Part shown: piece after piece, positions 1-64,000 of the stretch
How the letters are laid out: each line of letters starts with the position of its first letter
Position numbering within the stretch: position 1 is the first letter of the stretch
Notes under the pieces: model-generated
What the model was told of the DNA's origin: nothing
Databases searched by the model: none
What the model saw: only the letters and a program-made list of their open reading frames with translations
Source: Agelas oroides
Lineage: Eukaryota; Porifera; Demospongiae; Agelasida; Agelasidae
DNA: 64,000 bases
Reading direction: 5' to 3'
Assembly: GCA_949130485.1 (NCBI GenBank)
Contig: OX422201.1
Span: 3,198,516-3,262,515, forward strand
Translations under genes and position numbers: made by a program

Positions 1-1233
1 CAGGTCTCCACAATGGTTAAAACTACAATCTCGGAACTTTCCCGCACTTAAACAGTCCTGCAGGAGCTTCACAGAACCCCCACCGTGGTGAAAACTGCCT
101 TCACGATGTTTCCTGGCACTTAACCAGGTTTGTACGAGCTTCACAGAACCTCCACAGTGTTGAAAACTGCTTTCTCAATCTTTCCTGGCATTTAATCCGG
201 CCTCCACGAGCTCCACAGGTCATCCACGGTGGTTAAAACAGCTTTCTCGATGTTTCCTGCCACATAAACAGGCCTGCACAAGATTCACAGCACTTCCGCA
301 GTGGAGAAAACTGCTTTCTCGATCCTTCCTGGCACCTAATCATGTTTGCACGAGCTTCACAGAAACTCCACAGTGGTGAAAACTGCTTTCTCGATCCTTT
401 CTGCGACTTAAACAGGCCTGCGCGAGCTTCACAGGTCTCCACAATGGTTGAAACTACTATCTCGGACCTTTCACGCACTTAAACAATCTTGCAGCAGCTT
501 GACAGAAACCCCACAGTGGTGAAAACTGCTTTCTCGACGATTCCTGAAACTTAAGCAGGCTTGCACGAACTTCACAGAACCTCCACAGTGGTGAAAACTG
601 CTTTCTTGATCTTTCCTGGCACTTATACATACTTCCACGAGTTTCACAGGTTCTCCACGGTTGTGAAAACAGCATTTTCGATGCTTCCTGTCACTTAAAC
701 AGGCTAGTACGAACATCACAGCACCTTCCCAGTGGTGAAAACTGCTTTCTCGATATCCCTGGCCGTTAAACAGGCCTGCACGAGCTTCACAGAACCTCCA
801 CAGTGGTGAAAACTGCTTTCTCGATCTTTCCTGGTATATAAACCTAACTACACGAGCTTCACAGGTCTCCACAATGGTTAAAACTACAATCTCGGAACTT
901 TCCGGCATTTAAACAGGCCTGCAGGAGCTTCACAGAACCCCCACCGTGGTTAAAACAGCTTTCTCGATGTTTCCTGCCACTTAAACAGGCCTGCACGAGA
1001 TTCACAGCACCTCAACAGTGGTGAAAACTGCTTTCTCCATCCTTCCTGCCACTTAAACAGGCCTGCACGAGCTTCACAGAACCTCCACAGTGGTGAAAAA
1101 CGCTTTCTTGATCTTTCCTGGTATATTAACATGCCTACACGAGCTTCACAGGTCTCCACAATGGTTAAAACTACTATCTAGGACCTTTCACGCACTTAAA
1201 CAATCCTGCAGCAGCTTCACAGAAACCCCACAG
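1..1233. repeat. 72-bp satellite array, block 1
   Basis: Head-to-tail copies of a 72-bp monomer; for example, the string CTTCACAGAA starts at 67 and the next monomer starts at 139. Monomers share a core CCAC(A/G)GTGGT(G/T)AAAAC followed by GCTTTCTCGAT and a variable CTTAAACAGGCCTGCACGAG end. Several monomer types alternate, one carrying CCACAATGGTTAAAACTACTATCTC-like sequence. The block ends at the left border of the inserted element at 1,234. Long ORFs on the minus strand in this block are 24-residue repeats forced by the period and are not annotated as genes. Confidence 0.95.
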
Positions 1234-2577
1234 TAGGGGTCCCGACAAAAAATCCAAGAACGAACGAACTTGACTCAAGTATGCTGAAATCCAAGAACCA
1301 AGTGACCTTGTTTGTAAACTACAGTTACAATAGTTTCTATGACCTTCGTTCTTCCGTAAATAAATAAAGCGAACAGAGGGTTATGTGCCAAAATTTGGCC
1401 ATTATGGGATTTTTGATTTTATATGGGGGACTATAGATGAACATACCTTTAACAGATATCCACGCGAGTGGTCCAGCTATTTTAATACTCTACCAATGGC
1501 AAATAATCAATTGCACTGGTGTTTGCTAAATTTACTTGTCAAAAGTCACTTCAAACTATCAATTATTCTTCTATAGGAGAAATGTATTGCAACATAAAAT
1601 AACAGCTAATATAGTCTCTTGACAGCTATAAACTTGATTGGTCCAGGCAGTTTTGCACAAGATACATCAAGTGAAATCCATCAGTACCACTAGTTTCATA
1701 GCGAAGCTTCAAAAGTCACTTGAACCGAACTGCGCCCAATTTTTGGCACTTAACCCTTTCAAGTTAGGGCTCCCAACGAAAAAATCGAAGGTGCTCCGAT
1801 TTCAAATTTGTTGTACTAGAACTAACTATCTATCTGAGATATATAAAAACAGGACTATAAAAGTTGGTGCTGCAAAGCTATTTTCTGTCAATTCGTCTTG
1901 GACTTGAAAGGGTTAAGTGTCAAAAATTGGACGCAATTCGGTTCAAGTGACTTTTGAAACTTCGCTACGAAACTAGCCGTACTGATGGATTTCACTTGAT
2001 GTATCTTGTGCAAAAATGCCTGGACCACTCAAGTTTATAGCTGTTAAGAGACTATATTAGCTGTTATTTAATGTTGCAATACATTTCTCCCATAGAAGAA
2101 TAATTGATGGTTTGAAGTGACTTTTGACAAGTAAATTTAGCAAGCACCAGTGCAATTGATTATTTACCATTGGTAGAGTATTAAAATAGCTGGACCACTC
2201 GCGTGGATATCTGTTAAAGGTATGTTCATATATAACCCCCCATATAAAATCAAAATCCTATAATGGCCATATTTTGGCACATAACCTTCTGTTTGCTTTA
2301 TTTATTTTCGGAAGAACGAAAGTCATAGAAATTATTGTAACTGTATAGTTCACAAACAAGGTCACTTGGTTCTTGGATTTCAGCATACTTGAGTCAAGTT
2401 CGTTCGTTCTTGGATTGTTTGTTGGGACCCCTATTCAAGTCCAAGACGAATTGACTGAAAATAGCTTTCCAGCACCAACTTTTATAGTCCAGTTTTTACA
2501 TATCTCAGATAGATACTTAGTTCTAGTACAACAGATTTGAAATCGGAGCACCTTCGATTTTTTCGTTGGGAGCCCTA
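1234..2577. mobile_element. Composite inverted-repeat element inserted in the satellite
   Basis: The element interrupts the satellite and is flanked by a 7-bp duplication CCCACAG (1,227-1,233 and 2,578-2,584). Its ends are TAGGGGTCCC and GGGAGCCCTA. Inside, arm A (1,234 to about 1,763) is repeated inverted as A' (about 1,903-2,433), and segment B (about 1,765-1,908) is repeated inverted as B' (about 2,434-2,577). The order A-B-A'-B' makes the two inverted repeats interleave. Both A and B begin with related termini (TAGGGGTCCCGAC and TAGGGCTCCCAACG), so two related terminal-inverted-repeat elements may be nested. No transposase is encoded. The superfamily is uncertain; the termini look hAT-like but a 7-bp duplication is atypical. 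Confidence 0.85.
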
Positions 2578-5285
2578 CCCACAGTTATGAAAACTGCTTT
2601 CTCGATGATTCCTGGCACATAAACAGGCCTGCACAAGATTCACAGCACTTCTGCAGTGGTGAAAACTGCTTTCTCGATCCTTCCTGGCACCTAATCATGT
2701 CTGCACGAGCTTCACTGAAACTCCACAGTGGTGAAAACTGCTTTCTCGATCTTTCCTAGGACTAATACAGGCCTCCACGTGCTTCACAGGTTCTCCTCGG
2801 TGGTTAAATCAGCTTTCTCGATGTTTCCTGGCACTTAAACAGGCCTGCACGAGCTTCACAGAAACTCCACAGTGGTGAAAAACACTTTCCTAGCTGATCT
2901 TTCCTGGCTCATAAACAAGCCTACACGAGCTTCACAAGTTTCCACGATGGTTAAAACTACTATCTCGTACCTTTCTCGCGCTTAAACAGGCCTGCACGAG
3001 CTTCACAGAACCTCACCAGTGGTGAAAACTGCTTTCACGATCTTTCCTGGCACTTATACAGGCCTCTACGACCTTCACAGGTCATCCACGGTGGTTAAAA
3101 CAGCTTTCTCGTTGTTTCCTGGCACTTAAACAGGCCTGCACGAGCTTCACAGAAACTCCACAGTGGTGAAAACTGCTTTCTCGATCTTTCCCGGCACTTA
3201 TACAGGCTTCCACGAGTCTCACAGGTTCTCAACGGTTGTAAAAACAGCTTTCCGGATGCTTCTTGGCACTTAAACAGGCTAGCACGAACCTTACAGCACC
3301 TTCCCAGTGGTGAAAACTGCTTTCTCGATGTCTCCTGGCCGTTAAACAGGCCTGCACGAGCTTCACAGAACCTCCACAGCTCTTTCCTGTTATATAAACA
3401 TCCCCACACGAGATTCACAGGTCTCCACAATGGTTAAAACTACAATCTCGGACCTTCCCCGCACTTAAACAGGCTTGCAGGAGCTTCACAGAACCCTCAC
3501 CGTGGTGAAAATTGCTTTCTCGATGTTTCCTGGCGCTTAACCAGGCTTGTACGAACTTCATCGAACCTCCACAGTGGTGAAAACTGCTTTCTCGATTTTA
3601 CCTGGTACTTATACAGGCCTCCACGTGCATTACAGGTTCTCCACGGTGGTTAAATGAGCTTTCTCGATGTATCCTGCCACTTAACCAGGCTTGCACGAAC
3701 TTCACAACACCTCCCCAGTGGTGAAACTGCTTTCTCGATGTCTCCTGGCCCTTAATCAGGCTTGCACGAGATTCACAGCACCTCCGCAGTTGTGAAAAGT
3801 GCTTTCTCGATCTTTCCTGGTACTTATACAGGCCTCCACGTGCATCATAGGTTCTCCACGGTGGTTAAATGAGCTTTCTCGGTGATTACTGGCACTTAAA
3901 GAGGCTTGCACAAACTTCACACCACCTCCGCAGTGGTTAAAACTGCTTTCTCGATCCTTCCTGGAACTTAACCAGGCCTGCAAAATACTCACAGCACTTC
4001 CGCAGTGGTGAAAACTGCCTTTTCGATCCTTCCTGGCACTTAAACAGGCTTGCACGAAGCTCACAGCACCTCCGCAGTGGTGAAAACTGCTTTCTCGATC
4101 CTTCCTGGCACTAAAACAGGCCTGCACGAGCTTCACACTACCTCCACAGTGGTGAAAACTGCTTTCTCGATTTTTCCTGGTACTTATACAGGCCTCCACG
4201 TGCATTACAGGTTCTCCACGGTGGTTAAAGGAGCTTTCTCGATGTATCCTGGCACTTAACCAGGCTTGCACGAACTTCACAACACCTCCCCAGTGGTGAA
4301 AACTGCTTTCTCGATGTCTTCTGGCCCTTAATCAGGCTTGCACGAGATTCACAGCACCTCCGCAGTTGTGAAAAGTGCTTTCTCGATCTTTCCAGGTGCT
4401 TATACAGCCCTCCACGTGCATCACAGGTTCTCCACGGTGGTTAAAGGAGCTTTCTCGATGTATCCTGGCACTTAACCAGGCCTGCACGAACTTCACAGCA
4501 CCTCCCCAGTGGTGAAAACTGCTTTCTCGATGTCTCCTTGCCCTTAATCAGGCTTGCACGAGATTCACAGCACCTCCGCAGTTGTGAAAAGTGCTTTCTC
4601 GATCTTTCCTGGTACTTATACAGGCCTCCACGTGCATCACAGGTTCTCCACGGTGGTTAAATGAGCTTTCTCGGTGATTACTGGCACTTAAACAGGCTTG
4701 CACAAACTTCACACCACCTCCGCAGTGGTTAAAACTGCTTTCTCGATCCTTACTGGAACTTAACCAGGCCTGCAAAAGATTCACAGCACTTCCGCAGTGG
4801 TGAAAACTGCCTTTTCGATCCTTCCTGGCACTTAAACAGGCTTGCACGAAGTTCACAGCACCTCCGCAGTGGTGAAAACTGGTTTCTCGATCCTTCCTGG
4901 CACTAAAACAGGCCTTCACCAGCTTCACACAACCTCCACAGTGGTGAAAACTGCTTTCTCGATCCTTCCTGGCACATATACAGGCCTCCACGAGCTCCAC
5001 AGGTCATGCATGGTGGTTAAAACAGCTTTCTCAATGTTTCCTGGCAATTAAACCGGCCTGCACGAGATTCACAGCACCTCCCCAGTGGTGAAAACTGCTT
5101 TCTCGATCCTTTCTGCGACTTAAACAGGCCTGCGCGAGCTTCACAGGTCTCCACAATGGTTGAAACTACTATCTCGGACCATTCACGCACTTAAACAATC
5201 CTGCAGCAGCTTCACAGAAACCCCACAGTGGTGAAAACTGCTTTCTCGACGATTCCTGAAACTTAAGCAGGCTTGCACGAACTTG
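2578..5285. repeat. 72-bp satellite array, block 2
   Basis: This continues the same 72-bp satellite in the same orientation, about 37 monomers by length. It contains local higher-order repeats: the stretch around 3,756-4,280 closely resembles 4,548-5,000. It stops inside a monomer at about 5,285, where the Ginger1-type fragment begins. Confidence 0.95.
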
Positions 5286-7095
5286 GTGGAAAACTGGACT
5301 ACCGGTGGCAAGGGCCATTTGTTATCACTGCATCACTTGGGAAAGGCCTTTTCAAATTGACGGAGCTAGATGGGGACAAGGTTAGTTGTGCATTGAATGT
5401 ACATTCATTCCTGAACATGGCCATTATGTAATGATGTGTACTGTATTTACTTGTGCCTCAAATATTTTTTATCCAGGTTGTACAGCGAGTCAATGGTTTC
5501 CACTTGAAGAGATACTTCCAGAGTGATGGGCAGAATGCAGTGTCTGAGAGTGGCAGAAACACTGAGGTATGACCTATTCATTGCAGTTGTGTGACCACTT
5601 CATACTTTACAGGACTGTCTTTCCTTGCCTAGAGTGGAGACGAAATCGTGGATGACAGCATAGACGACTCCATTCCTCCACTACCTCCCCCAATGCCACC
5701 TCTCTCCCAACTTCCAAGAATCAATGGTACTTATACAGTGCCAGAGAATGACAAGATCAAGTCAGAGGTATATACATACATGGAGTAGTTAACTTAGTAT
5801 TTACCTGGATATCATATGCATCTCCTAGTGTATATAATGAGTTAATGAGTATACTTCTCTCCCTTAGAGTGAAGACGAGATCACAGAAGACATGCCTGGG
5901 AGTGACCAACACTCTAGACTGAACATAGCAATTCTTGACAATTCGCTTGGGATCTGTGCTGCAAGTACTCCCATTACATGTGGGGGTACTTTCCCAAGTT
6001 TTTTTCCCCTACAGTTCATCCACCATCCCCGATTTTACCTTCCACATCTGCCCCTTCTCATCAGCTTTCACCCAGCTCTACTCCAGCCGCATCGTCTCCT
6101 CAGCCTCCACCCAACTCCGTTCCATCTCCTCAGCCTCCACCCAACTCCTTCCATCTCCTCAGCCTCCACCCAACTCCGTTCCATCTCCTCAGCTTCCACC
6201 CAGCTCTACTCCAGCCATATCTTCCCAACAACTCCCTCCTAACCACAGAGCAAAAACCATGTCTTTCAAGTTGAGACAAAAGAAGGCACAGCAGAAGGAA
6301 CAGCAAGAGAGTACTAGAGCTATCATTCTGGAAGACTGTGACTTGCCTTCTGAGGAATGTGAGGAGAAGTGGGTAAATGGTCTTACCAAGAAAGATCGAG
6401 CAATCATTTCTACGAATGGCTGGCTGACAGACAACATAGTGAATGCAGCTCAAGGTCTCCTGAAGCAACAATATCCCCACATAAATGGCTTTCAAAACGT
6501 AGTGCTAGGCCTCACTTTATCTTACGCTGTCCAAACCGAAGAGTTCATTCAAGTTCTCCACACTGGGCATGGCCACTGGGTGACAGTGTCAACGGTCGGG
6601 TGCAAAGACGGAGAAATTCACATTTTCGACAGCTTTCCCCCTGCTCCTACATCACACTTGATGAACCAGATAGCTGCCCTGCTTGCCACTCCTAAACCTG
6701 CTATCACTGTAAACTACATGGACACCCAGATGCAGTGCGGATCGACAGACTGCGGCATCTTTGCCATTGCATTTGCTACCGCACTGGCGAATGGAGAGCA
6801 GCCCGGAGGGTTTCATTTTGAACAGCCACAGATGCGAAAGCATTTGATGCATTGTTTGGAGGCACAATATCTCTCTGCCTTCCCAGTTACACGCAGAAGA
6901 AGAAGAGCTGCCAAAGTAAAGCTTTCATCAGCCATACATGTGTACTGTTCATGTCGTATGCCCGAGCAAGCTGGAAGTACGATGATACAGTGTAGTATAT
7001 GTAAGGAGTGGTTCCATGTTGGTGTTTGTGTAGATGTACCCACTCAAGCATTTGACTCCGCCACCAAATGGTTTTGTAACAAGTGTAATCAGTAA
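5286..7095 (+). pseudogene. Ginger1-type DNA transposon fragment: integrase GPF module + Ulp1 protease + PHD finger
   Basis: Five exons join in phase: 5,286-5,380, 5,477-5,566, 5,633-5,767, 5,868-5,964 and 6,015-7,095. The first two give the C-terminal module of a gypsy-like integrase, with the GPY/F motif (RWQGPFVI) and the VNGFHLKRYF stretch. Next come an acidic linker and a proline-rich repeat, then a C48/Ulp1 cysteine protease with His (6,574-6,576, GHGHWV), Asp (6,628-6,630, IFDS) and Cys (6,751-6,753, DCGIFAIA) all present. The end is a C4HC3 PHD finger (6,940-7,089). An integrase with GPY/F plus C-terminal Ulp1 is the published layout of Ginger1 transposases. The DDE core and both termini are absent, because the 5' side ends abruptly in satellite. 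A 1-nt loss in the proline-rich repeat (about 6,148) shifts the frame. It is probably inactive as a transposase; the protease-PHD part could still be read. Confidence 0.8.
6080..6235 (+). repeat. Proline-rich 30-bp minisatellite in the Ginger1 linker
   Basis: Repeats of about 30 bp (CAGCCTCCACCCAACTCC and similar) encode PSPQPPPNSV-type units between integrase and protease. One unit reads ACTCCTTCC instead of ACTCCGTTCC, a 1-nt deletion. Upstream units are therefore in a different frame from the protease. Confidence 0.8.
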
Positions 7096-7185
7096 CTGTC
7101 ACTCTATTATTTCGTTGTAATCATGCTGATACATAACTTGGCTCCATTATACATTGCTGTTGTCATTAATTATTTGACAGTGGAT

Positions 7186-7450
7186 TAAAATATTTGTTCA
7201 AGGGGTCCATATATTTCAGTACGGTTAAAATACTAGTTCCAGGGATGGTCCATATATTTCAACCTAGCTCTGAAATAAATGTTCCGGGGGGGTCCAAATA
7301 TTTTGAAATATATGGACCCATGGGAGACCAACAATTTCAGAGGGGTCCATATATTTCAACCTACCTGTGAAATATATGTTCTGGGGGGTCCAAATATTTC
7401 GAAATATAAGGACCGGGGGGAACCTTTTTTGGGGGGTCCAAATTTTTCAT
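7186..7450. repeat. Tandem palindromic GGGGTCCA-type repeat
   Basis: Two or more diverged units carry GGGGTCCATATATTTCA and its inverse TGAAATATATGGACCC. Units are separated by G-runs such as CCGGGGGGGTCCAAATATTT. The stretch lies between the Ginger1 stop codon and the truncated LINE. It looks like part of a fold-back or MITE element; no coding potential is seen. Confidence 0.6.
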
Positions 7451-7465
7451 GACAGCCCATCACAG

Positions 7466-9762
7466 TGGATGAAGTCAAGGAAGCCATTCAATGCCTTAAA
7501 CCTCACAAGGCCTCGGGCCCAGATGGAATTGACCCCCGAGCACATCATCCACTCTGGCCCTCTGGCATGCAACCTCCTCACCGATCTCTTCAATGCCATA
7601 GTCACCACTGGCCATATCCCTACAGTCTTCCAACTCGGTTACATTACGCCAATACCTAAAGACCCGAAAAAAGACCAGACTGATCCATCCAACTACCTTG
7701 GAATTTCCCTCCTCTCTAACATCTCCAAACGCTTTGAGAAAGTCATCCTTGCAAAACTCCAATCCCCCGCCCTCTCCCTAAATCCACTACAGGGTGGCTT
7801 CCGCTCTGGCTACAGTCCCATCCATACTGCCTTTGTCCTGCAAGAAGCCATCCAATCAATCAGGGAAAGTGGTAAGAAGGCATATGTAGCATTGCTAGAT
7901 GTCAAGAAAACCTTCGACACAGTCTAGCACCAAGGACTGTTCGTCAAACTGCACCGCAAAGGCATCCCAACCCGCATCTGGCATATCCTAAACAACTGGT
8001 ACACCTCCTCCTCTTGCTCTGTACTTCAATGTGGCGATCACTCCAGATCATTTCCAATCCTACAGGGTGTCCGCCAGGGAGCAATTCTATCCCCATTACT
8101 ATACTCTATCTTTGTGGACGACCTCTTAAACACTCTTGACCACTCCGGTCTCGGAGCGAGGATTGGAGAAGTCTTCTGCGGTGCCCCAATGTACGCTGAC
8201 GATCTAGCACTGGTGGCCAGCTCCCCTGAAGAACTACAAGCAATGCTAGTGTAATGTTCGGCGCGGCTGCGGGGCGAGTCAGCGGCTTCAACCAGAAGAA
8301 TGGCAAAAATGATAGTATTTGCATGTGCCAGGACTACTTGTGCATACAGACTCACTCTTCTATAGCCAGGTACAAAATCAGGGCCGATATAAAATCAGGG
8401 CTAGACTTATAAAATCAGGTGTGACTAACCATGTACAGATATTACAAGACAGATAATACAAGACAGATATTACAAGACAATACATCAGGTTTCGTTGTCC
8501 AGTTCGTTGCATTTCAAGACAATACATCAGGTTTCATTGTCCAGTTCGTTACACTAGATATTGTCTCACACTACGCCTCCCAGTGGCGCTACCGACCGAA
8601 CTCCTCCAAATCCGTGATCCTTGTATTTGGTGAATCACCCCGCTCTAGGGCCCTCGCAAGATCCAATAGGCAATGGCTACTAGCAGGCCAGCAACTGCAA
8701 GAGGTTGATGAGCACCACCACCTTGGAATCCTACGTTCAGTTCACTACTCCACCTTGGGTCGGACTTCCGAGCGTTGTGCCGCTGGCCGGAGTGCCTTCT
8801 TTGCCCTGAATGCAGTCGGCTCCAGATTTGGCTGCTTACATCCTGTCACCTCCCACAGACTTTACTCCACACTCTCTCTTCCCATCATGCTGTATGGATG
8901 TGAGCTATGGTCTATATCTAAAACTGAATCACTTATGCTGGAACGCGTCCACCGGAAGATACTAAGAACCATCCAAGGCCTCCCTGCTAGTGTAGCTCTA
9001 ACTAGTCTCCTAGGCTCCAGGGACATATCTTCGTTCATATCACAGCAACAACTCACCTTCATCAACTCCATCGCATCCATGTCCACTACTGACCTTCCCA
9101 GACTGATCCTTGAACAACGGTTGACTAACCCATCGCTCTCTGGGATCATCCCCCTATGGCAACAACTCCTGGACAATCTCCACCTTCCATCCCTTGAACA
9201 GCTTATCTCCACCCCAAGGAGCAAAGTCTCTTGGAAAAACTCCAACAAAAGGCTGCTAAACATCAATCATTACATCGCCCTCACTGAAGAGTGTCCAGAC
9301 TATCCGATTGGCTACTGCGACCTCCCCCTCGGTAAACCCTCCCACCATTGGTCCTCCACCCTGCACGATCGACAAGCCACCATCAGAACCAACTTTCGTC
9401 TTAGAATGCTGGTTGGCTGTGATAGCCTGGAGGCTGACGCCTCGAGGTTTCGACGCAGGATGAATGGCACAGCCCCTGGCGACTCCACCTGCAAGCTGTG
9501 TCTCACTGCACTTGAGGACCCCGCCCACTTCATCTTGCGCTGCCCCTCCCTCTCCACTCGCCGCCATGAATTACTCTCAGATGCACCCTCCCACGTTAAA
9601 TCGCTACTCCCTGATATTAACTTGGACCCGGACCACTTTGCCGACGTCATGCTCGGCTGTGTATGGATTAAGGACCACGCAACACAGGTGTACATTGTGG
9701 ACTTTCTAGACCAACTCCGTGCACACCGGATCGCACTACTACTCCAACCCGGCCCTATATAG
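7466..9762 (+). pseudogene. LINE ORF2 remnant (reverse transcriptase + C-terminal zinc knuckle)
   Basis: The remnant reads through RT motifs PSNYLGISLL, GGFRSGYS, GVRQGAILSPLLYSIFVDD and the catalytic box MYADDLALVA, but in pieces. There is a frameshift near 7,535, a TAG at 7,925-7,927 and the MITE at 8,249-8,554. Beyond the MITE the frame is open to 9,762 and covers the thumb/C-terminal region. It ends with a CCHC knuckle (CKLCLTALEDPAHFILRC) and the conserved terminal WIKDHATQVYIVDFLDQL segment. Open reading continues out of the MITE for 443 codons, but this is an accidental fusion. Similarity suggests the jockey/CR1-L2 side of LINEs; the clade is not certain. Confidence 0.88.
8249..8554. 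mobile_element. 306-bp MITE inserted in LINE copy 1
   Basis: The sequence is absent from the homologous position of the other LINE copy, between codons for QAMLN and the following segment. Its termini GTGTAATGTTC and (reverse complement of the right end) GTGTAACGAAC form short inverted repeats, with TA on both sides as a probable target duplication. Internally it has a duplicated block of about 40 bp (GACAATACATCAGGTTTC occurs twice) and a repeated ACAAGACAGATA motif. It has no ORF of its own. TA target and short TIRs suggest a Tc1/mariner-like or similar group, unproven. Confidence 0.8.
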
Positions 9763-9813
9763 CCCAACTTGGGATACTCTCCTAGAAAGGAGGTTACAAA
9801 GACGAAGAAGAAG
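9745..9813 (+). other. LINE 3' hairpin and (GAA)n tail, copy 1
   Basis: After the ORF2 stop comes GGGATACTCTCCT-AGAA-AGGAGGTTACAAAG, whose CTCCT/AGGAG arms can pair around a 4-nt loop. A (GAA)n tail follows. The same hairpin and tail sit at the end of the second copy, so this is probably the 3' structure recognised by the family's reverse transcriptase. Confidence 0.65.
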
Positions 9814-9871
9814 CATCACAGTCTGAAATAATTTTATCCCGTAAGAAGGGGTCATACAAAAGGTTATCCTA

Positions 9872-12800
9872 TCACAGGTTCTCCACGGTGGTTAAATGAG
9901 CTTTCTTGGTGATTACTGGCACTTACACAGGCTTGCAAAAACTTCACACCACCTCCGCAGTGGTTAAAACTGCTTTCTCGATCCTTCCTGGAACTTAACC
10001 AGGCCTGCAAAAGATTCACAGCATTTCCGCAGTGGTGAAAACTGCCTTCTCGATCCTTTCTGGCACTTAAACAGGCTTGCACGAAGTTCACAACACCTCC
10101 GCAGTGGTGAAAACTGCTTTCTCGATCCTTCCTGGCACTAAAACAGGCCTGCACGAGCTTCACACAACCTCCACAGTGGTGAAAACTGCTTTGTCGATCC
10201 ATCCTGGCACTAAAACAGGCCTGAACGAGCTTCACACAACCTCCACAGTGGTGTAAACTGCTTTGTCGATCATTCCTGGCACATATACAGGACTCCACGA
10301 GCTCCACAGGTCATCCATGGTGGTTAAACAGCTTTCTCAATGTTTCCTGGCACTTAAACAGGCTTAGAGCTTTCTCGATGTTTCCTGGCACTCAAACAGG
10401 CCTGCACAAGATTCACAGCACTTACGCAGTGGTGAAAACTGCTTTCACGATCCTTCCTGGCTCATAAACAGGACTACACGAGCTTCACAAGTTTCCACCA
10501 TGGTTAAAACTACTATCTCGGACCTTTCTCACGCTTGAACCGGCCTGCACGAGCTTCACAGAACCTCAACAGTGGTGAAAACTGCCTTCACAATCTTTCC
10601 TGGCACTTATACAGGCCTCCACGAGCTTCACAGGTCATCCACGGTGGTTAAAACAGCTTTCTCGATGTTTCCTTGCACTTGAACAGCCCTGCACCAGCTT
10701 CACTGAAACTCCACAGTTGTGAAAACTGCTTTCTCGATCTTTCCTGGCACTTATTATACAGGCTTCCACGAGTCTCACAGGTTCTCCACGGTTGTGAAAA
10801 CAGCATTCTCGATGCTTCCTGTCACTTAAATAGGCTAGTACGAACGTCACAGCACCTTCCCAGTGGTGAAAACTGCTTTCTCGATGTCTCCTGGCCGTTA
10901 AACAGGCCTGCACGAGCTTCACAGAACCTCTACAGTGGTGAAAACTGCTTTCTTGATCTTTCCTGGCATCTAATCCGGCCTCCACGAGCTCCACAGGTCA
11001 TCCACGGTGGTTAAAACTGCTTTCTCGGTGTTTCCTGCCACTTAAACAGGCTTGCACGAGATTCACAGCACCTTAACAGTGGTGAAAACTGCTTTCTCGA
11101 TCCTTCCTGCCACTTAAACAGGCCTGCACGAGCTTCACAGAACCTCCACAGTGGTGAAAACCGACTTCTTGATCTTTCCTGGTATTTAAACATGCCTACA
11201 CGAGCTTCACAGGTCTCCACAATGGTTAAAACTACTATCTAGGACCTTTCACGCACTTAAACAATCCTGCAGCAGCTTCACAGAAACCCCACAGTTGTGA
11301 AAACTGCTTTCTCGATGATTCCTGGCACATAAGCAGGCTTGCACGAGCTTCACAGAACCTCCACAGTGGTGAAAACTGCTTTCCTGATCTTTCCTGGCTC
11401 ATAAACAAGCCTACACGAGCTTCACAAGTTTCCACGATGGTTAAAACTACTATCTCGTACCTTTCCCGCGCTTAAACAGGCCTGCACGAGCTTCACAGAA
11501 CCTCAACAGGGGTGAAAACTGCTTTCACGATCTTTCCTGGCACTTAAACAGGCCTCCACGAGCTTCACAGATGATCCACGGTGGTGAAAACTGCTTTCTC
11601 GATCTTTCCTGGCACTTATACAGGCTTTCACGAGTCTCACAGGTTCTCAACGGTTGTGAAAACAGCTTTCCGAATGCTTCCTGGCACTTAAACAGGCTAG
11701 AACGAAGCACCTTCCCAGTGGTTAAAAGTGCTTTCTCGATGTCTCCTGGTATATAAACATGCCTACACGAGCAGCACAGGTCTCCACAATGGTTAAAACT
11801 ACAATCTCGGACCTTTCACGCACTTAAACAGGCTTGCAGGAGCTTAACAGAACCACCACCGTGGTGAAAATTGCTGTCTCGATGTTTCCTGGCGCTTAAC
11901 CAGGCTTGCACGAACTTCACAGAACCTCCACAGTGGTGAAAACTGCTTTCTCGATCTTTCCTGGCATTTATACAGGCCTCCACGTGCATCACAGGGTCTC
12001 CACGGTGGTTAAAAGAGCTTTATCGATGTATCCTGGCACTTAACCAGGCTTGCACGAACTTCACAGAACCCCCACAGTGGTGAAAACTGCGTTCTCGATG
12101 TTTCCTGGCCCTTAATCAGGCTTGCACGAGATTCACAGCTCCTCTGCAGTTGTGAAAAGTGCTTTCTCGACCCTTGCTGGCATTGAAACAGGCCTCCACG
12201 AGCTCCTAAGGTCATCCACGCTGGTTAAAACAGCTTTCTCGATGTTTCCTGGCACTTTAAACAGGCCTGCACGAAATTCACAGCACCTCCCCAATGGTGA
12301 AAAGTGCTTTCTCGTTCCTTCCTGCCACTTAAACAGGCCTTCACGAGCTTCACAGAACCTCTACAGTGATCTTTCCTGGTATACAACATGCCTACACGAG
12401 CTTCACAGGTCTCCACAATGGTTAAAACTACAATCTCGGACCTTTCCCGCACTTAAACAGGCCTGCAGGAGCTTCACAGAACCCCCACCGTGGTGAAAAT
12501 TGCTTTCTCGAAGTTTCCTGGCGCTTAACCAGGCTTGCACGAACTTCACAGAACCTCCATAGTGGTGAAAACTGCTTTCTCGATCTTTCCTGGCACTTAT
12601 ACAGGCCTCCACGTGCATCACAGGTTCTCCACGGTGGTTAAAAGAGCTTTCTCGATGTATCCTGGCACTTAACCAGGCTTGCACGAAATTCACAGAACCC
12701 CAACAGTGGTGAAAACTGCTTTCTCGATGTTTCCTGGCACATAAACAGGCCTGCACGAGCTTTACAGCACCTTTCCAGTGGTGAAAGCTGCTTTCTTGAT

Positions 12801-15800
12801 GTCTCCTGGCCCTTAATCAGGCTTGTACGAGATTCACCGCACCTCCGCAGTAGTGAAAAGTGCTTTCTCGATCCTTCCTGACATTTAATCTGGACTCCAC
12901 GAGCTCCACAGGTTATCCACGGTGGTTAAAACAGCTTTCTCGATGTTTCGTGGCAATTAAACCGGCCTGCACGTGATTCACAGCACCTCCCCAGTGGTGA
13001 AAACTGATTTCTCGATCATTTCTGCGACTGAAACAGGCCTTCGCGAGCTTCACAGGTTTCCACAATGGTTGAAACTACTATCTAGGACCTTTTACGCACT
13101 TAAACAATCCTGCAGCAGCTTCACAGAAACCCCACAGTGGTGAAAACTGCTTTCTCGACGATTCCTGAAACTTAAGCAGGCTTGCACGAACTTCATAGAA
13201 CCTCCACAGCGGTGAAAACTGCTTTCTCGATCCTTTCTGCGACTTAAACAGGCCTGCGCGAGCTTCACAGGTCTCCACAATGGTTGAAACTACTATCTCG
13301 GACCTTTCACGCACTTAAACAATCCTGCAGCAGCTTCACAGAAACCCCACAGTGGTGAAAACTGCTTTCTCGACGATTCCTGAAACTTAAGCAGGCTTGC
13401 ACGAACTTCACAGAACCTCCACAGTGGTGAAAACTGCTTTCTCGATATTTTTTGGCACATAAACAGGCCTGCACAAGATTCACAGCACTTCCGCAGTGGT
13501 GAAAACTGCTTTCTCGATCCTTCCTGGCACCTAATCATGTCTGCACGAGCTTCACACAAACTCCACAGTGGTGAAAACTGCTTTCTCGATCTTTCATAGC
13601 ACTAATACAGGCCTCTACGTGCTTCACAGGTTCTCCTCGGGGATTAAATCAGCTTTCTCGATGTTTCCTTGCACTTAAACAGGCCTGCACGAGCTTCACA
13701 GAAACTCCACAGTGGTGAAAAACACTTTCCTGATCTTTCCTGGCTCATAAATAAGCCTACACGAGCTTCACAAGTTTCCACGATGGTTAAAACTACTATC
13801 TCGTACCTTTCCCGCGCTTAAACAGGCCTGCACGAGCTTCACAGAACCTCAACAGTGGTGAAAATTGCCTACACGATCTTTCCTTGCACTTATACAGGCC
13901 TCCACGAGCTTCACAGGTCATCCACGGTGGTTAAAACAGCGTTCTCGATGTTTCCTTGCACTTAAACAGCCCTGCACCAACTCCACAGTGGTGAAAACTG
14001 CTTTCTCGATCTTTCCTGGCACTTATACAGGCTTCCACGAGTCTCACAGGTTCTCCACGGTTGTGAAAACAGCTTTCTCGATGCTTCCTGTCACTTAACC
14101 AGGCTAGTACGAACCTCACAGTACCTTCCCAGTTGTGAAAACTGCTTTCTCGATGTTCCCTGACCGTTAAACAGGCCTGCACGAGCTTCACAGAACCTCC
14201 ACAGTGGTGAAAACTGCTTTCTCGATCTTTCCTGGCACTTATACAGGCCTCCACGTGCATCACCGGTTCTCTACGGTGGTTAAAAGAGCTTTCTTGATGT
14301 ATCCTGGCACTTAACCAGGCTTGAACGAACTTAACAGAACCCCAACAGTGGTGAAAACTGCTTTCTCGATGTTTCCTGGCACATAAACAGGCCTGCACGA
14401 GCTTTACAGCACCTTCCCAGTGGTGAAAACTGCTTTCTCGATGTCTCCTGGCCCTTAATCAGGCTTGCACGAGATTCACCGCACCTCCGCAGTTGTGAAA
14501 AGTGCTTTCTCGATCCTTCCTGGCATTTAATCTGGACTCCACGAGCTCCACAGGTCATCCACGGTGGTTAAAACAGCTTTCTCGATGTTTCCTGGCAATT
14601 AAACCGGCCTGCACGTGATTCACAGCACCTCCCCAGTGGTGAATACTGATTTCTCGATCATTTCTGCGACTGAAACAGGCCTGCGCGAGCTTCACAGGTC
14701 TCCACAATGGTTGAAACTACTATCTAAGACCTTTCACGCACTTAAACAATCCTGCAGCAGCTTCACAGAAACCCCACAGTGGTGAAAACTGCTTTCTCGA
14801 CGATTCCTGAAACTTAAGCAGGCTTGCACGAACTTCACAGAACCTCCACAGTGGTGAAAACTGCTTTCTCGATCCTTTCTGCGACTTAAACAGACCTGCG
14901 CGAGCTTCACAGGTCTCCACAATGGTTGAAACTACTATCTCGGACCTTTCACGCACTTAAACAATCCTGCAGCAGCTTCACAGAAACCCCACAGTGGTGA
15001 AAACTGCTTTCTCGATCTTTCCTAGCACTAATGCAGGCCTCCACGAGCTTCACAGGTCATCCACGGTGGTTAAAACAGCTTTCTCGATGTTTCTTGGCAC
15101 TTAAACAGCCCTGCACCAGCTTCACAGAAACTCCACAGTGGTGAAAACAGCTCCCTCGATGTTTCCTGGCACTCAAACCGGCCTGCACAAGATTCACAGC
15201 ACTTCCGCAGTGGTGAAAACTGTTTTCACGATCCTTCCTGGCACATAAACAGGCCTGCACGAGCTTCACAGGTCATCCACGGTGGTTAAAACAGCTTTCT
15301 CGATGTTTCCTGGCATTTAAACAGCCCTGCACCAGCTTCACAGAAAGTCCACAGTGGTGAAAACTGCTTTCTCGATGTTAGCTGGCAATTATACAGGCTT
15401 CCACGAGTCTCACAGGTTCTCCACGGTTGTGAAAACAGCTTTCTCGATGCTTCCTGTCACTTAAACAGGCTAGTACGAACCTCACAGCACCTTCCTAGTG
15501 GTGAAAAGTACTTTCTCGATGTCTCCTGGCCGTTAAACAGGCCTGCACGAGCTTCGCAGAACCTCCACAGTGGTGAACACTGCTTTCTCTATCTTTCCTG
15601 GCACTTATACAAGCCTGCATGTGCTTTACGGGTTCTCCACGGTGGTTAAAAGAACTTCACAGCACCTCCACAGTGGTGAAAACTGCCTTTTCGATCTTTC
15701 CTGGCACATATACAGGACTCCACGAGCTCCACAGGTCGTCCACGGTGGTTAAAACAGCTCTCTCGATGTTTCCTGGCACTCAAACAGGCCTGAACAAGAT

Positions 15801-18549
15801 TCACAGCACTTCCGCAGTGGTGAAAACTGTTTTCTTGATGATTCCTGGCACTTAAGCAGGCTTGCACGAGCTTCACAGAACCTCCACAGTGGTGAAAACT
15901 GCTTTCTCGATGTTTCCTGGCACATAAACAGGCCTGCACAAGATTCACAGCACTTCCGCTGTGGTGAAAACTGCTTTCTCGATCTTTCCTAGCACTTATT
16001 AAAGCTTCCACGTGCTCCAAAGGTTCTCCACGGTGGTTAAAAGAGCTTTCTCGATGTTTGCTGGCACTTAAACAGGCCTGCACGAGCTTCACAGAAACTC
16101 CACAGTGGCGAAAACTGCTTTCTCGATCTTTCCTGGCACTTATACAGGCTTCCACGAGTCTCACAGGTACTCAACGGTTGTAAAAACAGCTTTCCGGATG
16201 CTTCCTGGCACTTAAACAGGCTAGCACGAACCTCACAGCACCTTCCCAGTGGTGAAAACTGCTTTCGCGATGTCTCCTGGCCGTTAAACCGGCCTACACG
16301 AGCTTCACACAACCTCCACAGTGGTGAAAACTGCTTTCTTGATCTTTCCTGGTATATAAACATGCCTACACGAGCTTCACACTTAATCAGGCTTACACGA
16401 GATTCACAGCACCTCCGCAGTTGTGAAAAGTGCTTTCTCGATCTTTCCTGGTACTTATACAGGCCTCCACGAGCGTCACAGGTCATCCACGGTGGTTAAA
16501 ACAGCTTTCTCGATGTTTCCTGGCACTTAAACAGGCCTGCACGAGCTACACAGAAACTCCACAGTGGTAAAAACTGTTTTCTTCATCTTTCCTGGCTCAT
16601 AAACAGGCCTACACGAGCTTCACAAGTTTCCACGATGGTTAAAACTACTATCTCGGACCTTTCCCATGCTTCAACAGGCCTGCACGAGCTTCACAGAACC
16701 TCAACAGTGGTAAAAACTGCCTTCACGATCTTTCCTGGCACTTATACAGGCCTCCACGAGATTCACAGGTCATCCATGGTGGTTAAAACAGCTTTCTCGA
16801 TGTTTCCTGGCACTTAAACAGGCCTGCACGAGCTTCACAGAATCTCCACAGTGGTGCTTTCTCGATCTTTCCTGGCACTTATACAGGCTTCCACGAGTCT
16901 CACAGGTACTCAACGGTTGTAAAAACAGCTTTCCGGATGCTTCCTGGCACTTAAACAGGCTAGCACGAACCTCACAGCACCTTCCCAGTGGTGAAAACTG
17001 CTTTCGCGATGTCTCCTGGCCGTTAAACCGGCCTACACGAGCTTCACACAACCTCCACAGTGGTGAAAACTGCTTTCTTGATCTTTCCTGGTATATAAAC
17101 ATGCCTACACGAGCTTCACACTTAATCAGGCTTACACGAGATTCACAGCACCTCCGCAGTTGTGAAAAGTGCTTTCTCGATCTTTCCTGGTACTTATACA
17201 GGCCTCCACGAGCGTCACAGGTCATCCACGGTGGTTAAAATAGCTTTCTCGATGTTTCCTGGCACTTAAACAGGTCTGCACGAGCTACACAGAAACTCCA
17301 CAGTGGTAAAAAGTGTTTTCTTCATCTTTCCTGGCTCATAAACAGGCCTACACGAGCTTCACAAGTTTCCACGATGGTTAAAACTACTATCTCGGACCTT
17401 TCCCATGCTTCAACAGTCCTGCACGAGCTTCACAGAACCTCAACAGTGGTAAAAACGGCCTTCACGATCTTTCCTGGCACTTATACAGGCCTCCACGAGA
17501 TTCACAGGTCATCCATGGTGGTTAAAACAGCTTTCTCGATGTTTCCTGGCACTTAAACAGGCCTGCACGAGCTTCACAGAAACTCCACAGTGGTGAAAAC
17601 TGCTTTCTCGATGTCTCCTGGCCGTTAAACAGGCCTGCACGAGCTTCACAGAACCTCCACAGTTCTTTCCTGGCATATAAACATGCCTACACGAGCTTCA
17701 CAGGTCTCCACAATGGTTAAAACTACTATCTCGGACCTTTCACGCACTTAAACAATCCTGCAGCAGCTTCACAGAACCCCCACCGTGGTGAAAACTGCTT
17801 TCTCGATTATTCCTAGCACTTAACCAGTTTTGTACGAGCTTCACAGAACCTTCACAGTGGTGAAAACTGCTTTCTCGATCTTTCCTGGCATTTAATCCGG
17901 TCTCTACGAACTCCACAGGTCATCCACGGTTGTTAAAACAGCTTTCTCGATGTTTCCTGCCACTTAAATAGGCCTGCACGAGATTCACAGCACCTCAACA
18001 GTGGTGAAAACTGCTTTCTCGATGTCTCCTGGCACATAAACAGGCCTGCACAAGATTCACAGCACTTCCGCAATGGTGAAAACTGCTTTCTCGATCTTTC
18101 CTGGCATTTAATCCAGCCTCCACGAGCTCCACAGGTCATCCTCGGTGGTTAAAACAGCTTTCTCTTAAACAGGCCTGCACGAGCTTCACAGAAACTCCAC
18201 ATTGGTGAAAACTGCTTTCTCGATCTTTCCTGGTACTTATACAGGCCTCCACTTGCATCACAGGTTCTCCACGGTGGTTAAAGGAGCTTTCTCGATGTAT
18301 CCTGGCACATAAACAGGCCTGCACAAGATTCACAGCACTTCCGCAATGGTGAAAACTGCTTTCTCGATCCTTCCTGGCATTTAATCCGGCCTCCACGAGC
18401 TCCACAGGTCATCCTCGGTGGTTAAAACAGCTTTCTCGATGTTTCCTGGTACTTAAACAGGCCTGCACGAGCTTCACAGAAACTCCACAGTGGTGAAAAC
18501 TGCTTTCTTAATCTTTCCTGGTACTTATACAGGCCTCCACGTGCTTCAC
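9872..18549. repeat. 72-bp satellite array, block 3 (largest)
   Basis: About 8.7 kb of the 72-bp satellite, roughly 120 monomers, without foreign insertions. Higher-order structure is clear. A unit of about 739 bp (10 monomers plus a 19-bp remainder) is duplicated at about 16,120-16,855 and 16,860-17,590 with few differences. A second long-range repeat links about 12,970-13,560 with 14,600-15,000. The 50 bp just before the block (9,822-9,871) is not satellite and continues the sequence that preceded LINE copy 1. Confidence 0.95.
16120..17590. repeat. 739-bp higher-order repeat, two near-identical copies
   Basis: Every base pattern from about 16,120 recurs 739 bp downstream, including the rare variants GAGTCTCACAGGTACTCAACGG and a truncated monomer in which CACTTAATCAGGC follows GAGCTTCA directly. 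Only about five substitutions were noticed in some 730 bp, far fewer than between ordinary neighbouring monomers, so this is a recent segmental duplication. Confidence 0.85.
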
Positions 18550-18593
18550 CTTTGACCCAAGTACCCAACACGTGACACGTGAAAGGAGGAAAG

Positions 18594-20330
18594 ATGCCAG
18601 GTCGCTCCAGTAAGACAAAAGTTACTAACTCAGCCCTTCCTTCTGCCCCTCCCTCGAGAGGAGGGTCTACTACAGACGAAAGCGCTGTGACTCCCGAGAG
18701 AGTAAGGACGCCGGTCGTCCTCAAACCCAGGAAGTTGCGCCGAGCCACACAAACCGTGGACACGACCACACATGGCAGGCCCCCCACCCTTCGTCGCTCC
18801 AGAAGGACAACTGCCGGAAAGAAACTGGATACCATCCTGGAAGCAGAAAAGGAGCCCCTCCCTATGCCAGAACCTGAACTTGCAGGCGCAGAGTTGGAAG
18901 GTGAAGACAGTAGAAACGAAGACGGAACAGAAGATGGGCAGAACACCAAAAAGGTCGACTGGCCCTGCATTAGCCCCCTTACCCCTCCAGTGACTGCCGT
19001 TCCAGTGATGAAGGCCAACACCCCGAACCACCTAACCAAGCTAACCGAGCTGAAGACAGAGGTGAGGACCCAATACTTTGTATTTGTGGGGCAACAGAGG
19101 ACAATGGTGGGAACTGGCTCCAGTGTGACTCCTGTCATAAATGGTCACATATGGAATGTCACAACCTGTCTGAGGGGGCTGCCAAGGATTTGAATTTTTA
19201 AATGCCATATATGTGAACCCAGGAACAGCAGGGGGAGCTCTGCTGGCCACCCCTGCTTGTGCATAGAGGGTCAGTCCTGCCCCAAATGCTCTGGCTCACA
19301 ACCAGTAACTAACCAACCCCCCTATGATTACACCACCCTTGAGCAGCAGTTACGTGATATTGAGGTCCGTCTTAAAAATGATAACAAAACCCTACGATTA
19401 CAAATAGTTGCCCTGGAAGAGCATGTATTTTGCCTAGAAGGAGAAATCCTCAAGATGAAGCAGGCTACACCCGGCTTCAACCGATCTAACCGGGCAACCA
19501 AAACCCAACATCACAAATCCCAGCAAGGTGACAAGCCTGCTTACAATCACAAACCCTCCCAAGCAGCTAAAAATACCAAGGCAGCGGCTCTAATGACACG
19601 TGAAAAATCAACACCCGATATAACCCCCCCGGCCAGGGAACAGAAGGCCAGTACCACTGAACAGAAATCCCAAAACCCCAGACACATGGGAGGGACAAAC
19701 ACCACCTTTCGTATTGTCTGGAGAACGCCCAGAAGCTGCACGCCAGCAATGTTGGAAAAAGCATTGCTCCCACTACTTCAGGCAGGGGACTCAGCACAGG
19801 TCACAATAAGGAGATCGTTCAAGACACGCAACAACAAGCGCAAATGGTGGTTTACCATCATCGCTCCACAAGCCACTATGGCAATAATTGAAGGAGTATG
19901 GCCAAGCCTTGAGAACAAGACATCCTGGAGGCTGCAGTGTTCTCTAAAGCCCCCAGCCTACACGGTCATCCCTTCTGAAAACTGTGGCCACTCTAACCAA
20001 CAAATCCCAGTCTCCATAGTGCAGAGTCTCCACCCTCCCCAAACGCCCTATGACCCAGCCAACCAGCAGCTTGTCAACAGTGACCAGGTGCAACTCATCG
20101 CCACTACAAGGGCTACCTCTTATCCAACCAGCTCCCATGCTCCTCCCACCAATGACACCCCATCAGACGTACCTACACCAGTCACTGCAAACTCTCCCAA
20201 CACAACCTTAAAGGAAAAAAGTGACCCCTCACTCCCCCCAGACAACCCTAACAGCTCCCTACTAGATTCACTCCTACCCAATACTCCTTTGCCCACCTCC
20301 AATTCTTTTTTAGGAGGACGTCCCCCCTGA
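18594..20330 (+). pseudogene. LINE ORF1: PHD finger + coiled coil + RRM-like region (frameshifted)
   Basis: ATG 18,594 starts a basic, Ser/Thr-rich N-terminus. A frame change between about 18,972 and 19,060 enters a PHD finger (CICG, then WLQCDSCHKWSHMEC). An extra T near 19,197 shifts frame again before its last ligands (FKCHIC). The rest is open to 20,330. It has a coiled coil (about 19,345-19,460, LEQQLRDIEVRLKND then IVALEEHV), a low-complexity linker and a segment about 19,705-19,960 (TFRIVWRTPR to WRLQCSLKPP) that resembles the RRM-like RNA-binding part of LINE ORF1 proteins. The role is inferred to be RNA binding and chaperone activity, with a chromatin-reading finger. PHD fingers in ORF1 are known from CR1/L2-type LINEs. 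Confidence 0.8.
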
Positions 20331-20439
20331 GGCCTCCAGAACAGGAGGCCCAGGTGGGACACCACTAGCCACCCTTCCGTCCACCCATGCCTCTGTAGCA
20401 ACCCTCAATTTGCAACATCCCTCTGCACCCTCCAGAGGC

Positions 20440-23400
20440 ATGGACGGACGTAAAACCCTTATCAGAGTAGGGTGTCATAATGTGAGAGGACTCAAAACCA
20501 ACACTGCATACACCCATGCTTGTATCTCCAACTTAGACGTCTTTGCAATTTCTGAACACTGGCTCCATTCCTTCGAACTCAACCAACTTGCTGCTTTTCA
20601 TCCTGAATTCAGCTTCCATGCTGCATCCCATCCCACTGACGAAGACACAACTTACTGTATCCCACGTGTCATCAGAGGCCAAGGAGGGGTTGCAATTGCC
20701 TGGCGAAAATCCCTGAACCACCTTATCTGCAAGCTCCCTCATATCTCCAACAGAATTGTCGGCATCCAACTACTAACTGCAGGTCGCCCAACCTGCCTTT
20801 TGTCTGTTTACCTCCCCACAAGATCTGGAGCCACCGACGAATTTAAGGAGGCACTCGACCTCCTGGATGCAACTCTTGGCCTCTACGGTCTTGACAACGA
20901 TGTATATATTCTAGGAGACCTTAATGCAGACCTGGGGACAGAAGGGGGCTCTCAAGCATGTACACCTGCCAACGAGCATGGCCGCATCTTACTCCGACAT
21001 CTACGCAGATGGAAGTATTTGTCTTATCACCTTCATCTTAGTCCCTCTCAGACCACCCACACAAGAGAGTGAAGCACATGGTTCCCTATCCACCATTGAC
21101 CACTTCCTTGGTCCATCACACATGCTCTCTTCCATCTCCAAGTGTGTAGTGGCTGAAGAAGACCCTATTAACACCTCAGACCATCTTCCAATCCTGGCAC
21201 AGATGGAGCTTTGCTTCCACCCAAACGCAGCACCCAGCCCTGTAGAGCCACAGAACCAGACACATTCTAAGCCAAACTGGGACAAACTCTCACCTATGGA
21301 GATAGAAGCTCTCTACACAGTACCCATAGAGGAACAACTCAGCCAAATAAAGTGCCCAACCCTGGAAGAGTGTCTGGAAAATCCAACACTTATCGATCAG
21401 CATCTCACCACCCTAACAACACTGATGCTGCAGACAGCTTACAATTCCATCCCACTTAAAAAGTACTCCCCTCACAAAAAGCAGGGTTGGGATGACAAAC
21501 TTCGCCAGGCACAGCGAGCTGCCCAACAGGCTTATAAAGTGTGGAGGGCTGCTGGCAAACCCAGGAACTCAGACCATCCTGTGCGCAATCATTACAAATC
21601 CTCTAAGGGAAGATTACGCTCTCTTCTAAGACAACGCAAAAGGGAAGAACGTGAAAACTTCTTTGCTTCTCTAGACCTTCACAACACTGATCCTTGGAAA
21701 CTTTTTGTACCATCCGACAGAAGAATGGCCACCAAATGGTCCCCACCACTCAACTAGTCTCTAGAGGAAAGACCTATGAAGGCCCTGAGATCATGGACGG
21801 CTGGAAAACTCACTTCCAAGATCTTGCTTCCCCAACTCCATCCTCCTCCTTTGATGACACCTTCCACCCCACCATCACTGCGGAATTCCAACACCTACTC
21901 ACCATCCCACCTGGTGAAGACGTCACAGTATCTCCAGGTGAAGTAGCCAGGGCCGTTGAATCACTTGCCTCCAACAAAGCACCTGGTCCAGATGAGGTCG
22001 AGGCTGAGCACCTGCATTTTGGAGGGCCCTCCCTCAATATACATTTGACCAACACCTTTAATGCCATACTTGCCACTGGACACATCCCTGCATCCTTCTT
22101 GCACGGCCACGTAATACCCATCCCCAAAGGCCATGACAGGGACCTACGTGATCCATCCAACTACAGAGGCATGTCTCTGCTGTCATCCATCAGTAAGGTC
22201 CTTGAGAAGGTGCTCATCAATATCATCTCACCAGATATATCACTAAATCCACTGCAAGGTGGCTTCAGGTCTGGATACAGCTGTCTTCACACCGCCTACA
22301 TTTTACAAGAGGCCATCCAACACACAAGAGAACGAAGCAAGAAAGCATATGTTGCCTTTCTAGATGCCAGGAAAGCCTTTGATACTGTGTGGCACGAAGG
22401 TCTCTTTGTTAAGCTTCACAACAAGGGACTCCCCATGCACATATGGCATCTACTCTATACATGGTACAAGAACTCTTCCTGCTCTGTTGCCTGGAACAAC
22501 GCCACCTCTGCCAGCTTCTCCATTCACAAAGGTGTCAGACAGGGTGCGATCCTCTCACCTCTTCTCTACTCCATCTTCGTTGACGAACTCCTCGACCTCC
22601 TCTCCATCTCAGGACTTGGAGTGAGAGCGAATTCCATTTACATCGGAGCACCTATGTACGCTGATGACCTTGCCTTAATTGCAGAATCTCCTCAAGAACT
22701 CCAAGCCATGCTAAACATCGTACACTCCTATGCAGGGAAATGGCGTTACAACCTAAACGCATGCAAGTCATTCATCATGGTCTTTGGAGAGTCTCCTCGT
22801 TCAAGAACTCAAGCAAGATCCTTACGGGAATGGCACCTAGGGAGTGAGAAAGTGCAAGAAGCAGATGAGATGCACCATCTTGGGATCCTCCGATCAGTCT
22901 CCTTCTCCACCTTGTCACGCACCACAGAGCGGAGCACAGCAGGGAGAAGTGCATTCTTCGCACATAACGCTGTAGGATCCAGGTTTGGATGTCTACACCC
23001 TGTCACATCATACAAACTCTACTCGACTTTATCCATCCCCATCATGCTCTATGGCTCAGAATTGTGGTCACTCACCAGTACCGAACTGAACATTCTTGAG
23101 CGCACCCACCGTAAGATCCTCCGTACCATCCAAGGCCTCCCTATCAGATGTCCAGCGGCAGCCCTCCAGAGCCTGATTGGCTCCCATTCCATTTTATCCT
23201 ACATCTCCCAACGACAGCTGGCTTTCATAAACTCCATCATCAACATGCAAGCCAGTGACCTCCCCAAGCAGCTGCTCGAAGCCAGAGTTGTAAACCCCAG
23301 AGCTAAAGGAATCACTGTCACCTGGGGAAACCTCCTTGACGAGCTCTGCCTCCCCTCCATCAAACAGCTTCTTAGTACACCCCGCAACAAAGAGACCTGG

Positions 23401-23921
23401 GAACGATCAATCAAACGGCTCCTGAACATCCGAGCATACATCACCATGCTAGACCAATGCAAGGAATATCCCCTAGGTGACTGTGATTTACCGATTGGAA
23501 GACCCGCCCCACACTGGACCGTCACCCTCCAGGACACCCACACAACCCGTAGGAACAACTTTCGCATCCGCCTTCTAGTAGGGTGCGACGGGCTAGAAGC
23601 AGATGCCAGTCGCTTTCGATGGAGGAAAGATCGCAGCCAACCTAATAACCCCACCTGCAAACTCTGCCACTCCGAGCCCGAAGACCCCCTCCACTTCATA
23701 GCCAAATGCCCGGCCCTCTCACCTGTCCGATCTCGCCTTCTAAGTGCTACCCCGAAACGATAAAACCGCACCTCCCAGACCTGGAAGCAGACCCACTGCG
23801 ATTCGCCGAGGTTGTACTCGGCCTGGAATGGATTAAGGACACGCCCACCCAAATGTTTATCATCGATTTCCTGACCCAACTAAAGAGCGCCCGCAGCTCT
23901 CTGATTCTCCGTTCGGACTAG
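20440..23921 (+). pseudogene. LINE ORF2: APE endonuclease + reverse transcriptase + CCHC knuckle (frameshifted)
   Basis: The endonuclease runs from ATG 20,440 (HNVRGLK, ISEHWL with the catalytic Glu, ILGDLNADLG). It shifts frame near 21,050 before STIDHFLGPS and ends with the SDH box (TSDHLPI). A second shift near 21,700-21,750 leads into the RT. RT blocks are SNKAPGPDE, DPSNYRGMSLLSS, GGFRSGYS, AFLDARKAFDTVWH, GVRQGAILSPLLYS and the active site MYADDLALIAES, followed by the thumb. The C-terminal knuckle is CKLCHSEPEDPLHFIAKC. A third shift at about 23,755 separates the last 50 codons (WIKDTPTQMFIIDFLTQL), which match copy 1. Catalytic residues are present, so the loss of function is by frameshifts. 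Confidence 0.9.
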
Positions 23922-23999
23922 CCCCCCACAACTGACTGCAGAAGTTTGCCCAAACAGGGATACTCTCCTTAAGTGGAGGTTATAAAGAAGAAGAAGAAG
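23920..23999 (+). other. LINE 3' hairpin and (GAA)n tail, copy 2
   Basis: GGGATACTCTCC-TTAAGT-GGAGGTTATAAAG is followed by GAAGAAGAAGAAG. The CTCC/GGAG stem is kept relative to copy 1 although the loop differs (TTAAGT versus AGAA plus an extra T-A pair). Confidence 0.65.
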
Positions 24000-24083
24000 C
24001 TTCACAGGTTCTCCTCGGTGGTTAAATCAGCTTTCTCGATGTTTCCTGGCACTTAAACAGCCCTGCACGAGCTTCACAGAACT
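24000..24083. repeat. 72-bp satellite, terminal remnant
   Basis: One complete monomer and part of the next follow the LINE tail. The satellite ends for good inside the string GAGCTTCACAGAA at about 24,083. Confidence 0.9.
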
Positions 24084-24120
24084 AGTATAAAGCCCTTATC
24101 CTAACACACTCACACTCGTA

Positions 24121-24420
24121 ATTTAAAATGCGAATGAGCTTCACACCCATAACGTAACAGTAGTAACTCAAGTGTGAATGAGCTTCACACTCGTAACGTA
24201 ACTGTGAGTGAACCTCACAGTAGCAACTCAAGTGTGAATGAGCTTTACACTCATAACATAACGATGAGTGATCCTCACAGTAGTAACTCAAGTGTGAATG
24301 AGCTTCACACCCGTAACGTAACTGTGAGTGAGCCTCACAGTAGTAACTCAAGTGTGAGTGAGCCTCACACTCGTAATTTTTAATGTGAATGAGCTTCACA
24401 CTGTGAGTGAGCCTCCCAGA
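24121..24420. repeat. 60-bp tandem repeat made of two 30-bp hairpin half-units
   Basis: An exact 60-bp period is visible (units at 24,181, 24,241 and 24,301, partial units on both sides). Each unit is two related 30-bp halves. Each half begins with a 15-bp inverted repeat: GTGAA-TGAGC-TTCAC or GTGAG-TGAGC-CTCAC. The A/T and G/C versions of the inner stem pair differ between halves but keep pairing. Spacers are ACTCGTAACGTAACT and AGTAGTAACTCAAGT types. Because 60 is a multiple of three, the minus strand shows an open 20-residue repeat (CEAHSHLSYY type), taken as a by-product. Confidence 0.9.
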
Positions 24421-25060
24421 TAACACAGAGCAGCCCCAACCCAGCCCTAGCCCTAGCTCAGCCTTATGGAACCGACTACACCCCTAGGCGTACCGTTACT
24501 ATAGTAAAGCACACGCCATAACTAGCGTAACAATGCCGTTACTAGGATAGGTACGCCGTTATTAAGAGAAGCACGCTCCCATTTAAAGCCCGTCGACCGA
24601 GTATCACACACAAACAACTAATAATACTCACCGTGAGATAGCCGCCGCAGTACAGACCCGAATAATCTTCGGTACAGGAGCGCCTACCAGCGAAGAACAA
24701 GCCTCCCAGACGTTCCACTAAAAGACGACACGATAGCGAGCCGGAATCCCGTACGTTAACCGTTCGCCCATCCCCCTAGTTAAAATGATAATTCCACCCA
24801 TTGAGCCCCACCCCCAATTTGTTTAGTAATTTGAATATTTATAGCACTGTGAATGCTCATAGCACTATGTGCCAAACAAAAGCTGGGCTCCTCAAAGCAA
24901 ACCTTAGGCGGGGAGTGGTCCCGCCCTTTCTGCAGTAGGCCACGGGTCGGGAGTTCAAAGGGACCGAAACCCGTGGTCATGCGAGGACCGGAAAGGGTAC
25001 TCCCCTGAAGACCAGTATATATTTTTTGAGCATATCTCCCAAAAACAGTAACTAACCGCC
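24421..25060. other. Non-coding transition sequence with a GC-rich hairpin
   Basis: No gene is recognised. The stretch holds degenerate repeats of the type CCGTTACTA...AAGCACACGCC (24,480-24,575). It also has a GC-rich fold: CCACGGGT at about 24,950 can pair with ACCCGTGG at about 24,980. A short ORF on the minus strand here has no recognisable domain. Confidence 0.5.
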
Positions 25061-25146
25061 CCATCCATTTAAGTCATAAATGCCACACCTATTTAAGCCA
25101 TAAATGCCCACCCATTTAAGCCATAAATGCCCCACCCATTTAACTA
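25060..25146. repeat. Short tandem repeat, about 24 bp period
   Basis: Four imperfect copies of CCATTTAAGCCATAAATGCCC stand head to tail. No coding potential is seen. Confidence 0.8.
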
Positions 25147-25322
25147 GAATGCGCAATATATCGTTGGTACTACCATAGATACTATATTCCAACCCGGGAT
25201 TGGAAACGGGGTTAATTAACCCCGTAACGCGCGGGCAGTCCGCGTTATGGGCTGAGTTCGCAAACGAAATTGTAATACGATTTGAGTGCGAAATATAAGT
25301 GACCGGTCACCTTTCTTCAAGC

Positions 25323-25518
25323 GTAATTTAGCTACTACTACAATGTTCACAGCTTGTTCAGCGATATTATAATCTTCACCTCCCGGATCCCCTCATCAAA
25401 AATTGTGTACATGTTGTACAACAACAACAACAAAAATTATGGGTACAACCACTAAGTAATTTAGCTACTACTACATTCTTCACAGCTTGTTCAGCAATAT
25501 ATTATAATCTTCACCTCC
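25323..25518. repeat. 60-bp direct repeat pair flanking a CAA microsatellite
   Basis: GTAATTTAGCTACTACTACA to AATCTTCACCTCC is present at 25,323-25,383 and again at 25,456-25,518 with small changes. Between the copies lies GTTGTACAACAACAACAAC. The string TATCGTTGGTACTAC also occurs both upstream (about 25,158) and downstream (about 25,521) of the pair. Confidence 0.75.
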
Positions 25519-25519
25519 T

Positions 25520-26378
25520 CTATCGTTGGTACTACGTTGCCATTGACAAGAAAGCTGCAGAGGAGTCGTGTGGGGAACAGAACCGTGAGTTGTTTATCGA
25601 CATAAGGGGGAGAGGTGGGGCTAGTAATGCTTGCTTCCACTCGTGAATGAGCCCCTCCCGTAGACAAGCTGTGAATTTTTTGGAATGTGCATTCATTTTG
25701 GTGCAGTCAAAGTTGTCCATTCCAAGAGTAGTGACAAACATGAGTCTAGCCTGACTTTGAGAGTAGCTCTGAACCAAAGCTGGCACAGACTGATTTGAGA
25801 TACATTGGTGGTTAGAACGCTACCTACAGTGAGCATGTAGATGCGTCCATCGAGTGGCAATTTTGGGTCATGAATATATTAATAAGCTACTAAAACCCTT
25901 TTTTAAAATTAGGCGAAGCAAGATTGCCCTAAACCAAACCCTAACCCTGAAATTAGGAGTAACACTGGTCCTGACTGTAACCCAGGTTTATGTTTTCGTT
26001 AACCTCCGCCGAGTGACTTCCACCGCCACCTTAAGAGTTCACTGGGATGAATGTCTTTACCAGAAATGTCTCTTTTTCCAACAGAGGTTATATCATTTAC
26101 AATGAGAAAAACCACTCAGCATGGGTAGTCTCCTGATAGACAGAATTTTCCAGTCGAAATCGGCACATATTTGTTGCATGCATGTAGCTTCACTGTCAAC
26201 TTCTAAAACTGTTTTTGATCAGGTCTAAACAAGATGCAACAATAATCCACATAGATTACAGCCTCCTAGCAGGTTGATTGCAATTAAGGTGTATGTGATT
26301 TCATCTAGGTAACATACTACAGTAACCACTCAGGATATACTTCATATTATTCACATTGACACTGTTTGTATACTTCAG
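25520..26378. other. No recognisable gene; presumed upstream intron of the ATPase-PHD gene
   Basis: The first recognised exon at 26,379 starts with an acceptor, so earlier exons must lie upstream, but none could be identified here. Short ORFs at 25,532-25,786 (minus) and 25,854-26,105 (plus) show no domain or splice-consistent context. Confidence 0.4.
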
Positions 26379-29300
26379 CTGGGGCTATACTCTCCTTACA
26401 CTATGAGTCGGTTAGCAAGTGGTGTGGGAGTGTTGCAGTACCCGTTGTCTATGGTCGTCACAGCCGGGGGAAGAGCAATTTTGTGAAGATTGTGCTGGCT
26501 GTCTGTGGCAACCTAGAGAAGGGTGTGGCCACTTACCTGAGTGCGAGCAGTACTTGTATGAAAGTGGGAGCATCACTTCCGTTTGCCTATGACGACCCAA
26601 GCAATAGTGAAGCCAAATTCAAACAAATGATAATCGAGGCATTTGGCGGAGCATCAGTTGAGCATGCAAGGTGGCAGGTGACAGCTCGATGTGTCCCACT
26701 GATAACAGCAAATGAATTCATCATAGATAAACCTGCGGATGAACCAAGGTAGGTGTAAAATGTCAAACTACACGTCAATGCCATGTGATAAACATGGAAA
26801 ATTTTAATGTGAATATCACCATTCATTGTAGGACATTACAAACCATTTGTCTCATCTTGAGCAGGTGTCTCTTGCTACCATGTGTCACCAATTCACCAGA
26901 TGTTGAGCTAGATGTGCTGAATGGAATACTGAACAAAGCAGTGGCAGCTCTCCCACATGCCCTGCGGGTTGGGAAAGCAGTATTGGAAATGGAAGCAGCT
27001 GACATCTATCACATTCGTGACCGCATACAGGAATTATGCACCGTGAAGCTCACAGACTCACGTCTCACTACTCACTATGCCATCATAACAGCCTGCACCT
27101 TGCAAGTAGGTGGTTCTTTCAGTAATGTCGGATGCAAGTTTGTGCTTTAGCTACATATCATTGCTGCCTTTGTAGATCATTGATGAAGTCCCAAATGATT
27201 GGGTGTCCAAGGAAGATGTGTGGGAATACCTACAGGAAGCTTTGCTGCCCGAAGTTGCAAGCAGACAGGTGCAGCAAACCAAGCCAACATCATTGGAGAA
27301 CATGTTAGGGGTGGTAGCAGATCTTGTGGATGACAAGCATGCCACACTTTCCCTCCCCGAAGTGAGATCCTACTTGTACTAGTAACTGCCACATTATGCA
27401 TGATTGTCCAATGGATTTCCACTTGACCACCTTGGTGCAAACAGAGCATAGTACTTCAGTGTATCCTCCCAAAGCATGTACTACATAACATGGGCTAATG
27501 CCCACTTGTAGGTTTTGACAGTTGTGAACCCTCGCGTGAGATTTGCCCCACGTCGAGGCATGCCATTGATAAAGGGGGTGGCTGTGTCTCTGAAGCTGTT
27601 TCTGAAACTGCTGGAGAAGCATGGTGTTGAGTACCCAGAGGAAAAGGTTATTCGTCAACAGCTTAGCCCCCGCCAAGATGCCACCACGAGGTCAAAATCA
27701 TTCTTCTTGAAGCAAAATGTTAACCTCACAAGGATTGACAGGGGTATGGCTGTACAAGGATCAACTGTACCCTTGACATGTGTATGTGTCTCGCAACGAT
27801 GCATTCCACAAAACACGTTGGACATACTGATGGATACTAAAGGTATAATGTGGTAAATACAAGTAAAACATTCCTGCTCCAATGCTGATCATGCTATGAC
27901 TACATGGCAGAGGTGTATTACTTCTCTTACAAAGCATTTCTTCTCACTGATAGTGCACACTGCTGCTGATGATGATGATCGTGAAGAGAATCTAGGAGGT
28001 GATAGTGAAGATGAGAATGGTTCCATGTCAGGTATTTGAATATGAAACTTGTGTCCTTGGGAGGGAAGGGTGGGGGGGATTGTGTTATGTTTCAAGTACC
28101 CACTAAGGTGTAGCTATGTGCTTTGTTTGTATATACATATGCACACTTATTGATTTTAGTATTTAGCATAGAATGAACAATCTGAGCAATCTTCAAACTT
28201 CATCATACTTTTTGCAACATTTTGACCCCGAGGGGCCTTCTTCAGGCAGTACAATACTGGGCACGCACTTTACTAAGCAGACCGATTGGAGAAAGGAAAT
28301 ACAGAAAGTATGATGAAGTTTTGTGCATTCAAAGATTGCTCAGATTATTCACTCACGAATATCTACGCTTATGTACACGTACAATCTTCAGCCTGAGAGA
28401 CTGGATGTTCAAGGTCTAGACAAATTGGAGAAGTTTGTGTTCTGTGCTCTATTTGGTCAATGGTAACTGCATATTACCCAAACACTGCAACGACTGCTTG
28501 TTGTCACATTCATGCAACCTGAAATATGTAGCCCTTGTATGTAAATCTGTTTTTTACTGCGCATGCTATATAAAACTATAGGGCGATACAAGAGAAGGAA
28601 AACCTCTCTAATTTCTGATGAAGGATCGACCGAAAATGAAGCTAGAGACACTGCATAGTTACGTATATACACCAAACATCATGAAAGTTGTTGCTCATGT
28701 AGAACATGATAGTGATGGTGAGGAGAGCGGACAATCAACTTCGACCAGCCACAATCAGCCCCAGGTGACCAGTTGCAACTGGTTGCTCACTTCTGATGCT
28801 CAGTCAGCCAGCCATGCCTCTACATCAAAGTCATCTGCTCCTCAGTACACACTACAAACCTTTTCTCCTAAACATACCAAACAGAGGAGATACTTAGTGG
28901 CATCTCCATGCAGGAGGGGTTTGATGAGGTACACTGTAATAATCAGCAAGTACATGTAAAGGTGAATGCACTACCTTAAGATCCATGTTACATTTTTTGA
29001 TTTGTCAGGCAACGGACTTCACCTAAGACCAAACAGTTGTTCAAACCTGTTCACCGGCACCTAAAGAGGAAAAATACAACTGGTATGATCACATCCAGAT
29101 CAAATACGTACATTTGTTTTTGATGGATGTAATGGGGACATTGGTTACACCTAGCAATTCTTCTGTCCTGTGTGTGCCCAGGAAAACCATCACCGAAAAA
29201 AGGTTCCAAATAATTCCAGTGGAGCTGTCACTGGCTCCCTGGCAGGTAACAATAACCAGTATTATTTAGTATCTTTTGTTCTAAAATTTTCCTTTCTTAT

Positions 29301-30372
29301 ACAGCTTTGAATCATGGAAAGTCAACCACCTGTGCCCAGATGACAGTAGAGGCAACCCAGTCAATCCAGGGCCAGGCCCTTGAATTTCCATCAGCCAGTT
29401 GCTCTCAGCCTCAGACTCCACCACCTCCGCTGACTAGCAACACTCAGCCCCACACTCCTCCCTCTCCGTTCACTAGCAATTAACACTCAGCCCCAGACTC
29501 CTCCATCTCGGTTCACAAGCAACACTCAGCCCCAGACTCCTCCATCTCGGTTCACAAGCAACAGTCAGCCCCAGACTCCTCCATCTCGGTTCACTAGCAG
29601 TGCTCAGCCTCCACCATCGCTGGCTAGCAACACTCAGCCCCAGACTCCTCCATCTCCAATGGCCAGTACCACTGTTCCCAGTTTTCGTAAATGTAGCAAG
29701 AAAGTGACATCATATGTGATTGCATCTCCATCTAGGAAAGTGCTCATGAGGTATGCCTACAGAATAGTGATTTATGACAACAATACAACAGTTTGCATAG
29801 ATAACTTTATTTTTGTGCAGACAACGAATTTCCCCAAAGAAGGCAACACCTACAAAATCCATAGTCCATCCACTGCGCCGTCGCCTTAGATTCACAAAGA
29901 AGAATGCAGCAGGTAGGTAGTCAGCAAAGTTACTACAGGGCATGCTGATTTCCTTGCATTAGCAGTATGGATATGTCCTCAAAATTAATCACAAACTGCA
30001 GTGCATGTGAGTGCCTGAATTAGTACTAAGTCTTCTTAAGATTGATTTCAAGATACTTTTGCTGTCTTGTTTTATTTTTTTTTCTTATTTAGCATACCTG
30101 AATAAACTACGAAACACTGCGAAGGACTTGGATAATGGGAATGATGGTAAGTACATTTAATATCCATGTATAATACAGTATAATTGTCCGTCACTGTGTA
30201 TTACATAGAAATCTGGCACTGTGGGATGTGCCTGTCCACATATGATGCAAGCGGAGAAGATTGGTGGGTGGAGTGTGACAAATGCCCCTGCTGGTATCAT
30301 TCCATGTGTGTGAGGCTAAAAAGAAATCCAGGAGCTCGGAGGTGGTTTTGTCCTGCCTGCAAGAGACATTAG
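26379..30372 (+). CDS. Unrecognised P-loop ATPase with C-terminal PHD finger (11 exons, 5' incomplete)
   Basis: Exons by GT-AG sites and phase: 26,379-26,748; 26,832-27,105 (or from 26,865); 27,176-27,361; 27,512-27,842; 27,954-28,031; 28,703-28,928; 29,009-29,082; 29,305-29,750; 29,821-29,912; 30,093-30,146; 30,209-30,372. Exon 1 has a Walker A (GRHSRGKS), a likely Walker B (LPFAYDDP) and a sensor-like PLITANEF, the spacing seen in SF3/AAA+ helicases and DUF927-type ATPases. Exons 2-4 give a mainly helical domain. The middle is acidic, then Ser/Pro/Thr-rich and basic. The last exon is a C4HC3 PHD finger (CGMC, CDKC, YHSMC, FCPAC). A 4-bp TTAA insertion at 29,480-29,483 stops the frame; all other phases agree. 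The protein could be a TE-encoded or domesticated chromatin ATPase. The family was not recognised and the start was not found. Confidence 0.72.
28171..28352. repeat. Fold-back repeat in an intron of the ATPase-PHD gene
   Basis: CTGAGCAATCTTCAAACTTC near 28,178 is mirrored by GAAGTTTTGTGC...AAGATTGCTCAG near 28,315-28,345, and ATCATACTTT by AAAGTATGAT. The arms flank GACCCCGAGGGGCC. It is a probable small fold-back element, with no coding seen. Confidence 0.55.
29390..29660 (+). repeat. 39-bp coding minisatellite in exon 8 of the ATPase-PHD gene
   Basis: Units of 39 bp encode TSNTQPQTPPSRF-type 13-residue repeats, four to six copies with some length variants. The TTAA insertion lies in the first unit. 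Confidence 0.8.
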
Positions 30373-30579
30373 TTCTAGTGCATAGCTTATACTTGCATTT
30401 TCCCCTTGAGTTGTGTTCTGCTATAGTTACCATGTTATTGTTGCAGCATATATTGTTTACTCATCTATATACCCATAAAGCAGCACATGCGCTCCTTCAT
30501 AATGGTTTTGCAGTTTCCCTCAATGTCAATGAGATACTGGAAAAACGTGGAATAACAGAACAATGTAATGGAACAACGG

Positions 30580-30585
30580 AATAAA
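30580..30585 (+). promoter_or_regulatory. Possible polyadenylation signal of the ATPase-PHD gene
   Basis: AATAAA lies about 210 bp after the stop codon of the PHD exon. It is the first such hexamer seen downstream on that strand. Confidence 0.35.
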
Positions 30586-30739
30586 AAGCTTCAAAGGTTA
30601 TTGCTACTGACCATGCAAAGCAAGTATGCACATTCAATACAGAAGTGAGTGAGAAACAATAAAAGACCATGTATGGTAATAATTTGTTGAACACAAAAAT
30701 ACTGGACTGCGCACATGCAGAGTATGCACATGTCAAGCC

Positions 30740-31140
30740 ACACCCCTTCACTGAACTTCAGTCTACATTTGGCAGTTGCTAACTTCATATCACTTTGCCT
30801 TGGAGAGTTCACAGAGAGAAGCTATACTCATGCCAACTAGTACACTAAAGTTGGATGTGGCTCTGAAAGCCTGACTGATGCAACGCTGTTGTGGACTAAG
30901 AATTCTTGCTGGCAAAACTTTTTTGTAGTGAGAAGGGATGCCACCGATCTGTCCACTACTGTTTACCTGGGTAAGCGGTAATTGTCGAGGCCCTAGTAGA
31001 ACAAGGGTACTAATTAGCCTTAGAGTGCAGGCGAGTATTGTAGGCTTTTATAGGCAGTTCTGTAGCTAGCTAGATATGCATGATTGATGATTTAATGTTA
31101 TAATGTTGTCCTAAAAGCTTGACGACTTACCTCGATATAT
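30740..31140. repeat. Dispersed repeat, copy 1 (partner at 33,340)
   Basis: This runs from CACCCCTTCACTGAACTTCAG to AGCTAGATATGCATGATTGATG. It shares order and sequence with 33,340-33,720 (CTTCACTGATCTTCAGTC ... CTAGATATGCATGATTGATG) at moderate identity. No ORF is present. It is probably a non-autonomous element family. Confidence 0.6.
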
Positions 31141-31143
31141 ACC

Positions 31144-31314
31144 CTTCATATGAACATGTTTGCTTCATGTGAACACCTTCCCTTCATGTGAACACCTTCC
31201 CTTCATGTGAACATCTTCCCTTCATGTGAACATGTTCCCTTCATGTGAACATCTTTGCTTCATGTGAACATGTTCCCTTTGTGAGAACACGTTCCACTCA
31301 TGTGAACATGTTGC
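31144..31314. repeat. 19-bp tandem repeat with GAACATGTTC palindromes
   Basis: Nine consecutive 19-bp units of CTTCATGTGAACATGTTCC type start at 31,144. Variants change the second half to CACCTT or CATCTT. Several units contain the palindrome GAACATGTTC. Confidence 0.88.
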
Positions 31315-31750
31315 CTTCATGTGATTATTTCAACATGTTTTCTTCATGTAAACGTTCATGAACATCTCATAGCTTTCTGAACAAGATCTGTTAACATGTT
31401 ATGGCCATGTATTTCAGGTTATTAATGTGTACCCTCTTCTCTGGCATGCAAACACCTCCTAGAAATGTCCTGCATGATACACAATTTTGATGAACACTCT
31501 GCAGTACGCTTGAACCAGAACATCATTGTTCACGTGAACGTTCACATCATGTACTCCAGAAAACGTCTCCTAAAATCGTGCATGGTATCTGCTCAGTAGC
31601 AACTACATTGCAGCCACCCACAACATAACACACTCTTCATGCACATCAACATGCACTACACACCTAGCACTACCCTCCCCACTGCCTTCTACAACCCTCC
31701 GATGCACACAACTAACAAACGCAAAGCATAGTTGGCAAAATGACACAAGA

Positions 31751-32447
31751 TGTAGGGATGGTGTGAATGTGTTGTTGTCCTGTGTGTATGTCTGTCTGTC
31801 TGTCTGTCTGTCCGTTTTCTCCTTCTCGCGCTTTTAGGCGTCCAACGAGAGGTATCAGCGGGTACAGCGCAGAAAATGCAGTAAAACTAGTCAGCCATTT
31901 TCTTCACGTGCAATGTTTCCGTGTACCTCTCCGTAACACGTACGTAACGGTAATGTGTGATCACGTAACTTGGAGCACGCGGTATTGTGGTTTTTCCGTC
32001 GAACTTAGACCTGTTAGACGTTTATGACTGTCTTTTACGAGAGGTTCAGAAAGGTATGCCCACAGTGTAATATCGTAGTGCGGTGCAATAGGTCTATGCG
32101 TCTGAGAAAGGTATGTCCACAGTGAAGGTCAGTTTGCGACTGTGGCCATGCCTTCGCATCGAAGAAAAGGAAAGCACGGTGTACTGCTGTTGTGGAGCCT
32201 GAGAACGCAATGAAACGTAGAAAAGCCTTACTGTCCGAGGAAGAGTTACTAGTGAGGAAAGAGAGAGACAAAGTCCGCAAAGTGAGTAAGAGAGCTTCTG
32301 AAACACGTGAGCAGACTTGATTGCACAGGCAAGAACAGAACCGAACACATATATGGCAAGCATAAACACTTATCATCTAGCTTGCGCCGAGGGTTCTGCA
32401 CTTCAGTGCTGTTCATTTAGCTGGTTTTTGAGGGTTCCATCCCTACA
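31751..32447 (+). mobile_element. Non-autonomous TIR element with a zinc-ribbon / RASET-type leader fragment
   Basis: Ends TGTAGGGATGG and CCATCCCTACA form an 11-bp inverted repeat 697 bp apart. Inside is a (TGTC)n run (31,783-31,812) and a broken reading frame (about 32,038-32,360). The frame has a duplicated RKVCPQC motif, an in-frame stop, then CDCGHAFASKKRKA and RASETREQT, stop, LHRQEQNR. The CPQC...CxCGHAF ribbon followed by RASET-EQT-RQEQNR repeats is what I recall from the N-termini of large transposon proteins in sponges. The coding part looks captured and decayed. Confidence 0.6.
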
Positions 32448-32680
32448 TGAGCTTGTTTTCATTCGGAAAACCTTTCTGTGAGTTGTAATATATTGTGTCC
32501 AACAGACTGTTGGAAACAGGCATGCTTAAACATACTTTGACACACTTGATAGTGGAATGCCCATGCACTTAATACCCCATGTCAATCAAATTCATCTCCA
32601 GATTGAATTCTACGTGAGATGTGCTATGAAACTGTTCAGCTATCACTAAACCTTTTACAATCAAGGCAGCTATAAAAAGA

Positions 32681-35600
32681 TTATGATAACTCAAATCCAG
32701 CATTTGAAGATATAGCATATCGCAGTTTATCTCTGAGAACACTCCTCTTGGTATAGTTTGGAAGCTTAAGCAGGTTGAAACAAGTAGATGCCGTAGGAAG
32801 TCTATCCTTTGTCCCACGTTGTCTTACAGAGAAGAATCCTCGCAGCACACTGGAAAGGGAATCACCACGGTCCTACAGAAAGAGTCAATGTATCTGTTTA
32901 GGTACTGGGAATGGTCTAGGAATGAGGCTAATTATATCAATAAGGATGTGTGTGTGTGTGTGTGTGTGCACGGTGTGTGTCTGTGTGCATGGTATGTGTG
33001 TGCCTATTTGTGATATATTATACACACACACACACACACAGAGGAATTGAGTCAGTTTACAAATTAGACACACTCAGGTAAGAACCTTAGCTATACCAGC
33101 AAGACCACATAAGAATGGATGCTCATTCTTATGCACTTGTACAACCAAGCAGGTAACATCCCAGACAGCCACATAAATTTTTGAAGTTTGACCATCCATT
33201 CTGTTCTGTAGTCCATTCCGCCACTCCAGTCAATATTCTAGTCTAGCAACTAAATACCAGTCCAGAAGAAGTGATTAACATGAGTGACAAAACTTATACA
33301 AAGTGAGCACAGGAAACTGGAAATTGAAAAAAAAGGGAGTAGTATAGCCACACGCCTTCACTGATCTTCAGTCTATGGTCAGTTGGTACTAACTTTGTAA
33401 CAGTCTGCCTTGGAGGGTTCACAGAAAAGAGGAAAAATGATTTGCGTAGTGAGAACAGGGCAAGTGGTAATTGTCTAGGGCCTTAAAAGAGCAAGGGGTA
33501 CTGTCATGTTGGAGTCCAGGAAAGTAGTGTAGGCTTTGATAGGCAGTAGCTAGATATGCATGATTGATGGCATAAATTGCGCATATCTAGCTACTGCCTA
33601 TTAAAGCCTACACCACTTGCCTTCGCTTTGAGAGGAGTACCTTTGTTCTTTTAAAGACCCTCAACAATGTTACGCTGTCGTTCTAAATGCTTGATGGCTT
33701 ATCTCGATAAAATTAATTAAGCCTAGTTCAACAGTGAATCCTGGCCGGCAAGTATCTGTAGCTCACAACAGTGTCTATCCTCTGACCTCCAGATGTAGGA
33801 CTCATCTCGGCAAAGAGATGTGGCTTGTGTACTGTGAACATGCACATTCTTAGAATTTGCTTGGTGATGCTAGGTGGGACCCAGTACTTGCTTCACTCCC
33901 AGACTCCCTGGCACTCAGCGTTCTCTAAATGACCATGTAACTCTTTCACTTAGTTGTCTTGACCAATCTAGAATATGATCCAGCAACAACTCAGCATGTA
34001 TATCTCAGTTCCAGAGGCCCATTTTGGGCACATGCGCAGAAAATGTCCTTTTAGATGGGAGAGTAGCAGAGGTTGATCTACACAGGCTATGCGTAAATGA
34101 CAAGCTAGACTGCTCATACACAGCAGAGATTCCCCTACTAGATTCCTGACCTAGATTCATGGTTGAAGTGTGAAGTTTGGATGGTGAAATGACTGCCTTG
34201 TGTAATTATCTATCTTTGCCTTCTACTACTTAGTATTCAGGCTGCTACTCATTCAGGTTTGCTCCTTGCATGATGATGAAACATCTCCCTAGTTATTTGG
34301 ATGGCACTTTTTCTACCATCACTACGTGAGAAATCCTGGGCAGCAGATTTATACAGACCATGCAAAATAATATACATGGGCAATAGAAACCCAGTGTTTG
34401 CATCAACTATGTACAGTGGGTATAAGAACTTGGAAGCCATTTACATGACATACCTCTTCCTCTGTAAGCTCCACACAACGAATTGAAAATGGTGGCTCCA
34501 AATGACTGAAACCCAGTAGAGGAGGTTTTGAGCAGCTTGTAACAAACTGGAACCAAAATGAAGTCAATTAAGTATTGTTTAATTCACTTTGACTAGTTGT
34601 ATGTATACCTTTAGAAATGCTGCTTTCTCATCCGGGGTGAAATCATTCTTGAGAATTTCCCAGAGCCAGCCAATCACCTTATGACGGTCATGATAGCCAC
34701 CATAGTACTGTGCGTGTTTTCTAGAAATGATTAGGAATCAAAATGGTGCACTACATTACTGTTTGTAACCAATTATGTAGGAGATAGTGGATACCTAGTA
34801 CATATGTTGCATTGCAATATTGCTAACCTAATTGTATAAGCTCCATGTACAAAGGTATTAATACCACTAGTGTAAATGTAGAACATTGTGGGGCGAGCCT
34901 GAGTGAGCAACACAGAACAGCATCGATTGGCTAAGACTTGATTACCAGGTAATGCCTGGCTTGTCATGCATAGTTTTTCCACATACAGGAGAAGCGTCGA
35001 ATGGTCACTACACATGATAAACACAATACAACGTCAGCTATTTAACTATCAAAGAATCTCTGCTGCCTTTTGCGTTCTGTAAGTAGCCAGGTTTGTCCTC
35101 ACAACTTCCAGCCCTTGTACAGTAAACATTCACACCCCGCTATATACTCTTCCCAAGCATCTCTCCTTCTCATCTTCATCCACACAGCTCGTGCTGGAAA
35201 GTAAAATGTTACTTATTGTCCACATGCAACCCAGGGTTGTGTTAAATTACAGTCTAAACAGACATATGGAATACACATATTTATACATACAGAGTACGCA
35301 TATACAAAAAATCCACTGTTCAACTTGCTAGTGTGGGGTTTGCTCAGGCTTGCCCCAATTAACACCTTACAGCATGCTGTTTACTACACAAAAAACCTTG
35401 TTTACAAATGTACATATATCTACATGTTCTACCATGGGAGCTCACATGCACAGTAAACCGTGCAAACCAAGCGAGTGAGGTGCTAGCTAGCTAGGGTTAC
35501 GATTACAGCTAGCTAGGATACATGTAGCTGACCTACAGAACATGTGAAGTTTGCATTGACCATTATTGACTGTGATCAGTGAACTGTTTTTGGTCAGTGG

Positions 35601-38600
35601 CAGTGTCCAAGATTGACAACAGATGACAGTAGGGTTGCTCGTAAATGCAGAATCTGCTAGTCCACCTCAATGCTTACCTCATCAATGACATGCATTTACG
35701 ATGTAAAGGTACTTGACTAAAATGCCATAAGCTGTGTTTACACGTAGCGCTTAAGCTGGTTCCCAAGCCGGTTTCTATTGATGACGCACCATTGGCCCCC
35801 AATGGAAAGAAATGGCCCCCTATTTTCAATTGCGATGGCCACTTTGGCCCCCAAGGTTCAAAGGCTGTAACATGTGTACTCACGCATGTGCACATGCACA
35901 CTAACCTCGTGCGACTTAGCCTTTACGTACTATGTGTGATTAGCAATGGCTGATATCACCAAGTTTTTGACAAAGAATACGACTGGAGAAGAGGATACTT
36001 CTACTAGTAGCGATGGATCAAGCGACAGCAGGGAAGAGATGGACTCGACTCCCCCGAGAAAATGAGGGCCTACGTTAACCTCACCTTCACCTGTGCCAGC
36101 AAGCCTGTCATCCCAGTCACATAATCAAAAATACAATGCTGCCTGGGAAAAAAGCTTCCCATGGTTGGTGTACAAAAAGGAAACTTCTACTATGATTTGT
36201 ATTCCATGTAAGAAGGCCAAAGCTGATACAGTTTGGGCATCGACAGGTTGTGAAAAGTTGAAAGAAGATTCAATCGTTCGGCATGCTCATTCGGCTGTAC
36301 ATCGCCAGTCAACTAGCGTGACCCAGCTACAAAAACTATCTGCTACTGCCTTCACTAGGTCACATAAAAAGCAGACCGATTCTCTAGTTATTCTGTGCAG
36401 AAACGTGCATTGGTTAGCTATGGAGAATGTAGCCATCCTGAAAGCAACCTTCGTTGCATGATTTAGCCAAGCTTAATGGCGTGTAGATTGAGATTGGCTC
36501 TTACCAGGGAAAAATGGCTGCATGGCAATTTGTCGAGGCTCTCAACCGAGTTGTAGAGGATGAGATCATGGAAACACTTAAAGCCAGCCCATTTTATTCA
36601 CTTATGGCTGATGATATTTCTGTGTCAAAGAATCTTATTCTGTACGTACGCTATCTGAAGGGAGGCAAGAGTTTAACCCACTATCTCAAGCTTGTTACTC
36701 TCACCCAAGGTGATGCTGAGGCGATATACACTGCAATATCAAGCCTTCTTAGTGAGAAACATCTTGAGAAGGCAAAGCTTGTTGGCTGGGCTAGTGACGG
36801 TGCAGAGGTAATGCTTGGAGTGCACCCTGGGGTACAAGCTAGACTTAAACATGATGTGCCCTACCTTACCTTAAAGGTCTTGTTTAGGCTAGTCCCACCT
36901 TATTTCACCTGTATTACCACTTCTGCAAGGAGTTAGCCTGAGAAACTTGATCCACAGCTTCCTTCAGAAGTTCTTGGCAGGTTCATGACCCTGACCACAC
37001 CCACTCATTACCGAGCGTTCAATAGTCAGGGCCCTCCGACCAGAGAACACTCCTGCAGACTGAAAGCTGCCTAAAAAGCCAGAAATGGAGTCCCTACAAG
37101 GTGAAGGGACCATTTTCTACGCTCGTTTGTACATGAAAGCAGAGGAACGGACCATCCAGCGCTGACCAGGCCTTTTCTATAGCCAGCTGCAACAGCTGCC
37201 ATGCACTGTCACCCAGAGCGGTGCACCCACCTCCCCCTGTCCCACCTTTTCTGCTAGTGCAGAACGTATCTTCAAAACGGATTGCGCCAACTGATAACAT
37301 GCGGCCAAATTTCGATGACGACTATAGTCGTCATTCGTAGTTAAAAGGTTAATGGGAAAAAAGAGCCCTAAAAGCAGCCATTTAATAATATTCATGAGAG
37401 CTCTGCTGACAGATGGAGTCAGAGTGTGTCAAGTAAAAGCTTACCACACAGAGTTGGCTACTACTTGTCCTTGCATGGTTCTTATAGAGATCCACGACTC
37501 CGAAACACACTGGACCTCAACCGTGGGTATTCATGATCTACCTGATAAGGGTTGCGACCCACAAAGGGTTAGATGAATGCTTAGGACTGGATTCAATTTT
37601 AGCTTGCCTGCTACTTCTTAACTTCTGGCCTCATATTCTAGCCCCTTTACCCACCATTAGCCCTTTAAATAATTTCCCTAAAGGTCTTGTGTAGACTAGT
37701 CCCACCTTCTTTCACCTGTATTTCCACTTCGTAGTTAAAGGGTGAAGAATGAAATAGAGATGTACTTGCATGTGTTGAGTAGTATGTTGGAAGGTGGTTT
37801 CATGTAGGCTATCACTCTAGCCTGGTTTCCAACTCTAGACAAGGTCCAACCTGGGCTCATCTGGCTGTACCAGAACAAGTGCTTGAGCACTAGGGTCTGG
37901 TGTCGACTTAGGCCTACTCTGTTTAAAGCTGTTGGTCATGTGAGCTTAGTACCATGTAGGTTGTGAAATATGGCCAAGCAACCAACAAAACACCCTAGAA
38001 CACTCCAGGACTGTTTCTCTAGAATATCTGATGCCATTCAAATGACAGTGTTAGTGAAGCAGCCAAATACTATGACCATGAGTTCTATGTTGGGAATACT
38101 ATCACAGTAACTGCTATTGGTGATGAATCTGCACGGCAGAATTCTGATGAGTTAAGATTTTCAAGTGACATTGCTCAGTCAACTGATGATAAACCTACTC
38201 AGCCTATGCTGTCACATTTTCCAAGTACTAATGGGGAGTTCAGTCAAAGATAGTGTCCACCGAGATACTAACATTGTACAGCACAGCCCTGCCTCTCAAA
38301 GTGGATTGTGATGCCTCAGTTGGACTTTGCCTGGGTGGGTGCCATATCATCTCATACCTATGAAGATGGGTCAGAAATACCAATTGCTTATGGCTCAGCC
38401 GATTGAAACCTCAACAGCAAGAGCAGTAGAATCACAGGAGCTAGGGGCTAATGTTGTTCAAGGGAGGGGGTGTGGCAGGCTGGGCACAAGAGTAGACCTT
38501 CAGTTGGAAAGTATAAAAACCCTTTGATCTTCCATCCCTACAACCAGCTTTAATATTATAGTGTAGATACCCTATGTAATATGATGTACACTGCATACCA

Positions 38601-41087
38601 CAAACGTTTAACATATGTAATATGCAATAGTTATGGGCACGCGTGGGTAACAAACAGTTCAGTTTGCTGACATTGTTGACATTATTGGCACTGGGAAGTG
38701 AAAGTCTGAGTGATTCAACAAATATCAAAGGCAAGCTTGTTTGCAAACCAAAAAACTTGCCACAACTTGTGATGCAAACAATTATGAGCTCACTTACGAA
38801 CCAACTGAATCTGTCGATATTGACAACGAAAACCTCAGTGCTTGCCCTTATGATACAATGCAGGCCATCAGTTGGAGGATAGATGAAATGGGACATTATC
38901 AAAGGCGGGGTTCCTTCCTACTTTGAACACAACTATGTGTAAATAGTCTGCTAAGTTTATATAATAGCAAACCTGCAAACTGCAGAAAGGGGATCTGGTG
39001 TGCAACATTTTGAGGTACAAAATTTTAGCGGATTCATCAAAAAACGGTTTTTGCAGAGTAAAATTTTCACGGATGATGGTATTTGTTAGATGACACACCC
39101 ACCAGTGAGTATGCCACACCCATCGACAATATATAACAACTCCCTCTACTGCAGATTGCATGAGATTGAGAGAGAAAAAGCGCTGACAAAATTGATAATG
39201 GCTCATTCATTTACAGTGGAAGCAATGGTGCAAGGTTACCACAAGCATTGGGACACTTGGGGGCCAATCTCGGGACAACTGCCATGCAAAACTGAGCCAG
39301 GTAGTCCTCGTGACCCTTTTGCAGTGGTGGTTGTAATTCAGAGTGAAGGTCAGCCATGCTCTCAATGGACTTTCCTCAGTTAGCTTGCTATTTTTTTCAA
39401 TGAGGTGGAACGATTACCTGCCAAGTGACTGGATCTAGACATTATTCTAAAGATCTACTGCAAGGAGGGCTGGAAATTCTTTGTGTACTGACATCTCAAG
39501 GTAGTGCGAAAGAAATAGCGAAAGCAGAGAAGCTCATTAGATCCACTCTAGTCTCAGATTCACAGATCACAAAGCCCAGTGTCCAACACGGATCTGACTC
39601 ACCACAAAGCGAAAACAGGAAGCTCAATGTCCCTGGAGAGTATAAAATTGGCACTCAAGAACTTGACCCACAGCGAATTCTGGATGGAGAGAAGCTGTCA
39701 GAACAGCACATCCACCAGGCTCAATTTCTCATAAAAAGCCAGTTTCCACAGTTGAATGGCTTGCAGTTAACTCTTCTTCATGCAGTCAAAACCATTCAGA
39801 CCTGAACTTGAATTCAGAACAATCGACTTGAAGTTTATTTATAGCCATGGAAATCATTGGATTGTTGGCTGTGATGAGGATAAGGTGAATGTGTATGACT
39901 CAGTGTACTGCACTCGTGATGAAGTAACAAAACAGGTGGTGTTCATCCATGGTGAAGTCACAGAAGCAGGATAAGAGAACAGACAGTGGAATATTTGTAT
40001 TAGCTAATGCCACAGCAATTGCAAGAAGGATTACTTTGTTTCCTACTGTATAATTTACTACCAGATAATATCTATACTGATAGTTAAGCTCTTTAAAGCC
40101 CATAACGCGTTAATGTAAATTTACGGTATATCCAGGAAATCAAAGTGCTACGGGACGTAAGCACAGATGCAACAGGGATAATGTACTCTCTGGACCCACG
40201 ACCCGGACGGTGGCGCAAGGCCGAGAGTGGAAGCAATCATTTCCACGAACGCCCTGGGTACGAAGCTACTTTTCTCGCCACACTGGACCAAAGAGCTGAG
40301 ATTACGATCTCTCTCTGTAGCTTTTAGCCATACCGCTAGCTAACGCGCAGGTCCCAGATTCACCGACCGTGAAAATTAAAACCGCGAAAATTTCTGAAAT
40401 CTGAATTTGGCTGTTTCGTGAAAATTTGTACCTGCGAAAATTACCAACCATGTGGTATTTCTGAACTTGGACCTTCATCATGGGGCCCAGGAATAGTGCT
40501 TGAACGTCCACGAGATGTCACATCTAATACTTTCGACTTTGTTCGCTATCATTGGCACTATAAAATAAGGGCTGCACCATCTTGGCAAACTCTAAGGAGG
40601 GGGTTGAGCCCCCCTAGCCCCCCTAGCCCACCCCTAGATCCACCCTTGTACCATAACAGCTTTTATCTGAATAGTCTAGAAACCATGTTGTACTTTGGCA
40701 ATGATTACATCTTCACCTTGTGGTGATTATTAAACTAGTATTGGGAAGTGATTCACCTCAAGTCATCAACATCTAGAGCCACCTGGTCACCAGATATCAG
40801 TCTCTGCAGTTCTTGCGGAGAGAAGCACATAATCCAGCTCTTGTTGACAATGGAGTGAAATCCCTGGATGAATGCAGCAGTTTGCTTTCTCAGCTGAGTA
40901 CGCATTCGGAAGTGGGCCATTCTGTGCACATAGTTGATTCTGTCAAAGAACAGGATAAATATAAATGACAGTCACCAAAGTTTGCTTCCTACATTCCTAA
41001 CGTATCACTGCTTAACAAAAACGTTCACCTGTTTTCATTAGTCACAGCAACACCACATCCACCTGGAATTAGTTCATATGATACCAA
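32681..41087 (-). CDS. UBE3B: UBE3B exons, end of N-lobe and catalytic C-lobe
   Basis: Exons: 41,029-41,087; 40,757-40,939; 34,609-34,720; 34,454-34,546; 32,681-32,872. They encode [83 protein letters not shown] and the final exon with the catalytic Cys and stop codon (TAA, 32,681-32,683). The intron 34,721-40,756 carries a hAT pseudogene and a HIRAN-Ulp1 relic. Confidence 0.94.
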
Positions 41088-44000
41088 CTAAATGAGAGAA
41101 AGACACACAAACTGACTCTGCAAGTACCAGATGGGTACAAAGTAGGCTTAGCTAGGATTCCTGCTTGGCATTCCATTTCTCAATCAAGCTTCAAAGTGTG
41201 TAAAGATTATCATGAAATTCAATACATGTAAAATGGTGCTTAGAACTCTTGCCTCATGTTGGAATAAGAGAACTTAGGGGAAAATAGAGGAAAGTGAAAA
41301 GGCCAGCAGCCGCCGGGAATTGAAGCCAGGACACCTGGCTTGCGGACTTCCAGCAGTCCCCACAATCCTCTATATGTACTGCACAGGTGAGACTAAAATG
41401 CCTCAGTTGCACACCCAGCAGCCACTCAGCAGCATGGCCCCAGAAGAGCCCCAGAAGAGCCCCAGAGCCCCAGAGACCAACTCAGAGTATCTAATTTCAA
41501 AAAATGTCTGTGGGAGCATACCCTCATACAAACTCTTATATCAAAAGTTTACATATCAGTTTTGCCTGACCACTCACACACTGACTGCTGTGACCCTGTC
41601 TCTGCTCTAAATACATACATTGGACCCTCTGGAGGCAGTTCACAATGATACTAATTATATACAGGATTTCGCACGACTTGTAGCACCCTTAAGCCTCGTT
41701 CCCAGGCCCCCGCCCAGCTTCCCGTCGCTTGCAGTACGGAAAAGCGGTAGAGAGAATTTATCACGTGAGTGACGTAGGGGTAGAGAGAAGGGTAGAGAGG
41801 ACTTAATTGAGCGTAGGTAGATCGTCAATGTGCCCACGCACGTAGTTGATCGATAATCGGCAGTACACGTAGCTGTGTTTTAGTAGGAGCCCGTTCTGCC
41901 AGTTTTTTCGAATAGTAAGCGCAGAGAAAACTTGAGCAAAGCCTAGGAAAGGGCCGCCTTGGCGTTTAATAGCGCCTTGAAAGCCATTCTCCGGGTGTAC
42001 AGCGGTCAGATTGCCAGGTAAGCGAGTAGGTTAGCATGATTTTCGAATGTACGGGTCTGTGTACGCTCACCATAGCTTTCCGTACTGCCAGGTAATGTAG
42101 CATAGTGCCGTCTAGTCCCATTCTGTCGGCCATAAAGCTATCGCAACTGAACGAATGTATTCTGTCCATACAGCGTGGGCGAGTTCATTCGTTCACCCAC
42201 ATGTAATTAAGTTCTCTCTACCTATGACGTTTCTCATGTGATAAATTATACCAGGCTCTCCCCATTCCTTTCGATTTTTCGTCCGCGCGCGGGGAGAGCC
42301 TGTGAACGAGGCTACAGCACCCTTACATGACTTGTAATTTAAGTGCTAGAGGGTAGTCAGTTCATTTTTGTCTTCTCCAGCACAGATGAAGGGTCACACC
42401 ACAATCAGCTACGTAGCTAGGCTAAGCTAATGCAACGTAAGTACAGCCTGAGATGTGCACACGTCATCATGTTACATCATGGATTAAACAATATTGTTAC
42501 CCCCTTTCGTGACACAAGGCTATCTACCTTCCAAACAAGAGTTCATAAGAAATATTATTACACATCATAATACTCAGGTTCAAAACGCATGTAACAACCA
42601 AGTACCTTTCCCATGAAGTCTTCATCCCATGAAAATGTAAGGCAAAGGTCACTGACATCACCATCATGGTGCTGAATGGAAAAAATCACCAATAAATTGT
42701 AAAATAGTGCAATTAGTTGGGAAGAATACTACTACGCCTAATTTTCTATTAACTTTCCATCCATCATCGACTACTGACCTTGATGAAACTCAAGGATTTG
42801 TATAACTCAGGATCCATGGAGGGGAGTTCATCAATGCAACTATAGGGGACAGAATGATGGTGCTCCAACATCTGGCTCAGAAAAAAGGGGGCAAAAGGCA
42901 CATCCAAGACTATGCCCTACAGAGGAATGAGACAAATGTATTGAGAATCAAATCAGTTGTAAGATGTGTAACTTCTGATACCGTTACCTAAGACAGCTAC
43001 GTAAATAGCAGGACTCAGTAAGTACACCAGTAAAACAGGATTAGAAACATCTGAACTTCTGTTACCAGTTATAGGTTACTTTGACATGCTTTTTTTCCAA
43101 ATAGTATACGTAAGGCACGATAGAGAGAAAGAATTCAGTAGTGTTGTGCATCTATGCATAAATGTAGTACACTGTCAAATGCTAAATACAGAACAGCAGA
43201 ATTATAAAATTACTATGATCAATCAAAAAATTATGCTTTCAGTGTAGTTGCCAACACTGCATGTGCAACTACCATCGAACACATCACTCCTAGCTTTAGG
43301 ACAACAATCAAGGTCTTCCACAACATTTTCAGCATTACTTTTGCAGCCCCTTTACAACTCGGAAATAAGGGAGTGACAGCAGTTACAGCGAGGGCTAGCT
43401 CACTGGATGGCTCTTAACAAACAAGGAGGCTATCACACTCTCTAATAGCGCTTCAACACATGCAGATTGCTATACCGGTACATTTCCTTAAGACATGCAC
43501 TATATGTACGTACCTCATAAACTGCCTTTCCCAGCATCCTTCCAACAAACTCAAAAAGTGATAAGTGGTTTTCATGGATGTGACTGGTGGCAGAAGGAAA
43601 GAGGTGGCCTTCGCTGTTTGTCTACAAAGTAATGAGATGTGTATTTGCTCAAGAGCAACTAATTATGGAACACAGCAATAACAGAATTACTGTGATGTGT
43701 AACATCAATATTTTTCAACCTCTCCAAGGATATAACTACCGTATTCGCTCTAATTTTCCGAATGGTCAAAAATAATTATATGGTTGTTCGGCGTTAAATA
43801 GAAAGCAAATAAATCTCGCACGCAGCTTGTTCGAGTGTAATTAGAACGGATTAGAATACTATGGAGACAACGAAGACGAGACAGCAGTCGCTTTGCAGTG
43901 AAGACGTCCCCTCACTCATTCGTCCATCGCCCTTCACTGCCAACGAAGAGATCATTATCCTCTCTGACAGCGATTGCAAAACATTCTTCAGCATTCCATG

Positions 44001-47000
44001 TTCCCTTTTTGCGCTTAGACACTGTCCAAGATGTGGTAACCACACTCTGTGATAAGCGTGGAAGCTTCTAACAGCTGCAGTGAAGCTGAACTCCAGGTCG
44101 TCTTCTCGAGCTTGTGTACACCATGTGGCGTGGCCGTTCAGTTAAATAGAACGGGTAAGAAAATTCAAAATTCAGCACGTTCAATGAATTAGGAAGGAAA
44201 CAAATATGCCATTCGAGCTATTAGAATGTTTGGATAATTAGAGTGAGTATGGTACTCTTCAAAATACTTCCTGGCTGGAGTTCATGCACTATGTACTTTC
44301 TCACATTAAGTATGGTGTTTTTTTTTGCCAGCATGAAGTCACTACCATATAAATGGAAATTTTCAAGGTATAAAAATTTCACCAGCTCATCAAAATAACT
44401 GGTTTTCACACTTTCATGGGTACGGACCACTTTCCTGGCAAGTTTCCAGGTTGCTAGAATGCTGACTAGTAGAGACAACAGAATATCATTTTTGTTCACA
44501 TGTTCAGTTCACTAACAGTGCTTATAACAATCGTCTGAAGTTCCTTATTGTCAAAAATCATCCGAGGGACCGCTACTGTTTCAGTTGCAGTATTCCTGGT
44601 GATGCAATCATAAGGTACAAGTACTAGAGTATGGCACGGGTCATGCATGGTGGTGCCATGTGACCTTACATGAATGGGACATTATCAGCCTCATCTGTGT
44701 CAATAGTAGCCTTGTACCCAGGCAGGGGAGGAGCCTGGGTAGTGGTATTAGCTGCATATTGAGTAGTACTGCTGCCTTCATATAGCTCACATGATTATTG
44801 TGTATAAAATGGTTTGTACTCTGTGTCATGTTTAGTCTGTTCAGTTGTTATTGTTTATTATCAAGACAGCCAAACCTATCTGCTAGTAAGCGACGGCGAA
44901 CGGTACATGGTGTCAGAAGTGGGATGGCCGGTACACGCTTACAACCTCCCGAGCCGTTCGACTTCAAGCAGCCAGATGAGTGGACTCGCTGGAAGCGTAG
45001 GTTTGAGCAGTACAGGGTCGCCTCCGGATTGGCGGAGGAAGGTGAAGCTCGCCAGGTGTGCACTCTGCTGTACTGCATGGGAGAGGAGGCGGGAGACGTG
45101 CTGACGACCACCAAAATAGAGGAGGCTGACAGAAAGAAGTATGACAAGGTCATTGACAAGTTTGACGGATTCTTCAAAGTGCGGCGGAACACTGTCTTCG
45201 AGCAAGCGAAATTCAATCGCCGGATGACGAATCAGTTGAGCAGTACATAACAAGTGCTGTTCCACCTACAGGAAACATGCGACTTCGGAGACGGGGCTCT
45301 TGCAGACGAGCTGCTCCGTGATAGGATCATTGTTGGCATCCGAGATACCAAACTTGCCGAGACCCTGATGCTGGATCCAGACATGAGCTTGGACAAGGTC
45401 ATGCGAGCCGTGAGACAAAAGGAGGCTGTCCACGAACAGAACAGACAACTGAAACGTGGTACCCAGGAGGACCCCATTGTTGTCGATCATGTCGGTTGCA
45501 GCGGCAAGCCACAGAAACCGCTGGGGCCCAGAGTTCATGAGAAGGAGGAAGCCAGAAACAGGACAAAGAGACCGCAAAACCACGGCCTATGCAAACGATG
45601 TGGGAAAGACCATGCCCCCACAGCCAGAGGAGATGGGGGAGGGTGTGCGTCCCTATGCTCTCTTTACCCCCAGGAACGTCCCCATACCGCTGTGGTCCAA
45701 GGTCAAGGAAGAGCTGGAACGGATGGAGAGGCTTGGGGTGATAACTAAGGTGACCCAGCCAACACCATGGTGTGCCGGGATGGTGGTTGTCCCAAAAAAG
45801 TCCGGTAGTGTGAGGATCTGCGTGGATCTCAAGCCACTGAACGAGGGGGTGCTCCGAGAGACCTACCCTATTCCTCCTGTCGATGACATGCTTGCACAAC
45901 TTGCTGGAGCCACAGTCTTCTCCAAGGTCGATGCCAACTCAGGCTTTTGGCAAATCCCGCTGGCAAAGGACTCGCAGCTGTTGACAACCTTCATCACCCC
46001 ACATGGACGCTACTGCTTCCAGAAACTCCCATTTGGCATATCCAGTGCACCCGAGCTATACCAGCGCAGAATGTCCCAGATCCTGTCGGGGCTAGGCGGT
46101 GTTCTCTGTCACATTGATGATGTCCTCATCTACGGCAGCACTACAGAGGAACACGACACTCGTCTCCGTGCAGCGCTCTCTCGTCTCCAGACAGCGGGTG
46201 TCACACTCAATGCAGATAAGTGCCTATTCTCACAAACCAGTATCCATTTCTTAGGTCATGTCATTGACAAGAACGGGGTGCACCCAGATCCAGAGAGAAT
46301 CACCGCAGTACAGAAAATGGAGGCTCCCAAAGACCTCACACAACTACGGAGGTTCATGGGTATGGCGAATCAGCTGGGCAAGTTCACTCCTAACCTCTCC
46401 ACTCTTAGTCAACCACTCAGAGAACTGATGAGCACCAAGAGATCGTGGTGCTGGGGCCAACCACAGCAGGAGTCATTTGAGCAAGTGAAGCTGGAGCTGA
46501 CGAGACCGACAGTCCTTACACTGTACAACCCGAATGCTCCCACCAAGATCTCAGCTGATGCCTCGGCATATGGGCTCGGAGCAGTACTCCTCCAGGAAGT
46601 GGAATCTGCTTGGAGACAGGTCATCTATGTGTCCCGCTCACTATCAGATACGGAGAGACGGTACGCACAGATTGAGAAGGAGGCTCTGGCTGTCACATGG
46701 GCATGCAGCAAGTTTGCCAACTACATCCTCGGTAGACCATTCCTGATCGAGACTGATCATAAACCTCTTGTGCCCATATTGAGCACTAAACATCTAGACG
46801 ATCTACCCCCGCGTGTTCTCAGGTTTCGTCTCAGGCTTGCCAGGTTCAACTATACCATCATGCATACGAACGGCAAATTGCTGTATACTGCAGACACCTT
46901 GTCACGCGTACCTCAACCAACAGAAGACCACGATCTCCTAGATGAAGCCGAATCCTTTGTGGAGGCGGTTGTGAGCACCCTACCTGCTACCACACAGCAA

Positions 47001-50000
47001 CTGGATGCCTATCGGAAGGCACAAGCAGACGACTCTGTCTGTCGCAAGGTAATGGACTACTGTCATACCCAATGGCCTCAGAAATCCCCAACTGATACCC
47101 TCTTAGGACTCCACTGGAAAGTCCGGGACTCTCTCTCCATCCATCATGATCTCATGTATAACCTCCGCATTGTTGTTCCTCTCTCGTTGCAGAAGGAGAC
47201 ACTCCGGAAGGTCCACGAGGGACACCAAGGGATTGTCCGGTGCAGAATGAGAACCAAGATGTCGGTATGGTGGCCTGGAATATCGAAACAGGTCGAGGAG
47301 TTCGTCCAGAGATGCCCAATTTGCGCTAGAGACAGAGAGCCTCGAAGGGAGCCGCTGATACCCACTCCACTTCCGGACTACCCTTGGCAGATGATAGGCA
47401 GTGACCTGTTCCAAGTTAAGAATGACCACTACCTCCTTACAGCAGACTATTTCTCTCGGTACCCTGAGGTAACCAAGCTCACCTCTACCAGCTCTGCAGC
47501 AGTGATATCCGCCCTCAAGACACAATTTGCAAGATTCGGAATCCCGGAGATAGTCAGAAGTGACAACGGTCCTCAGTACGACTCTGCAGAATTTGCCGGC
47601 TTCGCAAAGCAGTATGGATTCACACACCAGACCAGCAGTCCTAGATTCCCCCAGAGCAATGGCTTTGTGGAGCGGATGGTCAAAACAGTAAAGAAGTTAC
47701 TTCAGCAGTCTGACGATCCTTGTCTGGCCCTGCTCACTTTCCGCAGTACACCCCTACCTTGGTGTAATCTGAGCCCCGCTGAATTACTGATGGGGCGACG
47801 ACTGCATACTCGATACCTCAACATCTGAAGCCTACATGGTCATACCTTACTCAGTTCCGGAAGAAGGACAAGAGGTTTAAGGAGACCCAGAAGAGGAATT
47901 TCGACAGACATCACCGCGTAAAAGAGCTACCAGACATTCCTGATGGTCAAACAGTGTGGATTACATCTGGTGCTACTCCTGTCAAAGGAACCGTTATCTC
48001 ACCCCAGTCTGAGCAGCCTCGCTCGTACAATGTGAGGGCGGATGCAGGAGTGCTACAGAGGAACCGAATCCACCTCAACCCCATTCCCGACAACCCCACT
48101 TGTACAGAACAATCTCAGGACACCTCCGCTGCTGAACCTAAAAGGATTATGACTCGTTTGCAGACTGGGACCGCTATTCGTCCCCCTGCTCGGTACAGTG
48201 ACAATACAAGTTAAGGGGGGAGATGTGGTATTAGCTGCATATTGAGTAGTACTGCTGCCTTCATATAGCTCACATGATTATTGTGTGTATAAAATGGTTT
48301 GTACTCTGTGTCATGTTTAGTCTGTTCAGTTGTTATCGTTTATTATCAAGACAGCCAAACCTATCTGCTAGTAAGCGACGGCGAACGGTACAGCAATGTC
48401 AATAGCTCATCACTGTTGCTGTGTGCGAGCTAGGGTGTGGCATATTCACCGGTTGGCTTGCCATCTATTATATAAGAAACTCAGCCTCCACATGAACTAC
48501 ATGCAGTACATGACTTTACATCATGCTGAAAATAGAGAATATAGAAGTGAAAAGCCAGCAGTTGCCTGGAGTCAAACTGAGGACACCTGGCTTGAGCTGC
48601 CAGAGCCACTGAGCTACAACAACTAAACAACCACCAGCCCTCACAATCTTCCATATGAACATTTTCTGGCTGTACTAAATGCCTTCCCCACGTTTATTAT
48701 TTTCCTCTATTTTCACCTCATAATAACTAAATCTTTTTATATAATACATGCAGCACTTTTGATCTGACGAATAACAGAAAGACCTAGAGGTTCATACATA
48801 CTGAAATGTGTTTTGCTGATACCTATATGCCGAGAAATTTTGGCAGGACAGATTTTCTTTCACAGGTTTGTCTCAGACCACAAAAATTTCATCAACAAAA
48901 ATACATTTTACATGCAAGAATATTTACCCGCAAAGTTTTAAGCCACTTGGTGAAGGCTGATGATATGTACCTAGCTTAGGCGTTACCACTGTTTAGCAGT
49001 GTGGACAAGCTATAGCCTAACTTATCCTTCTACTCTCCTGTCCATGGTAGTACAGTAGTATACGGTCATCCTGCGTAGCAATGCTTCAGCTAATGCAAAA
49101 TGCAGGCCAGCCAACTCTCACAGATTTTATTTAAATTACCGTGAGTGTCACAATTTCAGTCTGCCACCGAAGCTAATCTCATGGTTACTCAGGCTATCTC
49201 ATGTGTAGACTGCTTTACCTTGCAAAAACTTAAAAATACCATTTTAATGGTATGAGTAATGCCAACTTTGCCCCCTGGAATTAAAAATGCGGTCTGGGAA
49301 CACGATGCATCTTGAGACTTAACACAACTAAGTCTCAAGATTTTTGAACTTGTTGTAAGTGATATATAAATGAGGGCACACAGGGCCTTGAGTGCTGAGT
49401 GCCTATAACAACAACAACGATAACGACCCTGTCTCAAACAAAACACAGAGCCACATATTTCGGACAAGTGTCTATAAAGCAGTACAACCAGGCTAGCTAC
49501 TTTCACATGCATTGGTGTCAGGAAACAAGTTGACCTCCTAGTCCTTACCCATCAAAAATGTTCAAAGGGCACCTATAACAGCCGCCATGCATTGCACTCA
49601 TACGAGAATATGGCTGTATACTGTGAATAATACAAGAGTGCAATAACGTGTGAGTTACCACACTCTCAGGTAGTCGTTACAGTCTCACGTAGTTACTGGT
49701 GGAAAGTTACAGGTTTGTATAGTTAGCAACCACCCAGCAACGAACAATATAAAGTTATAGCATTCACTTTCATGCAGACTACTCTTTGAAGTTTCAATTG
49801 CATGACAGCATATAAGGGCAAATTGCTGCAATGGAAATACTTCTAATGCCAAAAGGCCGGCAGTCATTGGGAGTTGAATCCAGGACACCTGGCTTGAGGT
49901 GCCAATATTCTACCACTGAGCTATGACAAACTAGATAACAACCAGCCCTCACAATCCTATATCCAACCACTAATGGAGTTCTGACGCCACATACTGATTG

Positions 50001-53000
50001 GCTGCCAGGTGCATGACTGAGGACATTGAGTACCACCTGTGCAGTTTCTATATAGGATTGTGAGAGCTGGTGGTTGTGTCCAGTTGTCGTAGCTCAGTGG
50101 TAGAGCACTGGCAGCTGGTGACAGATTGTGAACTTTTGCCTTTGTAGTTACGATAAAGCACCAGTAAGCATGGTACACCGCATAGCGGGTTATTTCCGTG
50201 GGGTGCTAATTTTTGTATTTTCGTGGTTAACCCAGGTGTCACGAAATTTTGCACCCACGAAATTTTCCACCAACACTGGACCGGGCGACGTTTTTATAGC
50301 TCTTTTTCGCTGCTTGTACCCTGTTGACAGTGCCCTTGATCCGTAGGGTCCCCTTTCTCAAGCTGTCCCACGTGTGTTGATGGAGGAAGTGAACAGAGAA
50401 GTGAACAAGGCAGAAGCACGACGAAAAAACGGGGCCAGTATACCTCTCGTTCAGGTATGCGAGCACCAACGGAGTTCGTGCTTTGTAGACGTTGTAGCCT
50501 CCCACGCAAGACTCGAGACTGAAGCGCTCCATCTTTCCTCTAGTCTCGCGTAGCCAGACTCTTTCCGGCGAGAGTCGGGCCACGCGTTCCTCCGGTCGAA
50601 ACCAAAATTCGCATCGCGCGCGTGTACCGAGTTCAAAGTCGCGCCACAAAATTTAAAACCACGAAATTTAATTCTGAAGGCCTCTTCCAGCTTTTCACGA
50701 AAATTTCCACCCACGAAAATAACCTGCTATACGGTAACAAACATAGCCTACCTTGAACAGATTAAGACTGGGGTCAAATGCCTTCATTATTGTATCTTCA
50801 AGAAACTCCTTGAACACACCAGTTTCATCAATGCCAACTTCCTCAAGGCCCTAAAAGAAAAGTTGCAGGCTACATGCAAATATAGGACATGTACGTAGTA
50901 GTATTTGTGCAACAGTGACTACCACATACTTAGCACTAAAAAATCAAAGTGTACTGTAGACACTCTAAATACATATTTTTGTAACATGGTATGAATTTTG
51001 TCATCCTGAACGTATGTTACAAATCTAACTTATGAGCTCTAATTTCCAGCAGTAAGTGCCCACTGTTCCCCCTTTGAGCAAGCTACTGCATGATGATGTT
51101 TTCATTTCTTGGTTCTCGACTGTTTTTTAATTATTATCAGACATGCAGCAAAACAAGGCTAAAAAAAATTGCGTGGCTGCTGTTGCAGTTGTCATCTTCC
51201 AGTAATCCTGCATGTCACGTATTTAAGAATATTATCTAATAGCTACCTGTTCATTGATAAACTTGACTCGTATGGTTCCCTTCATGGCATCAGTGGTCAA
51301 CTGAGACAGTTGTGCGTAACCATCTTCCAGAATGTGACCCCTGTGTACAGTAATATAGGATGCAGGACAACGAGCTGAGCCAGACCTGGCTAATCCAAGG
51401 CGTTGCCTGTCCTCTTCAACATGCTGGTAGAAAATTTCTACACGCTGGAGAGACAACAAAAAAATTGTAAAAGTAACTTTTTCTAACTGTTTGAAAGCTC
51501 AGCTGCCTGGAATCTACTGTTCACAAATTACCATAAATTTACTACAGAAAAGTCACTTACTACCAGATTCAAAAACAAAGTCCCCGAATGCATACAATCT
51601 AGTTGGACCATTACAATAGTAAAAGTGGCACTGTAAAGTACATAAATTATGTACTTAATTTAACAGCCAACAAATGAAAAGTAATGTCTGGTACGAATAA
51701 TCAGCTACATCATTTTTTGTACTAGCACCTCAATAACAATCCCCCCCTCTCCCCCTTTTTCTTCACCACTTTAATTGAGTTAACGGTGGAAAAGTGGCAC
51801 TTATCAAATGTTCACTTCAACAATATGCCTCCTGTATCTGAGCAAGGCCTCACACAAGTAGGCAATATTCACGATGATCGCAAAACCACTGGTCACACAT
51901 CACAAGAGATCACAAGCAGGTGTTAATACTAAGCAAGAGACTTGTACTGCAAGGAATGAAAATCTGGGCAGTTACCCACCGCATGCAGGGCTACTGGTTC
52001 TGTGTGTATGTGTTTCAGAGAATCGAAACAAAAGTACTCAATTACTGTGTTCACTAAATTCTTCACTAAAGCCATACATGGCATGTGAAAGACAATCACC
52101 ATAGTGTATTAATATAAATGAGTGAAAAAGACCTATATATGTAAGAACATGGGGGTACATGTACAAGGAGGGGGAGGGTAAACAACTTAGGTGCTACTAA
52201 CTTTCCAATCCTGGTTAAAATGAGATGCATCCATTTTGGTGCTCGCCAAATTAAGGTGTCTGCTAAAATAGAATAGCTAACCTTTCTGTGAGGAATGATG
52301 TGTGGAATTTTGTTCAGAACTTCCAGAGCACGGGTCTTCCCAGCCTTCAGGTCACTGACAAAGCTACTGATCTTCAACTCTCTGTCATAGACAAAACCAG
52401 TGAGGAACACTATACCAGTAAGGAAATGCAAGTACATGGATTCATGGCAACGGTACATTATGCAATAGAGGCTAATCATACCACTTAAATTTCAACCATA
52501 TGTATGTGCTCCAGTCATAATGGTTGACAACTAAGCATTTTGTGCATCTACACAGGTGAAGTGCCAAATGCTGTAAGGGTTATGAAAAGAAAGTTGGGCC
52601 AACAAATTTGTATTGCCAGCTGAAGATCATTGTGAGACTATACTTTAATTGCTTTTATGTGAGAGAAAGCATTCTGACCTCCAGCCACCATCACAACGAA
52701 ACCACATCTAGTGCAGCCCAGAAAAGCGCTTTCTGATTTTGCGATGGATCTCTGAAGTTGTAGACTATTCATATGCATAATGCATATTAGTCCACAAGTT
52801 AAGTGACAAGCAATTTAAACTTGACCACTTGCAACAGCACTGCTAACATCAAAGTAACAAGACCTGTAACAGCACTGCCAACATCCAAGTAAAAAGACCT
52901 GAAATTTTGCCATACCTCCAGATGTCCACCAGACATCTCATATGTAAAGAGTCTTATAGCAGAAAGATCCCTTCTGTTTGCCACCTTAACAACAAATGTA

Positions 53001-56000
53001 AGTGAATTGGCAACAAGTTGACCGTTGATGTGAGTTGTTTTTTTTCAAGAGAACTTAATTAACCGAAGCAGGATGTGGTAGCCAAAACTTGATTCTACCC
53101 TGCGAGAACTACATGTTATTATACGGCTACATGCCAGATACAGGATGAAGCCCAAGTGCGAGTATAATAACTAGTTTGTGGCTTTTGACGACAAACTGAT
53201 TGCTACGTAGAAACCAATGAGCAGCAGACAATTACAGGCAGTTTGACGTCATGTTACCAATAGCAACAAGATTTAGTGGCTTCACTTGAATTATATCAAA
53301 GCGGTTGCTACATGGAAACCAATCAGAAGGTAGCTGAAGTCATTAGCTTGTTTTTGACGTCATTGTTACCAATAGCAACTAGCTTTACTATGGCTTCATT
53401 GGCTAGCTCGAGTGAGGTTGTAAGCATGGAGGCGTTTGATTTCAGTGGTATTACTGTTCCAGCCAGTTTTTTCGAAGACGATATTCATCTAGAAAGAGTT
53501 CAAACTTCAGTGAGCGAAGGGGTTCTAAACAAGATCGACGAAACAGCTGAAAATCTGGATATCAATGCGATTCCCGAGGAATTACACCTTTTGCCAAGGG
53601 ATATGATGGTGGAATGGCTCGAGGATAAAGAAAACGAGAAACCAAATTCTTCTAAGAAGCCTAAGCTTGATGGACAACGGTTTGGCAAAACCGTTACTTC
53701 TAACAAAATGTTGAAGCAATATTCGAAAGGGTTTGTACCTAAAAATACCGACAGTAACACTCAGTGGGCCGTACATAACTTCGAAGCGTGGCGTGTATGG
53801 AGGAATAGCATGGGTACTGACTGTACATTCATTCCAGATACTAGAGAGCTTTTAACTGGCAATGATGCCTCCGTTCTCAATCACTGGCTCTCTTTATTTG
53901 TCATTGAAACCAAGAGAAGTGATGGGAAGTCTCTTCCTTCAAAAACTATCGATTTATTACTTGCAGGATTGAAGCGGTACATGGTTGCTGAGCTTAAGGA
54001 GAAGGATTCCTCAGTACAGCTGGTGAACTTTCTGAGTGAAAGTGATCATCGTTTTGCAGGATTGCGTGGTACACGAGATAGAATAGCCCGTGAGCGACAA
54101 CAAATGGGAATCGGAGCCGAAGTAAAACACGCTGAGGTTTTTACAACTGATGAAGAAGACGTGCTGTGGAAAACAGGAACGCTAGGGACAGGTTCACCTT
54201 CTAGCCTGGTGAATGCGGTTTTCTACAATAATGGAAAGATTCTGTGTCTTCGAGGTGGTGAAGAACACCGGAAACTTAAAATTTCACAGTTTCGGTTTGA
54301 CAGTGATGAAGGTGGTGAGTATGTTGTTTTCACTGAAAATGGCTCGAAGAACCGCAGTGGAAGTTACAAAGATAAGGCAGACAACAAAATCGTAAAGCAG
54401 TATGCTCAGCTGCATCTGAAGGAACAGTGTTATGTATACCTTCTTCGCTGTTATTTTAGTAAACTACCAAAAGCTGCGTATGAACGAGACATTTTCTACT
54501 GGTGACCAAGGGATTGTACACCTGTTGATGTGGTAGCCCCTTGGTTTGAAGAGCGAGTCATGGGAAAGGGAACACTTGGGAGCATGGTGAAGACCATGTG
54601 TGCGAAAGCTGGAATCACTGGAAATAAAACTAATCATAGCCTTAAAGCCACTGGGGCAACACACATGTTTGAAGGCAATGTGCCTGAAAAAATTATTCAA
54701 GAGCGAACTGGACATTGGAGTGTTGAGGCTTTACGCACATACCAACGTACTTCATTACAGCAGCAAAAATCGTGTCTCCTTGCAGCTCCCTGTAAAAGCG
54801 ATTTTATTGACCTAACCTCTGGAGCCATTGTAGCAGAGCCTCCTGCTGGGTCCTCTCAAGCTTCTGTTGGACTTTCTCTCCCTAATACTTCAGCATCTGT
54901 TCATTCCGCTCATGGTTCATGTTTACCTCCTACTGGGTCCTCTGAAGCTTCTGTTGGACCCTCTCCTACTGGCAGTTCAGCAACTTTTCATTCCCTTCAT
55001 GGTTGTACTTTTAACTTTAAATTTGGCAAGTGACTTTTGTACTTATTTCAAAACCGGTCTTTGATTCCATCATAAAAGTGACTTTGGTTTCTAGTATGAT
55101 GCCACAGGCACTGTATCTCAGATACAGTGTCTGTGACCTCACGTATACAATGACGTCATAGGCACTGTATCTCAGATACAGTGCCTGTGATGTCATATCC
55201 TGTGCTTGTATGGCAAATACACTGTAAAGTGGCACTTTGAAACGCCCACGCAAAATGCCACAATCACTAATTGTAGGATCATAATTCCTGAATGTTTGGT
55301 GGTGCCACACAAAGCCACAGTGTATGGGCTGAAACTCTGTACTTTGGTGCATTTGATTTAGGATCCTAAGTGGAAAGCTTGCTCACATGTACAATGTACT
55401 TATAAATCTCTTACACAATAGAAAGGCAATGTGAGAGAACCGAGCAATTAACCAGATCTAACCATGTAATTATGTTTTTGTTCTGACCAGAAATGCACAA
55501 ATTGTGGCTTGGAAGATTAAATGCTTACTTGATCAGCCAGTGGTCTGGTTCACAGAAAGGTCTGCGGGAGTCCCTGTCATAAAGCAGCATGAGAAGTGAA
55601 TGACAAGGAGTAAGCAGAAGGGAGAAACATGGGGGCTGATCCACAATCATCCGAAACACCAGCCTTTTCATCAGGGTAGACAGCTCTATTAGATCAGCAG
55701 TAGAGAAGTGCTTCTGCTGTACGAACAGCTCTTCATCATCGAGAAGCCTTTATAAAAATAGACCAGAACTCAACCATATAGAGTAACGGTTCATAAGCTC
55801 CTGAGAGTAAGTATCATACAAAACCTTCTGCAGAATTGCAACATCTTACTTCCAGGCCTTTCGAGTGATGCAGGGTTTAAAATAAATTGTTACTGCATCT
55901 ATATTTCGCATTTAAGAAGAATGGTATACAACACAATCAGAGATTCCTACTTCCAGTCCGTGATTTACTACAACCTAAATATAATTCACAACACATGAGA

Positions 56001-59000
56001 CTTACGCAAGAAGATATTGGGTGATTTGGCAGAACAAAGCCAGAACACATCCCAAGGACTGCTGCATTTCACTGGACATGGTATGAATCACCTTATCGGC
56101 ATTCACACCCATCACACCTCTCAGAAAATACCACATTTTGGTCACCAAAGTACCACTACAACCCAATCCAATGATGAGATCAGTAGAAATCTGCTTTAAA
56201 GATTCAAAGCAGTGGTTGTACATCCGACATACACCACATACTCGATCCAATGTAACTTTGTCAATTCTCAGTGGAGGTGGTACCCGCTTGGTAAATATGA
56301 ATTTACCTGTAGAATGAGAAAGTTATGTCACCAACAAGATGCAGCAAGAAAGTGTGAAAGAAAGAATTTGCCGGGAAAAAAATATTCTTTGATGCATGTG
56401 TAATCTGGTACAATGGTATCAGAAGTTGAAACTCCTCCCCTAATGTGTGCACAGAACCTTGAGACAGTTGAATTTAGTGCTGCCTTAATGCTTGTTAAGT
56501 CATAGTATGCATAATTGCAGTGACGGCAGTACAGTGCAAGCTGATGAATTACATCTCTAATCACATGGTTCACCTCCCCAATCACATAGCTCTATATTAA
56601 TTGTGTACACTACTTGCTAGTAGGAGAACCTTCATGCCAACACATCCTGGCACTAAAGATTTAATTGTACTGTAAATTGAGAAATACTCAAGATAATGTT
56701 TGGTTACTCATTCTGGTAGGAAATCAATTTCCTTTAGTATCTCCTTCTTACTTGCTCAAATACCAACTAGGTGGGCATTAGAAGAACAAACCTTTTCCAT
56801 CCAAATGGTGGACAGGAGCTGGGGTGAGAGCAAAAATTGGAGAAAACAGGTGATCAACAAGTGGTCCACTCCATAAGCACTGCAGCTGCTTCTTTACATG
56901 CTCAAGAGCACTCAGAATCCTGTGTAACATTGAAGATAATGGATTGAAACTTGAGATTTGCTGAGTGACAACAGCTAACATTTAAGCGGCTGTAATATCT
57001 CAAGAAATACCTACCGTTGTTCTCAAAACAAAGGAATACGTATATACTGCACATACGTAGCAGTTACACTCGTAAACAGAGCATTTTGTAAAACAGTTAC
57101 CAGAGACTGGATGGTGAGTTTTGGAGTTAAAGGCACAACTCTCTGTGTGGTCTGCTAGTTATTACTCACTCCCATAGACCTTCAATTTCATCTCGCCTCA
57201 TGCAAAACAGGAGACCATATGGTGTTACATACCTTCTGTCAACACTTTCAGTGCACCAGCCAAAGAAAGGATGCCAGTTAGCAGTGGCTGATCGTCCAAC
57301 TGATTTTTGACTTCCACTGAAAGAAACCAATTCTATGAGTTTAGCCTATAGGGAAAGCAGAGTGATCAGAACTGCTACATAAACGACTGGCTCAAACAAA
57401 CACAAAGTCACATATTTTAGATGACTAGTATGTACCAGGACTGTCATATGTAGGTTAAAGCATGGCTTCTAAGTGAATACAGTATATATATCAGAGACAG
57501 CATCATTAATCACTAAGGATGTATCTTTAAAGCAATTGTTAACTTGAAGCAATTCTGCAGTTTATGTTTGCATACACATCTTCACTGCTATTTGTGAGCT
57601 AGACCTAGCCTATGCACGAAAGGTAAGGCTGTGTGCACAACAATAGCAGGCTGGATCAGAAAAATGCTAGACTTAGTCTGTATATCACTGTCGGCCAGAT
57701 AGTAGCTACCCTGGCACAGAGAGTACAACTGGTTTAGCTGGTATAGTGACTATATGCATTTGTTCAAGCTCCCCCCCACACTGTCATGCATACATCTATA
57801 GCTACACCACACATGCATGCATGAAGCAGGTTAAGCAATTGATTCTGTCTACCAGTCTACCATTAGAAATCTATACATTTACAGGATTTAAACAATTGCT
57901 AAACACAATGTACATTACGTGTACCTAATCAAAGAGTTTCTATTGTGGGAATTACTACGTAGCTCTTTCATAGTCAGCACATGTAACATCAGTACAGGAC
58001 CTTGAAGTTTGAACACGTGTTTCTAGTATGGCCATTCAAGGTTCTCAAGGCTCTATGTATGTAAGATCCAATCAAGTCACAGGCGAGGAAAGAAAGCAAG
58101 ATATCCTCATAACATTTCAAATGTGGTAGAGGTGCGCTGACTGTGTAGGAGGAGGAGTTTAGTTCCTATAACGCATCAACCACATGGTTGCTAGCTACGT
58201 TTCAGATTCATAGCTTCAGTGTTAACATATCAAAAAATTATTTTCCCCAGTGTGGCAATAAATCAGAACAGTCGTTTTAGGTTGAGATTAAGATGAACTG
58301 CGTCTAGATCGAGTGCCAAGATCTCAGACATCCACTCTAACACACCACCCTCAATTCATTCTGCACTTTTTATTTGTCCTGTCTCACAAGGTATGTGCTT
58401 TATAGTACTGTTGATTTGTGATACATTTAAATTGCTTGAGCATAAACAAAAGGAGTCTACCCATTGCCAGGTGGTTAGTCTACCATGCCTTTGTAAGTTG
58501 TTTTAGAGTTGTTTGTAGAGCTTCCATTTATGTATGCTATCATTGTCTTACAAGGTAGAATGTGTACAGAGCCGATAAAAGTAGACTGTGTACAGAGACC
58601 ATACGCAAAAATAGATGGTACTAGCCCACCTACTGTCTTCCGACTTCTGTGTAGTGCAGATGGACCTGCAAAGTAGCTAGCTGCACACTCAGCTTTGGTC
58701 TATCACTAGGGAAGTGTGTAGCTGAAGCATTTTGTTCACACCAGCTGAATTTGAGAACTTAGTAAAATTGAAACAACAAGTACTTGAAATATTATTAGAA
58801 CATTCCATAAACTGAAGTAACTACAGTAATAGACTTCAGTATCCATAAGAGGACTCTTGGGTACACTTTTTCGCCTACATCAACACTATGCAATGTGCAT
58901 AGAAACAGACCCTGGTCACACAATGGGTGAGGTGAGTGGGTTTAGGCACAGTCCTGATCTCCAGTCTACCACAACATACAAAAAAAAATCCACATATCCC

Positions 59001-62000
59001 AGCCATTCATTCAACAAGTCTTCACTAAACCGCATACCATCCAACAAGCAATTAACTGACCAGATACTTGCCAAGCTGTGTTTGGTCTGTCAACACCTTA
59101 GAGTACAGAGGGAAGAACATCTTATATTCCATACAATGTGAGAAACTTAAGCACATTTATTAATGCAGCAGCTGCAATAGAAACATACTTACCTGAACAT
59201 GAAGAGATCCCAAGTGAACAATATTCGCTGCAAGAAAACATAATAAAGCGTGTGTTTACTAACCTGAAGTGAGTCAAACCACTCATATACTTGCGTACTT
59301 ACCAAAAATACATAAGGAGGTATTGTCATCAACATTGGCTGTAACACTCCTGTCTGAGTGCAGAACGTCAACAACTCGTGACACAAAATTAACTCCTTCA
59401 AGTTGTTTCAGAGTCTACAACAGAATAAAACGTATATGACATAATCACCGTATTATTTACAAAGCTGTTATTTACTCTTTAAGAGACAATAGGCCAAGTT
59501 GTGTGATAGTTAAGAGAGAGAGAAATCAAATCCAGAGTAACCTTTTGTTTTCAGGCCAGGCTGAAATTCGAACACAGGAACACTTTTCACATGTTCTTAC
59601 AACCTAGCCTCTGGGTCCAAGGGAGTACGTACCAAACAACGTACACACCACACTTAGTCAAACTTAGTCAAACGAGCACAAGAAATTTAATTCTGAAAAA
59701 TTTATGGACAGACCTAGATGTAACTATTAATTGGAACCAATTTAGTGCAATACCAGTTATCACAGCCAGTATATCATGTTTAGATTCCCATGATCTATTG
59801 CAATTCCTAAATTATGAATGGTACAGCAAACTGTTTTTAGATGGTATAGCAGGATTACAAAATCTAATTCTCTCACTTTTAACGACTGAGCCTAATCACG
59901 ACAACACCTGAATGGATATTCTCACTATTCTTACAAAGAAGCTTGGCCTCGTTCCAAGGCCTTTCCCACTGGTATGCAGAAATGGAGTAAGAAGCCCTTG
60001 GAGCATTTAATTATCACATAAGTGAAGTCAATGCCACATGAGTAATGTCAATGTATGCAAAAACAGAAGGGGGAGGCCTGGGAGCATTTATCAATGTCTA
60101 CTTAAGAAGACAGAGTGGGAGAGGGGCCACCAACTGAAAAGAACATGTTTTGCACAGACAATTCTTTGCTCTGAACAATAAGCAGCAAATTTTTACTTCA
60201 CAAACATTGGGATTTCAAAACTTAGAAAGACATTGCAACAAAAGACCTCAAGATCGTTCTTTTGGTTATGGCCACTCCCATTTTCTGTCTACCTAAATGA
60301 CAATGACAAGCTTTACAAGATAAATGCTCCCAGGCCTTCCCCCTTCAGATTCAACAAGATGAGTACTTTAGTCAGGACCAGGTTCTTTGGGTTTCAACGT
60401 ATTAGGTTGTGGGCTGTTCTTCTGTGACGGGTCACATGGTAAGATTAGTATCAGATGGTAGTAACTGTTGGGTTCTAATCCAGCTTATTGCAGAAGTTCC
60501 TTACAGATTATATAACTAGCATGTCGGGCCAAACTGTTTCTGGTTTCTGCCCACGCCCTTTTTACTCATACTGGTCGTACCATCTGCCCTGTGCACGTGT
60601 ACGAACTGATGTTAGTGTGACCTTTGCTGAATCAAACAGCTGTTAGGAGTTGCATGGTGCTAGGTTAGTGCAAGACTGGAACATCATCACAGTAGACAAG
60701 TTGTGGACCTTCCAAAGAGAGCTTGAGGGGCTAGGTGACGAAAATTCACCAGCATGACAAAGGGATACATGGACACTAAACATAGGTCTGTGGCTTACTG
60801 CTTGGGTAAAACAACAGAAAGGGGGACTTTGAAAGAATCTTTTGTCACTGGTGATCAGCAACACATTGAAATTCGGAAGGTACATCAAGCTTATCGTACA
60901 AGAGAGTGGAGGAAGGAGCAGCTTGGCTTTCAAGAAGTAGTAGATATGCTCCTACTCTCTTGCAGTACAGCAGCTGATGATTGCTAGACTATGCTCTGCT
61001 ACACCAAGATTAATTTTGGACTGGATTTGGACTAGATTGCTGGAAGGACTGGTTGGAAACCAATTTGTTTATATCACATGCCCTCCAGCCAATCACATGT
61101 GGTGAACTATGTCACAGGTTGGAAGCTGTTAGAAAATTTATTAGTTGCTAACGTTGTCAAAGGAGGCAGGACACAGTTACATAGTATGCTGTCAATGATA
61201 TTCCAAGGGCAAGAATTGTGGATTCTGGTTATAAGAACAGCTCTATGGACAAAGTCATGATGAATGCATAGGGTTTTCAACAAAGAAGTCATCAGATTAG
61301 TCAAGATTACTTCTTATGATTCACCTAGCATCAAAGCAGGAGCTTAGTAACACTTTTAGCTTATGAAGTAATTTTGACTAGCCAAGTGGCTTAAGATAAT
61401 TCACCCATCAAGTTAGGAGGTAAAATTTTGTATCTTGGTGCATGTGTACCTAAAAATGACTGAAGTGGCTCTTTTTCATGCCTTTCCAGCTACCGTATTT
61501 CTTCGAATAGATGCTGCCCTCAAATAGTCGCCACCCTCGAATAGTAGTCACACAATCAGGAGCTCTGAGCAAAATAAACGCCACCCTCAGATAGTAGCCG
61601 CGGCTACTATACATATGGCACATGCACACGTATGCAAATAATTTCTGACGACGATCACTGGACTAGAACTAGGGCTGTTGGTGTTGTACAACCCGTTTCC
61701 ACGGCTGAGAGCACAACTGAAAGGCAGTGCTTACTACTGACAGCGTCTAACAGTCGTCACTTTATGACTCGTACATACCTTATCCAGCCGTCGTTGGTGT
61801 CTGCGGGCTTTCCAAAGAAATAAACGCCACCCTGGAATAGTAGCCGCCCTCAAATGCTAGCCACACAAAAACATGTGCAGCAAAAAATATAGTAGCCGCG
61901 ACGTCTGATTGAAGAAATACGGTATTTCCGGATTGTTCCATATCCAGATTGCAAAATCACCATTTGACAATGAGACTGCAGGTGAAGCTAAGATTAATGA

Positions 62001-63500
62001 TCACGCTCATCTCCATGTGCACATGTGTACATTACAATGTTACTTTCAGAGTACTGGTTGTTTCAATTAAGTGGAGTACCAATTAAGTGCACAAAATAAA
62101 GAGCTCTACCAGGCACCTCTAGTTTACTGTAACAGGATCTGTACCCACTTCCATAGAAAGAAGTCTTACAAACTGTCCAACCCTTCTTCTGGCTATTATA
62201 TCAATCAAGTAGATCATAATTTTGGCTCCTAATTACCATAAAGTATTTCCCTACCACACTGTCAAAACAGTATACCAAATGTGTAGCAAAGTAATATAGT
62301 ACCTGTAGTGCAGAATAGGATGTTAGACTACAATGTACTACAGAACACACACATAAACAAATACCTCTGGTGACAGGTTTTGCAGATGCAAAACACAGGC
62401 AGGAACACTCATTACACGGCGAATAAACAAAGCCATCATTGTGGAGGGAAACTGACAGAGCGCTAGAGACCTGTGAGGAAGATATACAGTAGAGTATATA
62501 TCACATAACAAGGGCCCACCCCATATTTCACTGGAGTTCATGCATGGGTCAAGAGGGGAATTTTGCCAAACATTTTAGAACAACCTGCGGAAGTGAACAA
62601 AGATCATCCTGTAGCTAAGTCCCCTCAACTATGCATACGCAGGAACCAGTTAACTTCCAAGGGATATGTTAGTTCTAACCACTATACGTAGTTTGGTAGG
62701 CAGGGATATGACAATGGTCAATCGAATGCCAACTGTATTGCTGTTTCTTGTTCTTAAAAAATAAACAAAGAACATGGGACAACAGTTTGGCAGGGAGAGA
62801 GACTTAATGTCATAACTTAGTGAGAAAATGCAGCTACAATAAGTGTCACATACACATCTTCTATCGTGGCGTACGGTAGTACGCCATATGTAAGGATGAC
62901 CCCCCCCCCCCCAAAATAAATGGCGGCCACATTAGAAGTGCATATATGACACGCTCGAAATGTCTGCGTTAGTTTAGTCAACGGCCTCTATAAGCCATCT
63001 CAGTCATTATCGAGTGCTTCCATGAACAACAGGACTGTTAACTTTGCTGGAAAGCATCGCTGAAGTACCAGACCAGGAAGTCGCTAAAACTGGCAAATTG
63101 TCTATCTTCCGACTTTTTTTCCTCTTCCTTTCTTTCTTCTTTCTGTGTAAGCCAAGCTAGCAGATAATGACTGAAGCTATTACAATGATTCAAACGCAAA
63201 AAAACAACAACATAAACCACTAGGTATTGCACTCACCACCTATTGTTCTCGAAGGGCTCGAACTAGTCGGCAATCCTCAGGTAACCCCATGCTTATGCTT
63301 GCCGCTATACGATATTTTGTTAGATTATAATATTATTCATACTATTCATAGCAACTACGCCCCCGGCGTGAAGCTCAACTGAGCATGCGCTTCAGAGATA
63401 GCTTACCGTGTGATAAGAAGGCAGCAGCTGACATAGCAGTACGTGAAGACAGCAACAGCCCCAAGGTCAGGTGGCATAACGCAAAACATAGTGAGCGAAT
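32681..63500 (-). CDS. UBE3B: Ubiquitin-protein ligase E3B orthologue (HECT E3), 5' end outside window
   Basis: Nineteen minus-strand exons with GT-AG borders and matching phases encode about 806 residues collinear with the C-terminal three quarters of animal UBE3B (the human protein is about 1,070 residues). HECT E3 ligases accept ubiquitin from an E2 on a Cys and pass it to the substrate. The catalytic Cys lies in [10 protein letters not shown] (codon 32,780-32,782) and the protein ends in GFELS. UBE3B rather than UBE3C is shown by the long insert between SIRCVEL and RLPTASTC ([12 protein letters not shown]). The N-terminal part, with the IQ motif in known UBE3B, lies beyond 63.5 kb. One short exon between 57,317 and 59,192 was not found. 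Introns range from 62 bp to 7.1 kb; the large ones are filled with transposons. Reading frames of all located exons are intact, so the gene is probably functional. Confidence 0.93.
32948..33042. repeat. Inverted (TG)n / (CA)n microsatellite pair
   Basis: A TG run at about 32,948-32,968 (interrupted TG continues to 33,001) is followed by a CA run at about 33,023-33,041, able to pair as a hairpin. It lies in the last UBE3B intron. Confidence 0.85.
33340..33720. repeat. Dispersed repeat, copy 2, with internal inverted repeat
   Basis: Partner of 30,740-31,140. It additionally contains a fold-back: GTGTAGGCTTTGATAGGCAG at about 33,519 is mirrored by CTGCCTATTAAAGCCTACAC at about 33,594-33,613. 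The arms meet around GCATGATTGATGGCATAAATTGC. Confidence 0.6.
34721..35945. other. UBE3B intron sequence without recognisable gene
   Basis: AT-rich intronic sequence. A GC-rich patch at 35,745-35,870 repeats TGGCCCCC three times. No ORF with a domain is seen. Confidence 0.5.
35946..36936 (+). pseudogene. hAT-family transposase remnant (zinc finger + N-terminal catalytic region)
   Basis: ATG 35,946 opens [11 protein letters not shown], then a TGA at 36,063. Past it is a TTF/BED-like finger region ([34 protein letters not shown]). After further breaks near 36,460, from 36,514 on, is [18 protein letters not shown] with the first catalytic Asp region, then [19 protein letters not shown]. These match the ZNF862/hAT-type transposases common in invertebrates. 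Homology stops at about 36,868, where a repeat found again at 37,679 begins. The RNase H-like second half and the dimerisation domain are not seen. Non-functional, lying opposite to UBE3B inside its intron. Confidence 0.8.
36869..37742. repeat. Direct repeat pair of about 55 bp, ends of an insertion in the hAT remnant
   Basis: TAAAGGTCTTGTTTAGGCTAG...TTTCACCTGTAT at 36,872-36,923 recurs at 37,679-37,731. The first copy starts exactly where the hAT protein loses homology. The segment between may be an inserted element with short terminal direct repeats. It contains a perfect 20-bp palindrome at 37,315-37,334 and no recognisable ORF. Confidence 0.55.
37743..39180. other. Intronic sequence with weak transposon-like reading frames
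   Basis: Short stretches such as [14 protein letters not shown] (about 38,198-38,240) and an open segment at 38,741-38,900 recall N-terminal parts of transposon proteins, but none is supported by a domain. A simple MITE-like AT-rich patch (AAAATTTT motifs) lies at 38,940-39,085. Confidence 0.35.
39180..40045 (+). pseudogene. HIRAN-Ulp1 fusion relic
   Basis: The first half is a HIRAN-like domain: [33 protein letters not shown], then after a frame break [16 protein letters not shown] and QGGLEIL (39,410-39,485). The second half is a C48/Ulp1-like protease: [20 protein letters not shown] (39,690-39,750), a frame break at about 39,785, HGNHWIVG with the His, VYDSVY with the Asp, another break, and [15 protein letters not shown] (about 39,984-40,030). 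In the last block Ser stands where the nucleophilic Cys (DCGIF) is expected. HIRAN domains bind DNA 3' ends in repair helicases. Here the domain is probably part of a transposon protein. Inactive. Confidence 0.7.
40340..40460. repeat. CGAAAATT-type MITE fragment
   Basis: Repeated (G/C)CGAAAATT motifs (CCGTGAAAATTAAAACCGCGAAAATT, TCGTGAAAATTTGTACCTGCG) resemble the ends of the element at 50,177-50,735. Only a fragment is present. Confidence 0.45.
41300..41375 (-). repeat. tRNA-derived SINE fragment
   Basis: On the minus strand it has GCAAGCCAGGTGTCCTGG then a B-box-like GGCTTCAATTCCC, preceded by the leader GAGGATTGTGGGGACTG. The A box is lost. Same family as the copies at 48.6, 49.9 and 50.1 kb. 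Confidence 0.6.
41692..42313. mobile_element. MULE-like MITE with about 10-bp target duplication
   Basis: Ends AGCCTCGTTCCCAGGC and GCCTGTGAACGAGGCT are inverted repeats. AGCACCCTTA stands on both sides (41,682-41,691 and 42,316-42,325, two bases offset on the right). Internal palindromic GC-rich stems (GCTCTCCCC / GGGGAGAGC) and TAGAGAGAA repeats are present, but no ORF. A related copy starts at 63,531 and a diverged one lies near 59,945-60,090. Confidence 0.7.
42606..52381 (-). CDS. UBE3B: UBE3B exons, HECT N-lobe
   Basis: Exons: 52,282-52,381; 51,247-51,444; 50,752-50,850; 43,514-43,621; 42,779-42,916; 42,606-42,671. All except the first begin and end in phase 0. They encode [93 protein letters not shown] and [19 protein letters not shown]. 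These are the conserved E2-binding N-lobe segments of UBE3B. The 7.1-kb intron between 43,621 and 50,752 contains a gypsy element. Confidence 0.93.
42917..43513. other. UBE3B intron, nothing recognised
   Basis: Plain intronic sequence. No repeat structure or ORF worth reporting was seen. Confidence 0.5.
43622..44742. other. UBE3B intron before the gypsy element
   Basis: Small ORFs are present but no domain. AT-rich patches with AAATTTTC/GAAAATTT-type motifs at 44,350-44,420 resemble those at 38,940-39,085 and 48,830-48,940 and may be one decayed MITE family. Confidence 0.4.
44743..44907 (+). repeat. 5' LTR of the gypsy element
   Basis: 165 bp, TGGTATTAGCTGC ... GAACGGTACA. It contains TATAAAATGG at about 44,804, a candidate TATA box for the retrotransposon transcript. 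Confidence 0.9.
44924..45640 (+). pseudogene. gypsy gag (frameshifted)
   Basis: ATG 44,924 overlaps the end of the primer-binding site. The gag product would be the capsid-like structural protein. [20 protein letters not shown] and the following helical region are read in one frame to about 45,226. A short out-of-frame stretch follows, then [19 protein letters not shown] from 45,254 on. It ends in the first part of a CCHC knuckle ([10 protein letters not shown]), after which the reading jumps to RT-proximal sequence. Two indels and the deletion make it non-functional. Confidence 0.8.
45610..48214 (+). pseudogene. gypsy pol: RT, RNase H, integrase (protease deleted)
   Basis: Pol sequence starts abruptly at about 45,610 within the region preceding RT. 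RT blocks are [20 protein letters not shown] and the catalytic HIDDVLIYG (about 46,111-46,137). RNase H follows with [21 protein letters not shown] and TDHKPL. Integrase has the HHCC finger (HEGHQG ... CPICARD) and DDE residues in [16 protein letters not shown] and [11 protein letters not shown] frameshift near 47,810 puts the last 130 codons ([34 protein letters not shown]) in another frame, ending at 48,214. RT, RNase H and most of integrase are continuous; protease is absent. Confidence 0.88.
48226..48392 (+). repeat. 3' LTR of the gypsy element
   Basis: 167 bp. Relative to the 5' LTR it has an extra GT before TATAAAATGG and one T-to-C change. Confidence 0.9.
48550..48655 (-). repeat. tRNA-derived SINE copy
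   Basis: On the minus strand: leader GATTGTGAGGGCTGGTGGTTG, a damaged A box (GTAGCTCAGTGGCTC), CAAGCCAGGTGTCC and a B-box-like CAGTTTGACTCC. Confidence 0.65.
48656..49851. other. UBE3B intron sequence, no gene recognised
   Basis: Decayed AT-rich repeats with AAATTTT motifs lie at 48,830-48,940. Otherwise unremarkable. Confidence 0.4.
49852..49962 (-). repeat. tRNA-derived SINE copy (best A and B boxes)
   Basis: On the minus strand it has leader ATAGGATTGTGAGGGCTGG, A box TAGCTCAGTGGTAGA and B-box-like GGATTCAACTCC, about 35 bp apart, followed by a non-tRNA tail. Pol III internal promoter elements are recognisable. It is not a functional tRNA because the acceptor and anticodon stems do not close. 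Confidence 0.75.
50045..50132 (+). repeat. tRNA-derived SINE head, opposite orientation
   Basis: TATATAGGATTGTGAGAGCTGG leads into GTCGTAGCTCAGTGGTAGAGC (a perfect A-box context), and the copy is truncated before the B box. It stands head-to-head with the copy at 49,852-49,962, about 85 bp apart. Confidence 0.7.
50177..50735. mobile_element. MITE with long degenerate inverted termini, next to a UBE3B splice donor
   Basis: The left end ACCGCATAGCGGGTTATTT and the right end AAATAACCTGCTATACGGT are inverted repeats of at least 20 bp. They are followed inward by CACGAAATTTT-type subrepeats. It carries no transposase. The right end stops 16 bp from the 5' splice site of the UBE3B exon 50,752-50,850. 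Confidence 0.8.
51445..52281. other. UBE3B intron, nothing recognised
   Basis: Short ORFs only. No domain or repeat structure was noticed apart from a C-rich run (CCCCCCCTCTCCCCC) near 51,742. Confidence 0.45.
52831..52902. repeat. 36-bp tandem duplication
   Basis: CAACAGCACTGCTAACATCAA...AAGACCTG is followed directly by a second copy TAACAGCACTGCCAACATCCA...AAGACCTG. It lies in a UBE3B intron. Confidence 0.75.
53199..53400 (+). promoter_or_regulatory. Duplicated CRE / X-box / CCAAT module upstream of the Crypton ORF
   Basis: A unit of about 104 bp occurs twice (about 53,199-53,286 and 53,303-53,400). Each copy has a CCAAT box (53,214-53,218; 53,319-53,323), a perfect CRE TGACGTCA (53,244-53,251; 53,355-53,362) and an RFX-type X-box GTTACCAATAGCAAC (53,253-53,267; 53,365-53,379). 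The second copy ends in the ATG at 53,390; in the first copy that ATG is GTG. The sites match known transcription-factor consensus sequences. Promoter function is inferred. Confidence 0.6.
53390..55033 (+). pseudogene. Crypton-type tyrosine recombinase, one in-frame stop
   Basis: ATG 53,390 is preferred over the upstream GTG because it follows the regulatory module and is the first Met in frame. The N-terminal 110 residues are acidic/linker. A core-binding domain follows ([15 protein letters not shown] ... [17 protein letters not shown]). The catalytic domain has [10 protein letters not shown] with the first Arg, [13 protein letters not shown] (His 54,634-54,636; Lys 54,643-54,645 where Arg is usual), TGHWSVEAL and the nucleophile Tyr (54,740-54,742, LRTYQR). 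A TGA at 54,503-54,505, preceded by FYW, interrupts the domain; otherwise the frame is open to 55,033. The C-terminus has a Ser-rich repeat and ends in [10 protein letters not shown], as in Crypton/ZMYM-like proteins. Cryptons integrate as circles using YR chemistry. This copy is antisense in a UBE3B intron and probably dead. Confidence 0.85.
55103..55196. repeat. Two long palindromes downstream of the Crypton ORF
   Basis: The palindrome CACTGTATCT-C-AGATACAGTG occurs at 55,108-55,128 and again at 55,163-55,183. The second copy extends to a 47-bp near-perfect palindrome (55,150-55,196) with CRE-like ends ATGACGTCA / TGATGTCAT. The two arms of the larger copy differ at two positions only. Confidence 0.88.
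55529..63500 (-). CDS. UBE3B: UBE3B exons, middle (pre-HECT) region
   Basis: Exons in transcript order: 63,407-63,500 (acceptor weak); 62,365-62,462 (alternative acceptor gives 62,470); 59,303-59,414; 59,193-59,227; one exon not located; 57,233-57,316; 56,792-56,919; 56,006-56,306; 55,529-55,747. Recognisable UBE3B blocks are [45 protein letters not shown] and [11 protein letters not shown], then [19 protein letters not shown] just before the HECT region. The phase between 59,193 (phase 0) and 57,316 (needs two bases) proves that an exon is missing from this list. Confidence 0.85.
57317..59192. other. UBE3B intron(s) hiding one unlocated exon
   Basis: Phase arithmetic requires an exon of length 3n+2 between 59,193 and 57,316. 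No convincing candidate was found. The rest is simple intronic sequence with degenerate repeats (a CAAACAAACACAAAGTCACAT patch at 57,390 resembles 49,435). Confidence 0.6.
59415..61490. other. UBE3B intron with decayed SINE and MITE pieces
   Basis: At 59,540-59,615 the minus strand has a tRNA-like B box (GTTCGAATTTC). At 59,945-60,090 is a diverged relative of the AGCCTCGTTCC MITE. An ORF at 60,754-60,987 shows no domain. No host exon is expected here because flanking exon phases match. Confidence 0.45.
61491..61924. mobile_element. 434-bp MITE with TACCGTATTTCTTC termini
   Basis: The left end TACCGTATTTCTTC and the right end GAAGAAATACGGTA are perfect inverted repeats including a flanking TA. 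Internal subrepeats of AATAAACGCCACCCTC and AATAGTAGCCGC occur near both ends. No transposase is encoded. I recall similar termini as abundant MITEs in marine invertebrates. Confidence 0.85.
62463..63406. other. UBE3B intron, nothing recognised
   Basis: A run of 12 C at about 62,901 and a pyrimidine-rich stretch (TTTCCTCTTCCTTTC) near 63,120 are the only notable features. Confidence 0.45.
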
Positions 63501-63530
63501 CTGCCTTGTATGCTTCCAGTAGCCTCGTTC

Positions 63531-64000
63531 CCAGGCTCTCCCCGCTAAGGAGGGGGAGAGCCTGGTACATTTTATCACGTGCGTGACGTCAAGGGTAAAC
63601 ACGACTTAATTACGCAGGGGTGGACTCTAAGCTGGGCGCCTACGCACATTCAAGAACCAGCGTTTTAAAGACTACTACAGTCTCCTTTTCAGGTAAATGT
63701 GGCTTTAGTGTGTTACCTTCGTCTTTGCAGTCAGCGACATATAGTTGTCCACTTAGAACTAGTCGATTTCTTGAGTCAGTGGCGACAACTCGAACAACAA
63801 TGACGCTAGCTTACAACACACAACAAATCACAAAGTTTCTTGCCATTCAGCCCGTCTGGTGCCGTGTCTGACACCCTGAGAATCTACTATACCCGTCTAC
63901 CTTGCGATTTATGGCTGCTGTAGGCAACGGTTTTTGTGCCATCGTTAGCTACGTGTGTACTTGCCTCGATCACGAGCTCAGAACGACGTGGGCGGGATTC
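63531..64000. mobile_element. Copy of the AGCCTCGTTCCCAGGC MITE, abutting a UBE3B exon (right end uncertain)
   Basis: AGCCTCGTTCCCAGGCTCTCCCC at 63,531 repeats the left end of 41,692-42,313. It is followed by a stem CCAGGCTCTCCCC / GGGGGAGAGCCTGG and the shared ATCACGTGCGTGACGT stretch. The right end was not identified before the window stops. Its left end lies 30 bp upstream of the predicted UBE3B exon 63,407-63,500. Confidence 0.6.

Follow-up and report, generated by a model that had tools for sequence, protein, structure and literature searches.

KDZ (Kyakuja-Dileera-Zisupton) transposons are already known, as are the 8-bp target duplications of Zisupton elements and the TET/JBP dioxygenases carried as cargo by fungal KDZ relatives, both of which are reported in excerpts of PMC12730594. 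The terms 'ATPase' and 'PHD' are absent from the main text of that paper, and 'PHD', 'ATPase' and 'helicase' are absent from the main text of a report on Zisupton elements in a nematode (PMC9297572). A literature search, with Repbase and most subscription journals outside its scope, found no KDZ element with an ATPase-PHD partner among the papers listed.

Transposon-encoded ATPase regulators that stand beside a transposase are exemplified by TnsC of Tn7 and by Mu B. According to excerpts of PMC7581432, staphylococcal Cch is a DUF927-bearing relative of the self-loading Rep helicases, and Cch2, a different helicase, needs an iteron. PHD-bearing partners of transposases are represented by the RAG system: in the excerpted parts of PMC4411706, RAG2 is described as a propeller with a PHD finger, and TransibVDJ as an inferred ancestral transposon encoding a transposase and a Kelch-PHD protein.

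The locus described here lies in the genome of the sponge Agelas oroides (259 Mb, 141 contigs), in a stretch of 64,000 nucleotides (C19:3198516-3262515) referred to below as the window. Its ATPase and PHD exons are real and are part of a multi-copy DNA transposon rather than a host gene. The transposon is of the KDZ class, has two genes, the second of which contains these exons, and is marked by short terminal inverted repeats (TIRs) and 8-bp target duplications. Elements with both ends present measure 11.9 kb (C3) and 13.4 kb (C1) and carry the two genes on a single strand between imperfect TIRs of ~20 bp. The Agelas element resembles KDZ transposons in the KDZ and CxC5 domains of gene 1, in its TIRs and in its 8-bp duplications, and differs from them by the addition of a second gene, that of the ATPase-PHD protein. 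The following features of the window copy were identified:

26031..31589, plus strand: truncated copy of the two-gene transposon (blastn)
26378..26749, plus strand: P-loop ATPase exon with Walker A GRHSRGKS, Walker B-like LPFAYDDP, FGG and sensor-like PLITANEF (24 genome matches, invariant columns)
26866..27104, plus strand: helical exon after the ATPase (tblastn in 5/8 diverged loci: C17, C3, C5, C8, C9)
27176..27363, plus strand: next coding exon, boundaries approximate (97.9% identity to C21, no indels)
27512..27822, plus strand: next coding exon, boundaries approximate (4/8 diverged loci: C17, C3, C8, C9; no indels versus C21)
28590..28943, plus strand: basic/serine-rich middle exon, frame broken versus C21, boundaries approximate (length difference at ~28651-28684, stop)
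29302..29751, plus strand: proline-rich exon of 39-bp tandem repeats (array 29404-29657), frame broken at 29480 versus C21 (Tandem Repeats Finder, stop)
30208..30372, plus strand: C-terminal PHD finger exon and stop (Pfam PF00628, E=4.9e-7)
31142..31324, plus strand: subterminal 19-bp tandem array, 9.6 copies, GTGAAC core, possible protein-binding sites (Tandem Repeats Finder, motif count)
31567..31589, plus strand: 3' TIR CTCCTAAAATCGTGCATGGTATC, the element end (same 3' end in 6/6 copies; TIR pattern matches)
31590..31597, no strand: remaining copy of the 8-bp target duplication, TGCTCAGT, inferred (host repeat reading; 8-bp length from C1 and others)

A search of the genome with the ATPase exon gave 24 matches at E<=0.001: the window exon itself, three at 87-93% identity and 20 that are remoter or partial. 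Two of the 24 contain a stop codon, and some are partial. Gene 2 retains its PHD end in two subfamilies, between which the ATPases are ~45% identical. The C21 and C1 copies share 98.7% identity across 9.2 kb and are flanked by unrelated DNA, while the C10 copy has only 25757-26765 and ~31137-31589 of the window in common with it and is thus internally deleted.

The 3' end is identical in all six copies read, stopping at ...GTATC. For the C3 subfamily, with the TIR GCTCCCGGATTTGCGAACG / GATCCCCGATTTGCGAACG, a pattern search of the genome gave 22 matches, 11 per strand, against none in the reversed control; these make up 9 convergent pairs, with 4 ends left unpaired. One insertion, multiplied by duplication near contig ends (subtelomeric), accounts for six of the pairs; it is flanked by GCCGCGAG in five cases and by a duplication with one base different at C18. 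The 8-bp target duplications at C11 and C17 are ATAAGGAG and ATCCTACT, respectively; none was found at the C3 copy, both ends of which were read. In the window's own subfamily, the C1 copy has AAATCGCC on either side, likewise an 8-bp duplication, and its TIR is CATATGATGCACGATTTTAGGA versus GATACAATGCACGATTTTAGGA. The corresponding pattern (<=3 mismatches) had 9 matches and none in the control: the 3' ends of C1, C2, C21, C19 (window) and C10, the 5' ends of C1, C2 and C21 with three mismatches each, and one place on C22. Matches at both ends delimit the C1 element as 5776442-5789885. Altogether, five independent insertions were read at both ends, and four of them (C11, C17, the subtelomeric one and C1) have an 8-bp duplication. 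A Helitron, which would have a fixed 3' end and ragged 5' ends, was considered and set aside in view of the 5' TIRs and the 8-bp duplications.

Judged by its domains, gene 1 is a KDZ transposase. The 633-aa product of the C3 copy, assembled by homology guidance, matches Pfam PF18718 CxC5, a cysteine cluster 'associated with KDZ transposases' (E=1.9e-10, above cut-off), and CxC5 is also found in the window-subfamily copy on C5 (E=1.5e-6, above cut-off). The transposase core of C3 matches PF18758 KDZ with E=3.2e-6 and 27.4 bits versus a cut-off of 26.6; the KDZ model was absent from the scan of the full 633 aa and from two of the three cores scanned. Candidates for the acidic triad of the RNase H fold are D (HIDTW), D (YDN) and E (GEQTF). 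HMGXB3 is presumably a domesticated relative of gene 1, and a literature search naming it returned nothing on point. When translated C21 was compared with eight diverged loci, the transposase core exon was found in six, the gene-2 N-terminal exon in seven and the ATPase exon in all eight, in this one order and on one strand. In C3 and C5 the stop of gene 1 precedes the ATG of gene 2, hence the two are separate genes. For the neighbour counts we picked 53 transposase matches out of 137 rows, taking one for each stronger locus. On this basis a same-strand transposase core lies upstream of 12 of the 24 ATPase matches within 6 kb and of 13 within 15 kb, and none was found within 15 kb upstream of the other 11, the window among them. 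The transposase adjoining the ATPase match at C10:4613185 is remote (49% identity to the query).

The exons of gene 2 were joined by homology guidance. The first-pass annotation had read GRHSRGKS, LPFAYDDP and PLITANEF, a helical region and a C-terminal PHD finger from the window, and all of these were borne out: the motifs lie in an open exon (26378-26749) with RGKS and DDP invariant in eight aligned sequences, the helical region corresponds to exon 26866-27104, and the finger at 30208-30372 is the PF00628 match listed above. Eight aligned ATPase sequences, from which near-identical copies and the C10b copy (Walker A RRKS) were left out, have S6, Y9, G17, RGKS, DDP, FGG, R104, P107, N112 and R125 as invariant columns. 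The fold predicted for the window ATPase exon alone was poor (pLDDT 40.7), viral contigs searched with the ATPase exon of the C5 copy contained no relative, and a PHROGs search gave no convincing match. The PHD finger scores 30.1 bits in the window and 32.3 bits in C3, against a cut-off of 24. The nearest solved chains to the fingers of both subfamilies are PHD fingers, namely those of TAF3, ALFIN-like proteins and BPTF, and ING PHDs are also among the nearest for the window finger. The PHD fingers of TAF3, BPTF, ALFIN-like and ING proteins are readers of methylated H3K4.

As for the kinship of the ATPase, the evidence is suggestive only: among three families compared, the DUF927 helicases appear to be the closest. 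With hhalign, the ATPase gave 69.8% (E=4.1e-5, 5 rows) against DUF927, 0.6% against VapE (3 rows) and 5.2% against AAA_22 (6 rows), which we take to be the family covering TnsC-type ATPases; the maximum of 20 column shuffles used as a control was 1.2%. Runs with less clean rows gave 86.7% and 74.2%, and masking of Walker A lowered the score of 69.8% to 3.7%. Since VapE and AAA_22, which are different P-loop families, reach 86.8% over 57 columns, a value of ~70% is no proof of kinship. Pfam DUF927 matched two of eight members, at best with 0.046, under the cut-off, and in a profile search of the PDB, where no more than two matches came up with E<=10, 5dgk ranked first at E=0.097. A staphylococcal 'DUF927 domain-containing protein' matches the 5dgk fragment at 100% identity, and 5dgk is presumably Cch. 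A search of the sponge genome itself with PF06048 gave one match (E=0.028), not tied to the ATPase-PHD family. The DUF927 hint of the initial reading thus agrees with the profile comparisons at suggestive strength, while staying under every library cut-off; we therefore call the ATPase 'DUF927-like' and not a DUF927 member. It may share with DUF927 helicases such as Cch the colinear order of Walker A, Walker B and sensor, and like Cch it is borne by a mobile element. It is unlike the DUF927 helicases in that the similarity is sub-threshold, the Walker B is DDP instead of DE, and the domain is joined to a PHD finger and encoded in a eukaryotic genome with introns.

The last 1300 bp of the window copy contain 11 GTGAAC/GTTCAC motifs versus 0.57 expected from base composition, tandem counts not being independent, and those of six copies contain 11-36 each versus ~0.4-0.6, again as non-independent tandem arrays. 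At the true 5' ends, four motifs were found in 300 bp of C1 and one in C3. From these observations, a two-gene KDZ element in which gene 2 serves as an ATP-driven, chromatin-anchored helper of the transposase is the reading that we consider probable. The KDZ transposase of gene 1 would bind the ends and cut and join the DNA. Gene 2 would encode an accessory protein powered by ATP, probably a DUF927 helicase-like ATPase that forms rings, assembling on the GTGAAC-rich subterminal arrays, and its PHD finger would hold chromatin, probably by H3K4-methylated tails, so that replication of the element would be helped or insertion steered to open chromatin. An ATP-driven helper at the element end is suggested by the kinship of Cch with Rep helicases and by the iteron need of Cch2, as given in excerpts of PMC7581432. 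By analogy, gene 2 is most likely a counterpart of RAG2 that aids the transposase in replicating the element or in targeting it within chromatin: the transposase and its PHD-bearing partner would work like RAG1/RAG2, an ATPase standing where RAG2 has its Kelch propeller. The likeness, a transposase-derived protein with a PHD-bearing partner, is in our judgement one of layout, not descent. The transposase classes are unrelated, the partner here is a P-loop ATPase and not a Kelch propeller, and Transib makes 5-bp duplications (PMC4411706, in part) as opposed to 8-bp ones in the Agelas element. A bolder version, in which the PHD finger tethers to active chromatin a DUF927-type ring helicase loaded on an iteron-like array of GTGAAC motifs at the element end, and the helicase, by copying or preparing the element, makes cut-and-paste effectively replicative, as an independent invention of the RAG1/RAG2 kind, seems to us unlikely.

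The strongest competitor, though still a doubtful one, is a Tn7/Mu-like target selector, i.e. a TnsC/MuB-like ATPase regulator that brings the transposase to chromatin via the PHD finger and has no role in replication. A transposon-borne ATPase next to a transposase, equipped with a chromatin-reader domain, would suit such a role, and the transposon-encoded ATPase beside a transposase is the feature shared with TnsC and Mu B; however, the profile similarity is small (5.2% for AAA_22 versus 69.8% for DUF927), and subterminal GTGAAC arrays would equally be expected of an initiator.

Gene 2 might also be a host-derived passenger with no role in transposition, to which we give slightly less credence. 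A short TIR derivative at locus L083 lacks the greater part of gene 2 together with the central portion of gene 1, from which it follows that the ends suffice in cis and that gene 2 is not required in cis; moreover, an ATPase match lies downstream at 13 of the 53 transposase places used and at none of the other 40. Nevertheless, the place and strand of gene 2 are kept in the diverged copies (N-terminal exon 7/8, ATPase exon 8/8), and no host parent was recognised among a part of the 24 places. The coding sequences of the window and C21 differ with Ka 0.031 and Ks 0.089 over 422 codons (p=0.0002, Fisher's exact test on rounded counts), and with Ka 0.011 and Ks 0.052 in the helical exon, while the short introns are 82-96% identical. 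A Ka/Ks of ~0.35 fits ancestors of these copies that were under purifying selection, and argues against a mere passenger.

That the ATPase and PHD exons are separate neighbouring genes is improbable. The middle exons evolve fast, which leaves room for such a reading; on the other hand, in two subfamilies the ATPase is followed by a PHD on the same strand about 3-4 kb away, and this common order, strand and spacing supports the single gene proposed in the first-pass annotation, with exon joins that are homology-guided. A PHD is present in the window and in C21, C3, C8, C9 and C17. Of nine loci scanned on the gene strand, four (C5, C20, C22 and C10b) gave none within the fetched stretches, outside which the finger may lie. 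Five short loci yielded one weak partial match (L088, E=0.0095).

The window copy itself is a 5'-truncated, frame-broken relic. By blastn it is 87.1% identical to C1 over 26031-31324 and to C21 at 87.3% over 26031-29673 and 85.1% over 29404-31353, with ~78% identity in the tail up to 31589. Similarity to C10 (93% over 25757-26765, ~81% over about 31137-31589) begins at 25757, upstream of the 26031 start versus C1 and C21. The 3' end is kept (31589); gene 1 is absent, as are the 5' end and the initial exons of gene 2, equivalent to C21 5101-6483, and as no 5' end was found on C19, the copy is regarded as 5'-truncated. In two places, around 28651-28684 (35 bp net) and at 29480 (35 bp), the length differs from C21 so as to break the frame, both differences being unpolarised, and the window reading frame reaches a stop after each. 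The element had inserted into another repeat, which reads ..CTGCCATGCTCAGTAGC.. in three of the four other repeat copies read; neither the left partner of the TGCTCAGT duplication nor the left half of the interrupted repeat was found in the window. The first-pass annotation was without the upstream transposase gene, the element ends and the relic status of this copy. Its complete gene of eleven phase-compatible exons did not hold up, given the absent upstream exons and the two frame-breaking differences. Its check for terminal repeats around copies, once run, revealed TIRs and 8-bp duplications; of its two proposals for the gene, the transposon-borne factor stands, and the domesticated host gene is not supported because the gene occurs in multiple copies within elements that have TIRs and target duplications at their borders. 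Domestication of the window gene in particular is extremely improbable, since its well-kept coding exons and Ka/Ks of ~0.35 versus C21 can stem wholly from the ancestors' active period, and the 5' truncation with loss of the first exons, the two frame-breaking length differences, the 3' TIR still attached and the insertion inside another repeat all stand against it.

If gene 2 is indeed a chromatin-anchored helper, a second, unrelated class of transposase would have a PHD-bearing partner, making this a recurring solution beyond RAG2, and a family of helicase-like ATPases, known in this context from mobile elements of bacteria, would be tied to eukaryotic transposition. The two-ended copies within one genome offer concrete material for tests.

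The 3' subterminal arrays of the copies on contigs C3, C8, C9 and C17 were compared by eye with that of the window subfamily. In these four copies a tandem unit of ~60 bp with two TGTGAAC cores was found at the position occupied by the 19-bp unit in the window subfamily; the repeat unit differs between the two subfamilies, whereas the core motif is the same.

Six short pairs of terminal inverted repeats (TIRs) lie near the ends of contigs C5, C10, C12, C13, C18 and C20, and only the element on C12 was read whole. All six have their flanks in common, as well as the 8-bp target duplication apart from one differing base at C18; the six pairs represent a single insertion multiplied via apparent subtelomeric duplications.

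The following other features were found in the window:

1-17300, both strands: minisatellite-like region with repetitive open frames
5929-7095, +: Ulp1-type peptidase with a C-terminal PHD finger, single open frame (domain matches)
21691-23763, +: open frame encoding a reverse transcriptase (match to RVT_1, E=3.7e-33)
45453-47828, +: polyprotein, domain matches to RT, RNase H and integrase
53264-55033, +: DUF3504 and phage-integrase-type tyrosine recombinase (domain matches, E=5.3e-27 and 3.3e-7)

The open frames of the first region arise from the minisatellite-like sequence. The reverse transcriptase frame, upstream of the truncated transposon, is LINE-like by our reading, and the polyprotein is Gypsy-like. 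The recombinase frame is interrupted by one stop and resembles a Crypton-type element. The peptidase gene (Peptidase_C48, E=7.3e-5; PHD finger, E=5.3e-7) is a second PHD-bearing gene within the window, besides gene 2 of the transposon, and is possibly mobile.
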